63,846 nucleotides of DNA from Treponema sp. GTDB lineage: Bacteria; Spirochaetota; Spirochaetia; Treponematales; Breznakiellaceae. Below, piece after piece: positions 1 to 63,846 of the stretch (position 1 is the first letter of the stretch; each line of letters begins with the position of its first letter). The notes under the pieces are model-generated. The model was given only the letters and a program-made list of their open reading frames with translations. It was not told where the DNA came from and did no database searches. The DNA lies in contig JAITCL010000088.1 in the NCBI GenBank assembly GCA_031283105.1, positions 1 through 63,846 on the forward strand, written 5' to 3'. The translations under genes were made by a program, and so were the position numbers.

Positions 1-792
1 CAGCCTGAAATAATGATCCCCATTGTTGTTACCGCCCGCGAGCTTAAATTCCTCCGCCCCAATGCGGAAAAGATTCTTGAGAGAGTTTTCGCGGAAGAGA
101 AGGTAAAGCTTCCGGTAAAAATCGGCACGATGATCGAAGTTCCCCGCGCGGCGCTCCGTTCCGCCCATATTGCGCGGTATGCGGATTTCTTCAGCTTTGG
201 GACTAACGACCTTACCCAAATGACATTCGCGTTCAGCCGCGATGATGTCGCTTCATTCCTGCCGGTATATCTGGAGAAGGATGTGCTTGATGTGGATCCG
301 TTTAAGACCATTGATGAAGACGGTGTGGGCGGCTTGATGCGCGTTGGCATTACTATGGGACGCGCTGTAAAGCCGGATCTCAAAATAGGTATCTGTGGAG
401 AGCACGGTGGCGACCCCGCTACTATTGACTTTTGTTATAGAGCGGGGTTAAGCTATGTTTCATGTTCACCATTCCGGGTGCCGCTGGCACGTCTTGCCGG
501 CGCACAAGCGGTTATAAATAATTCCGGAAAGAATGTAAAGGGAGGGGAAACAGCGAAGACTGGTAAACCCGCCTCTGCCAAGGTGAAGGGCAGTAAAAAA
601 CCTGTAAGGGGGGAGAAGAAGATGGCAGAACTCACTGTCAAGAAGCCCGCGGCAAAGAAGACTGCGGCAAAGAAACCTGCGGCCAAGAAGACTGCGGCGA
701 AGAAACCCGCGGCCAAGAAGACTGCGGCAAAGAAACCCGCAGCCAAGAAGACTGCGGCGAAGAAACCCGCGGCCAAAAAGGCCGCCCTGTAA
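1..792 (+). CDS. ppdK: Pyruvate, phosphate dikinase, C-terminal part (5' end outside window)
   Basis: This is the C-terminal PEP/pyruvate-binding domain of pyruvate phosphate dikinase, which interconverts PEP and pyruvate with ATP/AMP and phosphate. The reading frame is open from base 1, so the gene starts upstream. Visible family motifs are the metal-binding segment IGTMIEVPRA, the FGTNDLTQ loop and the catalytic-cysteine loop GICGEHGG (Cys codon at 394-396). The normal PPDK end (RLAGAQA) is reached near base 510, but the protein runs on for about 90 residues: a lysine-rich linker and then repeats of KKPAAKKTAA that look like a bacterial histone H1-type tail. The enzyme assignment is firm. 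Whether the tail is really translated as part of the dikinase, or partly from an internal start at 622, is open. A strong terminator follows. Confidence 0.93.
   Translation, partial: QPEIMIPIVVTARELKFLRPNAEKILERVFAEEKVKLPVKIGTMIEVPRAALRSAHIARYADFFSFGTNDLTQMTFAFSRDDVASFLPVYLEKDVLDVDPFKTIDEDGVGGLMRVGITMGRAVKPDLKIGICGEHGGDPATIDFCYRAGLSYVSCSPFRVPLARLAGAQAVINNSGKNVKGGETAKTGKPASAKVKGSKKPVRGEKKMAELTVKKPAAKKTAAKKPAAKKTAAKKPAAKKTAAKKPAAKKTAAKKPAAKKAAL
622..792 (+). CDS. Possible nested start: histone H1-like basic peptide (56 aa)
   Basis: Inside the dikinase frame an ATG at 622 is preceded by a purine-rich Shine-Dalgarno-like run (AAGGGGGGAG, 606-615) at good spacing. Translation from it would give a free 56-aa peptide that starts MAELTVKKPAAKKTAAKK and continues as lysine/alanine/proline repeats, the composition of bacterial H1-like DNA-binding proteins. 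It shares frame and stop with ppdK, so it could be made in addition to the long form. No independent promoter was seen. The ribosome-site match could be chance in a lysine-rich (AAG/GAG) region, so confidence is low. Confidence 0.3.
   Translation: MAELTVKKPAAKKTAAKKPAAKKTAAKKPAAKKTAAKKPAAKKTAAKKPAAKKAAL
648..777 (+). repeat. Tandem 30-bp coding repeat (KKPAAKKTAA units)
   Basis: About four and a half tandem copies of a 30-base unit encoding KKPAAKKTAA, differing only at third positions (ccc/cct, gcg/gca, gcc). It forms the basic tail of the dikinase frame. Such an array is prone to copy-number change by slippage or recombination. Confidence 0.85.
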
Positions 793-827
793 GGTTTCAG
801 GCTTATTTAAAATCTTTCTTGCTCTAT

Positions 828-858
828 GCAAAAGCCCGGTATTAAGCCGGGCTTTTGC
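828..858 (+). terminator. Rho-independent terminator after ppdK
   Basis: Perfect 12-bp stem GCAAAAGCCCGG (828-839) and CCGGGCTTTTGC (847-858) with a 7-base loop. A-rich on the left arm and T-rich on the right, so it could stop transcription in either direction. It separates ppdK from the OmpA-like gene. Confidence 0.85.
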
Positions 859-875
859 TTCATTAAGGAGAGTTT

Positions 876-2105
876 ATGAAAACGGGTTTTCAATTTTTAA
901 AATTGTCTTTTTTACCCGCGGTTCTGTTTTTGTGCCTTTTTCCTTTTAAGGCCGGAGCCGAAGATTTTTTTTACAAGCACCAGAAAGGCGACCGTTACCG
1001 TATTGTATCAACCGTAAGTGAAGAAGTGTATATAGATGATATTTTCAGCCATAAGGCTGAAATCCTTAACCGGATTACCGGTGAAGTTATTGACGAGTCG
1101 GGGGGGAAGGGGAAGCATAAAGCGGTTTTTCAGACTTCGGAACGGGCGGGAACTGTACCGAACCGGAGTTACCGGAGCTACCAGTGGGCCAGGGAATACG
1201 AATCCGAATTTGAACGGGATCGCCTGGGACGCATCACCATAGATAAAAAGTATTTTATGCCCGTGGTGCGCGATGTGCCGGTCTTTCCCGGCAGGGACAT
1301 AAAAGTTGGCGAGTCATGGACTTACGAAGGGCACGAGGTGCATGACTTCCGTGATAATTTCGGCATCAAGGAACCGTACCGTATTCCCTTTACCGCCCAT
1401 TATGTTTACCTGGGGGAACGTGAATGGAAAGGAAAAAGTTACCCGGCTTTTTCGGTCAATTACCGGATACAGTTACAGCCCAAAGCGGTTCCCGGCAAAA
1501 TTTGGCCAAGGCGGATACAGGGAGAATCGGATCAGGTGGTATACTGGGACAGCGTTCAGGGACAGGCGGTTGCCTATAACGAACAATTTGGCTATGTCTT
1601 TGAATTTTCCAACGGCAGAAAAATAGAGTACCTGGGCAGGGCGGAGGCGGAGGTTGTTGAATCAATTCGCATGGACAAGGAAAAAATAGCCGGGGAAATA
1701 GCGGAAGATATTGACCGCCTGGGTATTCCCGATGTAAGCGTACGGGTGGTAGACGATGGGATAACGATAAGCCTTGACGATATTAAATTTCAGGCCGACA
1801 CGGCGGTTATGCTCCCCGGTGAGCGGGAAAAACTCGACAAAATCGCCGAAATACTTCAGCGCTATCAGGAGCGGGATATTCTGGTCGGCGGCCATACCGC
1901 CCTTGCCGGTACCGCCGAGGGACGCAAAAAACTTTCAACAGAACGCGCCGCCATTGTCGCCGATTACCTTATTGCCCGCAAAGCCCGTTCTCCTGACCGT
2001 GTGGTAGTGCGGGGCTATGGCTCCGACAAACCGGTTGCGGATAACCGTACCGAAGAAGGCAAGCGTAAAAACCGCCGCGTTGAAATAACGATTCTTGAAA
2101 ATTAA
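876..2105 (+). CDS. OmpA-family outer-membrane/peptidoglycan-binding protein
   Basis: 409-aa exported protein. Residues 1-28 are a Sec signal peptide (basic start, hydrophobic core, cleavage near KAGA/ED). Residues ~30-290 carry no domain I recognise. Residues ~300-409 are an OmpA C-terminal domain, with the hallmark segments [23 protein letters not shown] and NRRVEI, which binds peptidoglycan. The likely role is to link the outer envelope to the cell wall in the periplasm. The ATG at 876 is preceded by AAGGAG. It stands alone between the ppdK terminator and the uvrA promoter. There is no lipobox, so it is probably not a lipoprotein. Confidence 0.85.
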
Positions 2106-2124
2106 TTCAAAAACCGCTATTCTG
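2095..2124 (+). promoter_or_regulatory. Predicted promoter of uvrA
   Basis: TTGAAA (2095-2100), 18-base spacer, TATTCT (2119-2124). Predicted transcription start is about 2131, only about four bases before the uvrA ATG at 2135, and no Shine-Dalgarno sequence is present. The -35 box lies in the last codons of the OmpA-like gene. Confidence 0.5.
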
Positions 2125-2134
2125 GCAGCATATC

Positions 2135-5005
2135 ATGGATAAACTTATCATCAAGGGCGCACGGGAGCACAATCTCAAAAATATTGATTTGGAGCTGCCC
2201 CGGGACAAACTCATTGTCATTTCAGGGCTTTCAGGCTCCGGAAAAAGTTCGCTGGCCTTTGATACGATATTTGCCGAGGGGCAGCGCCGTTATGTGGAAA
2301 GCCTGTCTGCCTATGCGCGGCAGTTTTTGGGACGTATGGACAAGCCCGACCTCGATTATATTGAAGGGCTTTCCCCGGCAATTTCCATTGAACAAAAAAC
2401 CACCCACCGTAACCCCCGTTCCACCGTGGGAACCGTTACCGAAATTTACGACTATTACCGGCTGCTTTTTGCCCGTATCGGCATTCCCCACTGCCCGGTC
2501 TGCGGCAGGGAAATCCGCGAACAGCCGGTGGATTCCATTATTGATACGATTCTACAGTTTAAAAAAGGGACGAAGATACAACTGCTGGCTCCGGTAATCC
2601 GCGGCAAGAAGGGCGAACATCAGAAAATTATTGAGGATGCCCGCAAGGCAGGTTTTGCGCGGGCAAGAATTGACGGCGTTCCGGTGAATCTTGACGAAAG
2701 CATCAAACTGGACAAGCAAAAAAAACACAGCATTGAAATTGTGGTTGACCGCATCGTGATTGAGCAGGATATTCGATCGCGGCTGGCGGAATCGACGGAA
2801 ACCGCCCTGCAAACCGCCGACGGGCTGCTGCTGGTTCTGGTAAACGATGAAGGCAAAAATTCCGAGCAATTTTTTTCGCAAAAGAACGCCTGCCCGGACT
2901 GCGGCGTTTCCATTCCCGAATTGCAGCCGCGCCTCTTTTCATTTAACAACCCCTTTGGGGCCTGCCCCAGTTGCACCGGTCTGGGGGCAAAGCTGGAATT
3001 TGACCCCGATCTGGTAATTCCCGACTCCTCCCTTTCCTTTAACGAGGGCGGAGTCGTTCCCTATAACCCCGACAGCGCCTGGCACCGCAGCCGTTTTGAC
3101 AGCCTTGCCAAACATTATAAATTCAGCCTGGATACGCCCCTGTCAAAACTGCCCAAAAAAATACAGGATGCCATTCTTTACGGCAGCAGAGATGAGATAA
3201 AAGTCCGTTACGATAACCGCGAAGGAACGGGGCATTTTGAATATCAGTCAAAATTTCCCGGCGTACTGGAAGACCTTAAACGCCGCTATCTTGAAACCCA
3301 GTCGCCGGGCATTAAGGAATGGCTTGAAAAGTTTATGAGTCAAAAACCCTGCGAGGATTGCGGCGGCAAGCGGCTCAAGCCGGAAGTGTTAGGCGTAACC
3401 GTAGCCGGAAAAAATATCTGGGAACTTTCCCGTCTTTCGGTAACGGACTCCCTGAGTTTTTTTGAATCGGTCAAATTCAGCAAGAATGAAAAAAAAATCG
3501 CTTATCAGATATTAAAGGAAATCAGCGCCCGGCTGGGCTTTATGCAGAATGTGGGCCTAGACTACCTCAGCCTTGAGCGGAAGGCGGCGACTCTTTCAGG
3601 CGGCGAAGCCCAGCGGATAAGGCTGGCGACGCAAATCGGGTCAAGTCTTGTCGGGGTGCTGTACATTCTTGATGAGCCGTCCATCGGCCTGCACCAGCGT
3701 GACAATCAGCGGCTTATTGATACCCTGCTCCACCTGCGCGACCTGGGCAACACCCTCATCGTGGTGGAACATGACGAACAAACCCTGCGTACCGCGGATC
3801 ATATTGTCGATCTGGGGCCGGGCGCGGGGGTACACGGCGGGCAGATTGTCGCCCAGGGCAGTCCGGAAGATGTGATGCAGGTTGAGGAAAGCCTTACCGG
3901 ACAGTATCTGGCGGGAATCCTTACCATTGAGATTCCCGCGGAACGGCGGCAGGGGAGCGGCAATTTTATTAAGCTGAAAGGGGTCAGTGAGCATAATCTG
4001 AAAAATATCAACGTGGAATTTCCGTTAGGTGTTTTTACCTGCATTACCGGCGTTTCCGGTTCGGGCAAGTCCACGCTGCTTTCCGACGTGCTGTACCCGG
4101 CGCTGGCAAATCTGGTGTACGGCTCAAACCGTATTGAAGGGGCGTATAAAAAACTGGAAGGCGCGGAATTTATCGACAAGGTGATTGATATTGACCAAAG
4201 CCCCATCGGCAGAACGCCCCGCTCAAACCCGATAACCTATGTCGGGGGCTTTACCGCTATCAGAGACCTTTTTGCCGGTCTGCCCGAATCAAAAATGCGC
4301 GGCTATAAGCCGGGGCGTTTTTCATTTAACGTGCGGGGGGGCCGCTGTGAAAACTGCGAAGGCGACGGAACCATTAAAATCGAAATGAACTTTTTGCCCG
4401 ATGTGTACATTACCTGCGATGTGTGCAGCGGCCAGCGTTTTAACCGCGAAACCCTTGAAATCCGCTACAAGGGCAAAAACATTGCCGAAGTGCTGGACAT
4501 GACCATTGAGGAAGCGGCGGCGTTTTTTGCCCCTATTCCCCAGATTGCCCGCAAAATGCAAACACTGCTCTCGGTCGGACTGGGTTATGTGAAACTCGGC
4601 CAGTCCGCGCTGACCCTTTCCGGCGGCGAGGCGCAGCGGGTAAAGCTGGCGCTGGAGCTTTCAAAACGCTCCACCGGCAGCACTTTGTATATTCTGGATG
4701 AACCGACAACCGGTCTGCACTTTGCCGATGTAAAGCAGCTTATGGACGTGATTCAGCGGCTGGTGGATCAGGGCAACACGGTGATAATGATCGAACATAA
4801 TCTTGATGTGCTGCTGCAGGCGGATTACATTATTGATCTGGGGCCGGAAGGCGGCGATAAGGGCGGGCAAGTCGTGGCGACAGGCACGCCGGAACAGATA
4901 GCCGCCGATACCGCTTCCTATACGGGAACGTATATCAGGGAAATGCTGGAACGCATAAAAAAGCGCGCGCAAAGACCCGCCAAAAGGCGGCGTAATTCCG
5001 GATGA
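2135..5005 (+). CDS. uvrA: Excinuclease ABC subunit A
   Basis: 956-aa UvrA, the DNA-damage recognition ATPase of nucleotide excision repair, full length for the family. It shows both ABC ATPase halves: Walker [10 protein letters not shown] (~31) and GVSGSGKST (~639), signatures [12 protein letters not shown] (~487) and [12 protein letters not shown] (~828), and Walker B LYILDEPS / LYILDEPT. Zinc-binding CPxC pairs are visible (CPDC...CPSC around 250-280, CENC...CDVC around 735-770). The start has no ribosome-binding site; a promoter-like -10 lies 10 bases upstream. Its stop codon overlaps the lptD start by four bases (ATGA), so the two are translationally coupled. I recall the same uvrA-lptD order in Treponema pallidum. 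Confidence 0.98.
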
Positions 5006-8000
5006 AAATAAGCGGCAGGGTCCGGGGCCTATCAACGCCGGCGACAATTTTGTTAACACTGTTTTTTCTTTTTGCCGTACCGGTAATAAACCTGTATGCT
5101 CAGGAGGCAGCGCTTCCTGGGGAGGAGCCGCCGCCTCAGGAAGAATCGCCGCCCGAAATTGAAATTCATGTATTAACTCCGGAACAGAATCGCGTTAATA
5201 TGGACATAAGAACTTCAACCCTTTCAGAGCTTGCCTCCTGGTGCCGCAGCTTGGGGCTGTCTGAGGGAGGAACCAGTCTTGATCTTGCGCGGCGGCTGCG
5301 GGAGTATTTTGAAATATCCGAACAAGCGTTGCAGGGATCGCCGGATGGCGAAGACAAACGTAAAATCATCACGATTGAATCCGCCCGTTCCACTGAATAC
5401 TTCAAGATTGAGGCAATAGACGAGGACTATGCCCGCCTCAGCGGGGAAGTGAGAATAAGCCTGAAAGACGGCGACGCGGTTCACCGGATACGGGCATGGA
5501 ACATTCTGTTTAACCGCAGCAGAAATATTATTACCGCCAGCGGGGGTGTTGAATATATAAAGGAAGAAGGAGATAAAATTGAAACTTTCCGCGGAGATTC
5601 CATCACGGTTGATCTTGATAACTGGTCAAGTGTTTTTCTGGGCGGCGCGTCGGAACGTTCAATACAGGGCGACAGTACCACCTATCAATTTGCCGGAACC
5701 GTCATTTCACGCGATGAAGAGGAAGTAATTGTTTTAAGCAAGGCTTCCATCAGGAACGCAAGTAACGAAGAAGCGCTGTGGTCGCTGAATGCTTCACGGA
5801 TATGGCTGCTGCCGGGCTCGGATTTTGCGGTCTTTAACGCGGTGCTGAAAGTAGGCGAGATACCGGTGCTGTATATTCCCTTCTTCTTTTATCCGTCGGA
5901 TGAGCTGATATTCCATCCGGTTATCGGATACCGTACCAGAGAGGGGACTTTTGTTCAGACAACAACGTACATTTTGGGCAGACCAAAGGTAGACAGCAGT
6001 ACGCAGAGTTCTCTCACGAGAATTTTGGGTAACTCAAACGATATGGAAAAAAAACGGGAAGGTATGTACCTGCGCAGTACGGGGAAGAAGCTGGTAAACC
6101 CCAATGCGACAAGCCTGAAAACAATGGTTGATTACTATGCCAATTTAGGCAGCTACATCGGTTTAGACCTTGATATGCCGGCCAAAGGGGTGTTAAGCGC
6201 TCTTAACCTCAGCATGGGCATCGGCCTGACACGGACGGTTTACGATTACAATGGGATTTACACCCCGTTTTACCCCAATTATGACGGCAGTACCGACCGA
6301 AACTACTCCAATTTGTTTTCAAAGGAGGTTCCTTTTCGTTACCGGTTTAAGACCAATAGCGCAGTCAGCGGAAAATACGGCGGTTTCTCATGGTCTCTTC
6401 CCTATTATTCCGATCCTATGGTGGACAATGATTTTTTAAATCGCGCGGAAGAGATGGACTGGGTCAACATGATACAGAAAGGCGCGGCTATGGAGGAAGA
6501 GGAAATTGCGCAAAACCAGTTGGGAAGCTATACATGGCAATTATCAGGCCAGGTTAACCCCGCCTTTCCCAAAATGTCGCCTTACGTTAACAGCATATCC
6601 ATTTCCAACATTTCCAGCACCGTGTCATTTAACAAAAAAACAGATGCAACTAAAGATATTAGATCACCCAGCAGTATTTTTTACACTCCCGAAACCGCCA
6701 CACTGTATTCAATGAGCGTATCGGTTGCGGGTACGCCGTTAAGTTTTGGAGGGAGCGCCGCCGGTCAGACCGGTGACAAAACCGATGAAACCGAACTGCC
6801 TGATCCGCTGAAAGACATAGGGGTTCCCCGCTCACCTTTTGAAAATAAGGAAAAGGAAGATACGAAAAAAAAAGATCAGTCCGACAAACTTGTTCCTCCT
6901 GAATTAAGCCAGCGTTTTGAACTGCCCAGAACCGGAAGCGTAAAATTGAGTTTGGATTATCGGGTTGTCCCTTCAGGCGCCTCAACGCTTAAATTTAACC
7001 ATGCTAAATGGAAGCAGTACGACGAGATTGATTGGGGGGATATGAGTTCCATCTTGAACAGTTTTGGCGGCGATGCCAGTACAACGGTCAATGTGAATCA
7101 CTCTGAAAACTTTTTTTCCAACAGCTTTTCCTATGCCGGAAACGGAACATGGCGGCAATACGGCTACCTGAACGAAGAAGCTGAGGATTTTCTTCCTGAT
7201 GCAGACTCTACTACTCAGGAAAAAATAGACAAAGCAAAGCTGCAGGAATACAAGCAATCGTTCTTTTCAACTTCTTATGACTTTTCTTCAACCCTGCGTC
7301 CCCTGTACCGGGATCCCATATTTGGATTGTCCAATCTGCAATACAATCTGAAGGGGCTTGCGGTAAGATCGAAATTTGACGAAGAAAACAGCACAGGGGA
7401 TAATCCCCATTGGGACCTGGATCGCGGCGAATGGACCAAGGAGAAGATAGACAATCATCAATTCTCGACCAATATATCGGCGCTGGTAATGGACAAGACC
7501 CAAACCTTTTCGATTATCACCGATCTCCCCCCCAAAGATTCTGTGCTTGCATGGCGGACAGGTATAAGAATATGGGTTACCGAGACCGATGCCAATATGC
7601 GGATTCTTTTCCCCGGCGATGACGAAAAACGAAAACTGGAACCGTTATATGCTACCGAGCGAATCCTCTTTGGGACTTTTGGCAATTTTACCCAGAGCAT
7701 GGTTATGGATACCGAAAAAAAAGAGGTGACAACGCTTACTTCAACGTTGAATTTGACAAAATGGGGGCTTACCGCGTCTTATGCCGCCGCCCGTATGAAA
7801 GGTTATGAGTATACTCAGCCTGACCCAAACGCTGAAATTGTCGGCGGCTGGATCGAGAAACCCGGCGAAGAAACGCTCCAATCCAGGGACTTTACCCTGA
7901 ATTATTCAAAGAATACCAACATGAAAGAGCTCTGGAATGACCGGATGCAACTTACCCTGAATACCAGTTCCCGGTTGTTTCTCGATCTTCAGCGTTATAC

Positions 8001-8445
8001 CAGTTCTACTTTTACCTTTTCCCTTGGCTTTACGGTGGGGATTAATAAATTCATTGATCTGTCTCTGTCAACAAATTCAGAGAATGCTTACGTCTACCGG
8101 TACTTCAGGAATATGCCTTTTTTCAGCGATGCGCCGATTGACATTCCCGAAGGCCCCCAAAACAACGTATTCCTTGATCTCATGAACTCTTTCAGGTTTG
8201 ATGATGAGCAGCTCAGACAAACCTCCGGCTTTAAAATGAAAAATTTTAATATTGCCGCAACCCATTACCTGGGCGACTGGAACGCCATATTGGGTTGGAC
8301 TATGTCTCCCTATCGCCCTCCCGGCAAAAACCAGTATGAAATAAATAACGAAGTGAGTTTTCTGGTACAGTGGGTACCCATCAGCGAGTTCAAGACCGAT
8401 GTTTCCTACAACAAACGCAATACGCCGGAATGGACAGTCAAGTAG
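5002..8445 (+). CDS. lptD: LptD-like outer-membrane beta-barrel assembly/export protein
   Basis: 1147-aa protein with a signal peptide (residues 1-34, cleavage near LYAQ/EAA), a proline/glutamate-rich linker, an OstA/LptA-like jelly-roll region around 120-240 (segments such as [13 protein letters not shown] and FRGDSITVD), and a long C-terminal region rich in alternating hydrophobic/polar aromatic strands, as expected of a beta barrel. The segment [17 protein letters not shown] matches the LptD-type hinge (PVxYxPxFxYP). In enteric bacteria LptD inserts LPS. Treponemes lack classical LPS, so the cargo here is unknown. It overlaps uvrA by four bases and converges on thrH with an 8-base overlap of 3' ends. 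Confidence 0.88.
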
Positions 8446-9055
8446 AAACTGGGGAATCCAGGAAGCTGTCAATTTCAGTTAACAATTCGTCATAAGTTTC
8501 GGTACAGTGAATATCGGCGCAGTCTTTTTTAATTGATTCGGGAGCGCGGAACAGGCAGCCCGCGTCAGCCTCGCGGATCATGGCAAGGTCGTTAAAAGAA
8601 TCGCCTGCGGCAAAAACGGTCATGTTAAGTGATTTGAACGCCTTGACCGCTTCACGTTTGCCGTTCTTTTGCCGCAGACGGTAGCCGGTAACCGCGCCGT
8701 CTTTCCCTGTTTCCAGACTGTTGCACAAAAGAACAGGCCAGCCGAGTTTTGCCATGAGCGGTTTGGCAAACTGTTCAAAGGTATCGGAAAGAATTATAAG
8801 CTGGGTTCGTTCCCGAATGGCATTGGTAAATTCCACCGCGCCGGGCAGCGGATCCATGCCGGAAATCACCCGCTGAATGTCGGCAAGTTTCAGGTTATTG
8901 CGCGTCAGTATGTCCAGCCGGAAACGCATCAGTTTATCGTAGTCGGGTTCGTCCCTGGTTGTCCGCCGTAATTCGGGTATCCCCGTTGCTTCGGAAAAGG
9001 CAATCCATATTTCGGGAACCAGCACCCCTTCAAGATCAAGGCACACTATACGCAT
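8438..9055 (-). CDS. thrH: ThrH: phosphoserine phosphatase / homoserine phosphotransferase
   Basis: 205-aa HAD-superfamily enzyme. It starts MRIVCLDLEGVLVPE, matching ThrH of Pseudomonas nearly residue for residue; the HAD motif I is DLEGV, motif II is ILSDT, and motif IV is AAGDSFNDLAM. ThrH dephosphorylates phosphoserine and can transfer the phosphate to homoserine. The frame extends upstream to 9256, but that extension is encoded by a palindromic repeat (9132-9365) and lacks homology, so the start at 9055 is preferred; it gives the family length. It is a single-gene unit, convergent with lptD. Confidence 0.92.
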   Translation of the reverse strand: MRIVCLDLEGVLVPEIWIAFSEATGIPELRRTTRDEPDYDKLMRFRLDILTRNNLKLADIQRVISGMDPLPGAVEFTNAIRERTQLIILSDTFEQFAKPLMAKLGWPVLLCNSLETGKDGAVTGYRLRQKNGKREAVKAFKSLNMTVFAAGDSFNDLAMIREADAGCLFRAPESIKKDCADIHCTETYDELLTEIDSFLDSPVST

Positions 9056-9131
9056 GAGCTTACTGTAACAAAGGGGAAATATTATTGCAAGTAATGAGGA
9101 GCAAACAATGCGCCCCCTATGATGGTACAGG

Positions 9132-9365
9132 CTGGCCGGAGGGGGTGGGCGGGCGCGCAGCCGGCGGGCGGAAACATTTGGAATTCCCCGCCGGAGGAGA
9201 TTGCGAGAAACAGTAACGAGGGTAGGGACAATAAAAGCCCAGCACCTACATACCACAATTATTTCGTACTATCACGATTCGCATGGTGGTGTAGGTGCTG
9301 GGTAGCTCCGTAGGCGGACTCTACAAGGTTTCCGCCCGCCGGCTGTGTGCCCGCCCGCTCCCTCC
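9132..9365. repeat. Palindromic intergenic element, copy A
   Basis: About 230 bp. The outer ends are imperfect inverted repeats (GGCCGGAGGGGG at the left; CCCGCCCGCTCCCTCC at the right), and the centre is an inner hairpin built on CCCAGCACCTACA (~9238) and TGTAGGTGCTGGG (~9290) around a conserved core containing GTACTATCACGATTCG. Copy B (11361-11575) is the same sequence in opposite orientation. It has no open reading frame of note and looks like a non-autonomous palindromic (MITE- or REP-like) element. Confidence 0.85.
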
Positions 9366-9463
9366 AACTGGGGATTTTTGCACATCTGTTTTGGCAGCCC
9401 CGCGCTGTCCCCCAGTGCCGGTTTACGCAGTATGTGTAATAGAAAAAAAATGCTGTTGTCCTG

Positions 9464-9469
9464 TATAAT
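9464..9469 (+). promoter_or_regulatory. -10 box of birA (possible leaderless start)
   Basis: TATAAT five bases before the birA ATG (TATAATCAACCATG). No Shine-Dalgarno sequence and no good -35 at 16-18 bases. The ridA gene has almost the same arrangement (TATAATTAACCATG), which supports a functional site. Confidence 0.4.
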
Positions 9470-9474
9470 CAACC

Positions 9475-10281
9475 ATGAGGCAGCTTGCCGTTCATAATCC
9501 CTTTAACGCGCCGGTTTACCATGAAGATACCGTTGACAGTACTATGGAAGTTTCCCGTATGCTGGCCGGGCGGGGCGAGCCGCACGGTACGGTCATTGCC
9601 GCCGATTTTCAAAAGGCGGGCAGGGGGCGGATTAAGGGGCGTCCCTGGGACATGGAGAGGGATGCCAGCCTCCCTTTTACGATACTGTTACGCTATCCCC
9701 GCATTGAAGACATCCCTCCGGCGCTGACCCTGCGGGCAGGTCTTGCCCTGAGTCTTGCTGTCGAAGATTTTGCCCCCGTTCTTGCCGGCAGGGTTTTGAT
9801 CAAGTGGCCCAACGATATACTCATCGCCGGCGCGGAACCGGCAAAAAAGTTGGCCGGCATTCTTGCCGAAGCGGACGGCGGCAACGTGCATATCGGCATG
9901 GGGGTCAATGTGGCGCAAAAACAATTCCCTGATTTTTTGCGGGATAAGGCGACAAGTATAAACCTCGCCCTGGGCGCTGCCACGGGCGGGGAAATTGCAA
10001 ACGAGGAACGTTTTACGCTGCTGGAAAAAATCCTTGCCCGTTTATATAATGAAATCGAAGCGGCCAATAACATCACTGCGGACTGGAAAAGCCGCATTGA
10101 ATCACGGTTGTATAAAAAAGGCGAGCAGGTGAGTTTTGCCGATGGCGCCGCCGGTTCGGGGAACATCGTCAGCGGCATCCTTGCCGGCATTGGGCCGGGC
10201 GGTGAATTACAGATAACGTCTTCCGGCGGCGGGGAATTGCTTTTCTTTACCGCCGGGGAATTGGTTTGGGGACAGACATAA
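9475..10281 (+). CDS. birA: Biotin--[acetyl-CoA-carboxylase] ligase (no repressor domain)
   Basis: 268-aa biotin protein ligase, which activates biotin with ATP and attaches it to carboxylase carrier domains. The catalytic glycine-rich loop appears as GRGRIKGR (~49-56) and the KWPNDI motif (~109) binds biotinyl-AMP; DSTMEVSRML near the N terminus is also typical. The protein starts directly with the catalytic domain, so it lacks the N-terminal helix-turn-helix of repressor-type BirA. The next gene begins within its stop codon (TAATG), indicating a two-gene operon. The pair is bracketed by inverted copies of a palindromic repeat. Confidence 0.95.
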   Translation: MRQLAVHNPFNAPVYHEDTVDSTMEVSRMLAGRGEPHGTVIAADFQKAGRGRIKGRPWDMERDASLPFTILLRYPRIEDIPPALTLRAGLALSLAVEDFAPVLAGRVLIKWPNDILIAGAEPAKKLAGILAEADGGNVHIGMGVNVAQKQFPDFLRDKATSINLALGAATGGEIANEERFTLLEKILARLYNEIEAANNITADWKSRIESRLYKKGEQVSFADGAAGSGNIVSGILAGIGPGGELQITSSGGGELLFFTAGELVWGQT

Positions 10282-11348
10282 TGGCGGAAACAAATTTTTT
10301 CAAAGACATAAGCAATCATCGTTTCAGCCCCGATGCCGTGCTTGACCTTTCAACAGGCGGCAGAAGGGCGCTTATCATCAGCGATTTGCACATGGGTTCA
10401 GGCAAAAATGATGACCTTGCCCGCAACGGCGAGCTGCTTATCAGCCTGCTGGAGCATTACTATTTTGCGCGGGGCTGGTATCTTATTTTGAACGGCGATA
10501 TTGAGGAACTGCAACGCTATTCCCTGAATCACATAACGGAACGCTGGGAGCGGCTTTTTAAGGTATTTAATCTTTTTGCCGGAAAAAACCGCCTCTACAA
10601 ACTCATTGGCAATCATGATGAAGAATTGCTTTTTATGAAAAATTATTATTACCCGCTTTACAATGTAATACGAATCAATACCGGCGTAATTCCGGTGTAT
10701 GTTTATCACGGGCATCAGTCATTAAAACTGTACGCCCATTACAACAAACTTGTCGGCGCCGCCATTCGTTATGTGTTAAAACCTTTCGGCATCAAAAATA
10801 TTTCTTCCAGCCAAAACCCCTACCGGCGTTTCCGTTATGAAAAAGCGGCTTACGATTTTTCACTGGACAATCATTGCATATCAATTATCGGGCATACCCA
10901 CCGGCCACTGTTTGATTCTCTGAGCCGCTTTGACTACATCAAGTTCGAAATTGAGCGGCTGTGCCGTGATTATCCCGCTTCACCGGAAAAAAAACGCAGG
11001 CGGATTGAAGCCGAGGTTGCCGCCCTGAAACGGGATTTAAGCAAACTGAAACGCAAGGAACGCCGGGACGTACTGCGGCAAAGCCTGTACGGCGACGATT
11101 TGCCGGTGCCCTGCCTGTTTAACTGCGGCTGCGCTATCGGCAAAAAAGGTCTGGACGCGATAGAGTTAAGCGGCGAAGACATAGCCCTGGTGTACTGGTT
11201 TGCCAAAGGCCAGGGCCGGCGTTTTGTCAGAAGAGGCAAATACGAGACAGAAAAACTTGCCGGTACCGGCTACCGCCGCACCGTCCTGCAACGCGAACGG
11301 CTGGATTATATTCTGGCAAGAATTAAGCTGCTGGGCAACAGCATTTAG
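10281..11348 (+). CDS. Calcineurin-like metallophosphoesterase
   Basis: 355-aa protein with the full set of metallophosphoesterase motifs: ISDLHMG (~35), NGDIEEL (~75), IGNHDE (~113) and GHTHRP (~210), which coordinate two metal ions. The substrate is not evident; relatives cleave phosphomonoesters or phosphodiesters such as UDP-diacylglucosamine or nucleic acids, but no membrane segment is seen. A basic region around 230-275 (KKRRRIEAEV, LKRKERRD) looks like a charged helix. The ATG at 10281 overlaps the birA stop by one base; an in-frame ATG at 10266 lies inside birA and is less likely. It is translationally coupled to birA. Confidence 0.85.
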   Translation: MAETNFFKDISNHRFSPDAVLDLSTGGRRALIISDLHMGSGKNDDLARNGELLISLLEHYYFARGWYLILNGDIEELQRYSLNHITERWERLFKVFNLFAGKNRLYKLIGNHDEELLFMKNYYYPLYNVIRINTGVIPVYVYHGHQSLKLYAHYNKLVGAAIRYVLKPFGIKNISSSQNPYRRFRYEKAAYDFSLDNHCISIIGHTHRPLFDSLSRFDYIKFEIERLCRDYPASPEKKRRRIEAEVAALKRDLSKLKRKERRDVLRQSLYGDDLPVPCLFNCGCAIGKKGLDAIELSGEDIALVYWFAKGQGRRFVRRGKYETEKLAGTGYRRTVLQRERLDYILARIKLLGNSI

Positions 11349-11360
11349 TTTTGTACAGAT

Positions 11361-11575
11361 CAGCCGGAGGGGGCGCTACGGGCGAGCGGAAACGCTTGTA
11401 GAACCCGCCTATGGAGCCTCCCAGCACCTCCATTAATCATGTGAATCGTGATAGTACGAAAAATTATGGTATGGAGGTGCTGGGCTTTTACTGTCCTCAC
11501 TTGTTACTATTACCCGCTGGTCTCCTCCGGCGGGGAATTCCAAATGTTTCCGCTACCCGCCCGCCCCCTCCGGCT
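11361..11575. repeat. Palindromic intergenic element, copy B
   Basis: Inverted copy of the element at 9132-9365. The outer arms AGCCGGAGGGGGCG (11362 on) and CCCGCCCCCTCCGGCT (ending 11575) are inverted repeats. The inner hairpin has a perfect 14-bp stem, CCCAGCACCTCCAT (11420-11433) with ATGGAGGTGCTGGG (11471-11484). The loop contains GAATCGTGATAGTACGAA, shared with copy A. Confidence 0.87.
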
Positions 11576-11688
11576 CATCTTTACTGTTACAGGGTAATAG
11601 CATTTACCCTGATAATAGGTAATATAATCAGCGCAAGCCGCCTGAGACCAGCCGGCGGGAGCGTATTGTTTGCTCCCCTTTTCTTTCC

Positions 11689-11750
11689 CCTCCGTGTTCT
11701 CCGTGTACTCCGTGGTGAGAATTCTTCCCTGCTTTCTCATCTCGCATAGC
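11689..11750 (-). repeat. CCGTG-type repeat, left of lon
   Basis: Bases 11689-11716 (CCTCCGTGTTCTCCGTG and following) are the exact reverse complement of 14353-14380 on the far side of lon. The following ~34 bases (ending CTCGCATAGC) also resemble the flank of the second repeat arm at 14432-14466, so the repeat unit is about 60 bp. Confidence 0.82.
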
Positions 11751-11809
11751 GCCCTGCGTAAGCGTCATGTTGCTTTTTTTCGTTTTTTTTGCGATAGTAG
11801 AGCTACCCT

Positions 11810-14317
11810 ATGTCAGACCAAATAGTGCCGATTGACCAGATTCTTCCCCCCAGACTGCCGGTGGTGGCGCTGATGGGCAGACCGATTTTTCCGGGGATTT
11901 TTACCCCCATCATGATAGGAAACCCCGTCGATGTTAAAGTTGTCGATGACGCGGTGACCGGCGACGCGCTGGTCGGCCTCGTGATGCTGCAAAATGAGAC
12001 CGAAACGCCCGCTGCCGGCGATTTGTACAAAGTAGGGACGGTGGCAAAAATCATCAAAAAGATTAACCTTCCCGACGGCGGGCTGAATATTTTTATTTCC
12101 ACGCTTAAACGTTTTCGGATAAAGAAGGTCCTCCATGCAAGCAACCCCATTGTTGCGGCGGTGGAGTACCTTAACGAAGAAGAAGATGATACCAGCGAAG
12201 TAAAGGCCCTTACCCGCGCCCTTATTTCCGAGATGAAGCAGATTTCAGAAAACAACCCCCTGTTTTCCGAAGAGATGCGCCTTAACATGATCAATATCGA
12301 TCATCCCGGTAAGATTGCCGATTTCATTACCAGTATTCTGAACATCGACCGGGCGGAGCAGCAAAAGATTCTTGAGATTCTCAATGTACGCAAACGTATG
12401 GAGCAGGTGCTGGTATTCATTAAGAAAGAACAGGAACTGCTGCGGATTCAAAAAAAGATTCAAAAAGAAATTAATGAAAAAATTGAAAAATCCCAGCGGG
12501 ATTATTTTTTGAAAGAAGAACTTAAAGCGATAAAAGGTGAACTGGGAATGACCACCGACGCCAAAAGCTCTGATTACCAGCGGTTCAAGGATAAAATTGA
12601 CGCTTATAAATTTGAAGGGGAAATAAAAGAGGTAGTTGATCAGGAGCTTGAAAAGTTTAACCTGATGGAGCCCAATTCCGCGGAATATATTGTTACGCGC
12701 AATTATCTTGATATGATTGTCAGCCTTCCCTGGAGTGAACCCCAATCTGAAAATTTTAACATGAAGAACGCCCAGGCGATTCTGGAGGCTGACCATTACG
12801 GCCTTAAAGACGTTAAAAGCCGGATAGTGGAATACCTTGCCGTGCGGAAACTGAGAAGCAGTTCAGCGGAAAGTACATCCCCTGCGAAAGCCAAGCCTTC
12901 TCAAGAAGCCACGCCTTCTGCGGAAATCAGTCCTGCGGGAATTTCGGTTTCTCAAGGGTCTATTATCTGTCTGGTGGGGCCGCCCGGCGTCGGAAAAACA
13001 TCGGTCGGCAAATCTATTGCCCGCGCTTTGGGCAAACAGTTTTTCCGTTTTTCAGTGGGGGGGATGCGCGATGAGGCAGAGATAAAAGGCCACCGCCGCA
13101 CCTACATTGGCGCGATGCCGGGCAAAATCATTCAGGGCATTAAAATCGTTAAAACCAAAGACCCGGTTTTTATGATTGATGAAATTGACAAAATGGGGGC
13201 AAGCTATCAGGGCGACCCCGCCAGCGCCCTGCTGGAAGTGCTGGACCCGGAACAGAATTCCGCGTTTCGGGATCATTACCTTGACCTTCCCTTTGATATT
13301 TCCCATGTCTTTTTTATTGTCACCGCCAATACGCTGGATACGATTCCCCAGCCGCTTGTAGACCGCATGGAAATTATACAACTGCCCGGCTACATTGACA
13401 CAGAGAAACTGGAAATTGCCAAACGGTATCTGGTTCCCAAGAGTCTGGAAAAAAACGGCCTGAAAAAAAATCAGGTAAAGTACACCAAGGACAGCCTTTT
13501 GCATATTGCCAACGCCTATGCCCGTGAAGCCGGCGTGCGGAATTTTGAAAAAAATCTTGACAAAATTCACCGCAAGCTGGCAAAGCAGATAGTTGAAAAT
13601 CAAGAGGCCGGAAACGATGCCGCCGTTTCAACGGATACCGTTCCGGCGGATTCTACCGCACAAAAAGAAACAAAAAACGCGCAATTTACCATCGACAAAA
13701 AACTTATTGAAAAACATTTGGGCAAGCCGCTGTTCCCGGAAGGTGATATTAAAAAGGCTGACCGTCCCGGTATGTCGGTGGGACTTGCCTGGACCAGCAT
13801 GGGCGGCGATACGCTGGTCATTGAGGCGACTTCGGTTCCCGGAAAGGAAGGGCTGACCCTTACCGGCAAAATGGGCGACACGATGAAGGAAAGCGCCGCC
13901 ATTGCCATGACCGTGGCCCGCAAGCTGGCAGTAGAACGCTACAATGTGGCCCATGATTGGTTTGATTTGAATCACATTCATCTGCACATTCCCGAAGGCG
14001 CAACGCCGAAAGACGGCCCTTCGGCGGGAATAACGATGGCGACGGCGCTGCTCTCATTGATGCGGGAACAGGTTGTAACCGGCCAACTGGTAATGACCGG
14101 CGAGCTTTCCCTGACCGGCCAGGTGCTGCCCATAGGCGGCCTCAAGGAGAAAACCATTGCCGCCCGGCGGAACAGGGCCCGGCACATCATTATCCCCCGG
14201 CAGAACGAACGCGATCTGGACGAAATTCCCGACTATGTAAAAAAAGACATAAACTTTCACCCGGTTGAACGTTTTGAAGAAGTGCTGGCATTGGCCCTGC
14301 CCGACCACAGCCGTTAG
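11810..14317 (+). CDS. lon: ATP-dependent protease Lon
   Basis: 835-aa cytoplasmic AAA+ serine protease. Residues 1-~210 form the substrate-binding LON domain (starting LPVVALMGRPIFPG), followed by a coiled region. The AAA+ module has Walker A GPPGVGKTS (~390) and Walker B VFMIDEIDKM (~452). The protease domain has the catalytic serine in PKDGPSAGI (~737) and lysine in GGLKEKT (~779). Two low-complexity Ser/Ala/Pro/Thr-rich insertions are unusual: one just before Walker A (~345-385) and one between the AAA+ and protease domains (~595-625). The start has no ribosome-binding site. The gene is bracketed by a perfect 28-bp inverted repeat. Confidence 0.97.
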   Translation: MSDQIVPIDQILPPRLPVVALMGRPIFPGIFTPIMIGNPVDVKVVDDAVTGDALVGLVMLQNETETPAAGDLYKVGTVAKIIKKINLPDGGLNIFISTLKRFRIKKVLHASNPIVAAVEYLNEEEDDTSEVKALTRALISEMKQISENNPLFSEEMRLNMINIDHPGKIADFITSILNIDRAEQQKILEILNVRKRMEQVLVFIKKEQELLRIQKKIQKEINEKIEKSQRDYFLKEELKAIKGELGMTTDAKSSDYQRFKDKIDAYKFEGEIKEVVDQELEKFNLMEPNSAEYIVTRNYLDMIVSLPWSEPQSENFNMKNAQAILEADHYGLKDVKSRIVEYLAVRKLRSSSAESTSPAKAKPSQEATPSAEISPAGISVSQGSIICLVGPPGVGKTSVGKSIARALGKQFFRFSVGGMRDEAEIKGHRRTYIGAMPGKIIQGIKIVKTKDPVFMIDEIDKMGASYQGDPASALLEVLDPEQNSAFRDHYLDLPFDISHVFFIVTANTLDTIPQPLVDRMEIIQLPGYIDTEKLEIAKRYLVPKSLEKNGLKKNQVKYTKDSLLHIANAYAREAGVRNFEKNLDKIHRKLAKQIVENQEAGNDAAVSTDTVPADSTAQKETKNAQFTIDKKLIEKHLGKPLFPEGDIKKADRPGMSVGLAWTSMGGDTLVIEATSVPGKEGLTLTGKMGDTMKESAAIAMTVARKLAVERYNVAHDWFDLNHIHLHIPEGATPKDGPSAGITMATALLSLMREQVVTGQLVMTGELSLTGQVLPIGGLKEKTIAARRNRARHIIIPRQNERDLDEIPDYVKKDINFHPVERFEEVLALALPDHSR

Positions 14318-14352
14318 CGTTTATCTCCGTATACATTTATTTAAGATTTTTT

Positions 14353-14466
14353 ACCACGGAGTACACGGAGAACACGGAGGAATAAGGATTATCGTATCAA
14401 AACTCCGTGGTACTCCGTGACCTCCGTGGTTAAATTTCTTCCTTGATTTTCTCACATCGCACAGCT
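14353..14466. repeat. CCGTG-type inverted repeat, right of lon
   Basis: Two arms face each other: ACCACGGAGTACACGGAG... (14353-14380) and TCCGTGGTACTCCGTG... (14403-14431). RNA from either strand could fold into a long hairpin, which may act as a terminator between lon and the convergent TPR gene. The left arm is identical, inverted, to 11689-11716. Confidence 0.82.
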
Positions 14467-14500
14467 TTGTAGTCCACTCAGCGACCACTCATTCGTGGTT

Positions 14501-15640
14501 CTATTCTTCTTTGTTAAAAAAATTGTGCGCAATAGGGTCTTGCGGGTCAAGTTCAAGCACGGTGCGGAAAAAAGCGGCGGCTTCTTCGTCATTGCCGGTT
14601 TTCAGGGCAAGCACACCCATATTGGAAATTATTTTTATATTTTCAGGATCATCGCGCAGGGCGGATTCCAGTTCGCGGCGGGCGCTTTTGAAGTCGCCGG
14701 ATTCCATCAAACAAATGGCAAGTTCGTTGCGGGTATCGCTGTTGGCGCCGCCCAGTTCAATGGCCTTGCTGAAAGCGACTGCGCCGTCTTCCCATCTGCC
14801 CAGGCGGCGCAGCGCCCAGCCCAGAATAAACCAGCCGTTCCATACCGACGGATACTTTTCAATATAATCGCGGATGTTCTTCATCCCCTGTTCTTCATTT
14901 CCCTGCTGAATGAATTTATATGCGTTAATAAAACTTTCATCTTCAAGACCGTTTTCATCTATATCTTTAATAATGGATTTCGCCTGTTCTGTTTTTTCCC
15001 TGTCTTCGCCGCTGTCAACATACAGTGAAAAACATTCCCGTGCGCGGCGGAAATCTTTCCGGCTCAGGTAAAAAAACCCCGCGTTAAATTGGGCGGTGGG
15101 AAAAGGGGGATGCAGGGACAGGGCTTCGGTATAGGCCGCCTGTGCCGCCTGAAAGGCATCTTCTGTTTCCGCGCTGTCCCGCCGCCGGAGCGCCGCCGCC
15201 CGCTCTTCCATGACCAGTGCGCGGTTCAGCGTCACGGCGGGCGATGAGGGAAACAGTCCCCGCAGACTGTCAAGTATTTCCAGGGCAAGATCAAATTCGC
15301 CGTTATGCGCCTTAAGAATTGCCGCTTCGGTAAATTCGCCCATAATTAAAGGCCGCACCGCCAGAACAAAATGGCGGTAGTAGTTAATCCAGTGCGCGGC
15401 GTTCATTTGACCGGAATCCAAATTTTCCGGCCCGGCGGTGATGACAGATAACATTCCCGCAATAATCATCTCCCATGAAAGTTCTTCAAGATTTAAATTT
15501 GTTTCATCTTCGGGAATTTCAACGGGGAGGGGAATATCCGGGTTAATTGAAAAGCCATCATTGGCCATGCCTTCAATTTGACCTCGCAGGCTTTCAGGAA
15601 CCGAAAGAAAGAGTACTCTATTGTGCCGTTTGTCTGACAT
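14501..15640 (-). CDS. Tetratricopeptide repeat protein
   Basis: 379-aa soluble protein with no signal peptide. Residues ~105-379 contain several TPR units (for example GEFDLALEILDSLRGLFP, the block around NAGFFYLSRKDFRRARECF, and WFILGWALRRLGRWEDGAV). These form a helical scaffold for protein partners. The N-terminal 100 residues are acidic and unrecognised. It lies 12 bases downstream of the PilZ-domain gene on the same strand, so the two are very likely one transcript and may work together in surface/motility or second-messenger signalling. No catalytic motif is present. Confidence 0.8.
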   Translation of the reverse strand: MSDKRHNRVLFLSVPESLRGQIEGMANDGFSINPDIPLPVEIPEDETNLNLEELSWEMIIAGMLSVITAGPENLDSGQMNAAHWINYYRHFVLAVRPLIMGEFTEAAILKAHNGEFDLALEILDSLRGLFPSSPAVTLNRALVMEERAAALRRRDSAETEDAFQAAQAAYTEALSLHPPFPTAQFNAGFFYLSRKDFRRARECFSLYVDSGEDREKTEQAKSIIKDIDENGLEDESFINAYKFIQQGNEEQGMKNIRDYIEKYPSVWNGWFILGWALRRLGRWEDGAVAFSKAIELGGANSDTRNELAICLMESGDFKSARRELESALRDDPENIKIISNMGVLALKTGNDEEAAAFFRTVLELDPQDPIAHNFFNKEE

Positions 15641-15652
15641 AAAATTTGTTTG

Positions 15653-16495
15653 TCATTTATCCGCGGGAGTATTTTCGTTTTCCTGAACGCGGCTGTCCGC
15701 CCTTAGGGTATTGAGGTACTCGTTGATCCGTATCTTGTAGCCCATAGGAACCAACGCCTCGTCAAACTCCGTAGCAAGGGCTATCATTTCTTTTTTCCCC
15801 TCGACATTTTCCGAACGGATAAATTTTCCCTTGACCAGAAAAGTTTCCCGGGGGTCGTCAAAGTCAAAGCGCAGGGCTGTTTCCTTGTTGACCAAGAATT
15901 TGGCGACCCCCATCATTATCACCTTGGCGCCCGAAAAAGACATATCCCGCAGTATGCAGCGCCGGGGCACTCCCTGAACAAAAGCCGCTGTTTCTTTGGC
16001 GAATAATTTTATCTTCCGCTGGGATTCAGTGGTAATGGTTATCCGCTCATCTTTGCGTTTTGCTGAATTGACGTTGGCATCCAGAACGCGGCCTATAACC
16101 TCTATCAGATCATCAGGCGGGCGCTGGGTAAACTGGATGGTCAGCATGGAAATTTCATTGGAGTTTTTATAGGGAATCGTGCCCATTACGCGGCCTGCCA
16201 CAAAGAATGTTACCGGGTTTTCCATTTCCGGATTTTTAAAGCATAACCGCAGACTTACCAGATTATTGGCCTGCTGGAGTTTTCCCAGCAAGCCGGATTT
16301 CGTGTTGGCGACAATTCTCGCCCCCTGAAAGGAAGTGGCGAAAAAAACGCAGGGCCAGAAGTCGCTTCCACACTTTAAATGGACTTGTTCAGTAATAAGC
16401 CCTGTCGTCTGGATCATATCCTTGGTGAAAGTAACATCAATGCCTTTGTATCGCTCATAGTATGTAGCGACTTTTTGTGTAGTTATGATACCCAT
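15653..16495 (-). CDS. PilZ-domain protein (probable cyclic-di-GMP receptor)
   Basis: 280-aa cytoplasmic protein. The C-terminal half (~145-260) matches a PilZ domain: the basic motif RKDER (~147) for RxxxR and DMSFSGAK (~185) for the D/N-x-S-x-x-G motif that binds cyclic di-GMP. The N-terminal half resembles the YcgR-like or PilZN-type domain found with PilZ in spirochetes, though I could not assign it firmly. Transcription probably starts at a perfect-consensus promoter only a few bases upstream of the ATG (16508-16537), giving a nearly leaderless message. It is the first gene of a two-gene unit with the TPR protein. Confidence 0.78.
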   Translation of the reverse strand: MGIITTQKVATYYERYKGIDVTFTKDMIQTTGLITEQVHLKCGSDFWPCVFFATSFQGARIVANTKSGLLGKLQQANNLVSLRLCFKNPEMENPVTFFVAGRVMGTIPYKNSNEISMLTIQFTQRPPDDLIEVIGRVLDANVNSAKRKDERITITTESQRKIKLFAKETAAFVQGVPRRCILRDMSFSGAKVIMMGVAKFLVNKETALRFDFDDPRETFLVKGKFIRSENVEGKKEMIALATEFDEALVPMGYKIRINEYLNTLRADSRVQENENTPADK

Positions 16496-16507
16496 AAGCT
16501 TATTTTA

Positions 16508-16537
16508 ATTATAGAGAGACAGGGGCCGGTGTGTCAA
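16508..16537 (-). promoter_or_regulatory. Consensus sigma-70 promoter of the PilZ-TPR operon
   Basis: On the reverse strand: TTGACA (16537-16532), 18-base spacer, TATAAT (16513-16508). Both boxes are perfect. Predicted start near 16501, about six bases before the ATG at 16495; the intervening bases contain no Shine-Dalgarno sequence. Confidence 0.75.
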
Positions 16538-16668
16538 GACACCGAATTGCCCCTATTATACGGCATGAGTATCCCCTTGCATAATTTTTCAGTTTTTGCG
16601 GTAATAAAATAGGGAAAAAGAGCGTTTTTCAGCAATTAATACAATAGAATGGGATTTGAGGGATAAAA

Positions 16669-18249
16669 ATGCACATTGAAATACTTGATACTACTTTACG
16701 CGACGGGGCGCAGGGCGAGGGGATTGTGTTCTCGGTGAGGGACAAACTTGCCGTGGCGCAGGCGCTTGATGAACTTGGCGTGGCATGGATTGAGGCGGGG
16801 AATCCGGGAAGCAATCCCAAAGATTTGGAATTTTTCCGGCTTGCCTCGCCGCTCCGGCTTGGTACTGCCAAATTGTGCGCCTTTGGCTCGACGCGGAAAA
16901 AGGGAGTAAAAGCGGCGGACGACGGCCAACTGCGCAGTCTGCTTGAAGCGGAAACCGAAGGTGTGGTGATTTTCGGCAAGAGCTGGGATTTGCACGTTAG
17001 TGAAGTGCTGCGGGTGAGCGCGGAAGAAAATATCGCCATGATAGCGGAGACGGTCGCTTTTCTGAAAGCGGCGGGACGCACGGTAATTTACGATGCCGAA
17101 CATTTTTTTGACGGCTATACGGCGAATGCCGTTTACGCCCTTTCCACGATAAAGGCGGCGGCGGATGCAGGCGCTGACCGCATTGTGTTATGCGACACTA
17201 ACGGCGGTACTTTTCCCGATGCTGTCGCCGCTGCAGTACGCGAAGTAAAGCAGGCTGTTCCCCAACCGTGTATTGGTATTCATGCGCATAACGATTCCGG
17301 CCTTGCTCTGGCGAATACCATCAGCGCGGTGCAGGCGGGCTGCGCCCATGTGCAGGGGACGCTGGTGGGTTTTGGGGAACGCTGCGGCAATACGGCGCTT
17401 GCGGCGCTGATCCCCAGCATGGAACTCAAGCTGAAGCTGCGCTGTCTGCCGGAGGGAAACCTTGCCCGCATTTCGGGGCTGACGCGGCGGGTGGCGGAGA
17501 TTGCCAATGTGTCGATTAACGATGATATGCCTTATGTGGGGGGGCACGCATTTTCGCACAAGGGCGGAATGCATTCTGACGGCGTTCTGAAAGACCGGCG
17601 GTCTTTTGAACATATTGATCCCGAAGCGGTGGGCAATGACCGGCATATTCTGCTCAGCGAGGTTGGCGGGCGTTCGGCAATTGCCGAGCGGGCAAAAAAA
17701 ATTGACGCGGCGATTACCAAAGATCACCCGGTAAGCGCTGCGTTAGCTGAAAAAATTAAAAATCTGGAAGCGGAAGGCTGGTCTTTTGAAGGTGCGGATG
17801 CGAGTTTTGAAATTCTGGTGCGGCGGGAACTGGGCTTGTACCAGCCCCGGTTTCATATTGAGGCATACCGCGTCATGAGCGAACACCCCACCGGCGAAAC
17901 GATTGCCTGTTCCCATGCCTGGGTGAAGGTACTGGTTGAAGGCCAGCACGAGATCGCCGCCGCCGAAGGCGACGGGCCGGTGAACGCTTTGGACGGCGCT
18001 CTCCGCCGGGCGCTGACTCGTTTCTTTCCCGGCTTGGCGCAGGTGCGGCTGGAGGATTACAAAGTCCGGGTGATTGACGGCAAGGAAGCGACCGCCGCGC
18101 AGGTTCGCGTTTTAATTGAATCCACCGATGGCGAGCGAAGCTGGAATACCGTGGGAGTTTCGGCGGACATCATAGACGCAAGCCGCGCCGCGCTGGTAGA
18201 TTCGATTGAATATAAATTAATCGGCGACATGGAAAGGCGCAAAGAATAG
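16669..18249 (+). CDS. cimA: (R)-citramalate synthase
   Basis: 526-aa member of the isopropylmalate synthase superfamily. The TIM barrel has the N-terminal motif DTTLRDGAQG (7-16) and metal ligands in HAHNDSG (~204). The C-terminal part (~390-520) is the LeuA-type regulatory/dimerisation domain (GDGPVNALDGALRRAL). The sequence clusters by eye with the long CimA-type proteins (LRDGAQGEGIVFSV) rather than LeuA ([11 protein letters not shown]), and a separate leuA is present at 22280. It condenses pyruvate and acetyl-CoA to citramalate, the first step to isoleucine without threonine deaminase. The next gene is ilvB, two bases downstream. Confidence 0.9.
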   Translation: MHIEILDTTLRDGAQGEGIVFSVRDKLAVAQALDELGVAWIEAGNPGSNPKDLEFFRLASPLRLGTAKLCAFGSTRKKGVKAADDGQLRSLLEAETEGVVIFGKSWDLHVSEVLRVSAEENIAMIAETVAFLKAAGRTVIYDAEHFFDGYTANAVYALSTIKAAADAGADRIVLCDTNGGTFPDAVAAAVREVKQAVPQPCIGIHAHNDSGLALANTISAVQAGCAHVQGTLVGFGERCGNTALAALIPSMELKLKLRCLPEGNLARISGLTRRVAEIANVSINDDMPYVGGHAFSHKGGMHSDGVLKDRRSFEHIDPEAVGNDRHILLSEVGGRSAIAERAKKIDAAITKDHPVSAALAEKIKNLEAEGWSFEGADASFEILVRRELGLYQPRFHIEAYRVMSEHPTGETIACSHAWVKVLVEGQHEIAAAEGDGPVNALDGALRRALTRFFPGLAQVRLEDYKVRVIDGKEATAAQVRVLIESTDGERSWNTVGVSADIIDASRAALVDSIEYKLIGDMERRKE

Positions 18250-18251
18250 CC

Positions 18252-19958
18252 ATGCAGTACACCGGCGCCCGTATTCTCATTGAGTCCCTTATTGAACAGG
18301 GAGTTGATACGATTTTCGGCTATCCGGGGGGATCGGTTCTTCATATATACGATGAACTGTACCAGCACAAGGATCGCATACGGCACATTCTGGTAAGCCA
18401 CGAACAGCACGCCGCCCACGCCGCGGATGGTTATGCCCGTTCAAGCGGCAGGGTAGGGGTCTGCCTCGCTACTTCCGGCCCGGGGGCGACTAATCTGGTA
18501 ACCGGTATCGCCACCGCCGCTATGGATTCATCGCCGATTGTCGCCATTACCGGCAACGTGGGCGTCCCCCTGCTCGGCAAGGACAGTTTTCAGGAAGTGG
18601 ACATTGCCGGAATAACCATGCCCATTGTCAAGCACAACTGGATTGTTAAAGATGTGCATGACCTTGCCGAAGTTATCCGCGAGGCGTTTATTGTCGCCAA
18701 GTCCGGCAGACCCGGCCCGGTGTTAGTTGATATTCCAAAAGATGTTACCGTTGCCTGCTGTGAGTATGATACCCACCCCTCGGATGGTGAATCAACTAAC
18801 GGCTATGCCGGCCGTCTTGCCGAGCGGAGCAGACGCGCAACATTTACCGATGACGATATTGTTAAAGCCGCCGCCCTGCTCAAAGAATCAAAACGGCCGG
18901 TGTTTTATGCCGGCGGCGGGGTGATACTTTCCGGGGCTGGGGCGGAATTGAAAAAACTTGCCGAACTGCTTAACGCGCCGGTTGCCCTGAGTCTTATGGG
19001 AATGGGGGCCTTTCCCCACGACCACCGGCTTTGTACGGGGCTGATTGGAATGCACGGCAGCGCCGCTTCCAACAAGGCGGTGCAAAAGTCAGACCTGTTA
19101 ATCGCCGTGGGCGCAAGATTTTCCGACAGGGTTACCAGCCAGGTTGAAAAGTTTGCCCGCGGCGCGAAAATTTTACACATTGACATTGACCCGGCGGAGA
19201 TTAACAAAAATATACAAGCCGGTGTTTTTATTGTAGGCGATCTGAAAGCGGTGATGTCCCGCCTGATTAAAAAACTTCCCCCCAAAATGGCGACCGAATG
19301 GAACAATGAAATTGAAGAATGGAAAACGCAGATACCGCGGGATCATCACCGCAAAACGGCGCTGCATCCCCGCTTTGTGATACAGGAAACCGCCAAAGCG
19401 TTAGGCGCACAGGCGATTGTTGTCACCGATGTGGGCCAGCATCAGATATGGACGGCTCAATTTTTTCCCTTTAACCGCCCCCGCTCTTTTTTAAGCTCCG
19501 GCGGCATGGGGACAATGGGCTTCGGCATGGGCGCGGCAATGGGCGCCAAAATCGCCAACCCTGGTCATCCGGTGGCGCTTTTTTCCGGCGACGGCTGTTT
19601 CAGAATGAACTGCGCCGAAATGGCAACTTTGGTGCGCTACCGGCTTCCCATACTGATTATTATCTTTAACAACCGGACATTGGGAATGGTGCGGCAGTGG
19701 CAAAACTTTTTTTACGGGGGCCGTTATTCCGAAACCGGCCTTGACGACCGCGGCCCTGATTTTGTAAAACTTGCCGAAGCCTACGATGTCCCCGCTTACC
19801 GCGCCGCTGATGAAACTTCGTTTCTTGACGCATTACGCAAAAGCGTTACCCATAACGCTGACGGAAAGCCCGCCCTGATTGAAGCAATCATTGATCAGGA
19901 CGAGCGGGTGCTGCCGATGGTCCCCGGTGGCAAGCCTATTGACGAGCAAATAATGTAG
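18252..19958 (+). CDS. ilvB: Acetolactate synthase large subunit (copy 1)
   Basis: 568-aa ThDP-dependent enzyme that condenses pyruvate (or pyruvate plus 2-oxobutyrate) in branched-chain amino-acid synthesis. Visible are the N-terminal GYPGGSVLHIYDEL, the catalytic glutamate in SHEQHAAHAADG (~55), and the ThDP-binding GDG...NN motif (FSGDGCFRMN ~445 and NNRTLGMVRQW ~475). It directly follows cimA, so this operon pairs citramalate and acetohydroxy-acid synthesis for isoleucine. No regulatory small subunit follows; a second large subunit with an IlvN-like gene lies at 48861. The 3' end overlaps the convergent MFS gene by 23 bases. Confidence 0.95.
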   Translation: MQYTGARILIESLIEQGVDTIFGYPGGSVLHIYDELYQHKDRIRHILVSHEQHAAHAADGYARSSGRVGVCLATSGPGATNLVTGIATAAMDSSPIVAITGNVGVPLLGKDSFQEVDIAGITMPIVKHNWIVKDVHDLAEVIREAFIVAKSGRPGPVLVDIPKDVTVACCEYDTHPSDGESTNGYAGRLAERSRRATFTDDDIVKAAALLKESKRPVFYAGGGVILSGAGAELKKLAELLNAPVALSLMGMGAFPHDHRLCTGLIGMHGSAASNKAVQKSDLLIAVGARFSDRVTSQVEKFARGAKILHIDIDPAEINKNIQAGVFIVGDLKAVMSRLIKKLPPKMATEWNNEIEEWKTQIPRDHHRKTALHPRFVIQETAKALGAQAIVVTDVGQHQIWTAQFFPFNRPRSFLSSGGMGTMGFGMGAAMGAKIANPGHPVALFSGDGCFRMNCAEMATLVRYRLPILIIIFNNRTLGMVRQWQNFFYGGRYSETGLDDRGPDFVKLAEAYDVPAYRAADETSFLDALRKSVTHNADGKPALIEAIIDQDERVLPMVPGGKPIDEQIM

Positions 19959-21132
19959 TATTGTTCCCTTCTAATTCTTCTTCTTTCTTCCTTCGCATAA
20001 CGAAAAAAATCACCACCGACGCCCCCGCGACACCCGCGTAAATGGCGAAGAGCGGGCGGTATCCGGCGGATTCCACCACCGCGCCTCCTATCATATTGCC
20101 GATGAGCGCGGGTAGTCCCGATCCAAGCGCGAGGTAGACGGGCATTCCTCTGCCGCGTTTTTTGGCCGGAAAGACTGATGAAATAAATTGCACCGCAGCG
20201 GGGTGATAGATTCCAAAGCACAGGGAATGGAGAAGTTGCGCGGCGATGATGACGGCCTTGTAAGGGAAAAGCGCCCACAACAAAAGCCGTACGGTAATTC
20301 CCGCCGCAGAAAAGGCCAGAAGCGTCAGTGCGCCGAATCGGCGGAGCAGCATCGCGGAGATGAACATAAAGGGAACTTCCGATGCCGAAGACAAAGCGAA
20401 CATCAGCCCTACCGCATTCCATTGCAGCGTCTCGGTCAGGTACAGGGGAAAATAGGTGTAGACCGATGACATGGCAAAACGGCACAGAAAAATAATCGCA
20501 AAGCCGCCGATAAAATAAATCGAAAGAAGCGGTATCCCCTTTCCTTCGCCGCCGCTTTTTTCCGTGTGATGTTCAGTCGAAATAAGCGAGGCGCGGGGGA
20601 GAGAGATTATGGGAATTATGGCGGCAAGTGAAGTGAGCACTATCCACAACGCTATGTTCCCCGCGCTGTTGGGTTTAAGGAACGGAGTCCACTGAAGAAA
20701 CAGCGAAAAAATAATAAAACTTATCGATCCCCACGACCGTATCTTTCCGTAATCGCCGCTTTTCCCGATTTGAATGGTAGTTATCGCGTCCAGTAGAGAA
20801 GCTGTGGAACGGAAGCCAAAGGCCAGCGCCGCAAGCAGCACGGCGCTGACCGCGGGGTGAATCCATCGTACCATTGGAATTGCAACGAGAGCGGAAAGTA
20901 TATACGTAACTATTATTGCAGGCCGAAAATTGCCGGTTTTGTCCGCCCAATAACCGAATACAAAAGGGCCGGCTATGGCAGAACCTTCAAAAACGCCCAG
21001 CAGTATTCCCACCCAAACCGGACTGTAACCCATATCCCGCACCATAATTGAAAGATAGGGCGTAACAACCGCAAAAGCGGTAAATGACAGCGCATAAGAA
21101 GGAATAAAGCGGCGTTCGGCAGTGGGTTTCAT
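19936..21132 (-). CDS. MFS transporter (HcaT/PPP-like)
   Basis: 398-aa inner-membrane protein with about twelve hydrophobic segments. YGKIRSWGSISFI (~127-139) resembles the loop of the E. coli HcaT (phenylpropionate permease-like) group, and GYWADKTGNFRP (~60) is the MFS loop 2-3 motif. The substrate is unknown. Its start overlaps the stop of the upstream rhuM-like gene by four bases (ATGA), so the pair is coupled. The C-terminal end is basic then acidic (RRKKEEELE), cytoplasmic. Confidence 0.82.
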   Translation of the reverse strand: MKPTAERRFIPSYALSFTAFAVVTPYLSIMVRDMGYSPVWVGILLGVFEGSAIAGPFVFGYWADKTGNFRPAIIVTYILSALVAIPMVRWIHPAVSAVLLAALAFGFRSTASLLDAITTIQIGKSGDYGKIRSWGSISFIIFSLFLQWTPFLKPNSAGNIALWIVLTSLAAIIPIISLPRASLISTEHHTEKSGGEGKGIPLLSIYFIGGFAIIFLCRFAMSSVYTYFPLYLTETLQWNAVGLMFALSSASEVPFMFISAMLLRRFGALTLLAFSAAGITVRLLLWALFPYKAVIIAAQLLHSLCFGIYHPAAVQFISSVFPAKKRGRGMPVYLALGSGLPALIGNMIGGAVVESAGYRPLFAIYAGVAGASVVIFFVMRRKKEEELEGNNTTLFARQ

Positions 21133-22196
21133 TTTTCTTTTCTCATTTTAATTTCATCTTCCATTTTTTCAAGTTCCTTAATATCAAGCAAGTATTCCTG
21201 CTGCCATTCCTGCTGTTCCAAAGGACGAATACGTTCGCGGTATTCCGCGTATTCGGCGAGGGCTTTTTTCTCCGCTTCTTCGCGTGATATTTTTCCTTTT
21301 CCGGTCAAAATCGCTTTGCGGTTGAATTCCAGTATACGGTCAAGTTCACCTTCCCAATCTTTCATAAAGATAAGCCGCCCGGATTTCGCTTCGTGTTCGG
21401 CATAGTCTAAAAACGCGATTACAATATAACGTAAATCATCCAGTTCACCGTGTAGCAAATAGTTTTTTGCGACAATAACATCGGCGCGGGTAATACGCCG
21501 ATTCGGGCTTCCTTCCCATGAAGTCAATCCCATATTGTTCTTTTGGGAATCTACGCGGGCATGGATTATTTCAGGCGCGGTGTGACCCGTTATAGCATAA
21601 TGCACTTTATTTTGTACGCGGGCAAAAAATTCAAGGGTTTCCCGATAATCCTGGTTATAGTCCGCGGAAAGAGCGTAAATATCCTTTAACTGCTGATAAA
21701 GGCGTCGCTCACTTATGCGGATTTCCTTTATGCGGTCAAGCATTTCATGAAAATAATCAGCCCCAAATTTGTTGACTTTCTTCAGGCGCTCATCATCCAA
21801 AGCAAAACCTTTGACTATATATTCACGCAGTACTTCTGTCGCCCAAATACGGAAGGCAGTCGCCTTTTTGGAATTGACGCGGTAACCAACCGCGATAATC
21901 ATATCAAGGTTATAAAAGGCGGTGTTGTAGTTTTTCCCGTCGGCGGCAGTTGTTTCCAATTTGGAAATAACTTGATTTTCCTTTAGTTCGCCGTCAGCAA
22001 GAATGTTCTTTATATGCTTGCTTATGGCAGGGATTTCCACTTCAAACAGCTCAGCCATAGCCTTTTGCGTAAGCCAAAGCGTTTCATCACGAAAAAGCGC
22101 GTTGACCTGCACCTGTCCGGCGTTGTCTTTATACAGGAAAAATTGCTGAGGTATTGCCACTTTGTCAAGGCTCTTAACTTTTTGTTCTTTCCTCAT
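21129..22196 (-). CDS. RhuM-family protein
   Basis: 355-aa soluble protein of the RhuM family, named after a gene in Salmonella pathogenicity island 3. Typical segments are the N-terminal DNA-binding-like part LWLTQKAMAELFEVE (~36-50), NLDMIIAVGYRVNSKKAT (~96) and FRIWATEVLREYIVKG. Function is unproven; members occur sporadically near mobile or toxin-like loci and the N-terminal part resembles phage antirepressor-type domains. It is the promoter-proximal gene of a two-gene unit with an MFS transporter. The first residues are encoded by a low-complexity ATGAGGAATGAGG repeat, so a slightly later start is possible. Confidence 0.8.
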   Translation of the reverse strand: MRKEQKVKSLDKVAIPQQFFLYKDNAGQVQVNALFRDETLWLTQKAMAELFEVEIPAISKHIKNILADGELKENQVISKLETTAADGKNYNTAFYNLDMIIAVGYRVNSKKATAFRIWATEVLREYIVKGFALDDERLKKVNKFGADYFHEMLDRIKEIRISERRLYQQLKDIYALSADYNQDYRETLEFFARVQNKVHYAITGHTAPEIIHARVDSQKNNMGLTSWEGSPNRRITRADVIVAKNYLLHGELDDLRYIVIAFLDYAEHEAKSGRLIFMKDWEGELDRILEFNRKAILTGKGKISREEAEKKALAEYAEYRERIRPLEQQEWQQEYLLDIKELEKMEDEIKMRKEK

Positions 22197-22201
22197 TCCT
22201 C

Positions 22202-22252
22202 ATTATTCATTGCTCTCTCATGCTTGTCAAACCCTGCGTAATTCTGTATAAT
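22202..22252. promoter_or_regulatory. Overlapping divergent promoters (rhuM-like / leuA)
   Basis: Plus strand: TTGTCA (22224-22229), 17 bases, TATAAT (22247-22252), driving leuA with a ~20-base leader. Minus strand: TTGACA (22230-22225), 17 bases, AATAAT (22207-22202), driving the rhuM-like gene. The two -35 boxes share the same palindromic bases (TTGTCAA), so polymerase binding should be mutually exclusive. Confidence 0.65.
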
Positions 22253-22279
22253 CCTGTAAACTGAAAAACGGAGAGATTA

Positions 22280-23776
22280 ATGTCCAGCAGAATTAAAATT
22301 TTTGACACCACCTTGCGTGACGGCGAACAATCGCCGGGATGCAGTATGAATCTTCAGGAAAAATTAGAGGTTGCCGCGCAGTTGGAAAAACTCAATGTGG
22401 ATATTATTGAAGCGGGATTCGCCATAGCGTCGCCGGGGGATTTTGAAAGCGTGTCCGAAATTGCCAAAGTGGTAAAAAACGCCACCGTCGCCAGTCTGTG
22501 CAGGGCGGTGGAACAGGATATAGACCGCGCATACGAAGCGGTCAAGCACGCGGTTCATCCGCGCATACACATCTTTTTAGCAACTTCGCCTATCCACATG
22601 AAGTATAAACTGAAAATGTCGGAAGATGAGGTTTTGGAAAGAACAGGCCAGGCGGTTGCCTATGCCAAGAAATACTGCAATGACATTGAGTTTTCGGCGG
22701 AGGACGCTTCAAGGAGCGACAAAGCGTTTTTGGCGAAGGTGTTTTCAAGGGCAATCGCTAACGGGGCGACCGTTATCAATGTCCCCGATACCGTGGGGTA
22801 TTCCTCGCCGGAAGAAATGGCCGCCTATATAAGTTATGTGAAGAATAATACGGACGGTATTGAAAAAGCGGAGATTTCCGTGCATTGCCACAACGACTTG
22901 GGGCTTGCCGTCAGTAACACGCTTGCTTCTATTAAGGCTGGCGCGACGCAGGCGGAATGTACCATAAACGGGATAGGCGAACGCGCGGGCAATACATCGC
23001 TTGAAGAAGTCGTGATGAATTTGCGGACGCGCAAGGATTATTACAACGTGGATTGCGGGATAGACTCAAGGCAGATTTATCACTCAAGCAAGTTGATTCA
23101 AACCATTACCGGCGTTCCGGTCGCCCCCAGCAAGGCGATAGTCGGGGATAACGCTTTTGCCCACGAAGCGGGGATTCATCAGCACGGCGTACTGGCGGAG
23201 CGCACCACCTATGAAATTATGTCGCCGCAGGATATTGGCATTCCCCAAAACAAAATGGTGCTGGGCAAACATTCAGGCAGACATGCGTTAGTCGACAGAC
23301 TGACGGAACTAGGGTACAGCCTCAATCAGCAGGAGATTGACGACACATTTGCGCGGTTCAAAATTTTGGCGGACAAGAAAAAAGTAGTATCAGACAGCGA
23401 TTTGGACGCGCTGGTCGCCATGAAGCTGGAACCGGCCAATCAGCATTATAAACTGGACAACTTTGTCATAAACAGCGGCAGTAAAATAACGGCGACCGCG
23501 ACAATCAGCCTGAAAGTTGACAATGAAATTATTGAAAAAGTTTCCGGCGGCGACGGGCCGGTGGACGCGGCGTACAAGGCCATTGACAGCATCATTGATA
23601 AAAAAATTCAGCTTGATGATTATTCCATACGCGCGGTAACGGAAGGCGAAGACGCGCTGGGAGAAGTCATTGTCAAATTGTCAATGGACGATAAAAAGAC
23701 CGTTGGCAGGGGCGTTAGCACCGATATTATCGAGGCAAGCATATTGGCTTATTTAAACGGAGTGAATAAATTATAA
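22280..23776 (+). CDS. leuA: 2-Isopropylmalate synthase
   Basis: 498-aa enzyme that condenses acetyl-CoA with 2-ketoisovalerate, the first committed step to leucine. Typical LeuA motifs: [16 protein letters not shown] (9-24), substrate/metal residues in [12 protein letters not shown] (~203) and NGIGERAGN (~235), and the C-terminal leucine-sensing domain ([13 protein letters not shown] ~430). The ATG has a Shine-Dalgarno sequence (GGAGAG). It leads the leuA-leuC-leuD-leuB operon. Confidence 0.97.
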
Positions 23777-23777
23777 C

Positions 23778-25028
23778 ATGACTATGACACAAAAAATACT
23801 CGCGGCGCACTGCGGGCTTGATACAGTGGCGGCGGGACAGTTAATCGAAGCAAACCTTGATATGGTGCTGGGTAATGACATAACGTCTCCAGTCGCCATC
23901 AACGAGTTTGAAAAGGCGGGCTTGAACAGCGTATTTTCAAAAGGAAAAATCGCCCTCGTTATGGATCATTTTACGCCTAACAAGGATATTAAAGCCGCCG
24001 AACAGTGCAAGCAGGTTCGGGACTTTGCCCGCAAACACGGTATTGTGCATTTCTTTGACGTGGGAGAAATGGGCGTAGAACACGCGCTGCTCCCCGAAAA
24101 AGGGCTGGTTAAAGCCGGCGACTGCATTATCGGCGCGGATTCGCACACCTGCACTTACGGTGCGCTGGGGGCGTTTTCCACCGGCGTGGGCAGTACCGAT
24201 ATGGCGGCAGGAATGGCAGCCGGAAAGGCGTGGTTCAAGGTGCCAAACGCGATACAAATTCACCTAACGGGAACATTGAACGCGAATGTCAGCGGCAAGG
24301 ATTTGATACTGCACATCATCGGCAAAATCGGCGTAGACGGCGCATTGTATAAATCGATGGAATTTTCCGGTGAAGGGGTAGGGGGCCTTTCCATGGACGA
24401 CCGCCTGTGCATTTCTAACATGGCGATTGAGGCGGGGGCGAAGAACGGCATTTTCCCTGTTGATGACAAGACAATAGCATTTATGAAACAGGCAGGGGTG
24501 ACTAATTACAAGGTTTTTGAAGCCGATGCCAACGCTGACTATGACGAAATTTTAAATATTGACCTGTGCGCCCTTAAACCCACCGTCGCTTTTCCGCATC
24601 TGCCGGGAAACGCTATAACCATTGATGAAATCAGCGAACCATTAAAAATCGACCAGGTGGTCATAGGCTCCTGTACCAACGGGCGCTATGAAGATATGGC
24701 AGCAGCGGCTGACATTATGAAAGGAAAAAAAGTTGCCGCCGGAGTCCGCTGCATTGTCATTCCCGCGACTCAAAAAGTGTTTCTGGAATGTGTTAAAAAC
24801 GGGCTGGCGGAAATTTTTGTTGAAGCCGGCGCTGTTTTCAGCACCCCTACCTGCGGGCCGTGCCTGGGCGGGCACATGGGGATTTTGGCGGCGGGGGAAC
24901 GGGCAGTCGCCACTACCAACCGGAACTTTGTGGGCCGCATGGGGCATACCAAATCCGAAGTATATCTGGCAAGCCCGTACATTGCGGCAAAAGTCGCGCT
25001 CAAAGGCTATTTGGGGAAGGATTTATAA
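23778..25028 (+). CDS. leuC: 3-Isopropylmalate dehydratase large subunit
   Basis: 416-aa aconitase-family subunit that isomerises isopropylmalate together with LeuD. The three [4Fe-4S] cysteines are visible in GSCTNGR (~298) and [10 protein letters not shown] (~358 and 361); [18 protein letters not shown] (~118) is also diagnostic. At ~416 residues it belongs to the shorter, archaeal/anaerobe-type LeuC class. ATG at 23778 is one base after the leuA stop; a second in-frame ATG is at 23784. It overlaps leuD by one base. Confidence 0.97.
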
Positions 25029-25507
25029 TGAAATCAAAAGGCACTGTTCATAAATACGGCGATAATATTGATACGGACGTTATCATTCCGGCGCGTTATC
25101 TGAATACGTCAGACCCGGCTGAATTAAAACTCCACTGCATGGAAGATATTGACGCAAACTTTATCAAAAAAGTGCAGTCAGGCGACATTATCGTAGGCGG
25201 CAGAAATTTTGGGTGCGGCTCATCACGGGAACACGCGCCCATTGCCATTAAAGCGGCGGGCATAAGCTGCGTGGTGGCGGAAAGTTTTGCGCGGATTTTT
25301 TACCGTAACGCGATTAACATCGGCTTGCCGATTATGGAAAGCGCCGAGGCGGCAAAAGCCTTACAAAACGGCGATACGGTTGAGATTGATTTTGATAAAG
25401 GCGCAATCACGTCCGGCGATAAAGTATTTACCGTTCCGGCATTTCCGGCTTTCATACAGGAAATAATCGCCTCAGGCGGTTTATTAAACAGGATGGCAAA
25501 AAAATGA
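25028..25507 (+). CDS. leuD: 3-Isopropylmalate dehydratase small subunit
   Basis: 159-aa swivel domain of isopropylmalate isomerase. Family motifs are [15 protein letters not shown] (~10-24), [15 protein letters not shown] (~57) and [16 protein letters not shown] (~85). The start at 25028 (TAATG overlap with leuC) gives the correct N terminus; the frame is open further upstream but that part only shadows leuC. Its end overlaps leuB by four bases. Confidence 0.96.
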
Positions 25508-26583
25508 ACTTTAACATAGCGGTGATAAAAGGCGACGGTATCGGGGACGAAATCGTAACCCAGGCGATGAAGGCGCTTGAAACCGTCGGAGCCGTCTATA
25601 ATCATTCGTTTACGTTTACTGATGTTTTAATGGGCGGATGCGCCATCGACGCAACCGGCGTACCGCTGCCGCAGGAAACGATAGACGTATGCCTGAAATC
25701 CGACAGCGTGTTACTTGGCGCTGTTGGCGGGCCAAAGTGGGATACGCTGCCGGGACATTTGCGCCCGGAAGCGGGGCTGCTGGGCATTCGTTCCGCTATG
25801 GGCTTGTATGCCAATATTCGCCCCGCGGTTCTTTTCAAGCCGCTTAAAAAAGCCTGCCCTTTACGCGCCGACATTGCGGACAGGGGTTTTGACATGGTGA
25901 TTATCCGCGAACTGACCGGCGGCATTTATTTTGGCGAGCGCGGCAGGCGCACTACCGAAAACGGCGTGGAGGCCTTTGATACCGAGCGTTACCATGAAAC
26001 GGAAATACGGCGCATTGCCAAAGTCGCGTTTGAAACGGCAATGACGCGAAGAAAAAAACTAATCAGCATTGACAAGGCTAATGTGCTGGAAAGCAGCCGC
26101 CTCTGGCGCGAGACTGTACATAAAATGGCGGTGGAATACCCGCAGGTTGAAGTCAGCGATATGCTCGTTGACAATGCCGCTATGCAGTTGGTAAAAGACC
26201 CCTCACAGTTTGACGTAGTGGTTACCAGCAATATGTTTGGCGACATTCTGTCCGATGAATCGGCGATGATAACCGGCTCAATCGGTATGCTGGCTTCCGC
26301 GTCATTGGGCGATTCCAAACGGGGGCTGTACGAGCCGATCCACGGCAGCGCGCCCGATATTGCAGGGCAAGACAAGGCAAACCCGGTTGCGACTATATTG
26401 TCCGTGGCGATGATGCTCAAATATTCGTTTGGCTTACCAAAAGAGTGCGCGGCGATTGAACACGCGGTAGATGCCGTACTGCAAGCTGGCGCAAGAACCC
26501 CCGATATTAAAGACGCCGAAACAACCCAGGTGGTGGGAACGCGGCAGATGGGCGAATTGATTTGCCGGGAAATCGGTAAGTAA
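25504..26583 (+). CDS. leuB: 3-Isopropylmalate dehydrogenase
   Basis: 359-aa NAD-dependent beta-decarboxylating dehydrogenase. It shows [11 protein letters not shown] (9-19), the substrate arginines ([17 protein letters not shown] ~95), the metal aspartates in [11 protein letters not shown] (~240) and the NAD-binding loop [13 protein letters not shown] (~278). It starts within the leuD stop (ATGA) and closes the leucine operon. After it the composition changes to an AT-rich 242-bp control region. Confidence 0.97.
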
Positions 26584-26683
26584 AGGGTATAATTCCCTGT
26601 CTTTGAAGGTTCATATCTGTATATTTTATATTAAATAGCTGTTTTATACATAAAAATCTATTGTTTTAACATGATAATTCACT

Positions 26684-26798
26684 AATACCTACTATTTACC
26701 TAGGGAAAAATGATTTTTTTTCAAAAACCTATTGACAGATAAAAAAAGAGATGCTATATCATATAATATACCCATGTTATATAGGTCATATAGGTATT
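26684..26798 (+). promoter_or_regulatory. Promoter and candidate operators of the transporter/nitrogenase-like cluster
   Basis: An AT-rich gap (26584-26825). TTGACA (26732-26737), 17 bases, TATATC (26755-26760) preceded by TGC, an extended -10; predicted start near 26767. Downstream are two tandem copies of ATATAGGT (26779-26786 and 26788-26795, 9-base period) ending TAGGTATT. Upstream, AATACCT (26684-26690) and ACCTAGG (26698-26704) form the inverted counterpart. The sites flank the promoter and suggest a repressor or activator with looping; the regulator is not encoded in the window as far as I can tell. Confidence 0.6.
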
Positions 26799-26825
26799 AT
26801 CAGTAATAGGAAGGACTGGGTAAAA

Positions 26826-27794
26826 ATGGCAAGGGTAACTGAAGGCGGTGTTGGTTTGCGCAAACTGCTCCCTGTTGTATCTCTCGTATTCGCGGTGATT
26901 ATCCAGATCATCGTGGAAAACGCGCAAAAACACCCGGCGGTCAAGACTCCGTATTTTACTTACGCGCTCTTTGCCGGATTGGGAGTATACGCGGTATTTT
27001 TAACCGCTTCTTTCTTCAATAAAAATATTGATACTAAAATCAAATATAAAAGTTATTTTATCGCCGCGGCGGTTTTATTTTTAAATGTACTAAATATTCT
27101 GACAGGAAAATTTGCCATATTGCCGGTCTTATTCTTCCCGTCGCTTGATAAGGTATTCGGCGTGTTTGTCAACGAAAGCATGCTTTTATTGAAGTGCCTG
27201 GGGTATTCATTAAGGCTGCTCGGCTGCGGTTATGTATTCGGCGCGTTGGCGGGTTTAACCACCGGCATCTGCATCGGGTTCAGTAAAAGGGTAAGCTATT
27301 GGATCAGCCCGGTCATACGGGTATTGGGGCCTATTCCGTCAACGGCGTGGATACCGCTGGTACTGGTCAGTTTTCCTTCCGCAGTTTCGGCAAGCAGTTT
27401 CCTGATTGCCTTGTCGGTGTGGTTTCCCACGACCATTATGACGAGCAGCGGAATATCCAACATAAACAATTCTTATTTTGAGGTATCCGCCACTTTGGGC
27501 GCGGACAATTTCAGCAAGATATTCAGAGTCGGCGTGCCTGCCGCCATGCCGCATATATTTTTGGGACTTTTCAACGGTACCTGCGCGTCATTTATTACTT
27601 TGATAACGGCGGAAATGATAGGAGCCAAGTACGGTATCGGTTGGTATATAAATTGGCAAAAGGATATGCTTTCCTATGCCAATGTATACGCGGGGCTGAT
27701 TATTATCGCGGTCGTATTTTCAATTTTAGTAACATTTTTGTTTAAATTACGCGACAAACTTTTGCTGTGGCAAAAAGGGGTCATAAAATGGTAG
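26826..27794 (+). CDS. ABC importer permease (nitrate/sulfonate/taurine type), set 1
   Basis: 322-aa inner-membrane protein with several hydrophobic helices. The C-terminal two thirds is the BPD transporter inner-membrane domain of the SsuC/TauC/NrtB group; the cytoplasmic EAA-type loop is seen as SATLGADNFSKIFRVGVPAAMP (in part, ~225). The first ~110 residues add extra hydrophobic segments. I chose the ATG at 26826 (after GGAAGGA) because an upstream in-frame start at 26751 would precede the predicted transcription start. It is the first gene of the cluster; its stop overlaps the ATPase start by seven bases. Confidence 0.85.
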   Translation: MARVTEGGVGLRKLLPVVSLVFAVIIQIIVENAQKHPAVKTPYFTYALFAGLGVYAVFLTASFFNKNIDTKIKYKSYFIAAAVLFLNVLNILTGKFAILPVLFFPSLDKVFGVFVNESMLLLKCLGYSLRLLGCGYVFGALAGLTTGICIGFSKRVSYWISPVIRVLGPIPSTAWIPLVLVSFPSAVSASSFLIALSVWFPTTIMTSSGISNINNSYFEVSATLGADNFSKIFRVGVPAAMPHIFLGLFNGTCASFITLITAEMIGAKYGIGWYINWQKDMLSYANVYAGLIIIAVVFSILVTFLFKLRDKLLLWQKGVIKW

Positions 27795-28567
27795 GCGCCC
27801 TTAACCTCAAAGATGTCAGGAAACAGTTTGCCGCGCCGGACGGTCAAACCATTGAGGCTCTGCGGAGTGTTTCGCTGGATATTGTTCCCGGTTCGTTTGT
27901 TTCGCTGATCGGCCCTTCGGGATGCGGAAAGACGACATTGCTCAGGCTTATTGCGGGACTGGAAAAACCAAACTACGGCGATCTTTTGCTTGACGGTGAA
28001 AAAATAACCGCGCCGGGCTGTGAGAGAGGGTTTGTTTTTCAAAACCACACGCTGTTCCCCTGGCTGAATATTTATGACAATATCGCTTTTGGTCTGAGGG
28101 TAAGAAAGATATACAAGCGTAAAAAAAATGACGTAAAAAACCTTATACACACTACCGGACTTAACGGTTTTGAAAAGGCGTTTCCTCATCAATTATCGGG
28201 AGGAATGTGCCAAAGGGCGTCTTTGGCAAGGGCTTTGGCCGGACATCCCAAACTGCTGCTGCTTGACGAACCGTTAGGCGCACTGGACGCTTTTACCCGG
28301 ATGAATATGCAGGATGAGATGCTCAAAGTGTGGAACGAACAAAACATGACGATGATTATGGTTACTCATGATGTGGACGAGGCGGTATATATGTCCGACA
28401 AGGTTATCGTTATGACGCCGCGGCCGGGCAAGGTGGGAAAAATTATCGAAATAGAACTGTCGAGACCAAGGGCGCGAAGCGATCCCGAATTTTTAAAGTA
28501 CCGGACTCAAATATTGAATCTGCTGAATTTCGGCGGAAATGTTATAGAACCAAATTATTTTTTATAA
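27788..28567 (+). CDS. ABC importer ATP-binding protein, set 1
   Basis: 259-aa ATPase of the SsuB/TauB/NrtD group. Walker A GPSGCGKTT (~40), Q-loop FQNHTLFPW, signature LSGGMCQRASLARAL (~137) and Walker B LLLLDEPLGALD (~158), H-loop VTHDVDEAV. The start at 27788 follows AAGGGG; an in-frame ATG at 27767 lies deeper in the permease gene. It powers import with the permease upstream and one or both lipoproteins downstream. Confidence 0.9.
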   Translation: MVGALNLKDVRKQFAAPDGQTIEALRSVSLDIVPGSFVSLIGPSGCGKTTLLRLIAGLEKPNYGDLLLDGEKITAPGCERGFVFQNHTLFPWLNIYDNIAFGLRVRKIYKRKKNDVKNLIHTTGLNGFEKAFPHQLSGGMCQRASLARALAGHPKLLLLDEPLGALDAFTRMNMQDEMLKVWNEQNMTMIMVTHDVDEAVYMSDKVIVMTPRPGKVGKIIEIELSRPRARSDPEFLKYRTQILNLLNFGGNVIEPNYFL

Positions 28568-28579
28568 GCGGAGGTTAAT

Positions 28580-29569
28580 ATGAAAAAGAAAAATTGGGCG
28601 TTTGTTGTAACGGTATTATTGGTTACGTTGGCTCTTACCGGCTGCCGTTCAAAAAAGGTCAAAGGCGGCGATTATGTGCTTCGTGTGGGCATTCAGTCTG
28701 ATTTATGTCTTGCGCCCCTTCACATTGCCATCGAAAAAGGATTTTTCGAGGCGGAAGGCTTAAAGTTTGAGGCAATAAAGATAGAGTCCGCCGTAGCCGC
28801 CGAAGCAATAGCCGGTAACCAGATTGACGCGGGCTTTGGGCTGTTGGCTAAATTTATTCAGCCGCTTGAAAACGGTCTCCCTTTGAAATTCACCAGCGGA
28901 ATCCATACCGGCTGTATAAAGATTGTTGTACCGCGCGATTCCGGCGCTCAAAGCCTGTCCGATCTGAGAGGCAAGAACGTTGGTGTCCCCGGCCTTATGG
29001 CTTCCCCCGCGCTTATCGCGAAACGCGCTCTCGCCGCCGCAGGGATCGGCGTAACCGGCGATAATCTTGAAGTAAATTTCATGGCTTATTCAAATGCGGA
29101 TTTGTACATAGCGTTGGAAAAAGGGGCCATTGACGCGGTTGCCGGCGGTGATCCGGGTGTTTCAGTCGCGGAAAGAGAATATAACCTGAAAGTCCTTTTG
29201 GATACCGCTTCGGGTGAATTGTATAAAAACGAATACTGCTGCCTGAGCTTTGTTACTACGAATTTGGCGGAAAAGCATCCTGAAATTGCGGCACAATTTA
29301 CCAGAGCCGTACTCAAGGCAAGCGAATGGGTTGAAAAAAATCCTGTGGAAGCGGCAAAAATACAAATCGAAAAAAATTATATTGCCGGAGACGTGGACTT
29401 TAACGCTTCATTACTCGCCTCTTACAGCTACAAGCCATCCGTGCAGGGCGGTTATGACGCGCTTAAAAATACCATAAACGAGTTCAAAGCCATAAAATTG
29501 TTAAACGATGAAACAAACACGGCAAGGCTGCTTGAAACCTCGTTTGTATTTTTGGACGGCGTTAATTAA
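28580..29569 (+). CDS. Lipoprotein substrate-binding protein 1 (NMT1/SsuA-like)
   Basis: 329-aa type II periplasmic binding fold protein. Residues 1-22 are a lipoprotein signal with lipobox LTGC (Cys22). LRVGIQSDLCLAPLHIAIEKG (in part, ~35-55) and FEAEGLKFE are the start of the NMT1/THI5/SsuA-type fold that binds sulfonates, nitrate, thiamine precursors and similar molecules. Several Cys residues (in the pocket region YCCLSF ~217) are unusual. The ligand cannot be read from sequence. Good Shine-Dalgarno GCGGAGG. Twelve bases after the ATPase gene. Confidence 0.85.
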   Translation: MKKKNWAFVVTVLLVTLALTGCRSKKVKGGDYVLRVGIQSDLCLAPLHIAIEKGFFEAEGLKFEAIKIESAVAAEAIAGNQIDAGFGLLAKFIQPLENGLPLKFTSGIHTGCIKIVVPRDSGAQSLSDLRGKNVGVPGLMASPALIAKRALAAAGIGVTGDNLEVNFMAYSNADLYIALEKGAIDAVAGGDPGVSVAEREYNLKVLLDTASGELYKNEYCCLSFVTTNLAEKHPEIAAQFTRAVLKASEWVEKNPVEAAKIQIEKNYIAGDVDFNASLLASYSYKPSVQGGYDALKNTINEFKAIKLLNDETNTARLLETSFVFLDGVN

Positions 29570-29624
29570 AGGATTTTCGGCAGGAATACTGCCGAACCAC
29601 ATTATAACATTTTGGAGGATTATT

Positions 29625-31602
<1,978 letters not shown>

Positions 31603-31613
31603 GAGTGATGAAT

Positions 31614-33077
31614 ATGGTAAATTTGGATTTATCTTCCGCAGAGGTTCGTGAAAGGCGGCTTAGATCTGTTATTTCATATAACGGAACGGCGAAAGATTTG
31701 GCGGAAAAATCAAAGACAAGATCGTTGTCGATTAATGAGCGTTCATTCGGCCAATGCAGCGACTGTTCGCTGGGGTGCGCTCAATCCCAGACATACCCCT
31801 TAAGAGGCGCCGCAGTCGTCGAACATTCTCCCATTGGCTGTTCTCAGCCCGCGATGTACAAACTGGCCGTAAATGTCTCGAACGAGGCGCGCGGTTTGGA
31901 GGCGCAAAGGCTTAATGTGCTTTCGACTAATCTTACCGAAAAAGATACGGTGTACGGCGGCATTGAAAAATTAAACGAAACAGTACGCGAGGCGAAACGG
32001 CGGTTTAACCCCACGGCAATATTCGTGCAATCATCCTGCGCCGCGGGCATAATAGGCGATGATATTGAAAGCGCGGCGGATAGCCTGCAAAAAGAGCTGG
32101 GCATTCCCGTTGTCCCCGTATTTTGCGAGGGGTTTAAATCGCGGATATGGTCTACAGGGTTTGACGCGGCATATCATGGAATTTTGCGAAAAATAGTAAA
32201 AGAACCCCGCAAAAAACAGGCGGATTTAGTCAATGTGATTAATTTTCAGGGGACTGACACATTCACTCCGTTGCTTGCGCCGCTCGGCTTGCGCGTGAAT
32301 TATGCTATGCCTCTGGCGGGAATTGAACAGTTGGAGCGATTATCGGAAGCCGCGTGTACGGCGCACATTTGCCAAACGCTCGCCACTTATCCCGCCAAAG
32401 CTTTGGAGCAATACTACGGCGTTCCCGAAGTAAAAGCGCCGCCGCCTTTCGGCATAAAATGGACGGACGAGTGGCTTCGTGAAGTGGCAAGATTGACGGA
32501 TAAAACAAACCTTGTGGAGGATTACATATCACGCGAACATAAACGTATTGAAGAACCGCTTGCGGCGGTTCGTGAAAAATTGAAAGGAAAAAAGCTGTAT
32601 ATTTTTGCCGGGGACGCTTACGCGCACTCAATCGCGAATATGCTGATTGATTTTGGAATAGATTTAGTTGGCCTTACGACGCTTCACCACGACCAAATTA
32701 CCGACGGCGGACATGAAATTACCGACAGTCTGGGATACCTGGTGAAAAGCCACGGAAACGTAGAAAATTTCAGCGTATGCAACAAACAACCGTATCAGGT
32801 ATATAAAATTCTGCAAAAGTTAAAGCCGGATATTATGATAGTGCGGCATGAAAATATGGCGGTTTTGGGGGCAAAACTCGGAATCACGACCATCCTTGAC
32901 GGCGACGTGAATATCAGCGCCGGCTACGACGGATTACTCCGTTTGGGCGGGCGGCTTTATCAGGCGACAAGAGCGCAAAAACTTTTGCAAAATGTCGCGC
33001 GGCATTTTATAACGCCGTACAGCGATTGGTGGTTTGCGCAGGATAATCCGTTTTACTTTGAAGGAGGCGTGGTATGA
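31614..33077 (+). CDS. Nitrogenase-like component D (NifD homologue), set 1
   Basis: 487-aa alpha-type subunit. Candidate P-cluster ligands are Cys51 (in CSDCSLGC), Cys76 (HSPIGC) and Cys142 (QSSCAAGIIGDD). Cys253 (HICQTLATYP) aligns without gaps to the NifD cofactor ligand alpha-Cys275, using the following YYGVP/KYGIP as anchor. In contrast, aligned from the shared CEGF (171-174), NifD Gln191 becomes Trp179 and His195 becomes Phe183; no histidine sits at the alpha-His442 position (LDGDVNISAGYDG). So a cluster-binding, non-standard active site is likely. I chose ATG 31614 (8 bases after AGGAG) over GTG 31605 and ATG 31608. It overlaps the K gene by four bases. Confidence 0.9.
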   Translation: MVNLDLSSAEVRERRLRSVISYNGTAKDLAEKSKTRSLSINERSFGQCSDCSLGCAQSQTYPLRGAAVVEHSPIGCSQPAMYKLAVNVSNEARGLEAQRLNVLSTNLTEKDTVYGGIEKLNETVREAKRRFNPTAIFVQSSCAAGIIGDDIESAADSLQKELGIPVVPVFCEGFKSRIWSTGFDAAYHGILRKIVKEPRKKQADLVNVINFQGTDTFTPLLAPLGLRVNYAMPLAGIEQLERLSEAACTAHICQTLATYPAKALEQYYGVPEVKAPPPFGIKWTDEWLREVARLTDKTNLVEDYISREHKRIEEPLAAVREKLKGKKLYIFAGDAYAHSIANMLIDFGIDLVGLTTLHHDQITDGGHEITDSLGYLVKSHGNVENFSVCNKQPYQVYKILQKLKPDIMIVRHENMAVLGAKLGITTILDGDVNISAGYDGLLRLGGRLYQATRAQKLLQNVARHFITPYSDWWFAQDNPFYFEGGVV

Positions 33078-34432
33078 GCGGATACATAGAACAACCCCGG
33101 TTCTCGTGCGCTTTTGCGGCGCAGCATACGGTACTTGCCATTCCCAAAGCCATTCCCATTGCCCACTGCGGTCCGGGATGCGTGGCGAAAACATTTATGT
33201 TTTCCGGCACAGGCGCGGGACATCAGGGGGAAGGATACGCCGGCGGCGGAACGGTAACCTGTACCAATACCAACGAGCATGACGTTGTATTTGGCGGCGG
33301 AGAAAAGCTGAAAAAATTTATAAACGGCGCTTTGAAGGTTCTAAAAGGCGACTTGTACGTGGTAATGTCGGGCTGCACCGCCGGGATTATCGGTGATGAC
33401 GTAGAACAAATTGCCTCTGAATTCGCGCGGGAAGGCGTTCCGGTTATCGGGGTTGATACGTCGGGTTTTCGCGGAAACAGTTATGTTGGACACGAGCTTG
33501 TCCTGAAAGAGATTATAAAACAATTTGTAGACTCAGGCGGTACGGAAGTTAAGGTACGCAAAGGACTGGTAAATGTTTTTGCTTCTGTTCCGCCGCAGAA
33601 CCCATTTTGGCGCGGTGACCTGGAGGAAATCAAAAGAATACTTGAACTTATAGGGCTTGAAGTAAATATACTGTTTGGCGCGTGTTGCGCCGGAGTAAGC
33701 GAATGGCGCGACATTCCCAACGCGGAGTTTAATCTTGTTCTTTCCGCGTGGGTTGGGGAAAGCGCCGTTCAACTGCTGAAAACAAAATATGGAACGCCGT
33801 ATCTGCACATTCCCTATATCCCGACAGGAGCGGCGGCAGCAAGCCGCGTATTGCGCGAGGTCGCGGCGTTTGCCGGAATAAACGGCGAAAAGATCGAAAA
33901 AATTATTGAGCGTGAGGAAAAACGGTTTTACCATTATTTTGTATCGCTGGCTGACTTTTTCGCGGACTTTCGCAACAACATACCCTATGAATTGTATCTC
34001 ATTTCCGACTCGTCATACGCAATAGGTGTTAGTGATTTTTTGGTAAACGAACTTGGATTTACTCCCGAAGGCATATATATTACCGATACGCAGGAGGATT
34101 CCGCAAAGAAAAACATACGGGAAACATTTGGCAGGTTAGGCGATGAATTTGACGGCAAAATCATATTTGAAAATGACGGCGGAAAAATACAGTCCGATAT
34201 ACGGAAACGTCTGAACGGCTCCAAAAAAGCCGCCATATTCGGAAGCCTGTGGGAAGACACGCTTGCCAGGGAAACAGGTAATCTGTCTTACCACTTGAGT
34301 CTTCCCTTGTTAAACGATGTTATAACCAGCCGTTCATTTGCCGGATATAACGGCGGCATACGCCTTATGGAAGAATTATACGCCGGCATATTCCGCCGCC
34401 GTGATGTTGTCAGGCAAACATTGGTGGAATGA
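33074..34432 (+). CDS. Nitrogenase-like component K (NifK homologue), set 1
   Basis: 452-aa beta-type subunit. The three expected P-cluster ligands are Cys12 (RFSCAF), Cys36 (HCGPGC) and Cys101 (SGCTAGIIGDD). Shorter than NifK (about 520), lacking the N-terminal extension of Mo-nitrogenase. It starts within the D stop (ATGA), which favours equimolar D and K. The next gene, a NifX-fold protein, begins five bases after its stop. Confidence 0.9.
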   Translation: MSGYIEQPRFSCAFAAQHTVLAIPKAIPIAHCGPGCVAKTFMFSGTGAGHQGEGYAGGGTVTCTNTNEHDVVFGGGEKLKKFINGALKVLKGDLYVVMSGCTAGIIGDDVEQIASEFAREGVPVIGVDTSGFRGNSYVGHELVLKEIIKQFVDSGGTEVKVRKGLVNVFASVPPQNPFWRGDLEEIKRILELIGLEVNILFGACCAGVSEWRDIPNAEFNLVLSAWVGESAVQLLKTKYGTPYLHIPYIPTGAAAASRVLREVAAFAGINGEKIEKIIEREEKRFYHYFVSLADFFADFRNNIPYELYLISDSSYAIGVSDFLVNELGFTPEGIYITDTQEDSAKKNIRETFGRLGDEFDGKIIFENDGGKIQSDIRKRLNGSKKAAIFGSLWEDTLARETGNLSYHLSLPLLNDVITSRSFAGYNGGIRLMEELYAGIFRRRDVVRQTLVE

Positions 34433-34437
34433 GGCGT

Positions 34438-34833
34438 ATGAAATACAAAATTGCGGTTACAACTTCATCAGGCGGCGCTGTAGACCTGCATTTCGGGCAA
34501 GCCGGTTATTTCTCAATATATACCGTTGACTCTGAAAGCGGCGAATATACTCTTTCAGAAAAGCGGATTATAGAGGAAGTTGACTTTCAAGACGACAACC
34601 AGCCGAAGTCAAACCACGGATGTTCCTGCAATGGCACGAGGGTAGAATATATCGCCAAACTTTTGTCCGATTGTATTTACCTGTTGACAGGTAAAATAGG
34701 CGGCCATCCGCACCGCATTCTGCTTAGTTATGGAATAAGTGCGCTGGAAACGCCTTATCCGTTAGAATACGCGGTCAAGAAGTTGAATGACTATAAAAAA
34801 CAACATCAACAGAAATCAGGAGGATTTTTATGA
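34438..34833 (+). CDS. NifX/NafY-fold cofactor-binding protein, set 1
   Basis: 131-aa protein of the dinitrogenase iron-molybdenum cofactor family (NifX, NafY, NifB C-terminal domain). MKYKIAVTTSSGGAVDLHFGQAGYF is shown here only in part: the IAVTTSSGG start and DLHFGQA motif are typical. The segment NHGCSCNG (~58) adds cysteines that might bind a cluster. Such proteins carry Fe-S cofactor precursors between NifB and the catalytic protein. The ATG at 34438 is preceded by GAGG; an in-frame ATG at 34429 lies within the K gene. Confidence 0.82.
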   Translation: MKYKIAVTTSSGGAVDLHFGQAGYFSIYTVDSESGEYTLSEKRIIEEVDFQDDNQPKSNHGCSCNGTRVEYIAKLLSDCIYLLTGKIGGHPHRILLSYGISALETPYPLEYAVKKLNDYKKQHQQKSGGFL

Positions 34834-34883
34834 CAAGGACAATTTCAATCAGGGAAAGCATACAGGAGCCTGGTCTTGAGTAA
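34830..34883 (+). pseudogene. 17-codon ORF, probable remnant of a duplicated binding-protein gene start
   Basis: Short frame MTRTISIRESIQEPGLE with a strong GGAGG site. Bases 34819-34842 match 29614-29637 (Shine-Dalgarno plus first codons of substrate-binding protein 2) at 23 of 24 positions. The rest of a binding-protein gene is missing. It overlaps the NifX-like stop (ATGA) and the TTG start of the next ATPase, so it could also serve as a translated leader that couples the two. A decayed third binding-protein gene is the simplest reading. Confidence 0.55.
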
Positions 34884-35688
34884 AATAGACGTTAACAATG
34901 TATATGCCGAATATGAAGATAAAAACGGTAAATTCCTGGCGTTAAAGAACATTTCTTTCAGCGTCGGCGAAGGTGAGTTCGTCTCAATTATCGGTTCTTC
35001 AGGCTGCGGGAAAAGTACCCTGCTCAGTATTTTGCAGGGTATTAATTTCCCCTCCGCCGGAAGCGTTACCATAGACGGAAACATCATTACCGGCCCCAGC
35101 ACCAACCGGGGCGTTGTTCTTCAACATTATTCCCTGTTCCCCTGGATGACAGCCCGCACCAACATCGCTTTTGGGTTAAAGCAGGTTAACAGAAAAACGC
35201 CGCGCACGGAACGTTATAAAACCGCCGATGTCTTTTTGAGGAAAGTGGGGCTTTCGAATTTTGGGCATAAGAATCCGTATCAACTGTCCGGGGGTATGCG
35301 GCAGCGTGTCGCTATCGCGCGGGCGTTGGCAATGAATACCGACATATTGTTGATGGATGAACCGTTTGGCGCAATTGACGCAAAAAACAGGGCCAATATG
35401 CAGGAGTTGCTCCTTTCCCTGTGGGAAGGAGACGGTCGGTCGGCAAAAAAAACCGTCGTGTTTGTAACGCACGACATTGACGAAGCGATTTTTTTATCCG
35501 ACCGCATTATTATGCTGACCAACAGTCCGGGGCAGGTTGCGAAAGAATTTGCGGTTACTTTTGGACGTCCGCGCGTCCACGCTACGCTGAGAGAGACAAA
35601 CGCGTATGTTCATCTGCGTAATATGCTTATGGCTTTGTTTTACGATGAAAATAACGGGCCGTCCGCCAATGAGGATTTTATAATATGA
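34876..35688 (+). CDS. ABC importer ATP-binding protein, set 2
   Basis: 270-aa ATPase of the SsuB/TauB/NrtD group, paralogous to the one at 27788. Walker A GSSGCGKST (~37), FPWMTARTNIAFG, signature LSGGMRQRVAIARAL (~137), Walker B ILLMDEPFGAID (~158), and VTHDIDEAIFLSDRI. It probably starts at TTG 34876 (AGGAG eight bases upstream); no ATG/GTG fits the family N terminus. It is followed by its permease with a four-base overlap. No intact binding-protein gene accompanies this set. Confidence 0.88.
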   Translation: MSKIDVNNVYAEYEDKNGKFLALKNISFSVGEGEFVSIIGSSGCGKSTLLSILQGINFPSAGSVTIDGNIITGPSTNRGVVLQHYSLFPWMTARTNIAFGLKQVNRKTPRTERYKTADVFLRKVGLSNFGHKNPYQLSGGMRQRVAIARALAMNTDILLMDEPFGAIDAKNRANMQELLLSLWEGDGRSAKKTVVFVTHDIDEAIFLSDRIIMLTNSPGQVAKEFAVTFGRPRVHATLRETNAYVHLRNMLMALFYDENNGPSANEDFII

Positions 35689-36620
35689 ACCATATCGCCA
35701 AACGCCTTTTTACGGTTACCAACGGCTTATTCATTATATTTTTATTGATTCAACTGATCCCCGACAAAGCCTACCGTATTGCCGACCATCCGCGTTATAC
35801 GTTAATTTTCATGGCGTTTCTGGAAGTTTTATTGTTAGCGGTTTCTTTTGTACCAAAAAAAGACCAAACGCGCCAGGTATTAACCGATATTGCCGGGGTA
35901 ATTTACGGTTTTTTCATTTTTTGGATATTGGCGACAGTCAAGCTGTCCCTGGTGAGCGAAGCGAAACAGGCGGTATTTCCTCCGCCCGGCGCGGTGTTGG
36001 ATAAATTTGCCGCAGACTCAGGCAAGATGCTGGTAAACGTAAAGGATTCGCTCTTACTCATTTTTCAGGGTTATATGATTGCGGTTGTGACAGCCATTCC
36101 GCTCGGCCTGTTTTTGGGGTGGAATATGCGAGTCGGCGCTGTAGCCGGGTATATTTCTAAATTTTTAAGTTCAATTTCTCCCATTGTATACATACCCTAC
36201 GCCATTGTGCTTCTGCCTACTTTTCGCTCGGCATCCATGTTCGTCATTATCGTCGCTTCATTTTGGCCGGCATTTGCCGGCACCATGAGCGGCGTACATA
36301 ATGTGGAGAAACGGCTTATCGATTCGGCAAAGATGCTTTGCGTCAGCAAATTTACCATGCTGTTTCGCATTATTTTGCCCGCCGCTTTGCCGCAAATTTT
36401 TATCGGCTGCAATCAGGGGCTTGGCGTATCCTTCATTCTGCTTGTTTCGGCGGAAATGATAGGCGCGCGCAGCGGGCTTGGTTTTTACGTCAACAATTAC
36501 GCCAATTTCGGAAACTATACCAACGCGCTGGTCGGTGTAATCGCAATCGGTATAGTTGTTTCATGTATTACCTTTTTGTTTAATGCGGCGCAGCGGTTTC
36601 TGCTCCGCTGGAAACAATAA
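35685..36620 (+). CDS. ABC importer permease (nitrate/sulfonate/taurine type), set 2
   Basis: 311-aa inner-membrane protein with hydrophobic helices through its length. The EAA-type coupling loop is SAKMLCVSKFTMLFRIILPAALPQ in part (~210-230), followed by GLGVSFILLVSAEMIGARSGLG in part. Same overall design as the permease at 26826, with extra N-terminal helices. It is presumed to work with ATPase set 2 and to share one of the two lipoproteins at 28580/29625. Confidence 0.87.
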   Translation: MNHIAKRLFTVTNGLFIIFLLIQLIPDKAYRIADHPRYTLIFMAFLEVLLLAVSFVPKKDQTRQVLTDIAGVIYGFFIFWILATVKLSLVSEAKQAVFPPPGAVLDKFAADSGKMLVNVKDSLLLIFQGYMIAVVTAIPLGLFLGWNMRVGAVAGYISKFLSSISPIVYIPYAIVLLPTFRSASMFVIIVASFWPAFAGTMSGVHNVEKRLIDSAKMLCVSKFTMLFRIILPAALPQIFIGCNQGLGVSFILLVSAEMIGARSGLGFYVNNYANFGNYTNALVGVIAIGIVVSCITFLFNAAQRFLLRWKQ

Positions 36621-36662
36621 TGGGAGGGTTGAGCCACGGTGAGTGTTGTACGACGTAGTTCG

Positions 36663-36682
36663 TATAATAATATAGTAACTAT
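36663..36682 (+). promoter_or_regulatory. Candidate -10 box and palindrome upstream of cysK
   Basis: In the 80-base gap before cysK: TATAAT (36663-36668), then ATAGT-A-ACTAT (36672-36682), a perfect 5-bp dyad that would lie at the transcription start. No convincing -35 at 16-18 bases, so an activator may be needed. The cysK ATG follows AAAGGAG. This may give cysK and the second D-K-H set a separate promoter. Confidence 0.35.
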
Positions 36683-36700
36683 TAAAGGAGATGGAGCGTT

Positions 36701-37648
36701 ATGGCACAATACGCGAAAAAGCTGACGGAGCTTATCGGCAAAACGCCGCTTTTACAGCTAACGGATTTTTCGGCAGAGCGGAAACTGGAAGCGAAGTTGA
36801 TTGCAAAACTGGAATATTTTAATCCGCTCAGTTCGGTAAAAGACAGAATCGCCCTGGCGATGATAGAGGACGCTGAAAAAAACGGAAAGCTGGATAAAGA
36901 AACGGTCATTATTGAACCGACCTCCGGCAATACGGGAATAGGTTTGGCCTTTGTCGCCGCTTCCCGCGGATACCGGCTGATTCTTACCATGCCGGATACC
37001 ATGAGCGTGGAACGGCGCAATCTGTTAAAGGCGCTGAACGCCGAGTTGGTACTTACACCGGGCAAGGACGGCATGAAGGGCGCGATTAAAAAGGCGGAGG
37101 AGCTTTCGGTCGCTTTTGAAAAATCTTTTATTCCGCAGCAGTTTAACAATCCCGCCAATGTCCGCGTCCACCGCGAAACCACCGCTGTTGAAATTTGGAA
37201 TGACCTTGACGGCGAGATTGACGTATTTGTGGCGGGGGTTGGAACAGGCGGCACTATCACCGGCGTTGGCGAGGTCTTAAAAGAAAAAAATCCCGCCATT
37301 AAAATTGCGGCGGTGGAGCCTTTTGATTCTCCGGTACTTTCGGGCGGCGCTCCGGGGCCGCATAAAATTCAGGGCATCGGCGCGGGGTTCATTCCGAATG
37401 TGCTGAATACCGGCGTAATTGATGAAATATTTAAAGTGCGAACCGAGCAAGCTTTTGAAACGGCGCAGGATTTGGCGCGGACGGAAGGGCTTTTAGTGGG
37501 CATATCTTCCGCGGCGGCGGCTTTCGCGGCGGCGGAAATTGCGAAGCGTTCTGAATACAAAGGCAAGACCGTTGTGGTTCTGCTGCCGGACACGGGAGAA
37601 AGATACCTTTCCACCCCGCTGTTTGACCGGCTTCAATTAAAAGTATAA
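36701..37648 (+). CDS. cysK: Cysteine synthase (O-acetylserine sulfhydrylase)
   Basis: 315-aa PLP enzyme that makes cysteine from O-acetylserine and sulfide. PLP lysine in SSVKDR (~45), substrate loop TSGNTG (~72), phosphate-binding GTGGTITG (~180) and GISSAAA (~266). N-terminal [10 protein letters not shown] is typical. Its place between the ABC importer and the second nitrogenase-like set, 16 bases before the D2 gene, is the strongest contextual hint that the cluster handles sulfur. A homocysteine- or O-phosphoserine-using relative is possible but less likely. Confidence 0.93.
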
Positions 37649-37664
37649 AGGAAGGATGGTGAAC

Positions 37665-39215
37665 ATGACAAATTATCTGACGCACAAAGCGCCGCCAAAA
37701 AGAGAAGATCGTTTAGGCGCTTGTATTGTGTACGGCGGAACCTTGTGTAATTTAGCGGAGAAGGGGCGCAAATGCGGCTGCCTGTCTGACGGAAGCAGAA
37801 AATTTGAACAAGGTTCGATATGTCTGCTGTTGCCGGGCATATCAATATTAAATTCACTTCCTGACAATGTAAACATTGTTCATGGCGCTGTAGGCTGCGG
37901 AGCCTGCTCTCATTCACAGAACGCCAACGCCCGTTCAGGCACAATGGCGCGAAAGGGAACGGTAAAGGACGCGGTATGGCTGTCAACAGCGTTAAATGAA
38001 ACTGATGTTATATCGGGTGCGGAAAACAAACTGTATGACGCAATTTTGGAAGCCGATTCCCTGTACAGGCCAAAGACCATTACCGTTATCGCAAGCTGCG
38101 TGCCCGCCATTATCGGCGATGATGTGGACGGCGTTGTAGATAGGGCGCAATCACAAACTACGGCGCGGCTTGTTACCGTTCACTGTGAGGGATTTCGGAC
38201 AAAAATATGGGCGACAGCCTATGACGCGGTATACCACGGCATCGTCCGCAGTTTGTTTAAAGACCCCCATATAGAAGAACCTTTTATTAAAGACGGACTG
38301 TACGAACAGCGCATCGCCTATGAACGCGCTCATACCGTGAATTTATTTAACGTATCGTCAATGGGATACGCCGACGAGCAGGAACTTATACGGTACTTAA
38401 ACGCGCTGGAACAAAAAGTAAATGTGTTTCCCAGCTTCGCCGATTCGGACACTATGTATGCCCTGAAATACGCGGGGCTGTCGGTCAGCGTTTGTCCCAC
38501 CCACGACGACTATATTCTGAAATATTTGAACCAGGAATATAATGTTCCGTACATATTAAAACATATGCCTATCGGTATCGCCAACACCAGCGACTGGATA
38601 CGGGACGTTGCGGCAAAGCTGGGCAAGGAAAAACAGGCCGAGCGGCTCATTGAACGGGAAACAGCGGAGCTTGAAGCCGCTCTTGCCAAATACCGCGTCT
38701 TCTTTAAGGGAAAGCGTGTCGTCATCAGTGCCGGCGAATTCCGGGCGTTGGCAACCGCCAACTTGCTGCACGATTTGGGTTTTGAAATAGCGGGCATTCG
38801 TTCCTTTCATCATGATGAATTCGCCAATGTGGAATATGAAAAATTACTGAAAAATGTCAGCGGCGATTTAGCGATTAACATAGCGAATGTACAGCAATTT
38901 GAAGAAGCTAATCTGTTAAACGTAATAAAACCCGATCTTTTTCTGGGACACTGGAACGGCAATTCCACGGCTTCAAAGCTGGGCATACCCTCTCATGTTA
39001 TTTATAACACGGGGCTTGCGTATATCGGTTATCGGGGCGTGTTTGAACTGGCGCGGCGGCTGTACCGCCAAATGTCCAACCCGGTCTTTAACCAGAATTT
39101 GAGCAAATATGCCAGGCTGCCCTATAAGCGGGATTGGTACGGCAAAAATCCGTACAGCTACATTAAATCTGGTCTTGATATACCCGAAGATTACGAAGAA
39201 CAGGAGGAAAAATGA
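37665..39215 (+). CDS. Nitrogenase-like component D (NifD homologue), set 2
   Basis: 516-aa paralogue of the D protein at 31614. Candidate P-cluster ligands Cys53 (SICLLLPG), Cys78 (VHGAVGC) and Cys145 (ASCVPAIIGDD). Cys277 (VCPTHDDYILKYL) aligns gap-free to NifD alpha-Cys275. From the common CEGF (174-177), NifD Gln191 becomes Trp182 and His195 becomes Tyr186. Near the alpha-His442 position there is a His one residue off register (SHVIYNTG). D1 and D2 share an IW-T-DA-YHGI motif that NifD lacks, so both belong to one nitrogenase-like clade. The ATG at 37665 follows AGGAAGG at nine bases; ATG 37656 is too close to it. Confidence 0.9.
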   Translation: MTNYLTHKAPPKREDRLGACIVYGGTLCNLAEKGRKCGCLSDGSRKFEQGSICLLLPGISILNSLPDNVNIVHGAVGCGACSHSQNANARSGTMARKGTVKDAVWLSTALNETDVISGAENKLYDAILEADSLYRPKTITVIASCVPAIIGDDVDGVVDRAQSQTTARLVTVHCEGFRTKIWATAYDAVYHGIVRSLFKDPHIEEPFIKDGLYEQRIAYERAHTVNLFNVSSMGYADEQELIRYLNALEQKVNVFPSFADSDTMYALKYAGLSVSVCPTHDDYILKYLNQEYNVPYILKHMPIGIANTSDWIRDVAAKLGKEKQAERLIERETAELEAALAKYRVFFKGKRVVISAGEFRALATANLLHDLGFEIAGIRSFHHDEFANVEYEKLLKNVSGDLAINIANVQQFEEANLLNVIKPDLFLGHWNGNSTASKLGIPSHVIYNTGLAYIGYRGVFELARRLYRQMSNPVFNQNLSKYARLPYKRDWYGKNPYSYIKSGLDIPEDYEEQEEK

Positions 39216-40546
39216 GCCACTACATTGAACGACCGAGGTTTTTTTGTTCCCTCGGCGGAGCGTTATCCACGCTGGAAGCGCTGCCCGAAACCATACCAAT
39301 CCTCCACTGCGCCGCAGGCTGCGCCGGTAATATTGCGTGGGCGCAAAACGGCGGCAGCGCTCTGCAAGTAGGCGGATACTGCGGCGGTCTTGCCGTTCCC
39401 AGCTCCAATGTGGGCGAACATGACGTGGTATTCGGCGGAACAGACCGGTTGCGCGAACAGATAGAATCCACCCTTGAACTGATGGAAGGGCGGCTGTACG
39501 TGGTAATAACCGGATGCGTAACCGAAATTATCGGGGACGACATTCGTTCCGTAACGGCTGAATTCAGTGACAGAGCCGATATTGTCGCCGCCAATACCGG
39601 CGGATTTAAGGGTAACTCGTATTGGGGCTACGATATTGTTTTATCCGAAATTGTCAGGCGTTATGTGAAAAAGAACGCCGATAAAAAAAAGAAATCGGTC
39701 AATATTTTAGGCATCGTCCCCTACATGGACTGCTTTTGGCGGGGAAACCTTACCGGAGTCAGGCGGCTGTTGGAAAAAATAGGGCTTGAGGTAAATACCT
39801 TCTTTACCGATGAGGACACATTGGACGGCGTTCAAAATTCATCTTCAGCCGCGTTAAACATTGTCCTTTCGGACGTGTATGGTCTGGAAACTGCGAAAAC
39901 CTACGAATCTGCGCATAACGTTCCCTACATTACGGCGACTTTGCCTGTGGGGCCAACCGCCAGCGCGGAACTTTTACGGTCGGTTTCGAAAGCCCTGCAA
40001 TTGGAGGTTGATGTTGAGGCGATTATTGAAAATGAATCCCGGCGTTATTATAAATACCTTACGCCGTTAGTTGACGTGTACAACGACGCTGATTTGCAAA
40101 AGTATTCGGTCATTGTCGGCGACGTAAACTACGCGGTAGCGCTGACCCGCTTTCTTGCCGATGATTTGGGTTGGTCGCCGGCGCTGATTCAGTTTACCGA
40201 CCCGTTAAACGAAGAACAGCAGGCGCAGATTTCCACAAAACTGAAAGGTAATGGGTTGTTTGCCGATCCCAAAGTCGTCTTTGACACCAACGCGTCCGAG
40301 GCGATACGGTACATCAATGAAATGTACCCCAAACGGGAATCGGATAAGTACGCGGAAACCATCGCGCCCGCCTTTGTGGTGGGAAGCTCGCTGGAACGCG
40401 ACCTGGCGTTAAAAATCGGCGCACCGCATTTAAGCGTCAGCTTTCCCGTATCAAACCGCGCGGCGATTAACCGCGGCTATACCGGCTTTGACGGCGGGTT
40501 GACGCTCACCGAAGATTTACTCAGCGCGGCGGTTGCGGCAAGGTAA
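39212..40546 (+). CDS. Nitrogenase-like component K (NifK homologue), set 2
   Basis: 444-aa beta-type subunit paralogous to the one at 33074; both begin MSxYIExPRF. P-cluster ligands Cys12 (RFFCSL), Cys37 (HCAAGC) and Cys102 (TGCVTEIIGDD). Four-base overlap with D2 (ATGA). A 71-base gap follows before the reductase gene, holding a small inverted repeat (TGTTA...TAACA, around 40587-40604). Confidence 0.9.
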   Translation: MSHYIERPRFFCSLGGALSTLEALPETIPILHCAAGCAGNIAWAQNGGSALQVGGYCGGLAVPSSNVGEHDVVFGGTDRLREQIESTLELMEGRLYVVITGCVTEIIGDDIRSVTAEFSDRADIVAANTGGFKGNSYWGYDIVLSEIVRRYVKKNADKKKKSVNILGIVPYMDCFWRGNLTGVRRLLEKIGLEVNTFFTDEDTLDGVQNSSSAALNIVLSDVYGLETAKTYESAHNVPYITATLPVGPTASAELLRSVSKALQLEVDVEAIIENESRRYYKYLTPLVDVYNDADLQKYSVIVGDVNYAVALTRFLADDLGWSPALIQFTDPLNEEQQAQISTKLKGNGLFADPKVVFDTNASEAIRYINEMYPKRESDKYAETIAPAFVVGSSLERDLALKIGAPHLSVSFPVSNRAAINRGYTGFDGGLTLTEDLLSAAVAAR

Positions 40547-40617
40547 GGGCTGGAAGCAATGTCATCACATCAGGCAAATGAATTTTGTTACTTATCCATA
40601 ACAGGAGGAACATAAGT

Positions 40618-41493
40618 ATGGCTAAAAAGATCAAGCAAATCGCGATCTACGGAAAGGGTGGAATTGGCAAATCAACTACCACGTCAAACATTTCGGCGGC
40701 GCTCTCGACGCTCGGCTACAAGGTGATGCAGTTTGGGTGCGACCCTAAAAGCGATTCCACCAATACCCTGCGCGGCGGCGAGTATATCCCGACCGTGCTG
40801 GACAGCCTTCGTGAAAAACCAACGGTAAAGGCAAGCGACGTGATATTTGAAGGATACAACGGTATTTATTGTGTGGAAGCGGGCGGGCCCGCCCCCGGCG
40901 TTGGTTGCGCGGGACGCGGCATCATAACCGCGGTAGAGCTGTTTAAGCAGCAAAACGCCTTTGAAAAACTGGATTTGGATTTTGTCATTTATGACGTTCT
41001 GGGCGACGTTGTATGCGGCGGTTTTGCAGTCCCCATCCGCGAAGGAATCGCGGAACACGTCTTTACCGTTTCTTCCTCGGATTTTATGGCGGTTTACGCC
41101 GCAAACAATCTGTTTAAGGGAATAGCAAAATATTCCAATTCCGGCGGCGCTTTGCTTGGCGGAATTATTGCCAATTCCATTAACAAACCTTACGCGAAAG
41201 ATATTATTGACGATTTCGCATCACGCACAAAAACGCGCATCATGCAATATGTGCCGCGTTCCGTTACGGTAACGCAGAGCGAACTGCGCGGAAAAACCAC
41301 CATTGAGGCCGCGCCGGATTCCAATCAGGCAAAAATCTATATTGAACTTGCCAAGCGTATCGCCGCCCATGAAAACTCCATGACACCGTCTCCTTTGGAC
41401 GCGGCGGAACTGCGGGAATGGGCGGCAGGATGGTCAGACCAGCTTTTGGCTCTTGAAACGGGAGACATTACCGACAAAGGCGAGAACATTTAA
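40618..41493 (+). CDS. Nitrogenase-like reductase (NifH homologue), set 2
   Basis: 291-aa Fe protein with P-loop GKGGIGKS (12-19), Cys97 (GVGCAGRG) and Cys133 (DVVCGGFA). It diverges from set 1 in the partner-docking and C-terminal region: [18 protein letters not shown] replaces the NifH-like [17 protein letters not shown], and CDPKSDST replaces CDPKADST. This suggests each reductase is tuned to its own D-K partner. Start at 40618 follows GGAGG; the frame is open to 40585. The D-K-H gene order differs from H-D-K in set 1. Confidence 0.92.
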
Positions 41494-41495
41494 TT

Positions 41496-41870
41496 ATGCC
41501 CCATATCATCGCGGTATCTACCACCGACGGCAAATTCATACACCGGCATTTTGGAAGAACGGAAAAGTTTTGCATTGTTTCAATAAACGACAATGATTAT
41601 ACCTGCATTGAAACAAGAAAGGTACAGCCGTGCTGTAATAATTTTGAACATCACGAATCCGCTTTTGACAAGGTGCTTCAAATTCTCCATGACTGCGAAG
41701 CGGTTATCGTCGGCAAAATCGGCCCGAGCGCGTACAACTATTTGACGTTTAAGGGAATGAGGGTGCTTGAAGCGCCCGGATTTGTTGACGATGTTTTAAC
41801 GGCATTATGCAAAAACCAGGATCGGTTTTTCACAAGTAAAAGGATGAATACTGATGACGGCAATAGCTGA
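41496..41870 (+). CDS. NifX/NafY-fold cofactor-binding protein, set 2
   Basis: 124-aa member of the dinitrogenase iron-molybdenum cofactor family: IIAVSTTDGKFIHRHFGR (N-terminal strand plus HFGR motif), VIVGKIGPSAYNYL and VLEAPG near the C terminus. A CC pair (QPCCNN ~46) might coordinate a cluster. It starts two bases after the reductase stop and overlaps the nifB-like gene by 17 bases, pointing to a joint role in cofactor assembly or carriage. Confidence 0.83.
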   Translation: MPHIIAVSTTDGKFIHRHFGRTEKFCIVSINDNDYTCIETRKVQPCCNNFEHHESAFDKVLQILHDCEAVIVGKIGPSAYNYLTFKGMRVLEAPGFVDDVLTALCKNQDRFFTSKRMNTDDGNS

Positions 41871-42726
41871 AGTAACGCAAAAACACCCGTGCTTTTCTGT
41901 GGACAGACCGAACAACAAAGGCCGGATTCATCTTCCTGTCAGTCCCGGATGTAATATTGAGTGTAAATTTTGTGACAGAAAAATTAACACGACAGAACAA
42001 TGTCCCGGCGTAACCGCGCAGGTAATCTCGCCTCTTGAGGCTCTTGAAGTTGTGAGGAAATCGCTCGCGCTCTTGCCTGAAATAACAGTTGTAGGTATCG
42101 CGGGCCCCGGTGAAGCGCTGGCTACGCCCTACGCTCTGGAAACTTTTCGCCTGATTGGCAAAGAGTTTCCCGCTTTGATACGCTGTATGAGCACTAACGG
42201 CCTGTTGTTGGATGATTTAGCCGATGAGGTAATCAACGCGGGAGTAAACACGTTAACTGTTACGGTAAATGAAATCTACCCCGCCGAGCAGGCGCGCATT
42301 TGCGCCAGGATTCGATACAAGGATAAAGTGTACGAAGGAACGGATGCCGCCCGTCTGCTTATTTCAAAACAACTTGCGGGAATCCGCAGGATAAAGGCCG
42401 CGGGCATATTGGTAAAAGTGAATACCGTCCTTGTTCCGGGAATAAACGACGGCCATATCGCGGATATAGCCCGTACCGTCAGCGAAGCAGGAGCGGATTT
42501 ATATAATATTATTCCGTTGATTCCCCGCCATGAAATGTCAAATGCCGCCCCTCCGGCCTGTTTTCAGATTGACAAAGCGCGTGTTGAAGCGGAAAAATAT
42601 ATACGGGTTTTCCGTCATTGTCAGCATTGCCGCGCCGACGCTGTCGGAGTTCCGGGCGGCAAAGATTACGGAGAGCGGATTTATTTAAACAGGGTATCGC
42701 ACAGCGCTACGTTTTCGCACGGCTAA
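41854..42726 (+). CDS. nifB: NifB-type radical SAM cofactor-maturation protein
   Basis: 290-aa NifB core without the C-terminal NifX domain. Radical SAM cluster CNIECKFC (Cys33, 37, 40); K-cluster-type cysteines in HPCFS (Cys13) and RHCQHCRADAVG (Cys256, 259). VVGIAGPGEAL, STNGLLLD, LTVTVNEI and KVNTVLVPGINDGH all match NifB. NifB builds the carbide-containing 8Fe core (NifB-co) of nitrogenase cofactors from two 4Fe clusters. Its presence as the last gene of the cluster argues that at least one D-K pair uses a NifB-co-derived cofactor. NifX-like protein at 41496 may act as its carrier. Shine-Dalgarno AAAAGG precedes the ATG. Confidence 0.93.
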   Translation: MTAIAEVTQKHPCFSVDRPNNKGRIHLPVSPGCNIECKFCDRKINTTEQCPGVTAQVISPLEALEVVRKSLALLPEITVVGIAGPGEALATPYALETFRLIGKEFPALIRCMSTNGLLLDDLADEVINAGVNTLTVTVNEIYPAEQARICARIRYKDKVYEGTDAARLLISKQLAGIRRIKAAGILVKVNTVLVPGINDGHIADIARTVSEAGADLYNIIPLIPRHEMSNAAPPACFQIDKARVEAEKYIRVFRHCQHCRADAVGVPGGKDYGERIYLNRVSHSATFSHG

Positions 42727-42742
42727 TCGGAATTTCGTGATA

Positions 42743-42771
42743 TAGACAAGCCTGATTATTTATGCTACTGT
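42743..42771 (+). promoter_or_regulatory. Predicted promoter of the DAHP synthase gene
   Basis: TAGACA (42743-42748), 17 bases, TACTGT (42766-42771) with an extended -10 (TGC just upstream). The second ilvB has the same design (TATAGACAA...TTATGCTAC). Predicted start about 42778, three bases before the ATG; no Shine-Dalgarno sequence. Confidence 0.5.
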
Positions 42772-42780
42772 CGGTTTGTT

Positions 42781-43791
42781 ATGATTGTTGTTATTAAGCA
42801 AGATGCAAACGAAAAAAGCGTAGAAAATCTGATTACATGGCTGGGAAACCAGGGGCTGCGCGTCAATGTAAATCGGGGCGTATATCAAACGGTGCTGGGG
42901 CTGATTGGCGACACGCACAGCCTTAATGCGGAACTGATCGGCGGCATGGATATTGTAGAGCGCGTACAGCGGATCAGCGAGCCGTATAAAAAAGCCAACC
43001 GCAAGTTTCACGCGGACGATACCGTGGTGGATATGGGCGGGCATAAAATTGGCGGCGGCCATTTTCAGTTTATCGCCGGGCCCTGTTCGGTGGAATCGTC
43101 TGAGCAGATCTGCGGGATAGCGCGGCAGGTGCATGAGGCCGGGGCTAATCTTTTGCGGGGCGGAGCGTTCAAGCCGCGGACTTCACCCTATTCGTTTCAG
43201 GGGCTTCGGGACGAAGGCATAGAATTTTTGCTGAAAGCGAAAGAACTCACCGGAATGCCCGTTGTCAGCGAAATAATGAACACAAATCATCTGCCCATGT
43301 TCGAGCAGGTAGATGTCATTCAGGTGGGCGCGCGCAATATGCAGAATTTTGAACTGCTGAAAGAACTGGGAACGCAGGAAAAACCAATTCTGCTGAAGCG
43401 GGGGCTTGCCAATACGCTTGAAGAACTGCTGATGAGCGCGGAATACATCATGTCAGGTGGAAACGGAAACATTATTCTCTGCGAGCGCGGTATCCGCACT
43501 TTTGAAACATCCACCCGCAATACCCTTGATATTTCCGCCATACCGATGTTAAAACGGTTGACGCATCTGCCGGTGATTATTGATCCCAGCCATGCCGCGG
43601 GCGATGCGGCTCTGGTGTATCCGCTTTCAATGGCGGCGGCGGCGGCGGGCGCAGACGGTCTGATCATTGAAGTCCACAACGACCCCGCCCATGCCTTGTG
43701 CGACGGGCCGCAGTCAATTACACCTGACGCTTTCGCTTCTTTGGCGCATGATGTCAAAAAGATTTTAGATGTTGTAAACAAGAAAAAATAA
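42781..43791 (+). CDS. aroF: 3-Deoxy-7-phosphoheptulonate synthase (DAHP synthase), type I-beta
   Basis: 336-aa enzyme that condenses PEP and erythrose-4-phosphate, the entry to aromatic amino acids. Residues ~1-70 form a ferredoxin-like regulatory domain as in Thermotoga DAHP synthase; the barrel (~85-336) has AGPCSVES (~100), GGAFKPRTSPYSFQG (~125), ARNMQNFELL and IDPSHAAGD (~262). It starts a separate unit right after the nitrogenase-like cluster and precedes pheA by 14 bases. Confidence 0.94.
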   Translation: MIVVIKQDANEKSVENLITWLGNQGLRVNVNRGVYQTVLGLIGDTHSLNAELIGGMDIVERVQRISEPYKKANRKFHADDTVVDMGGHKIGGGHFQFIAGPCSVESSEQICGIARQVHEAGANLLRGGAFKPRTSPYSFQGLRDEGIEFLLKAKELTGMPVVSEIMNTNHLPMFEQVDVIQVGARNMQNFELLKELGTQEKPILLKRGLANTLEELLMSAEYIMSGGNGNIILCERGIRTFETSTRNTLDISAIPMLKRLTHLPVIIDPSHAAGDAALVYPLSMAAAAAGADGLIIEVHNDPAHALCDGPQSITPDAFASLAHDVKKILDVVNKKK

Positions 43792-43805
43792 GGCGAGGAT
43801 TAATC

Positions 43806-44912
43806 ATGAATATTGATGAACTGAATCAGGAAATAGACGGCATTGACGACCAGTTGTTGAAACTGTTTGAACGGCGCATGGAGCTTGCCCAGCCGGTCAT
43901 GGACACGGAACGCCAGCGCAAAATCCTGTACCGGCTTTGCGAACAGGCGCGGCCTGAATTGGCGGGATATGTCAAAGTTTTGTTTTCTTCCCTTTTCGAG
44001 ATAAGCCGCAGTCATCAAAAAGGGCAGAGCCATTATGATTCGGCGGTAAAAAAACTGCTTGACGACGCGGCTGCGCACACGCCCGATAGTTTCCCTTCAC
44101 GGGCTGCTGTTGCCTGTCAGGGCGTGGAAGGCGCGTATTCCCAGGCCGCCTGTGACAAACTGTTTTCACCGGCGGACATCACCTATTTCAACAGTTTTGA
44201 GGGAGTTTTTCAGGCGGTAGACAGCGGCCTGTGCCGTTTCGGAGTAGTGCCGCTGGAAAACAGTTCCGCCGGTTCGGTCAATGAAGTGTATGAGCTTATG
44301 AATCGTTACCGCTTCTATATTGTGCGCAGTATAAAACTGCCGATAACGCATACATTACTGGCGGCGCCCGGCGCGAAGTTAGACGACATCAAAGAAGTGT
44401 TTTCACATGAGCAGGCTATCCGCCAATGCAGCCGGTTTTTAAAATCATGGAACGGCGTTAAAATAACCGAGTGCGCGAACACGGCAATGGCCGCAAAACA
44501 GGCGGCAAGTTCAGGGCGGACAGACGCAGCGGTTATCTCATCGCGCGATTGCGCCGAGTTGTACGGCTTGTCCGCGCTGTCATACAATATTCAAAACACC
44601 GACAACAATTATACGCGCTTCATCTGTATATCAAAAAAGCCGGAAATATATCCGGGGGCGCATAAAACCAGCCTTATCCTGGCGCTAAAACACAAACCCG
44701 GCTCTCTGTACCATGTCCTCGCCAAATTTTACGCGCACGGAATCAACATGAACAAACTGGAGAGCCACCCCATCTCCGGTCAGAATTTTGAATTTCTTTT
44801 TTATTTTGACATTGACACACCGGTTATTTCCGATGAGTTAAAACAGGTACTGACCGAACTTGAACAGGAAACCGATATGTTCAGTTTTCTGGGGACGTAT
44901 CAGGAATTTTAG
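43806..44912 (+). CDS. pheA: Prephenate dehydratase with degenerate chorismate mutase domain
   Basis: 368-aa P-protein. Residues ~1-70 resemble an AroQ chorismate mutase, ~100-275 are prephenate dehydratase (ACQGVEGAYSQAACDKLF, NSFEGVFQAVDSG, PLENSSAGSVNE and the TRF motif in NNYTRF), and ~285-365 are an ACT domain (ESHPISGQNFEF). The mutase part appears to lack about 12 residues: LAQPVMDTERQRKIL follows directly where E. coli has EVGKAKLL..., removing the catalytic lysine equivalent to Lys39. The ACT ESRP motif is ESHP. The dehydratase assignment is firm; mutase activity is doubtful. Confidence 0.93.
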   Translation: MNIDELNQEIDGIDDQLLKLFERRMELAQPVMDTERQRKILYRLCEQARPELAGYVKVLFSSLFEISRSHQKGQSHYDSAVKKLLDDAAAHTPDSFPSRAAVACQGVEGAYSQAACDKLFSPADITYFNSFEGVFQAVDSGLCRFGVVPLENSSAGSVNEVYELMNRYRFYIVRSIKLPITHTLLAAPGAKLDDIKEVFSHEQAIRQCSRFLKSWNGVKITECANTAMAAKQAASSGRTDAAVISSRDCAELYGLSALSYNIQNTDNNYTRFICISKKPEIYPGAHKTSLILALKHKPGSLYHVLAKFYAHGINMNKLESHPISGQNFEFLFYFDIDTPVISDELKQVLTELEQETDMFSFLGTYQEF

Positions 44913-44950
44913 GTGTGGATAAAATGAGAGACTTCCGTTTGACAATTATA

Positions 44951-44979
44951 TAGACATGATACCAACGGAAAGTTATAAT
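44951..44979 (+). promoter_or_regulatory. Predicted promoter of ridA
   Basis: TAGACA (44951-44956), 17 bases, TATAAT (44974-44979), five bases before the ATG. No Shine-Dalgarno sequence; transcription should start at or next to the start codon. Confidence 0.55.
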
Positions 44980-44984
44980 TAACC

Positions 44985-45362
44985 ATGAACATTATTTCTA
45001 CCAATTCAGCGCCGGCGGCCATTGGCCCCTATTCCCAGGCTGTAACAGTTGATGGACTGCTCTTTGCCTCCGGTCAGATTCCGTTATCGCCTGCAACAGG
45101 CGCTGTGGTAAACGGCGGCATAAAGGAACAGGCCGAACAAGTTATGCGAAATATCGCGGCGGTACTTGCGGCAGCAGAAAGCGATTTTTCAAAAGTAGTA
45201 AAAACGACGTGCTTTCTAACCAGCATGGATGATTTTGCCGCGTTCAACGAGGTATATGCACAATACTTTACCGGCAAACCGGCGCGTTCCTGCGTAGCCG
45301 TATCGGCCCTGCCGCGCGGCGTTCTGGTTGAAGTTGAGGTTGTTGCAAAGATTTCCGGGTGA
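44985..45362 (+). CDS. ridA: RidA (reactive enamine/imine deaminase)
   Basis: 125-aa YjgF/YER057c/UK114 family protein. SAPAAIGPYSQAV near the N terminus, SGQIPL, and the conserved catalytic arginine in ALPRGVLVEVE (~105) are all present. RidA hydrolyses reactive 2-aminoacrylate released by PLP enzymes, including those acting on serine, threonine and cysteine, which protects branched-chain and other PLP enzymes. It stands alone behind a promoter giving a leaderless message. Confidence 0.95.
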   Translation: MNIISTNSAPAAIGPYSQAVTVDGLLFASGQIPLSPATGAVVNGGIKEQAEQVMRNIAAVLAAAESDFSKVVKTTCFLTSMDDFAAFNEVYAQYFTGKPARSCVAVSALPRGVLVEVEVVAKISG

Positions 45363-45418
45363 GGTGTATTAGGGGCGTGTAGACTGAGTTAGGCGAAATT
45401 TGTGTTGCATTTATTACA

Positions 45419-45463
45419 ATGATATAACAAAATATAATTTTAATGCTTGAGTTGTTATATCAT
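45419..45463. repeat. Perfect 12-bp inverted repeat between convergent genes
   Basis: ATGATATAACAA (45419-45430) and TTGTTATATCAT (45452-45463), separated by 21 AT-rich bases. It lies between ridA and the convergent TPR fragment. It may be an operator or a weak terminator, or mark the edge of the AT-rich island. Confidence 0.7.
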
Positions 45464-45510
45464 ATTCAAATCAAATTTTTAAAATCTTAAAATAACAGAT
45501 CATAGTAATA

Positions 45511-45846
45511 TTATAAGATAACCACGACAATGGCCTTTGTAATAAAACCATATAAAATAGCAGAACTGGTATACTCAGGATTTAATCTGATAACTTCGTT
45601 AAAATCGCTGATTGCCTCATTATATAGACCCGTTTTTTTATAGCAAAGAGAGCGCATTAAATAGGCATCTGTATAATCTGGTTTTAGCTTAATAGTTGCA
45701 GAAAAATCTTCTATAGCCTCATTTTGCTTACCTCTATTATTGTAAGCCAATCCGCGCTTGTAGTAATTTTCAGCATCATTCGGATTTAGACCGATTGCTT
45801 CGGTAAAATCCAAAATAACTATATCAAGTGTGTTGATTATTCTCAT
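45511..45846 (-). CDS. Short TPR protein
   Basis: 111 aa, consisting of almost nothing but two to three tetratricopeptide units (AENYYKRGLAYNNRGKQNEA, then DAYLMRSLCYKKTGLYNEAI) and a hydrophobic end (GFITKAIVVVIL). The start at 45846 has a GGGGGAG site. The first residues (LDFTEAIGLNP) already read as the end of a TPR helix, so it may be a fragment of a longer protein. It ends a three-gene reverse-strand unit. The repeats resemble those of the 686-aa protein encoded divergently. Confidence 0.65.
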   Translation of the reverse strand: MRIINTLDIVILDFTEAIGLNPNDAENYYKRGLAYNNRGKQNEAIEDFSATIKLKPDYTDAYLMRSLCYKKTGLYNEAISDFNEVIRLNPEYTSSAILYGFITKAIVVVIL

Positions 45847-45869
45847 GTGTTCAACTCCCCCATAGTCCT

Positions 45870-46121
45870 TCAGGAACAGACAAAAGTGTCCCGGCCTTGT
45901 TTTATCGAATCAAGTAATTCAAACCATTTTTCACTTTCTATAATAAAATCTTTACTGAAACAACTAACATGATTAGGTGCGGACATAAGGTCTCCTTGAT
46001 AATAACTAATCGCTGTAGTAGCAATTATTATCTGAACTTTGTTCCCCGAATATTGTTTCGCTTCAATATATGCAACATTATCCATATTCAAAATTTCATT
46101 GTTATCAAAAAGTAAAAACAT
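45870..46121 (-). CDS. Hypothetical 83-aa protein
   Basis: Start MFLLFDNNEILNMDNVAYIE; no domain recognised. Mixed alpha/beta composition, two cysteines near the C terminus (CFSKDF and FVCS end). A clear AAGGAG six bases before the ATG at 46121 supports it; the frame runs further upstream to 46289 but that part overlaps a hairpin-rich spacer and the glycine-rich gene. Middle gene of a small reverse-strand unit. Confidence 0.6.
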   Translation of the reverse strand: MFLLFDNNEILNMDNVAYIEAKQYSGNKVQIIIATTAISYYQGDLMSAPNHVSCFSKDFIIESEKWFELLDSIKQGRDTFVCS

Positions 46122-46219
46122 AATTTTCTCCTTAATGTGTTTCTTTGTTAATAAGCTGGGAACACGGAAGTTTATTGACAAAAGCAACTCCCTTTCGTGT
46201 TTCCGTGGCTTAATTACCC

Positions 46220-46399
46220 TCAGCCTTGGCCTTTTGGAGGCGCATTGTTTCTGTCGCCTCCTGACAGGCAGCCGGTAGTGCTGGGCCATCCGGCTGGGTT
46301 AGGCCCATTGTTTGGGGGAATAGGCGACGGACGACCGCCGCCTCCAGTTCCATGTCCTTTTCCGCCTCCGCCTTTTGAACCGCTGCTTCCTTTTGCCAT
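46220..46399 (-). CDS. Glycine-rich small protein (59 aa)
   Basis: Starts MAKGSSGSKGGGGKGHGTGG and ends NNAPPKGQG; a central NPAGWPSTTG and SGGDRNN give it a recognisable pattern rather than random low complexity. No signal peptide. A GAGGAG site lies seven bases before the ATG. It heads a reverse-strand set with the 83-aa and TPR genes. Lack of hydrophobic residues suggests a disordered peptide; precursor peptide, toxin component or adaptor are all guesses. A 75-residue frame in another register covers the same DNA but has no ribosome site. Confidence 0.6.
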   Translation of the reverse strand: MAKGSSGSKGGGGKGHGTGGGGRPSPIPPNNGPNPAGWPSTTGCLSGGDRNNAPPKGQG

Positions 46400-46549
46400 A
46401 ATTGACTCCTCGAAAATGAATTTTTACCCATATACAATGGGTTTATACAATAAGAATTTAATTTTTAGATGAAATCTTGACTGTAAAATCTTGGCGACAA
46501 AAATCTGTTTTTTGCCAAAATCGGTGCTTATTTCTTTCTTAATTCTTGA

Positions 46550-46555
46550 TATAAT
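46550..46555 (+). promoter_or_regulatory. -10 box of the 686-aa TPR gene
   Basis: TATAAT ending nine bases before the ATG at 46565; -35 region poor (CTTATT at 17 bases). No Shine-Dalgarno sequence, so a near-leaderless start is likely. Confidence 0.4.
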
Positions 46556-46564
46556 ATACTTTCC

Positions 46565-48625
46565 ATGGAAAGTTATGAAGAAATTAATAAATACGGTAAT
46601 GTTACATTTGGTCAAACATCGAAGTTTTTGATTGACATAATTGGACAAAATGTCATTCTTGATTATATCTCAAAGAATATCGAAAATGAAAAGGAAGCTG
46701 AAAAGAAACGAGAAGCATTTAAACAAAATTTGGATCGAATGTATCGAGGTCAAGCAGTTTACTATAAAAAATTTGCTACCGCTGAGCGCGAAAGTCCACA
46801 ATGGTATATTGAACAATTCTTTAAAGAGATTTTAGAGAAAAAAGAAAAATATAATCTTCCCCGCATCGTATATATAATCATTGATTCATTTACATGGCAG
46901 CTATTTTTTGCACTCACTTGGCATACGCCTTTTGAAAAACTAAAATCAGAAACAGTACTGTTTCATTTGAGAAAACAAGTGTTCTGTTTTATTTACCATA
47001 ATCTGCTAAATGGAATGCCTTTATCCGATGGGAGTGTTTATAAAATTTCAAGTAATTCTATAATTAGATTCTTGTCAGATGATTTTAAAAATATTTTTTT
47101 AGAGCTTGGAAATAAATATAAAGATAATGAAGATTTTATGAAACCAAAAACAAGAGGACTCGAATTGATGCTTCAAAAAACTTTTGAAAATAAAAAGACT
47201 ATTCATGGTAAAATAGAAAATTATTATGATGATAATGCTGATAAATATCCCAGATTGGATGCATCTGATTATTCTCCTAATTACAGGCAAAACATTCACA
47301 ACTGGCAAAATGAAAAAATCAACCCAACATGGAAAGCCTTAGAACCCATTCTGGACTTCCTTCAAAAAAATAATGGAATAGTGTTTGTTCATCGTTTGAT
47401 AGGGCATTGTTTTCTAAGAAACACCCAAAAAGCTCTTGAAAATGTTCTGCACATCTCTCAACCAGAACAGGAAAAAATAATAACGGACATAAAAACAATG
47501 ATAAACGATAAAAGAAAACCGGAAGAATTTTATATAGAAAATGATTTTGAATTTTTGGAACAGGTAAATTTGATTTATATGTGTTTGGTATATCAGCATC
47601 AGGAAGATTTTGATCCCGTAAAATCAGACGCGATTATTAATGTCATAGAAAGCAAATGTACTAATTCTAAAAAATTCTTTTCCCCCTGGCTAAATGCAAG
47701 AGCAAAAGTTTTTGAAACAGGTGAAACTATAAGGAATAATAAAGATTTAATAATCAAAGGCTATAAAAAAGCCTATGATGAGGGTATTGCTTATGCCGGA
47801 TGTTATTTAAGCCAGTTTCTCTTGGAAGCTATTGTCATTAATAGATTTTGTAGGCGAGAAGGAAATAACTACTATGGATATGGGTATGCGCTTGAATTAT
47901 TCGAATCAGAGAAGGAAAACCTATATAAATTTATCAAAGAATCAAAAAATACAGAGCCATGCAAAGGCTTTATAGACATACATTATTCCTGTAATCTTCG
48001 TGGCAAACAGATTCCTCTGCGTTACCCGAATATACAATATAACATTGAGTTAGAAAATGAAGCAATTTTGATAAACAATAAAGGGCTTGAATATGAAAAA
48101 ACAGGTGATTTAAAATCAGCAGTTGAATGTTTTACAGGAGCATTACTGTTAAATCCTGTTTATGTTAATGCGTATAGCAACCGTGGTAATGTTTATAGCA
48201 AAATGGGTGAACAATTTACCGAATACGCATTGGCTGACTTCAATATGGCATTTCTGCTTGAGCCAAAACATGGAAACACCTTGTTTAATCGTGGTTGGTT
48301 GTTATTCAAAAATGGTCAATTTAAGAATGCAATAACAGACTTAACTAAAGTTATAGAAATTAATCCCAAAGATTCAGAAGCGTATTTAAGGCGCGGGATT
48401 TGCTATAGATATATGGAATATTTTAATCATGCGATAGAAGATTACAGTAAAGCCATAGAAATAAACCCGCGCTATGCCGAAGCATACTATAATCGGGGAG
48501 TCGTCTATAAACTCTTAGGGGCTAATGATAAAGCTCAAGAAGATTGTTGCAAGGGTAAACAGATAGAGCCGGAAATTTTCTTAAAAAACGGTATAGAGCT
48601 TTTTTACCCAAATTTGTTAAAATAA
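46565..48625 (+). CDS. Large protein with unknown N-terminal region and C-terminal TPRs
   Basis: 686 aa. Residues 1-~500 show no domain I know; they are rich in Lys, Asn, Ile and aromatic residues, in line with AT-rich codon use unlike the flanking genes. Residues ~505-670 hold at least four TPR units (for example NNKGLEYEKTGDLKSAVECF, AYSNRGNVYSKMGEQFTEYA, SEAYLRRGICYRYMEYF, AEAYYNRGVVYKLLGAND). No signal peptide or membrane segment. Divergent from the glycine-rich/83-aa/TPR unit, with which it may form a module. The composition suggests acquisition by transfer. Function unknown. Confidence 0.75.
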   Translation: MESYEEINKYGNVTFGQTSKFLIDIIGQNVILDYISKNIENEKEAEKKREAFKQNLDRMYRGQAVYYKKFATAERESPQWYIEQFFKEILEKKEKYNLPRIVYIIIDSFTWQLFFALTWHTPFEKLKSETVLFHLRKQVFCFIYHNLLNGMPLSDGSVYKISSNSIIRFLSDDFKNIFLELGNKYKDNEDFMKPKTRGLELMLQKTFENKKTIHGKIENYYDDNADKYPRLDASDYSPNYRQNIHNWQNEKINPTWKALEPILDFLQKNNGIVFVHRLIGHCFLRNTQKALENVLHISQPEQEKIITDIKTMINDKRKPEEFYIENDFEFLEQVNLIYMCLVYQHQEDFDPVKSDAIINVIESKCTNSKKFFSPWLNARAKVFETGETIRNNKDLIIKGYKKAYDEGIAYAGCYLSQFLLEAIVINRFCRREGNNYYGYGYALELFESEKENLYKFIKESKNTEPCKGFIDIHYSCNLRGKQIPLRYPNIQYNIELENEAILINNKGLEYEKTGDLKSAVECFTGALLLNPVYVNAYSNRGNVYSKMGEQFTEYALADFNMAFLLEPKHGNTLFNRGWLLFKNGQFKNAITDLTKVIEINPKDSEAYLRRGICYRYMEYFNHAIEDYSKAIEINPRYAEAYYNRGVVYKLLGANDKAQEDCCKGKQIEPEIFLKNGIELFYPNLLK

Positions 48626-48821
48626 TAAGCTCACGGAACCATTGATTCACTTTATGCCAAGCCTTCGGTTCGTAATTAACGGTTCCTCATTGTTTTTCTT
48701 GTTTTCTTGCGGAAAACCCACATTAAAGTAGCGCTCTCATTGCGGAGTTTAGTCCGAATTCTCGATTGAATAAACCCGTAATTCTTTAGGTTTGTGGTAA
48801 TATGAAAGCCTTACGCACGTA

Positions 48822-48850
48822 TAGACAACCCCCTTCTTTTATGCTACCCT
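48822..48850 (+). promoter_or_regulatory. Predicted promoter of the second ilvB operon
   Basis: TAGACA (48822-48827), 17 bases, TACCCT (48845-48850) with TGC extension. Start near 48857, about four bases before the ATG; no Shine-Dalgarno sequence. The rest of the 235-base gap (48626-48821) holds a GGAACC...GGTTCC pair (~48640-48687) but no recognisable leader peptide or T-box. Confidence 0.5.
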
Positions 48851-48860
48851 CAATTTAACA

Positions 48861-50510
48861 ATGAAACTAAACGGAGCGCAGATAGTCATCGAACAGTTGC
48901 TGGCGCATGGCGTTACGACTGTTTTTGGGTATCCGGGAGGGGTAGTACTCTCGCTGTACGATGAACTGTATAAAAACGCTGACAAAATTAATCATATTCT
49001 CACCGCGCATGAACAGGGCGCCGCCCATGCTGCGGACGGCTTTGCCCGGGCAAGCGGCAAAACCGGCGTAGTAATTGCTACCAGCGGCCCGGGGGCGACC
49101 AATCTGGTAACCGGTATCGCCAATGCGTATCTTGACAGTGTGCCGCTGGTGGCGATTACAGGTAACGTCGCCGTCCCGCTGTTGGGCAGGGACAGTTTTC
49201 AGGAAGTGGATATAATGGGCATTACCCAGTCTATCGTGAAGCACAATTATGTAGTCAGGGATGTTGGTATGCTTGAACATACGCTTAACGAAGCCTTTAG
49301 CATAGCGGGCAGCGGGCGGCGCGGCCCGGTGCTGGTGGACATTCCCAAAAGCATTCAGACTGATTTTTGTGAATATACCGGCAAACCGCCCGCCGTGGAA
49401 TCAAAAAAACAGTATTCTTTTGACATTGAGCAGGTTGCCGCCGCAATTAAAAATTGTAAACGCCCCTTTATCTACGCGGGGGGTGGGGTGCTTGCCAGCG
49501 GAGCGGAGGCGGAACTCCGCGCGTTATCTGAAAAACTGTCCGCCCCGGTCGGCTTCAGCATGATGGGGCTGTCGGCGCTGCCGGACGATTATCCGCTGAA
49601 TCTGGGCATGACGGGCATGCACGGAAAATACGCCGCAACGGTCGCCAAGTCTGAATGTGACGTGCTTATCGCTTTGGGTGTGCGGTTTTCAGACCGCGCC
49701 ACCGGCAATGTGAACGAATACCGGGAAGGGAAACTTATCATTCATGTTGATATTGACCTCGCCGAAATTGGGAAGAACGTCGCCTCGCACATGGACATTT
49801 GCGGCGACGTGAAAGATGTACTCACGCAACTGTTGCCGGTTCTTCCACAAAAGCGGAACGATGAATGGCTGTCGCGCATTGAGGAATTAAAACGCTCGGC
49901 GCAAGCGGCGTATATCAGCCCCGGATTTTCCCCGCAGCACATTATCGAAACGGTCAGGCGTTTTTGCGGCGATGATACCGTCATCGCTACCGATGTGGGC
50001 CAGCATCAAATGTGGGTGGTGCAGCATTATACCTTTCAAAAACCGCGGACACTGCTCAGCTCCGGCGGACTGGGGGCGATGGGCTACGGTTTGGGCGCGG
50101 CGATTGGGGCCTGTATTGCGAAAAATAAACAGAGGACGGTCTTGTTTACCGGTGACGGCAGTTTCGGCATGAACCTTAACGAACTTGCCACCGCGGTATC
50201 GCAGGAACTTCCGGTGGTAGTCGTCATATTTAACAACGGCGTTTTGGGTTTGCCACGCCAATGGCAGACGGTATTTTTTGAGGGGCGTTATGCGCATAGT
50301 ACGCTCAACCGCAAGACCGATTTTGTAGCGTTGGCAAAAGCGTTCGGCGCGGAGGGCTTTTCTGCGGAAAACCTGCTTCAACTTGAACAAGCGCTGAATA
50401 ACCTGCCGTCCGGCAAACCGGCGGTTATAGACTGCCGCATCGACATGGACGAAAAGGTATTGCCCATGATTCCGCCGGGCGGGTCGGTTAAAAACATTAT
50501 CGTAAATTGA
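48861..50510 (+). CDS. ilvB: Acetolactate synthase large subunit (copy 2)
   Basis: 549-aa ThDP enzyme, paralogous to 18252-19958. FGYPGGVVLSLYDELY, catalytic glutamate in AHEQGAAHAADG (~51), GDGSFGMNLNELAT (~432) and FNNGVLGLPRQWQ (~460) are present. It heads ilvB-ilvN-ilvC-ilvD and is probably the main valine/isoleucine enzyme. Differences from copy 1 at the C terminus (PRQW for RQW context, shorter tail) may reflect different substrate preference, which the sequence does not settle. Confidence 0.95.
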   Translation: MKLNGAQIVIEQLLAHGVTTVFGYPGGVVLSLYDELYKNADKINHILTAHEQGAAHAADGFARASGKTGVVIATSGPGATNLVTGIANAYLDSVPLVAITGNVAVPLLGRDSFQEVDIMGITQSIVKHNYVVRDVGMLEHTLNEAFSIAGSGRRGPVLVDIPKSIQTDFCEYTGKPPAVESKKQYSFDIEQVAAAIKNCKRPFIYAGGGVLASGAEAELRALSEKLSAPVGFSMMGLSALPDDYPLNLGMTGMHGKYAATVAKSECDVLIALGVRFSDRATGNVNEYREGKLIIHVDIDLAEIGKNVASHMDICGDVKDVLTQLLPVLPQKRNDEWLSRIEELKRSAQAAYISPGFSPQHIIETVRRFCGDDTVIATDVGQHQMWVVQHYTFQKPRTLLSSGGLGAMGYGLGAAIGACIAKNKQRTVLFTGDGSFGMNLNELATAVSQELPVVVVIFNNGVLGLPRQWQTVFFEGRYAHSTLNRKTDFVALAKAFGAEGFSAENLLQLEQALNNLPSGKPAVIDCRIDMDEKVLPMIPPGGSVKNIIVN

Positions 50511-50522
50511 GGGGTGATTTTT

Positions 50523-50768
50523 GTGGATAGATTTACCGTTGAACTCATCGTGTCCAACCACTACGGCGTTCTGAATCGTATAACGGGGCTGTATGCGCGG
50601 CGCGGTTACAACATCGACAGCCTGCACGTCAATGAAACCGAAAACCCGGACAGGTCGCGCATTTTAATCACCTCAAAAGGCGATGAGTACATCCAAACGC
50701 AAATGGTGCGCCAGCTCTCAAAACTGCATGACGTTCAGGAAGTTATTTTAATGACGCAACGTAAATAA
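50523..50768 (+). CDS. ilvN: Acetolactate synthase small subunit, ACT domain only
   Basis: 81 aa: a single N-terminal ACT domain ([25 protein letters not shown], shown in part), about half the length of IlvH/IlvN (~160) and near the size of E. coli IlvM/IlvN. It regulates the large subunit, usually by valine binding. GTG 50523 is nine bases after GAGGGG and is preferred over GTG 50514. Position right after ilvB supports pairing. Confidence 0.88.
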
Positions 50769-50785
50769 ATATAAGGAGAAAAATT

Positions 50786-51781
50786 ATGGGAAAGATGTAT
50801 TATGACAGCGACTGCAATCTTGCGCTGCTCAAAGACAAAACGGTGGCCATTGTCGGCTATGGTTCTCAGGGACACGCCCACGCTCAAAATCTGCGGGACA
50901 GCGGCGTTAAGGTGCTGGTGGGTTTGTATGAAGGCTCAAAAAGCGCACAGACGGCAAAGCAGGACGGCTTTACCGTGCTGAATACCAGCGAGGCGGTCAA
51001 GCAGGCGAATGTGGTGATGTTGCTCGTCAACGACGAAAAAATGAAAGCCATATACGAAGGCGGTGTTGCCCCCAATCTGAAAGCGGGCATGACCGTGTGC
51101 TTTGCCCACGGGTTCAATATCCGTTACGGGCAAATTGTGCCGCCGAAAGATGTGAACGTTATTATGATTGCGCCCAAAGGCCCCGGTCATACGGTACGAA
51201 GCCAGTATCAGGAAAACAAAGGCGTCCCCTGCCTCATCGCCGTGGAAAATGACGCGACCGGAAACGCCAAAGAAATCGCGCTTGCCTACGCATCGGCTAT
51301 CGGCGGCGGCAGGGGCGGCATTTTGGAAACCACCTTCACCGAGGAAACCGAGACCGACCTGTTCGGCGAACAATGCGTTTTGTGCGGCGGCGTTACGGCG
51401 CTGATGAAAGCCGGTTTTGAAACGCTGGTAAACGCGGGCTATCAGCCGGAAAGCGCGTATTTTGAATGTGTTCATGAAATGAAGCTGATTATTGATTTGG
51501 TGATTAAAGGCGGTCTGTCTTTTATGCGTTATTCGATTAGCGACACCGCCGAATACGGCGATTATTCCGTGGGCGACCGGATCATCACGCAGGCAGCCAA
51601 AGATGAAATGAAAAAGGTGCTTGCCGAAATTAAGGACGGTTCTTTCGCCAAACGGTGGCTGGAAGAAAATGCCAACGGCAGGCCGACTTTTACCAAACGG
51701 CGCAAGGAAGAAAGCGAATTGCTTATCGAAAAAGTAGGCGCGGAACTGCGCAAGAACATGAGTTGGGCTGAAAAAAAGTGA
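50786..51781 (+). CDS. ilvC: Ketol-acid reductoisomerase
   Basis: 331-aa class I enzyme that isomerises and reduces acetohydroxy acids. [17 protein letters not shown] (~25-41) is the dinucleotide fold; metal residues lie in ETDLFGEQ (~190) and [12 protein letters not shown] (~225). The cofactor-specificity loop reads VGLYEGSKS (~44-52): Tyr-Glu stands where NADPH-dependent enzymes have an Arg, hinting at NADH use. Shine-Dalgarno AAGGAG. The stop overlaps the ilvD GTG start. Confidence 0.96.
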
Positions 51782-53406
51782 ATAGCGACGCGATAAAGTC
51801 AGGAATCGAAAACGCCCCCAAACGTGCGCTGTTGAAAGCGATGGGGTATACCGACGCGCAGATGGAGCGCCCCCTCGTGGGAATTGTCAATTCCTTCAAT
51901 GAAGTTGTGCCCGGGCATATCCATTTGCAGAATATTGCGCGGGCGGCGAAAGACGGTGTTTTGATGAACGGCGGCGTTCCGCTGGAGTTTAACGTTATCG
52001 GCGTGTGCGACGGGCTGGCGATGGGGCATGAGGGAATGAAGTACTCCCTCTGTTCCCGTGAAATCATCGCCGACAGTATTGAGTGCATGGTGAAGGCCCA
52101 TCGTTTTGACGCGCTGGTGTTTATTCCCAACTGCGATAAAATCGTACCGGGTATGCTGATGGCGGCGGCGCGGCTTGATCTGCCTTCCATTTTTATATCG
52201 GGCGGCCCGATGTTGTCCATTGACGGTTCCGATTTGAACACGGTGTTTGAAGCTGTCGGCAGCGTCAAAGCCGGAAAGATGAATGAAGCCGAACTGTTTA
52301 ATATAGAAGAAAACGCTTGCCCCGGCTGCGGCTCCTGCTCCGGTATGTTTACCGCGAATTCCATGAACTGCCTGTGCGAAGCGCTGGGTATGGCGCTTCC
52401 GGGCAACGGCACTATCCCCGCCGTCTACGCGCAGAGGATACGCCTTGCCAAACAAGCCGGAATGACCGTGATGAATCTGTACAAAGCGGACATACGGCCT
52501 TCCGCTATTATGACCGAACAGGCGTTCTCCAATGCCCTCACGGTGGATATGGCGCTCGGCTGTTCAACCAATTCCGTACTGCATCTTTTTGCCATTGCGC
52601 GGGAACGCGGCATAAGCCCCGATTTGAACACCGTCAATGAAATCAGTAAAACTACCCCCAACCTCTGCCGCCTTGCTCCGGCTGGAAAGCATCATGTTCA
52701 GGATTTGCATTGCGCCGGGGGCGTATCCGCGGTTATGCGGGAACTGGGGGAATTGCTGAACAGGGATTTAATCACTGTAACCGGAAAGACCGTTGGGGAA
52801 AATATTCAGAATGCGGTTATAAAAGATAATAACGTTATACAAAAATATTCCGCCTCAGGCGGCCTCGCGGCATTGTTCGGCAACATTGCGCCTAACGGAG
52901 CGGTGGTAAAGCGCAGCGCGGTGCGGCGTGAAATGTTTGACTTTACCGGAACCGCAAGGGTGTTTGACGGCGAGGAAGCCGCCGCCGCCGCTATTTATGG
53001 CGGGCAGATTAAAAAGGGCGACGTGGTGGTCATCCGCTACGAAGGGCCGTCCGGCGGTCCCGGTATGCGCGAGATGCTTCAACCGACATCGGCGATTGCC
53101 GGAATGGGGCTTGATGCCGATGTGGCGTTGATAACCGACGGGCGCTTTTCCGGCGCGACACGAGGAGCTGCTATTGGCCATATCTCCCCGGAAGCGGCGG
53201 CGGGCGGCCCGCTGGCGTACGTGCTTGACGGCGATAAAATTCACATTGATATTGAACATTATGCGATTACCCTGCTTATATCCGATGAAGAATTAAAAAA
53301 GCGTAAAGAAACTATGCCTTTAAGAACGCCGCCGCCATTGAAAGGCTATTTGAAACGATACGCGGCGGCAGTGTCATCGGCGGATAAAGGGGCGGTGCTG
53401 GGATGA
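51778..53406 (+). CDS. ilvD: Dihydroxy-acid dehydratase
   Basis: 542-aa Fe-S dehydratase, the third common step of valine/isoleucine synthesis. Cluster cysteines appear in PNCDKIVPG (~120) and [18 protein letters not shown] (in part, ~185). C-terminal [15 protein letters not shown] (~417) and [10 protein letters not shown] (~450) are diagnostic. GTG start overlaps ilvC by four bases (GTGA). The stop overlaps the flavin-reductase gene by four bases. Confidence 0.96.
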
Positions 53407-53945
53407 AAAAATTACCTTTGCAAAAAATATTTACCCTGCTCGAACCCGGCCCGGTAGTTTTGGTAACTACTGCCGACGGCGGAAAACAAAACATACTGAC
53501 TCTTTCATGGACAATGGTAATGGATTTTACTCCCCGGTTTGCCTTTTTAACAGGCCCGTGGAATTTTTCCTATAAAGCCCTGAAAAAAACCGGAGAGTGC
53601 GTAATCGCCATACCCGCCGTTGACCTTGCGAAAAAAGCCGTACAGATAGGCACGTGTTCCGGCGTGGAGATAAATAAATTTGAAAAATTTAAACTAACGC
53701 CCCTTACTGCGGAAAAGGTATCCGCGCCGCTTATCAAAGAATGTTACGCAAATATCGAATGCCGCGTGATCGACCACATTAAAAAACATGACATTTTTGT
53801 AGTTGACGGCCTGGCGGCATGGATTGACAACAAACGCGCCGAAAAACGCTGTTTTCATGCCGTTGGCGACGGCCATTTTATCGCTGACGGTGAAATGATT
53901 AACCACCGCCGTATCATGCTCCCGAAACTGCCGAAAGGGGTTTGA
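53403..53945 (+). CDS. Flavin reductase-like FMN-binding protein
   Basis: 180-aa FMN-binding split-barrel protein (flavin reductase-like): [22 protein letters not shown] at residues 15-36 in part, [21 protein letters not shown] in part, and TGPW. Members reduce flavins or act as flavoproteins with unknown electron acceptors. It is coupled to ilvD by a four-base overlap; how it serves branched-chain synthesis is unclear, unless it maintains an Fe-S or redox function for IlvD, which is a guess. Confidence 0.8.
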
Positions 53946-53959
53946 GGCAGTACGGGTTG

Positions 53960-53988
53960 TTGACGGTCGCGCAACGGTGTGCTACCAT
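53960..53988 (+). promoter_or_regulatory. Predicted promoter of the restriction-modification locus
   Basis: TTGACG (53960-53965), 17 bases, TACCAT (53983-53988) with TGC extension. A TATAAT follows at 53993-53998 without a spaced -35. Leader of ~70 bases to the TTG start. Confidence 0.45.
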
Positions 53989-54066
53989 AAGGTATAATTG
54001 ATTTAATTATATCATTGTAAAGGTTACCACTAGACGTTCATGGGAACATATTTGGGAGGATATGAA

Positions 54067-54999
54067 TTGACCATACTTTCACTATTTAGCGGCGCGGGTG
54101 GTCTTGATTTGGGACTAATCAAGGCAGGGAACTCCGTGATTTGGGCAAACGACATAGACGGAAACGCGGTGGAAACTTATATAAAAAATATTGGTAACCA
54201 TATATCCCGTACTGATATTAAAGATGTTTGCATAGCACATTTACCCACTGCCGATGTTGTAGTGGGTGGTTTCCCTTGTCAGGGGTTTTCTCTTGCTAAT
54301 CTCCAAAGACAAGTTGATGATGAACGTAATAAGCTCTATAAATACTTTTACAATGTCATCAAAAAAAAACAACCTAAGTATTTTATTGCTGAGAATGTTA
54401 GAGGTATTTTGAGCATTAACAATGGTAATGTAATAAAATCTATTATCAAAGAATTTTCAGAAGCCGGATATTACACGAGCTACCAATTGTGTAATATGGC
54501 GGATTATGGCGTTCCGCAGACACGCCAACGGGTTATTATTATTGGACAACGAAAAAATTTAGGATCACTTATAATTTTTCAGTTTCCACGAATAACACAT
54601 AACGCATTAGGTGTTCCGAAAAAATGGATATCTATACGTGAGGCAATAGATCACTTTCCGGACCCAGATTGTGCAAACGATATACCGAACCATATTTATT
54701 CTTCGTATAAAGTTGAGTACCGTAATTTTACAGGGCATAGACAGACTAATCCGGACAAGCCATCACCAACCATTTTAGCGCGTGGCAATGGTAAAGGCGG
54801 TGTTTGTGCAATTCCCCATTACAATGGTAAACGGCGCTTGACTATACGCGAAAGCGCAAGCGTTCAAACATTTCCGGAAAATTTTGTTTTTGCCGGAACA
54901 ATGAATTCTTGTTACAGGCAGATTGGAAATGCAGTGCCTGTAAAATTTGCCTGTCTTTTGGGGAAAGAATTAGTCAGACTGGAGAAAAAAGGAATATGA
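54067..54999 (+). CDS. DNA (cytosine-5) methyltransferase 1
   Basis: 310-aa m5C methyltransferase. Motif I LSLFSGAGGLDLG at the N terminus, motif IV GGFPCQGFS with the catalytic Cys (PCQ), motif VI AENVRG, motif VIII QTRQRVIIIG, and C-terminal SVQTFPENF and GNAVPVKFA (motifs IX/X). I prefer TTG 54067: GGAGGA lies eight bases upstream and it gives the same N terminus as the next gene; ATG 54040 would add nine residues. It overlaps the second methyltransferase by four bases. Confidence 0.95.
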   Translation: MTILSLFSGAGGLDLGLIKAGNSVIWANDIDGNAVETYIKNIGNHISRTDIKDVCIAHLPTADVVVGGFPCQGFSLANLQRQVDDERNKLYKYFYNVIKKKQPKYFIAENVRGILSINNGNVIKSIIKEFSEAGYYTSYQLCNMADYGVPQTRQRVIIIGQRKNLGSLIIFQFPRITHNALGVPKKWISIREAIDHFPDPDCANDIPNHIYSSYKVEYRNFTGHRQTNPDKPSPTILARGNGKGGVCAIPHYNGKRRLTIRESASVQTFPENFVFAGTMNSCYRQIGNAVPVKFACLLGKELVRLEKKGI

Positions 55000-55931
55000 A
55001 AGTAGTTTCCTTGTTTTCCGGGGCGGGCGGTCTTGATTTAGGATTTTTACAGGCTGGTCATACTATTGTTTGGGCAAACGATCTTTACTCTGATGCTGTT
55101 GAAACGTATCGTAATAATATTGGCAACCATATTGTTGAAGATGATATTCATAATATTGCTTCTGAAACAATCCCCGATTGTGATATTGTAATAGGCGGGT
55201 TTCCTTGTCAAGGTTTTTCTGTTGCTAATACCAAAAGAACAGTTGCAGATAGACGAAACGAATTATACAAACAGATGATAAGAGTAATAAAAGATAAGCA
55301 ACCGTTGTTTTTTCTTGCTGAGAATGTCAAAGGGTTACTTAACCTTGCTAAAGGTTCTGTTATTAAAATAATTACCGAAGATTTTACTGCCATCGGTTAT
55401 AAAGTAAAGTATCAGTTGTTGAATGCTGCAGATTACGGCGTTCCGCAACTGCGGCAACGCGTTATAATTGTGGGTGTCCGAGAAGACATTAATTTTGATT
55501 ATGTGTTTTCACAAAAGCAATATAACGAAAATGGCACAGATGGAGTTAAACGTTGGGTCAGTGTAAAAGACGCTTTGCAGAACTTACCCGATCCCGACAA
55601 GCCCAATGCTTTAACTAATCATGAATACTCAAAATATAAAATAATGGTAAGTAAATATTTGGGACATCGGCTTATTGACGGTGATAAACCAGCTCCTACT
55701 GTAACAGCAAGAGGTGATGAGCGTGGTGGCGTTGTTGTTTTACACCATTATAATAACCAGCGGCGAATGTCATGCCGTGAACTTGCCACAATTCAATCAT
55801 TCCCACTTGACTTCACTTTTTCTGGAACCCGTTCCTCTGTATATCGTCAAATAGCAAATGCCGTTCCGCCAATTCTTGCTTATACCGTGGCTAAAGGTTT
55901 TAACACTTATAAAGGAACGAAAAATGCTTGA
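54996..55931 (+). CDS. DNA (cytosine-5) methyltransferase 2
   Basis: 311-aa m5C methyltransferase clearly paralogous to the preceding one: VSLFSGAGGLDLG, GGFPCQGFSVANTKR, AENVKGLL, PQLRQRVIIVG, IQSFPLDFTFSG. Two methyltransferases in one locus usually methylate the two strands of a non-palindromic site. Starts within the stop of the first (ATGA). Overlaps the nuclease gene by eight bases. Confidence 0.95.
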   Translation: MKVVSLFSGAGGLDLGFLQAGHTIVWANDLYSDAVETYRNNIGNHIVEDDIHNIASETIPDCDIVIGGFPCQGFSVANTKRTVADRRNELYKQMIRVIKDKQPLFFLAENVKGLLNLAKGSVIKIITEDFTAIGYKVKYQLLNAADYGVPQLRQRVIIVGVREDINFDYVFSQKQYNENGTDGVKRWVSVKDALQNLPDPDKPNALTNHEYSKYKIMVSKYLGHRLIDGDKPAPTVTARGDERGGVVVLHHYNNQRRMSCRELATIQSFPLDFTFSGTRSSVYRQIANAVPPILAYTVAKGFNTYKGTKNA

Positions 55932-57183
55932 TAAAAACTACATTCCAAAACTTCCCTTTCCTGATTTCAAATGGAAGTGGGCAAGCCTCCAATGTACTGA
56001 AAGTCTTAACGATCCAGTTATACTTCTTGGGGTTTTATTTCGTATGCGAAAACTTGAAGTCCAAGGACTAAAATACAGTTCACCAGAATTTGCTCATGAA
56101 TTGGAAGACCTTTCTAACAATGTTAAAGATTCAATCAATGTAAATCTTGCCGGACGGACAGGAGAACGAAACCTTATCAGAAATTCAGGCCAATATTGGC
56201 GTGCAGTAGGTTTGCTAGAGGGCAGAGACCGGACGGGACTTATTCGGTTGACTGATTTTGGGCGGCGCGTAGCTGAACGTGATATAACGCAAACGGAATT
56301 TGCCGCTATCACTATTCAAACATTCCAATTGCCTAATATTAAAATACAAAGTATGGAAGAATGCCAGCAATGGCATGACAATGGACTTGTTTTGTATCCA
56401 TTGCGTCTACTTTTAAGCATAGAAAAAGAACTTAATGCACGTGACGAAGGTTTTCTTATTCCAGAAGAACTTATAAAAATAATCATTCCCTTATCATCAA
56501 ATCCAGGTACTTTATTAGAAGATTACATTAATTTTATTCTTTGGTTTCGTTCTGGTGAAATTACGCTTGTTGGCTGGCCTGATTGCTGTACACGTGACAA
56601 TGACATGAGGATTGCGCGGGAATATTTGCTTTTTCTTTCAAATTATGGCTATCTCTTGAAACAAGAAGGTAAAACACACATGAACGAACGGTATGTGTAT
56701 AATTCAATTCTTGACGTTGAAATAACAAATATGTTAGCTGAAAATACATCAAACCAGCCGCTTATTCAAGTTGTTAAGCAAATCCGTGCAAAAGAGATAA
56801 CGTCTGAAATAGAACGAAAACGTGTAGAGGAAAACACTCGTGCAAAACGGCCAAATCAGGCTAAATTCAGAAAAGAAGTTTTGCAAGCCTGTAAACGTTG
56901 TGTTATTACAAATGTTACCATGCCGGAAGTTTTAGAAGCAGCTCATATTAAACCCTTTAAATATCATGGCGAAGATACGGTAGAAAATGGTTTTGCTATG
57001 CGTATGGATATTCATTTATTATTTGATTCTGGTCATTTACGCATCTCCGACAATGGTATAATAGAATTGTCCACACGCGCCAGAATGGATTATGGTGCAA
57101 GTATACCCCCTCGTATTGTTTTACCTGCTTTTACAAACAAGGAATTTCTTAAATGGAGATGGGACAATTATAATGGGTTATAG
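55924..57183 (+). CDS. Type II restriction endonuclease with HNH domain
   Basis: 419-aa protein directly after the two methyltransferases. Residues ~1-320 include a winged-helix-like block (WRAVGLLEGRDRTGLIRLTD in part, ~83-105). Residues ~318-390 form an HNH nuclease domain: CKRCVITN, EAAHIKPF (~339), VENGFAM, and MDIHLLFDSGHL. Coupling to the m5C enzymes makes it the cognate nuclease; the recognition site is not predictable by eye. A TATAG-TTATTG-CTATA dyad (57181-57196) followed by TTTT may be a weak terminator. AT-rich like its methyltransferases. Confidence 0.85.
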   Translation: MLDKNYIPKLPFPDFKWKWASLQCTESLNDPVILLGVLFRMRKLEVQGLKYSSPEFAHELEDLSNNVKDSINVNLAGRTGERNLIRNSGQYWRAVGLLEGRDRTGLIRLTDFGRRVAERDITQTEFAAITIQTFQLPNIKIQSMEECQQWHDNGLVLYPLRLLLSIEKELNARDEGFLIPEELIKIIIPLSSNPGTLLEDYINFILWFRSGEITLVGWPDCCTRDNDMRIAREYLLFLSNYGYLLKQEGKTHMNERYVYNSILDVEITNMLAENTSNQPLIQVVKQIRAKEITSEIERKRVEENTRAKRPNQAKFRKEVLQACKRCVITNVTMPEVLEAAHIKPFKYHGEDTVENGFAMRMDIHLLFDSGHLRISDNGIIELSTRARMDYGASIPPRIVLPAFTNKEFLKWRWDNYNGL

Positions 57184-57336
57184 TTATTGCTATAGTTTTC
57201 CCCCATCTATTTTTCCCTCTGAAATTTTTTCAAGGCGAACGTAACAATGACAGATACGTTTTTTACCACAGAAAATACGAATGAAGACAAGAAATTTGCC
57301 TTAAATTCTGTTCTTTGTGCGTCCCTCGCCCGTGTC

Positions 57337-57365
57337 TTGACAAACAGTTTCTTTTTTATTATTAT
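57337..57365 (+). promoter_or_regulatory. Promoter of asnA
   Basis: TTGACA (57337-57342), 17 bases, TATTAT (57360-57365). Predicted start about 57372, giving an ~89-base structured leader before the asnA ATG at 57461. Confidence 0.65.
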
Positions 57366-57386
57366 AATCCTGTTATAAACAGCAAG

Positions 57387-57448
57387 GGCGCTGTGGACTT
57401 TTGTCCGTAGACGTATGTCTGCGAATTGTAGTCTATAGCGCCTTTTTT
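57387..57448 (+). terminator. Intrinsic terminator-like structure in the asnA leader (attenuator candidate)
   Basis: Outer stem GGCGCTGTGGAC (57387-57398) with GTCTATAGCGCC (57431-57442), 12 bp including two G-U pairs, capped by an inner hairpin CGTAGAC (57406-57412), GTAT loop, GTCTGCG (57417-57423), and followed by T6 (57443-57448). Because it lies downstream of the asnA promoter and just before the GGAGG site, it would stop asnA transcription unless disrupted. The upstream bases (57372-57386) are short for a competing antiterminator, so a protein or ligand bound to the long hairpin may decide. Confidence 0.65.
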
Positions 57449-57460
57449 ATGGAGGTTTCT

Positions 57461-58468
57461 ATGAGCAAGTTGATTGTACCGGATGGTTACCGGTCAGTTT
57501 TGCCGGTGTATGAGACTCAAACCGCCATTGGCGTTATAAAGCGGTCTTTCGAAGATAATCTGGCGCACGCTCTTAATCTGAAGCGCGTTTCCGCGCCGCT
57601 TTTTGTCGATCCGCAAACTGGTTTGAACGATAACCTCAACGGCGTGGAACGCCCCGTTGAGTTTGACATAAAAGAGACCCAGGGGAACGCGCAAATTGTC
57701 CATTCACTTGCAAAGTGGAAACGCATGGCGCTGTACCAATACGGTTTCCCGGTGGGCGAAGGATTGTATACCGACATGAACGCCGTGCGGCGCGATGAAG
57801 AAATGGACAACCTTCATTCCATTTATGTTGACCAGTGGGATTGGGAAGTGGTCATCGACAAAGAATCGCGCAATGGGGCGTTTTTAAAAAAGACGGTTAG
57901 CGCGATTGTAAACGCTATTTGTGATACTGCGGACAAAATCAAAGCACAGTATCCGGCTTTGCACGTTAACCTTTCGCGTGATGTGCAATTTATTACGACA
58001 CAGCAGCTTGAAGACGATTACCCTAATCTTTCGCCAAAAGAGCGCGAAAACGCCTGCTTAAAAAAACACAAGACCGTGTTTATCATGCAGATAGGCGGCA
58101 TATTAAAATCGGGTATAAAGCACGACGGCCGCGCGCCAGATTATGACGACTGGACATTAAACGGCGATATTGTTTTTTGGAATGATGTTCTGCAATGCGC
58201 TTTTGAGATTTCCTCAATGGGTATCCGTGTCGATTCACAATCGCTGGATACGCAGCTTACCAAAGCCAACTGCGATCACCGCCGTGAACTGCCCTTCCAT
58301 AAAATGCTGCTTGAGGGCAAACTCCCGTCGGCAATGGGCGGCGGCATCGGCCAGTCAAGGCTATGTATGCTCATGCTGGAAAAAGCGCACGTCGGAGAAG
58401 TGCAGGTCTCCGTGTGGGATGAGAAAACACTGGCAGGTTGCAAGGCTGCCGGAATTGTACTATTATAA
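57461..58468 (+). CDS. asnA: Aspartate--ammonia ligase
   Basis: 335-aa ammonia-dependent asparagine synthetase, structurally a class II aminoacyl-tRNA synthetase relative. YETQTAIGVIKRSFEDNLA (~15-33), VSAPLFVDPQTGLNDNLNG (in part), YTDMNAVRRDE, SIYVDQWDWE and GGIGQSRLCMLML are all conserved AsnA segments. It has a GGAGG site. It precedes gatC by 21 bases, in a group with gatA, gatB and aspS; the shared theme is asparagine and Asn-tRNA. Confidence 0.96.
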   Translation: MSKLIVPDGYRSVLPVYETQTAIGVIKRSFEDNLAHALNLKRVSAPLFVDPQTGLNDNLNGVERPVEFDIKETQGNAQIVHSLAKWKRMALYQYGFPVGEGLYTDMNAVRRDEEMDNLHSIYVDQWDWEVVIDKESRNGAFLKKTVSAIVNAICDTADKIKAQYPALHVNLSRDVQFITTQQLEDDYPNLSPKERENACLKKHKTVFIMQIGGILKSGIKHDGRAPDYDDWTLNGDIVFWNDVLQCAFEISSMGIRVDSQSLDTQLTKANCDHRRELPFHKMLLEGKLPSAMGGGIGQSRLCMLMLEKAHVGEVQVSVWDEKTLAGCKAAGIVLL

Positions 58469-58489
58469 CGTAAATATTGGAGAATTTTC

Positions 58490-58777
58490 GTGCAAATAGA
58501 CGATAAACTGCTCGCATATCTGGAAGATTTATCCTGCCTCACGCTTTCGGCTGATGAAAAAACCAGATTAACCAAAGACTTGCAGGAAATTCTTGATTAC
58601 ATGGCGCGGCTCGGCGAACTTGATACGGACGGCGTGGTTGAGCGCAGCCACCCATTTGATAATGTCAATGTCTTTCGTGATGATACAGTGCGCCCTTCGT
58701 TTGACCGCGCTTCGATTTTACAAAACGCTCCGGTGCGGAATGATGAGATGATCGTCGCGCCCAAAACGGTAGAATAA
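58490..58777 (+). CDS. gatC: Asp/Glu-tRNA amidotransferase subunit C
   Basis: 95-aa GatC: LLAYLEDLSCLTLSADEK (~6-23), QEILDYMARLGELDTDGV (~38-55), LREDTV-type VFRDDTVRPS and final APVRND...VAPKTVE. GTG start with a GGAG site. GatC stabilises the GatA-GatB complex that amidates Asp-tRNA(Asn) and/or Glu-tRNA(Gln). Confidence 0.93.
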   Translation: MQIDDKLLAYLEDLSCLTLSADEKTRLTKDLQEILDYMARLGELDTDGVVERSHPFDNVNVFRDDTVRPSFDRASILQNAPVRNDEMIVAPKTVE

Positions 58778-58833
58778 TGAGAACCAATAAAAACTGAAGT
58801 TTTTAGAGATGTCCTAATAAAAGGTTGATGGTG

Positions 58834-60294
58834 ATGTTTGGAAAAAGCGCGCTGGAATTGGCGGCGTTAATCAAAGCAAAAAAACTCAATGTCGTTGAAG
58901 CGGCAAGCGCATATATTGATATAATCGAAAAAAACGACAACCGCTATAACGCTTTTCTGGCGGTGTCAAAAGAGAACGCTTTGATTCGCGCACAAGAAAT
59001 TCAGTCGCTACTTGATTCGGGCGAAACGCTTTCGCCGCTTGCGGGCGTGCCCATCGCCATTAAAGATAACATTTCAACGATAGGAATCGAAACCACCTGC
59101 GCATCTAAAATGCTGAAAGGCTATACGCCCGTGTTCAACGCGGCGGTTATCGAGAAGCTGGAAAAAGCCGGCATGGTTGTTATCGGGAAATGTAACATGG
59201 ACGAATACGCGATGGGCGGTTCCAGCGAAACCGGCGCATTCGGCGCGGTACATAATCCGTGGGACACTGAACGTGTTGCCGGCGGTTCATCGGGGGGGAG
59301 CGCCGCCGCTGTGGTTGCCGGTGAAATACCGCTTGCGCTCGGCTCTGATACGGGCGGCAGTATTCGCCAGCCCTGCGCTTTTTGCGGCGTTACCGGCATC
59401 AAGCCGACTTACGGCTCCGTGTCGCGGTACGGGCTGGTGGCGTATGCGTCATCACTCGACCAGATCGGCCCCATCGGACAAAACATTAACGACTGCGCCG
59501 CTTTACTGTCGATCATTTCAGGGCCGGACACGCGGGACAGTACCTGCGTTATAGAAAAGCCGTTTGAATTCGGCGAAACCAAAACCAGTCTTGAAGGCGT
59601 GAAAATAGGACTGCCCAAAAATTATTTTTCAGGCGGCATTGACGAAGAAGTAAAGGCCGCTGTTTTGGCGGCGGCAAAAGAGTTTGAAGCGGTAGGCGCA
59701 ATCATCGAAGAATTTGAAATGCCACTGATGGATTATATGGTTCCAACTTACTACATCATCGCCTGCGCCGAAGCGTCATCAAACCTTTCACGGTATGATG
59801 GTTTGAAATACGGCTACCGCAGTGATAACGCCGGGTCGCTTTCTGAAGTGTACCGTCTTTCCCGCAGCGAGGGCTTTGGGCTGGAAGTAAAAAGAAGAAT
59901 TATGCTCGGCTCGTTCGTGCTTTCATCGGGATACTACGACGCTTATTACAAAAAAGCCCTGCAAGTGCGCTCCCTTATTAAAGACGCTTACAAAAATTTG
60001 TTTGCCAAATATGACATGATTCTTTCTCCGGTCGCGCCCACCACAGCGTACAAGATCGGGGAAAATGTCGGCGATCCCATGAAGATGTACATGGGTGACA
60101 TTTACACCATATCAATCAATCTGGCGGGACTCCCTGCGGCCTCTCTTCCCTGCGGATTTGATTCAGCGGGTCTGCCCATCGGTTTTCAGCTTATCGGTGA
60201 CGCTTTTTCGGAAAATAAAATCATCGGCGCGGCGCGGGTATATCAATCCCGTACTGATTACCATGAAAAAAAACCTGAGGGCGCAAAAACATGA
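58834..60294 (+). CDS. gatA: Asp/Glu-tRNA amidotransferase subunit A
   Basis: 486-aa amidase-signature enzyme that releases ammonia from glutamine or asparagine. Ser-cisSer-Lys triad: Lys in PIAIKDNIS (~75), serines in GGSSGGSAAAV (~150) and SDTGGSIRQP (~172). ATG 58834 follows AAAAGG by nine bases; upstream TTG/ATG codons at 58825/58828 are too close to that site. Its last codons overlap gatB by four bases. Confidence 0.96.
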   Translation: MFGKSALELAALIKAKKLNVVEAASAYIDIIEKNDNRYNAFLAVSKENALIRAQEIQSLLDSGETLSPLAGVPIAIKDNISTIGIETTCASKMLKGYTPVFNAAVIEKLEKAGMVVIGKCNMDEYAMGGSSETGAFGAVHNPWDTERVAGGSSGGSAAAVVAGEIPLALGSDTGGSIRQPCAFCGVTGIKPTYGSVSRYGLVAYASSLDQIGPIGQNINDCAALLSIISGPDTRDSTCVIEKPFEFGETKTSLEGVKIGLPKNYFSGGIDEEVKAAVLAAAKEFEAVGAIIEEFEMPLMDYMVPTYYIIACAEASSNLSRYDGLKYGYRSDNAGSLSEVYRLSRSEGFGLEVKRRIMLGSFVLSSGYYDAYYKKALQVRSLIKDAYKNLFAKYDMILSPVAPTTAYKIGENVGDPMKMYMGDIYTISINLAGLPAASLPCGFDSAGLPIGFQLIGDAFSENKIIGAARVYQSRTDYHEKKPEGAKT

Positions 60295-61727
60295 AGTGGG
60301 AAACCGTCATCGGCCTTGAGGTTCACGCCGAGTTGTCAACAAAGTCAAAAATTTTCTGCGCTTGTACTAGTGCTTACGGCGGCGAACCGAATACCCATGT
60401 CTGCCCTGTCTGCGCGGGAATGCCGGGCGTATTGCCGGTTCTTAACCGTTCGGTGGTGGAGTACGCTCTGCGGTTGGGAATCGCGCTTGATTGCGCCATT
60501 ACCCAATACTGCAAGTTTGACCGCAAAAATTATTTTTATCCCGATTTGCCGAAAGCCTATCAGGTGTCGCAACTCTATGCCCCGATTTGCCGAAACGGTC
60601 ATCTTGACATTGAAGTTGACGGCAAAAAAAAGACCATTCGCATACGCGAGATACACATGGAAGAAGATGCGGGAAAACTGGTACACGACGCTAAAGGCGC
60701 GGACACGTTTATGGACTTCAACCGCTGCGGAGTGCCGTTACTCGAAATTGTTTCACAGCCCGATTTCAGCGGCGCGGAAGAAGTAACTACCTATCTTGAA
60801 AAATTGCGCGAGACGCTGCTGTACCTCGATATATGCGACTGCAAAATGCAGGAAGGTTCCATCCGCGCCGATATCAATTTGTCCGTGCGCCTTCCGGGCG
60901 GTGAATTGGGAGTACGTACCGAGACCAAGAACATGAACTCGTTCAAAGCAATAGCACGCGCCATTGAATATGAGACGGCGCGGCAGATCGAAATACTGGA
61001 AGATGGCGGCCAAATTGTTCAGGAGACGCGCCGCTGGGACGATGAAAAACTGGAGTCGTACGGTATGCGTTCAAAAGAAAACGCGCAGGATTACCGTTAC
61101 TTTCCCGAACCTGACCTTTTGCCTATGCAGATTGATGACTCTTGGCTTGCAAGCGTCAAGGCAAACCTGCCGGAACTGGCGCATCAAAAACGTGAACGGT
61201 ACGCCGTACAATTTGGCATACCCGAAGCCGAGGCGGCGGTTCTGACCGTTCACAAAAACATCTGCGATTTATTCGAGACCATTGCGCGATCAAGCGGGCA
61301 GCCCGTTGAAGCGGCGCACCTTTTAACCGGCGAAATTATGCGGCTGATGAACAATGCGAACATTTTGCCGGAAGATTTGAATTTGGAAACCAATAAATTT
61401 TCGGCGCTCATTAAACTTGTTACTGATGGAAAAATCAACCGCAGCGCCTATAAAGAAACCGTTGAGGCGGTATTCACGAATAATGTTGATCCAGATACCT
61501 ACATAGCAGAAAAAGGCTTAATGATGATTAACGATGACAACGCGGTTATCGAAGCGGCGAAAGCGGTTATAACTGAAAATCAGGATACGGCCGCGGAATA
61601 CCGCGCCGGCAAAGAAAAAGTGTTTGGATTTTTAATGGGGCAGGTTATGAAAAAACTGGGCGGAAAAGGAAATCCCGACATGGTGAAAAAAACATTAACA
61701 GAAATGCTTAAAGGGAGTGGAGTGTAA
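60291..61727 (+). CDS. gatB: Asp/Glu-tRNA amidotransferase subunit B
   Basis: 478-aa kinase-amidotransferase subunit that activates the tRNA-bound acid. IGLEVHAELSTKSKIFC at the N terminus, zinc/loop cysteines CACTSAYGGEPN and HVCPVCAGMPG, RKNYFYPDLPKAYQ, and the C-terminal YqeY-like tail domain (~400-478). ATGA overlap with gatA. aspS follows one base after the stop. Confidence 0.96.
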   Translation: MKWETVIGLEVHAELSTKSKIFCACTSAYGGEPNTHVCPVCAGMPGVLPVLNRSVVEYALRLGIALDCAITQYCKFDRKNYFYPDLPKAYQVSQLYAPICRNGHLDIEVDGKKKTIRIREIHMEEDAGKLVHDAKGADTFMDFNRCGVPLLEIVSQPDFSGAEEVTTYLEKLRETLLYLDICDCKMQEGSIRADINLSVRLPGGELGVRTETKNMNSFKAIARAIEYETARQIEILEDGGQIVQETRRWDDEKLESYGMRSKENAQDYRYFPEPDLLPMQIDDSWLASVKANLPELAHQKRERYAVQFGIPEAEAAVLTVHKNICDLFETIARSSGQPVEAAHLLTGEIMRLMNNANILPEDLNLETNKFSALIKLVTDGKINRSAYKETVEAVFTNNVDPDTYIAEKGLMMINDDNAVIEAAKAVITENQDTAAEYRAGKEKVFGFLMGQVMKKLGGKGNPDMVKKTLTEMLKGSGV

Positions 61728-61728
61728 A

Positions 61729-63477
61729 ATGAATCAATACCGGACGCATACCTGCGGGGAGTTGCGGGAAGAACATACCGGACAGACCGTTACGTTGTCC
61801 GGCTGGGTGGACACCATCCGCGACCACGGCGGCGTAACATTTCTTGACCTGCGGGATCAATTCGGCGTTACGCAAATTGTCCTGCACGAGGAAAATTTCG
61901 TAAAGCAGATAAGCAAGGAAAGCGTTATAACCATAACAGGCGCGGTAAAAAAGCGGGATGCGGAAACGGTTAACTCCAAAATTGAAACGGGAACCGTTGA
62001 AGTTCACGCCGAAACGCTGGTTGTTCAAAGCAAGGCAGTCCGCGCCCTGCCGTTTGAAATCAGTGAATCCAAAAACACGAGGGAAGAAGTCCGCCTGAGT
62101 TACCGTTTTCTGGATTTGAGAAACCCCGCAGTTAAAAAAAATATTTTACTACGTTCAAAAATAATCAGTTTTCTGCGGGCAAGAATGGAAGAGCTTGGCT
62201 TTACGGAATTTCAAACGCCGATACTCACCTCGTCCTCACCGGAAGGGGCGCGGGATTACCTTGTTCCCAGCCGTAAGCACCGGGGCAAATTTTACGCCCT
62301 GCCGCAAGCCCCGCAGATTTTCAAACAACTCCTCATGGTTTCCGGTTTTGACCGCTATTTTCAGATTGCCCCCTGTTTCCGCGATGAGGACTCCCGCGCC
62401 GACCGTTCCCCCGGAGAATTTTATCAGCTTGATTTTGAAATGTCATTCGCAGGGCAGGAAGACGTATTCCGTGTGGCGGAAACGGTCATGTACAGTGTTT
62501 TTACCGCTTTTTCAAGCAAAGCGGTCAGCCCCGCGCCTTTCATAAAAATCCCCTATGCCGAATCACTGCTCAAATATGGAACAGACAAGCCCGATCTCCG
62601 CAACCCCCTTATCATCACCGACCTCACCGGTTTTTTCGCGGACGTTGATTTTCAGCCGTTCAAAAATATCCCTGTTAGGGGAATAGCCGCATCTGGCGCG
62701 GCATTGCAGTCAAAATCCTTTTTTGAAAGAATGCTCGCCTTCGCCGCCGAAATCGGCATGAAAGGCCTCGGTTACATTTCCGTTATGGAAGACGGCAGCC
62801 TCAAAGGGCCGATAGTCAAATTCCTTTCGGCGGAAAAACAGAACGCGCTTAAAAAAGACCTTTCTCTCAAAACCAACGACACGCTGTTTTTTATCGCGGA
62901 CGCGCCCGCTAAAGTAAACAACCTTGCCGGGCAGATTCGCACGGCGTTGGGCAATCAGTTGAATCTTATCAACAAGGACAGGTTTGAATTTTGCTTTATT
63001 GTAGACTTTCCCATGTATGGCATCAATGAAGAATCAGGCAGTGTTGAATTTACCCATAATCCGTTTTCCATGCCGCAGGGCGGCCTTGAAGCGCTTAACA
63101 CAAAAAGCCCGCTTGATATTCTTGCCTGGCAGTATGACATTGTATGCAACGGCGTGGAACTTTCTTCCGGCGCAGTCCGCAACCATCTGCCTGAAGTGAT
63201 GGTAAAAGCCTTTGAAGTGGCGGGATACACCCAGTCTGATATTGAAACAAAATTCCCCGCCCTCTACAACGCCTTCCATTATGGCGCGCCGCCCCACGCG
63301 GGCATGGCCCCCGGCATTGATCGGATTGTCATGCTGCTGGCGGAAGAAGAAAACATCCGTGAAGTAGTTGCCTTCCCCATGAACAGCGCCGCGCAAGACC
63401 TGCTGATGAACGCCCCCTGTGAAGTTACAGAACAACAACTCCGCGAGGTGCACATTAAAATACGGCAGTCTAAATAG
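61729..63477 (+). CDS. aspS: Aspartyl-tRNA synthetase
   Basis: 582-aa bacterial-type AspRS. N-terminal OB fold (TVTLSGWVDTIRDHGG), motif 2 FRDEDSRADRSPGEFYQLD, the bacterial GAD insertion (~290-420) and motif 3 GIDRIVMLLAEE. The His in RDHGG corresponds to His31 of the non-discriminating Pseudomonas enzyme, while the Gly83 position appears to be Glu (RDAETVN), so tRNA specificity is ambiguous. ATG 61729 is favoured over 61717, which lies inside gatB. Last gene of the asnA-gatCAB-aspS group. Confidence 0.96.
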   Translation: MNQYRTHTCGELREEHTGQTVTLSGWVDTIRDHGGVTFLDLRDQFGVTQIVLHEENFVKQISKESVITITGAVKKRDAETVNSKIETGTVEVHAETLVVQSKAVRALPFEISESKNTREEVRLSYRFLDLRNPAVKKNILLRSKIISFLRARMEELGFTEFQTPILTSSSPEGARDYLVPSRKHRGKFYALPQAPQIFKQLLMVSGFDRYFQIAPCFRDEDSRADRSPGEFYQLDFEMSFAGQEDVFRVAETVMYSVFTAFSSKAVSPAPFIKIPYAESLLKYGTDKPDLRNPLIITDLTGFFADVDFQPFKNIPVRGIAASGAALQSKSFFERMLAFAAEIGMKGLGYISVMEDGSLKGPIVKFLSAEKQNALKKDLSLKTNDTLFFIADAPAKVNNLAGQIRTALGNQLNLINKDRFEFCFIVDFPMYGINEESGSVEFTHNPFSMPQGGLEALNTKSPLDILAWQYDIVCNGVELSSGAVRNHLPEVMVKAFEVAGYTQSDIETKFPALYNAFHYGAPPHAGMAPGIDRIVMLLAEEENIREVVAFPMNSAAQDLLMNAPCEVTEQQLREVHIKIRQSK

Positions 63478-63520
63478 GCTTTTCTCCCACAGAAAAAGGC
63501 TTTGCAATTAGTCCTAAAGA

Positions 63521-63675
63521 TTACACACAAAGATCACAAAGAAGACAAAGACACAAAGAGGAGGAGAGGGAATTGTTGTTCGGAATCCAAGCGTGAGCCT
63601 TACAAAAAGCTAACGGACAACAACCCCTTATTTTCTTCTTTGTGTTCTTCTAACCTTTGTGTCTTTGTGTGATGT
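63521..63675. repeat. Imperfect inverted repeat (CACAAAGA family) after aspS
   Basis: Left arm ACACAAAGATCACAAAG... (63521-63560) and right arm TTTGTGTCTTTGTGTGAT (~63655-63672) face each other, with further TTCTTCTTTGTGTTCTTC in the right arm. RNA could form a long hairpin that closes the aspS transcript. The remaining end (63676-63846) has a TACCTCAATTCTTAGGTGCTGGG stretch in part resembling the hairpin of the palindromic elements A/B, and TGTCATAT repeats (63787, 63828); no gene was seen. Confidence 0.65.
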
Positions 63676-63846
63676 ATCCAGTACCTCAATTCTTAGGTGC
63701 TGGGGGTAACAGTCACTCATAGGGGAAATTTCCGATAAAAGATGATAATTCCCAATCTTGCCACTATTCCCCAAGAGGGGTAAAGTGTCATATATAACAC
63801 AGTTTAGAAAATTATATGACGGTTTATGTCATATACAGGTAGTTAT

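Follow-up and report, generated by a model that had tools for sequence, protein, structure and literature searches.

We lean towards reading a run of 16 genes on a Treponema sp. contig (JAITCL010000088.1; the whole stretch of 63,846 nucleotides that was analysed is called the window) as one organosulfur-assimilation cluster with two nitrogenase-like C-S bond reductases: D1-K1 would form methanethiol and D2-K2 would supply sulfide or a thiol to CysK. Related clusters are already in print. All 16 genes, open frames with family matches, are on the + strand at 26751-42726, with intergenic distances from -62 to +80 bp; besides cysK and a single NifB, they comprise two H-D-K sets, a pair of NifX-fold proteins and two importers of Ssu/Tau type:

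26751..27794, +, ABC importer permease, set A (TauC/SsuC/NtrB-like); BPD_transp_1 68 bits; best NCBIfam models ntrB, SaoP and TauC, all below cut-off
27767..28567, +, ABC importer ATPase, set A; ABC_tran; SaoA 279, ntrCD 244 and TauB 241 bits, all below cut-off
28580..29569, +, substrate-binding protein 1 (NMT1/SsuA family); NMT1 84 bits; SsuA_fam 106 bits, below cut-off
29508..30713, +, substrate-binding protein 2 (SsuA family); NMT1_2 63 bits
30685..31602, +, H1, NifH-like reductase of the MAR cassette; TIGR01287 457 bits (cut-off 394)
31605..33077, +, D1, MarD-type catalytic subunit; 468 bits, 46.7% identity to MarD 9fmg_A
33074..34432, +, K1, MarK-type subunit; 399 bits, 43.9% identity to MarK
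34429..34833, +, X1, NifX/NifB-C-terminal-fold cofactor-binding protein; PF02579 45 bits
34876..35688, +, ABC importer ATPase, set B; ABC_tran
35685..36620, +, ABC importer permease, set B; BPD_transp_1 65 bits
36701..37648, +, cysK, O-acetylserine sulfhydrylase (cysteine synthase A); TIGR01139 453 bits (cut-off 351)
37656..39215, +, D2, catalytic subunit of a second, non-MAR clade
39212..40546, +, K2, partner of D2; 252 bits, 34.6% identity to MarK
40585..41493, +, H2, NifH-like reductase of the D2 module; TIGR01287 405 bits (cut-off 394)
41496..41870, +, X2, NifX/NifB-C-terminal-fold protein; PF02579 78 bits
41854..42726, +, NifB-type radical SAM cofactor synthase of the short form that lacks a NifX domain; TIGR01290 259 bits, below the full-length cut-off of 344

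Pfam scores were 217-424 bits for the H, D and K genes, 45 bits for X1 and 78 bits for X2. Open frames and family matches bear out what the first-pass annotation had described, H1-D1-K1-X1 and D2-K2-H2-X2-NifB with importers and cysK on one strand; its cluster start at 26826 is moved to 26751, where the first importer gene begins. Of its two importer sets, one is complete (permease, ATPase and binding protein, 26751-29569); the second is split, as binding protein 2 (29508-30713) is parted from the set-B ATPase and permease (34876-36620) by H1-D1-K1-X1. The true starts of H1 and H2 are probably near 30745 and 40618, both after the longest-frame start, because the NifH match begins there. Promoter and terminator scans stayed at chance level (34 versus 29.2 and 29 versus 29.1, respectively) and so do not help to delimit the operon; no RNA element was detected with Rfam at 22000-48000. 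The NifB has the motifs CxxxCxxC, HPC, AGPG, TxTxN and Cx2CRxDAxG, which, along with ExRP, we take to be the motifs of this enzyme; ExRP, present in 37 of 40 NifB compared, reads EQCP here.

A genome-wide search for PF00148 (nitrogenase component 1) found only D1, K1, D2 and K2; since all four sit in the cluster, the genome has no NifEN, and nifE and nifN are missing as had been supposed. Strong NifH matches numbered two, with four others weak or partial. The supposed lack of nifV is borne out as far as the two upstream HMGL-type genes are concerned: both fall below the NifV cut-off and score as citramalate synthase and 2-isopropylmalate synthase. PII-type nifI was likewise absent among the cluster-region genes scanned with family profiles. 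In the window genome there was no match to sulfite reductase (NIR_SIR family), no PAPS reductase above cut-off and no RACo (0 candidates), while two more CysK-class genes were seen outside the cluster. The genome is 94.6% complete, so apparent absences could be gaps; the contig fits the bin, despite 7.1% contamination, since the AspRS and LeuA on either side share 86 and 87% identity, respectively, with those of same-genus genomes.

By sequence, D1-K1 is a methylthio-alkane reductase (MAR). D1 is 46.7% identical to MarD, and K1 43.9% to MarK, of Rhodospirillum rubrum MarBHDK (9fmg, 9d9u; PMC12552129, in excerpt), and D1 groups with this MarD in a 10-row clade (support 94/74) and a 16-row clade (100/98) of the careful tree. 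All six P-cluster Cys are retained in D1/K1 (Cys66, Cys91 and Cys158 in D1, three in K1), as are the cofactor ligand Cys270, Trp195 and the Arg428-His429 loop; the latter reads R and H in 10/10 MAR rows, window D1 included. The P-cluster and [Fe8S9C]-cluster ligands are thus those of R. rubrum, and both clusters have a NifB-type enzyme; the window differs by Ile for His194 in D1 and by the addition of NifX-fold proteins, two importers and a second H-D-K set. As a member of the MAR clade, D1-K1 is predicted to convert thioethers to methanethiol.

The second pair is another matter. D2 and K2 are 29 and 35% identical to MarD and MarK, and D2 falls in a separate clade with support 97/97 in the careful tree (96 in the other tree); the careful tree took 23 of 77 D2 rows and omitted the long-branch rows L056_12415 and MAR-like L180_5856 and L111_1474, as well as two Isr-patterned rows. 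The clade is large and spans several phyla; the closest relative of D2, at 78%, is from Sporobacter termitidis. D2 retains the P-cluster and [Fe8S9C]-cluster ligands (Cys270; the loop His in 77/77 clade rows), and K2 the three P-cluster Cys. The first residue alignments had put the D2 loop His at the Arg428 column; this was rejected, as larger alignments place it at His429 (77/77) with a gap before it. Because the Arg428 column is empty in 77/77 rows, we did not file D2 as Mar; D2 also has Tyr at MarD Phe199, and its loop is one residue shorter. H2 is up to 85% identical to H proteins beside D2-clade genes, 80% beside MAR-like and at most 51% beside MAR genes. H1 relatives at 78-81% identity adjoin MAR, MAR-like and also some D2-clade genes; since H1-type reductases of ∼80% identity lie beside D2-clade genes at three loci (L223, L224 and L228), the H1 and H2 assignments are not strict.

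Endomicrobium proavitum is claimed to fix N2 with a group IV-A nitrogenase and no NifEN; could D2-K2, or both pairs, do likewise? The NfaDK of this organism is of subgroup IV-A and its cells incorporate 15N2 (PMC9147875, in excerpt); nitrogenase-like genes near mlp clusters have been called IV-A (excerpt of PMC10418091), a linkage that fits the D2 clade and suggests that it is group IV-A; and one paper is titled on N2 reduction by L-cluster-bound assembly proteins (PMC13245594). Nevertheless, we consider N2 fixation very unlikely. Compared with one NifD reference, the D2 clade has His in 0/77 rows at the His442 column, Tyr in 77/77 at His195 and Gln in 8/77 at Gln191 (Trp in window D2), while in MAR rows the His442 column is empty and the other two hold Phe and Trp; neither window pair thus has the His442, His195 and Gln191 of nitrogenase groups I-III, and NifEN was not found in this 94.6% complete genome. 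Moreover, MAR does not reduce N2 although its cluster is the same (PMC12552129, excerpt), and nif-like genes of P. sabinae, which may or may not be of the D2 clade, failed to complement nifD and were not under ammonium control (PMC4246453, in part). In two D2 genomes, G430 and G459, there are four additional, consecutive genes with high PF00148 scores that look like nifDKEN, and the linkage of the D2 clade to cysK (below) speaks against N2 as well. In the trees D1 fell in the MAR clade and D2 in its own, neither being canonical nitrogenase. The first-pass annotation's proposal of an assimilatory sulfur reductase stands in two parts: the enzymes are not canonical nitrogenases (trees; no His442, His195 or NifEN), and the context is one of sulfur, given the link to cysK, the importers of Ssu/Tau type and a genome in which neither sulfite reductase nor an above-cut-off PAPS reductase was found.

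Two D-K pairs with one NifB resemble nifDK plus nifEN, and D2-K2 could be a NifEN-like assembly scaffold for D1-K1. We rejected this highly improbable role on ligands, own H and independent occurrence: every cluster ligand is present in D2-K2, D2 comes with an H, an importer and a cysK of its own, and D2 pairs occur with no neighbouring MAR pair, e.g. at L158 and L161; also, NifEN supplies Mo and homocitrate, neither of which the MAR cluster contains (PMC12552129, excerpt). Since both pairs keep every ligand and D2 pairs occur without a MAR pair, two substrate specificities are favoured over a catalytic pair with a scaffold, the two options that had been left side by side.

The Ssu/Tau-type importers recall IsrBHDK of Rhodobacter capsulatus, a nitrogenase-like sulfur assimilation system that works with SsuABC (PMC11423573); D2-K2 might accordingly be an isethionate/sulfonate reductase releasing sulfite, the product proposed for Isr, though we give this almost no weight and rejected it on ligands. 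Isr has one of three D-subunit P-cluster Cys and no Cys275 equivalent, and the radical SAM protein that partners it does not resemble NifB (PMC11423573); in D1 and D2 all of these Cys are present. Two Isr-patterned loci, L054 and L088, lie apart in the other tree and have a NIR_SIR-family gene at ∼1 and ∼7 kb; the window genome has none, which agrees. Such a gene was not found in 41/60 D2-clade genomes, many of them incomplete (the 60 are those with best match reaching 1e-100; fragments such as G329 and G406 were not counted), and D2 seems to do without sulfite reductase. Its absence as a marker of D2 genomes was rejected (present in 19/60 versus 27/135 others, Fisher p 0.10).

The neighbourhoods of D2-clade genes point to cysteine synthesis. 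A cysK gene was found within 3 kb of 60/97 D2-clade, 0/13 MAR and 10/22 MAR-like genes; of the 37/97 D2 genes without it, some may be cut short, as 30/97 have <3 kb on one side, and with full 3 kb on both sides the count is 46/67. The linkage is not exclusive to the D2 clade (within 6 kb, cysK is near 5/13 MAR genes), and Fisher values overstate it because the rows are related by descent. A division of labour between MAR with metY and D2 with cysK was rejected as not general: in G430 metY is directly upstream of a MAR-like D, and metY within 3 kb is weak in every class (1/13 MAR, 3/22 MAR-like, 4/97 D2).

The set-B importer genes also side with D2. Binding protein 2 shares 72% identity with its counterpart next to the D2-clade gene of L161 and at most 27% with those beside MAR genes; the respective values are 78 and ≤54% for the set-B ATPase and 75 and ≤38% for the permease, and the window cysK is 87% identical to that beside D2 in S. 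termitidis. Binding protein 2 is, then, a probable partner of set B and the D2 module, and the MAR H-D-K-X cassette appears to have been inserted within D2's importer operon. Comparison of both binding proteins with solved structures assigned no substrate: protein 2 had no relative at E 0.001, and the nearest to protein 1 were weak matches, unassigned or pyrimidine-precursor proteins.

We infer D2 chemistry, cofactor loading, reactions, substrates and insertion, and the scheme, in what is probably an anaerobic spirochaete of termite-gut type, would be as follows. Each H dimer would pass ATP-driven electrons to the P-cluster of a D-K tetramer and on to the [Fe8S9C]-cluster. This cluster would be made by NifB, might be carried by the NifX-fold proteins and should require no NifEN. 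D1-K1 would split methyl thioethers into methanethiol and a hydrocarbon. The importers would carry the reductase substrate: binding protein 2 and importer B would take up a sulfur compound, D2-K2, with its different pocket, would cut it, and CysK would join the released sulfide or thiol to O-acetylserine. The MAR cassette would have entered between the binding-protein and ATPase genes of the D2 module.

One could suppose instead that D2-K2 makes methanethiol, like MAR, from another thioether, with sulfide arising later (by corrinoid methyltransferases where present) or CysK using methanethiol itself; we think this unlikely, although it has points in its favour. D2-clade genes repeatedly adjoin cysK and genes for URO-D-type methyltransferases (35/97 within 3 kb), corrinoid protein and RACo, the last three being parts of the type I mlp cluster, and Trp195 is present in 28/77 D2 rows, window D2 included. 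However, CysK enzymes normally use sulfide, and the window genome is without RACo, therefore probably without an activated corrinoid step, yet cysK stays with D2. A route proposed for type I mlp clusters takes methanethiol as the donor of the methyl group, and MarHDK-like 'group IV-A' genes lie near such clusters (PMC10418091, in excerpt). The window cluster differs in having a MAR cassette and none of the methyltransferase, corrinoid protein and RACo genes among its members; because the corrinoid methyltransferase genes of relatives are absent from it, the partner pathway of D2 may differ here.

One could also speculate about a relay, which we rate as quite unlikely: D1-K1 would turn methyl thioethers into methanethiol, and D2-K2 would reduce methanethiol or another small thiol to hydrocarbon and H2S for CysK, thereby standing in for the corrinoid methyltransferases found with D2 in many relatives.

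Among the known systems, Pillotina corrugata, a termite spirochaete probably of the same family, has group IV D/K in an operon with cysteine synthase, as here, but its H, B and D-K genes are scattered, while the window has one run with a MAR-type system and importers (PMC13067680, in excerpt). Plasmid pTS2 of Treponema saccharophilum (NZ_AP025290.1) has metY, cysK, NifB, NifX, NifH, a K-D pair, an importer and a MAR-clade D-K-X in one region; the second pair there belongs with the MAR-like genes rather than the D2 clade, and one NifH was present in the 33-kb stretch read.

The loop His kept, Arg428 lost and Tyr at Phe199 provide a residue signature for a widespread nitrogenase-like clade with cysK as frequent partner, and S. 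termitidis DSM 10068 is a named strain in the nearest group. Were the relay true, D2 would found a sulfide-releasing class of [Fe8S9C]-cluster desulfurases in several phyla, and there would be a methane source in termite guts without methanogens. Whether such enzymes scavenge sulfur or fix N2 bears on the reading of nifD/nifK-like genes in gut metagenomes, as well as on anaerobic sulfur scavenging, microbial release of methane and ethylene, and the origin of the nitrogenase cofactor.

The cluster runs from 26751 to 42726, with every gene on the + strand and intergenic gaps of -62 to +80 bp; H denotes NifH-like reductases, D and K NifD- and NifK-like subunits, X NifX-fold proteins, and A and B two Ssu/Tau-type importers.

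Gene order of the cluster
First half, + strand: permease A, ATPase A, binding protein 1 (these three at 26751-29569), binding protein 2, H1, D1, K1, X1
Second half, + strand: ATPase B, permease B, cysK, D2, K2, H2, X2, nifB (the last at 41854-42726)

Upstream, the end of leuB is 167 bp away. Downstream, a DAHP synthase gene starts at 54 bp and a chorismate mutase/prephenate dehydratase gene comes next; as the two adjoin (93% and 88% identity) on an 18.8-kb contig, L248, of the same-genus genome G463, a contig with zero matches to cluster proteins at 1e-15, the right edge of the cluster probably lies between 42726 and 42781. The window is the complete contig C101 of a 2.79-Mb genome (167 contigs, 94.6% complete, 7.1% contaminated), and its AspRS and LeuA are 86% and 87% identical to those of same-genus genomes; thus, the contig fits its bin. 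The family, Breznakiellaceae, is described in PMC13067680 as home of most termite-gut spirochaetes. Outside the cluster, GC content falls to 0.385 at 44001-48000 (0.45-0.53 in the remaining 4-kb blocks), a block overlapped by the gene of a 686-aa TPR protein (46565-48625); the window also has two acetolactate synthase large subunits (18252-19958 and 48861-50510), both above the NCBIfam cut-off.

Compared with all solved structures, D1 had the two entries of MarD, the methylthio-alkane reductase (MAR) subunit, as top matches (468 and 467 bits; next 136), and K1 had MarK (399 bits; next 82); identities were 46.7% and 43.9%, respectively. D1 grouped with MarD in a careful tree of 56 D proteins (support 94/74 for ten rows and 100/98 for sixteen). 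It keeps Cys66, Cys91, Cys158, Cys270, Trp195, Phe199, His375 and Arg428-His429 (MarD numbering), the last pair being a possible MAR hallmark according to PMC12552129, and has Ile at His194 and Ser at Cys73. We file D1, by its sequence, as a MAR-clade enzyme.

D2 shares 29.2% identity with MarD and 30.7% with D1. Its clade stood apart from MAR in the careful tree (97/97 for 23 rows) and in a larger one (96 for 77 rows). Since the window D2 nested with sequences from Bacillota (five rows, 100), next to the other spirochaetal D2 but outside their group, transfer between gut bacteria is suggested. Among 296 evenly sampled Spirochaetota genomes 22 had a D2 match at 1e-20 (any D class, own genome counted); in the host family there were matches at 1e-15 in 89 of 195 genomes, 60 of them reaching 1e-100, the level taken for the D2 clade proper. 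A scan of GTDB contigs gave at least 579 confirmed relatives; the best 80 of these included Sporobacter termitidis DSM 10068 (78%), Oscillospiraceae and Peptococcaceae MAGs (75-77%), Clostridium polyendosporum, Geobacteraceae, Pelosinus, Ruminiclostridium, Acetivibrio, Paenibacillus, Planctomycetaceae, Synergistaceae and others.

Within 3 kb of 97 D2-clade genes we counted cysK at 60, a URO-D-type methyltransferase at 35, an ABC ATPase at 33, H at 32, nifB at 24, a corrinoid protein at 22, X at 14, RACo at 8 and metY at 4; a count at up to 9 kb placed cysK at 64 of 96 D2 loci. The 13 MAR genes, window included, had ABC genes at 12, X at 10, H at 6, metY at 1, and neither cysK nor URO-D; for 22 MAR-like genes the numbers were cysK 10, nifB 9, ABC 8, H 7, X 7 and metY 3, and for 11 loop-less D genes cysK 0. 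Within 6 kb, cysK accompanied five of the 13 MAR genes (the window, L101, L120, L123 and L216), and all of these stretches except L120 also carry a D2-clade pair. Judged from its linkage to cysK, the D2 product would be sulfide or a thiol. The main uncertainty lies in the D2 substrate and in its product, which may be sulfide, methanethiol or even ammonia; fixation of N2 by D2-K2, or by both pairs, we consider very improbable.

MarHDK-like IV-A genes were already reported near type I mlp clusters (PMC10418091); parts of such clusters (URO-D, corrinoid, RACo) also adjoin D2-clade genes elsewhere, and RACo had no match in the window genome. MAR and D2-clade sets stand in one run in a Candidatus Adiutrix MAG (L233) and a Massilibacillus MAG (L216) as well; being from other phyla, these indicate that the window is not alone in combining the two. 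At the level of titles and abstract starts, in a search mostly outside subscription literature, no paper on a joint cluster was found.

For binding protein 2, ATPase B and permease B, the counterparts in an unbroken set next to a D2-clade gene of a Peptococcaceae MAG (L161) show 72, 78 and 75% identity, versus at most 27, 54 and 38% for MAR-adjacent genes. Binding protein, ATPase and permease are contiguous in relatives L159, L160, L161, L087 and L233; in the window H1-D1-K1-X1 separates binding protein 2 from ATPase B, which looks like the insertion of a MAR cassette into a D2 operon. H2 reaches 85% to H genes of D2 loci, 80% of MAR-like loci and at most 51% of MAR loci. Relatives of H1 (78-81%) adjoin MAR and MAR-like genes; the D2 median is 50%, but because relatives at ~80% also adjoin D2-clade genes in L223, L224 and L228, the H1 assignment is looser. 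Importer A is mixed, with relatives in MAR-type as well as D2-type loci. Its permease, ATPase and binding protein 1 match NCBIfam SaoP, SaoA and SaoX with scores near or above those of Tau/Ssu models, all below cut-off.

NifB-type enzymes build a carbide-centred cluster, which NifX-fold proteins may carry. The window NifB retains the NifB motifs except ExRP, which reads EQCP; this Arg was present in 37 of 40 non-identical NifB-type proteins, two had no pattern match, and the window had the sole Cys. Other nitrogenase-like sets were seen in spirochaete relatives.

Further sets in spirochaetes
L037:7970-9412, L042:4376-5848, L047:13450-14916, L117:8890-10338: third D type, which has the P-cluster Cys and Cys270 but lacks the cofactor-binding loop (6/6 rows) and carries Cys or His in place of Trp195
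L054:8488-12161, L088:7478-11115 (two single-contig genomes): H-D-K patterned as isethionate reductase (Isr), without Cys66, Cys158 and Cys270, a sulfite/nitrite reductase family (NIR_SIR) gene being about 1 and 7 kb away
L157, the 382-kb plasmid pTS2 (NZ_AP025290.1) of the cultured Treponema saccharophilum: metY, cysK, nifB, nifX, nifH, two D-K pairs and an importer, close to a type I-C CRISPR-Cas system

NIR_SIR genes were found neither in the window genome (94.6% complete) nor in G459 of the same genus (rated 100% complete); there is one in G430 and two in G212, both with Isr-patterned H-D-K. For PAPS reductase, G430 had two clear matches, G459 none and the window genome a single one below cut-off. 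Besides the cysK of the cluster, the window genome has two further CysK-class genes, both on contig C47, making three in all; strong PF01053 enzymes are encoded on C95 as well as C47. We propose that importers A and B would bring in organic sulfur, NifB would make the carbide-centred cluster, possibly carried by X1 and X2, and H1 and H2 would push electrons into D1-K1 and D2-K2; by analogy with MAR, D1 would release methanethiol, and CysK would make cysteine. An organosulfur-assimilation cluster with two nitrogenase-like C-S bond reductases is, on balance, the somewhat more probable identity of these genes. With genome incompleteness as a caveat, sulfate assimilation looks absent from this organism, and its reduced sulfur must have another source.
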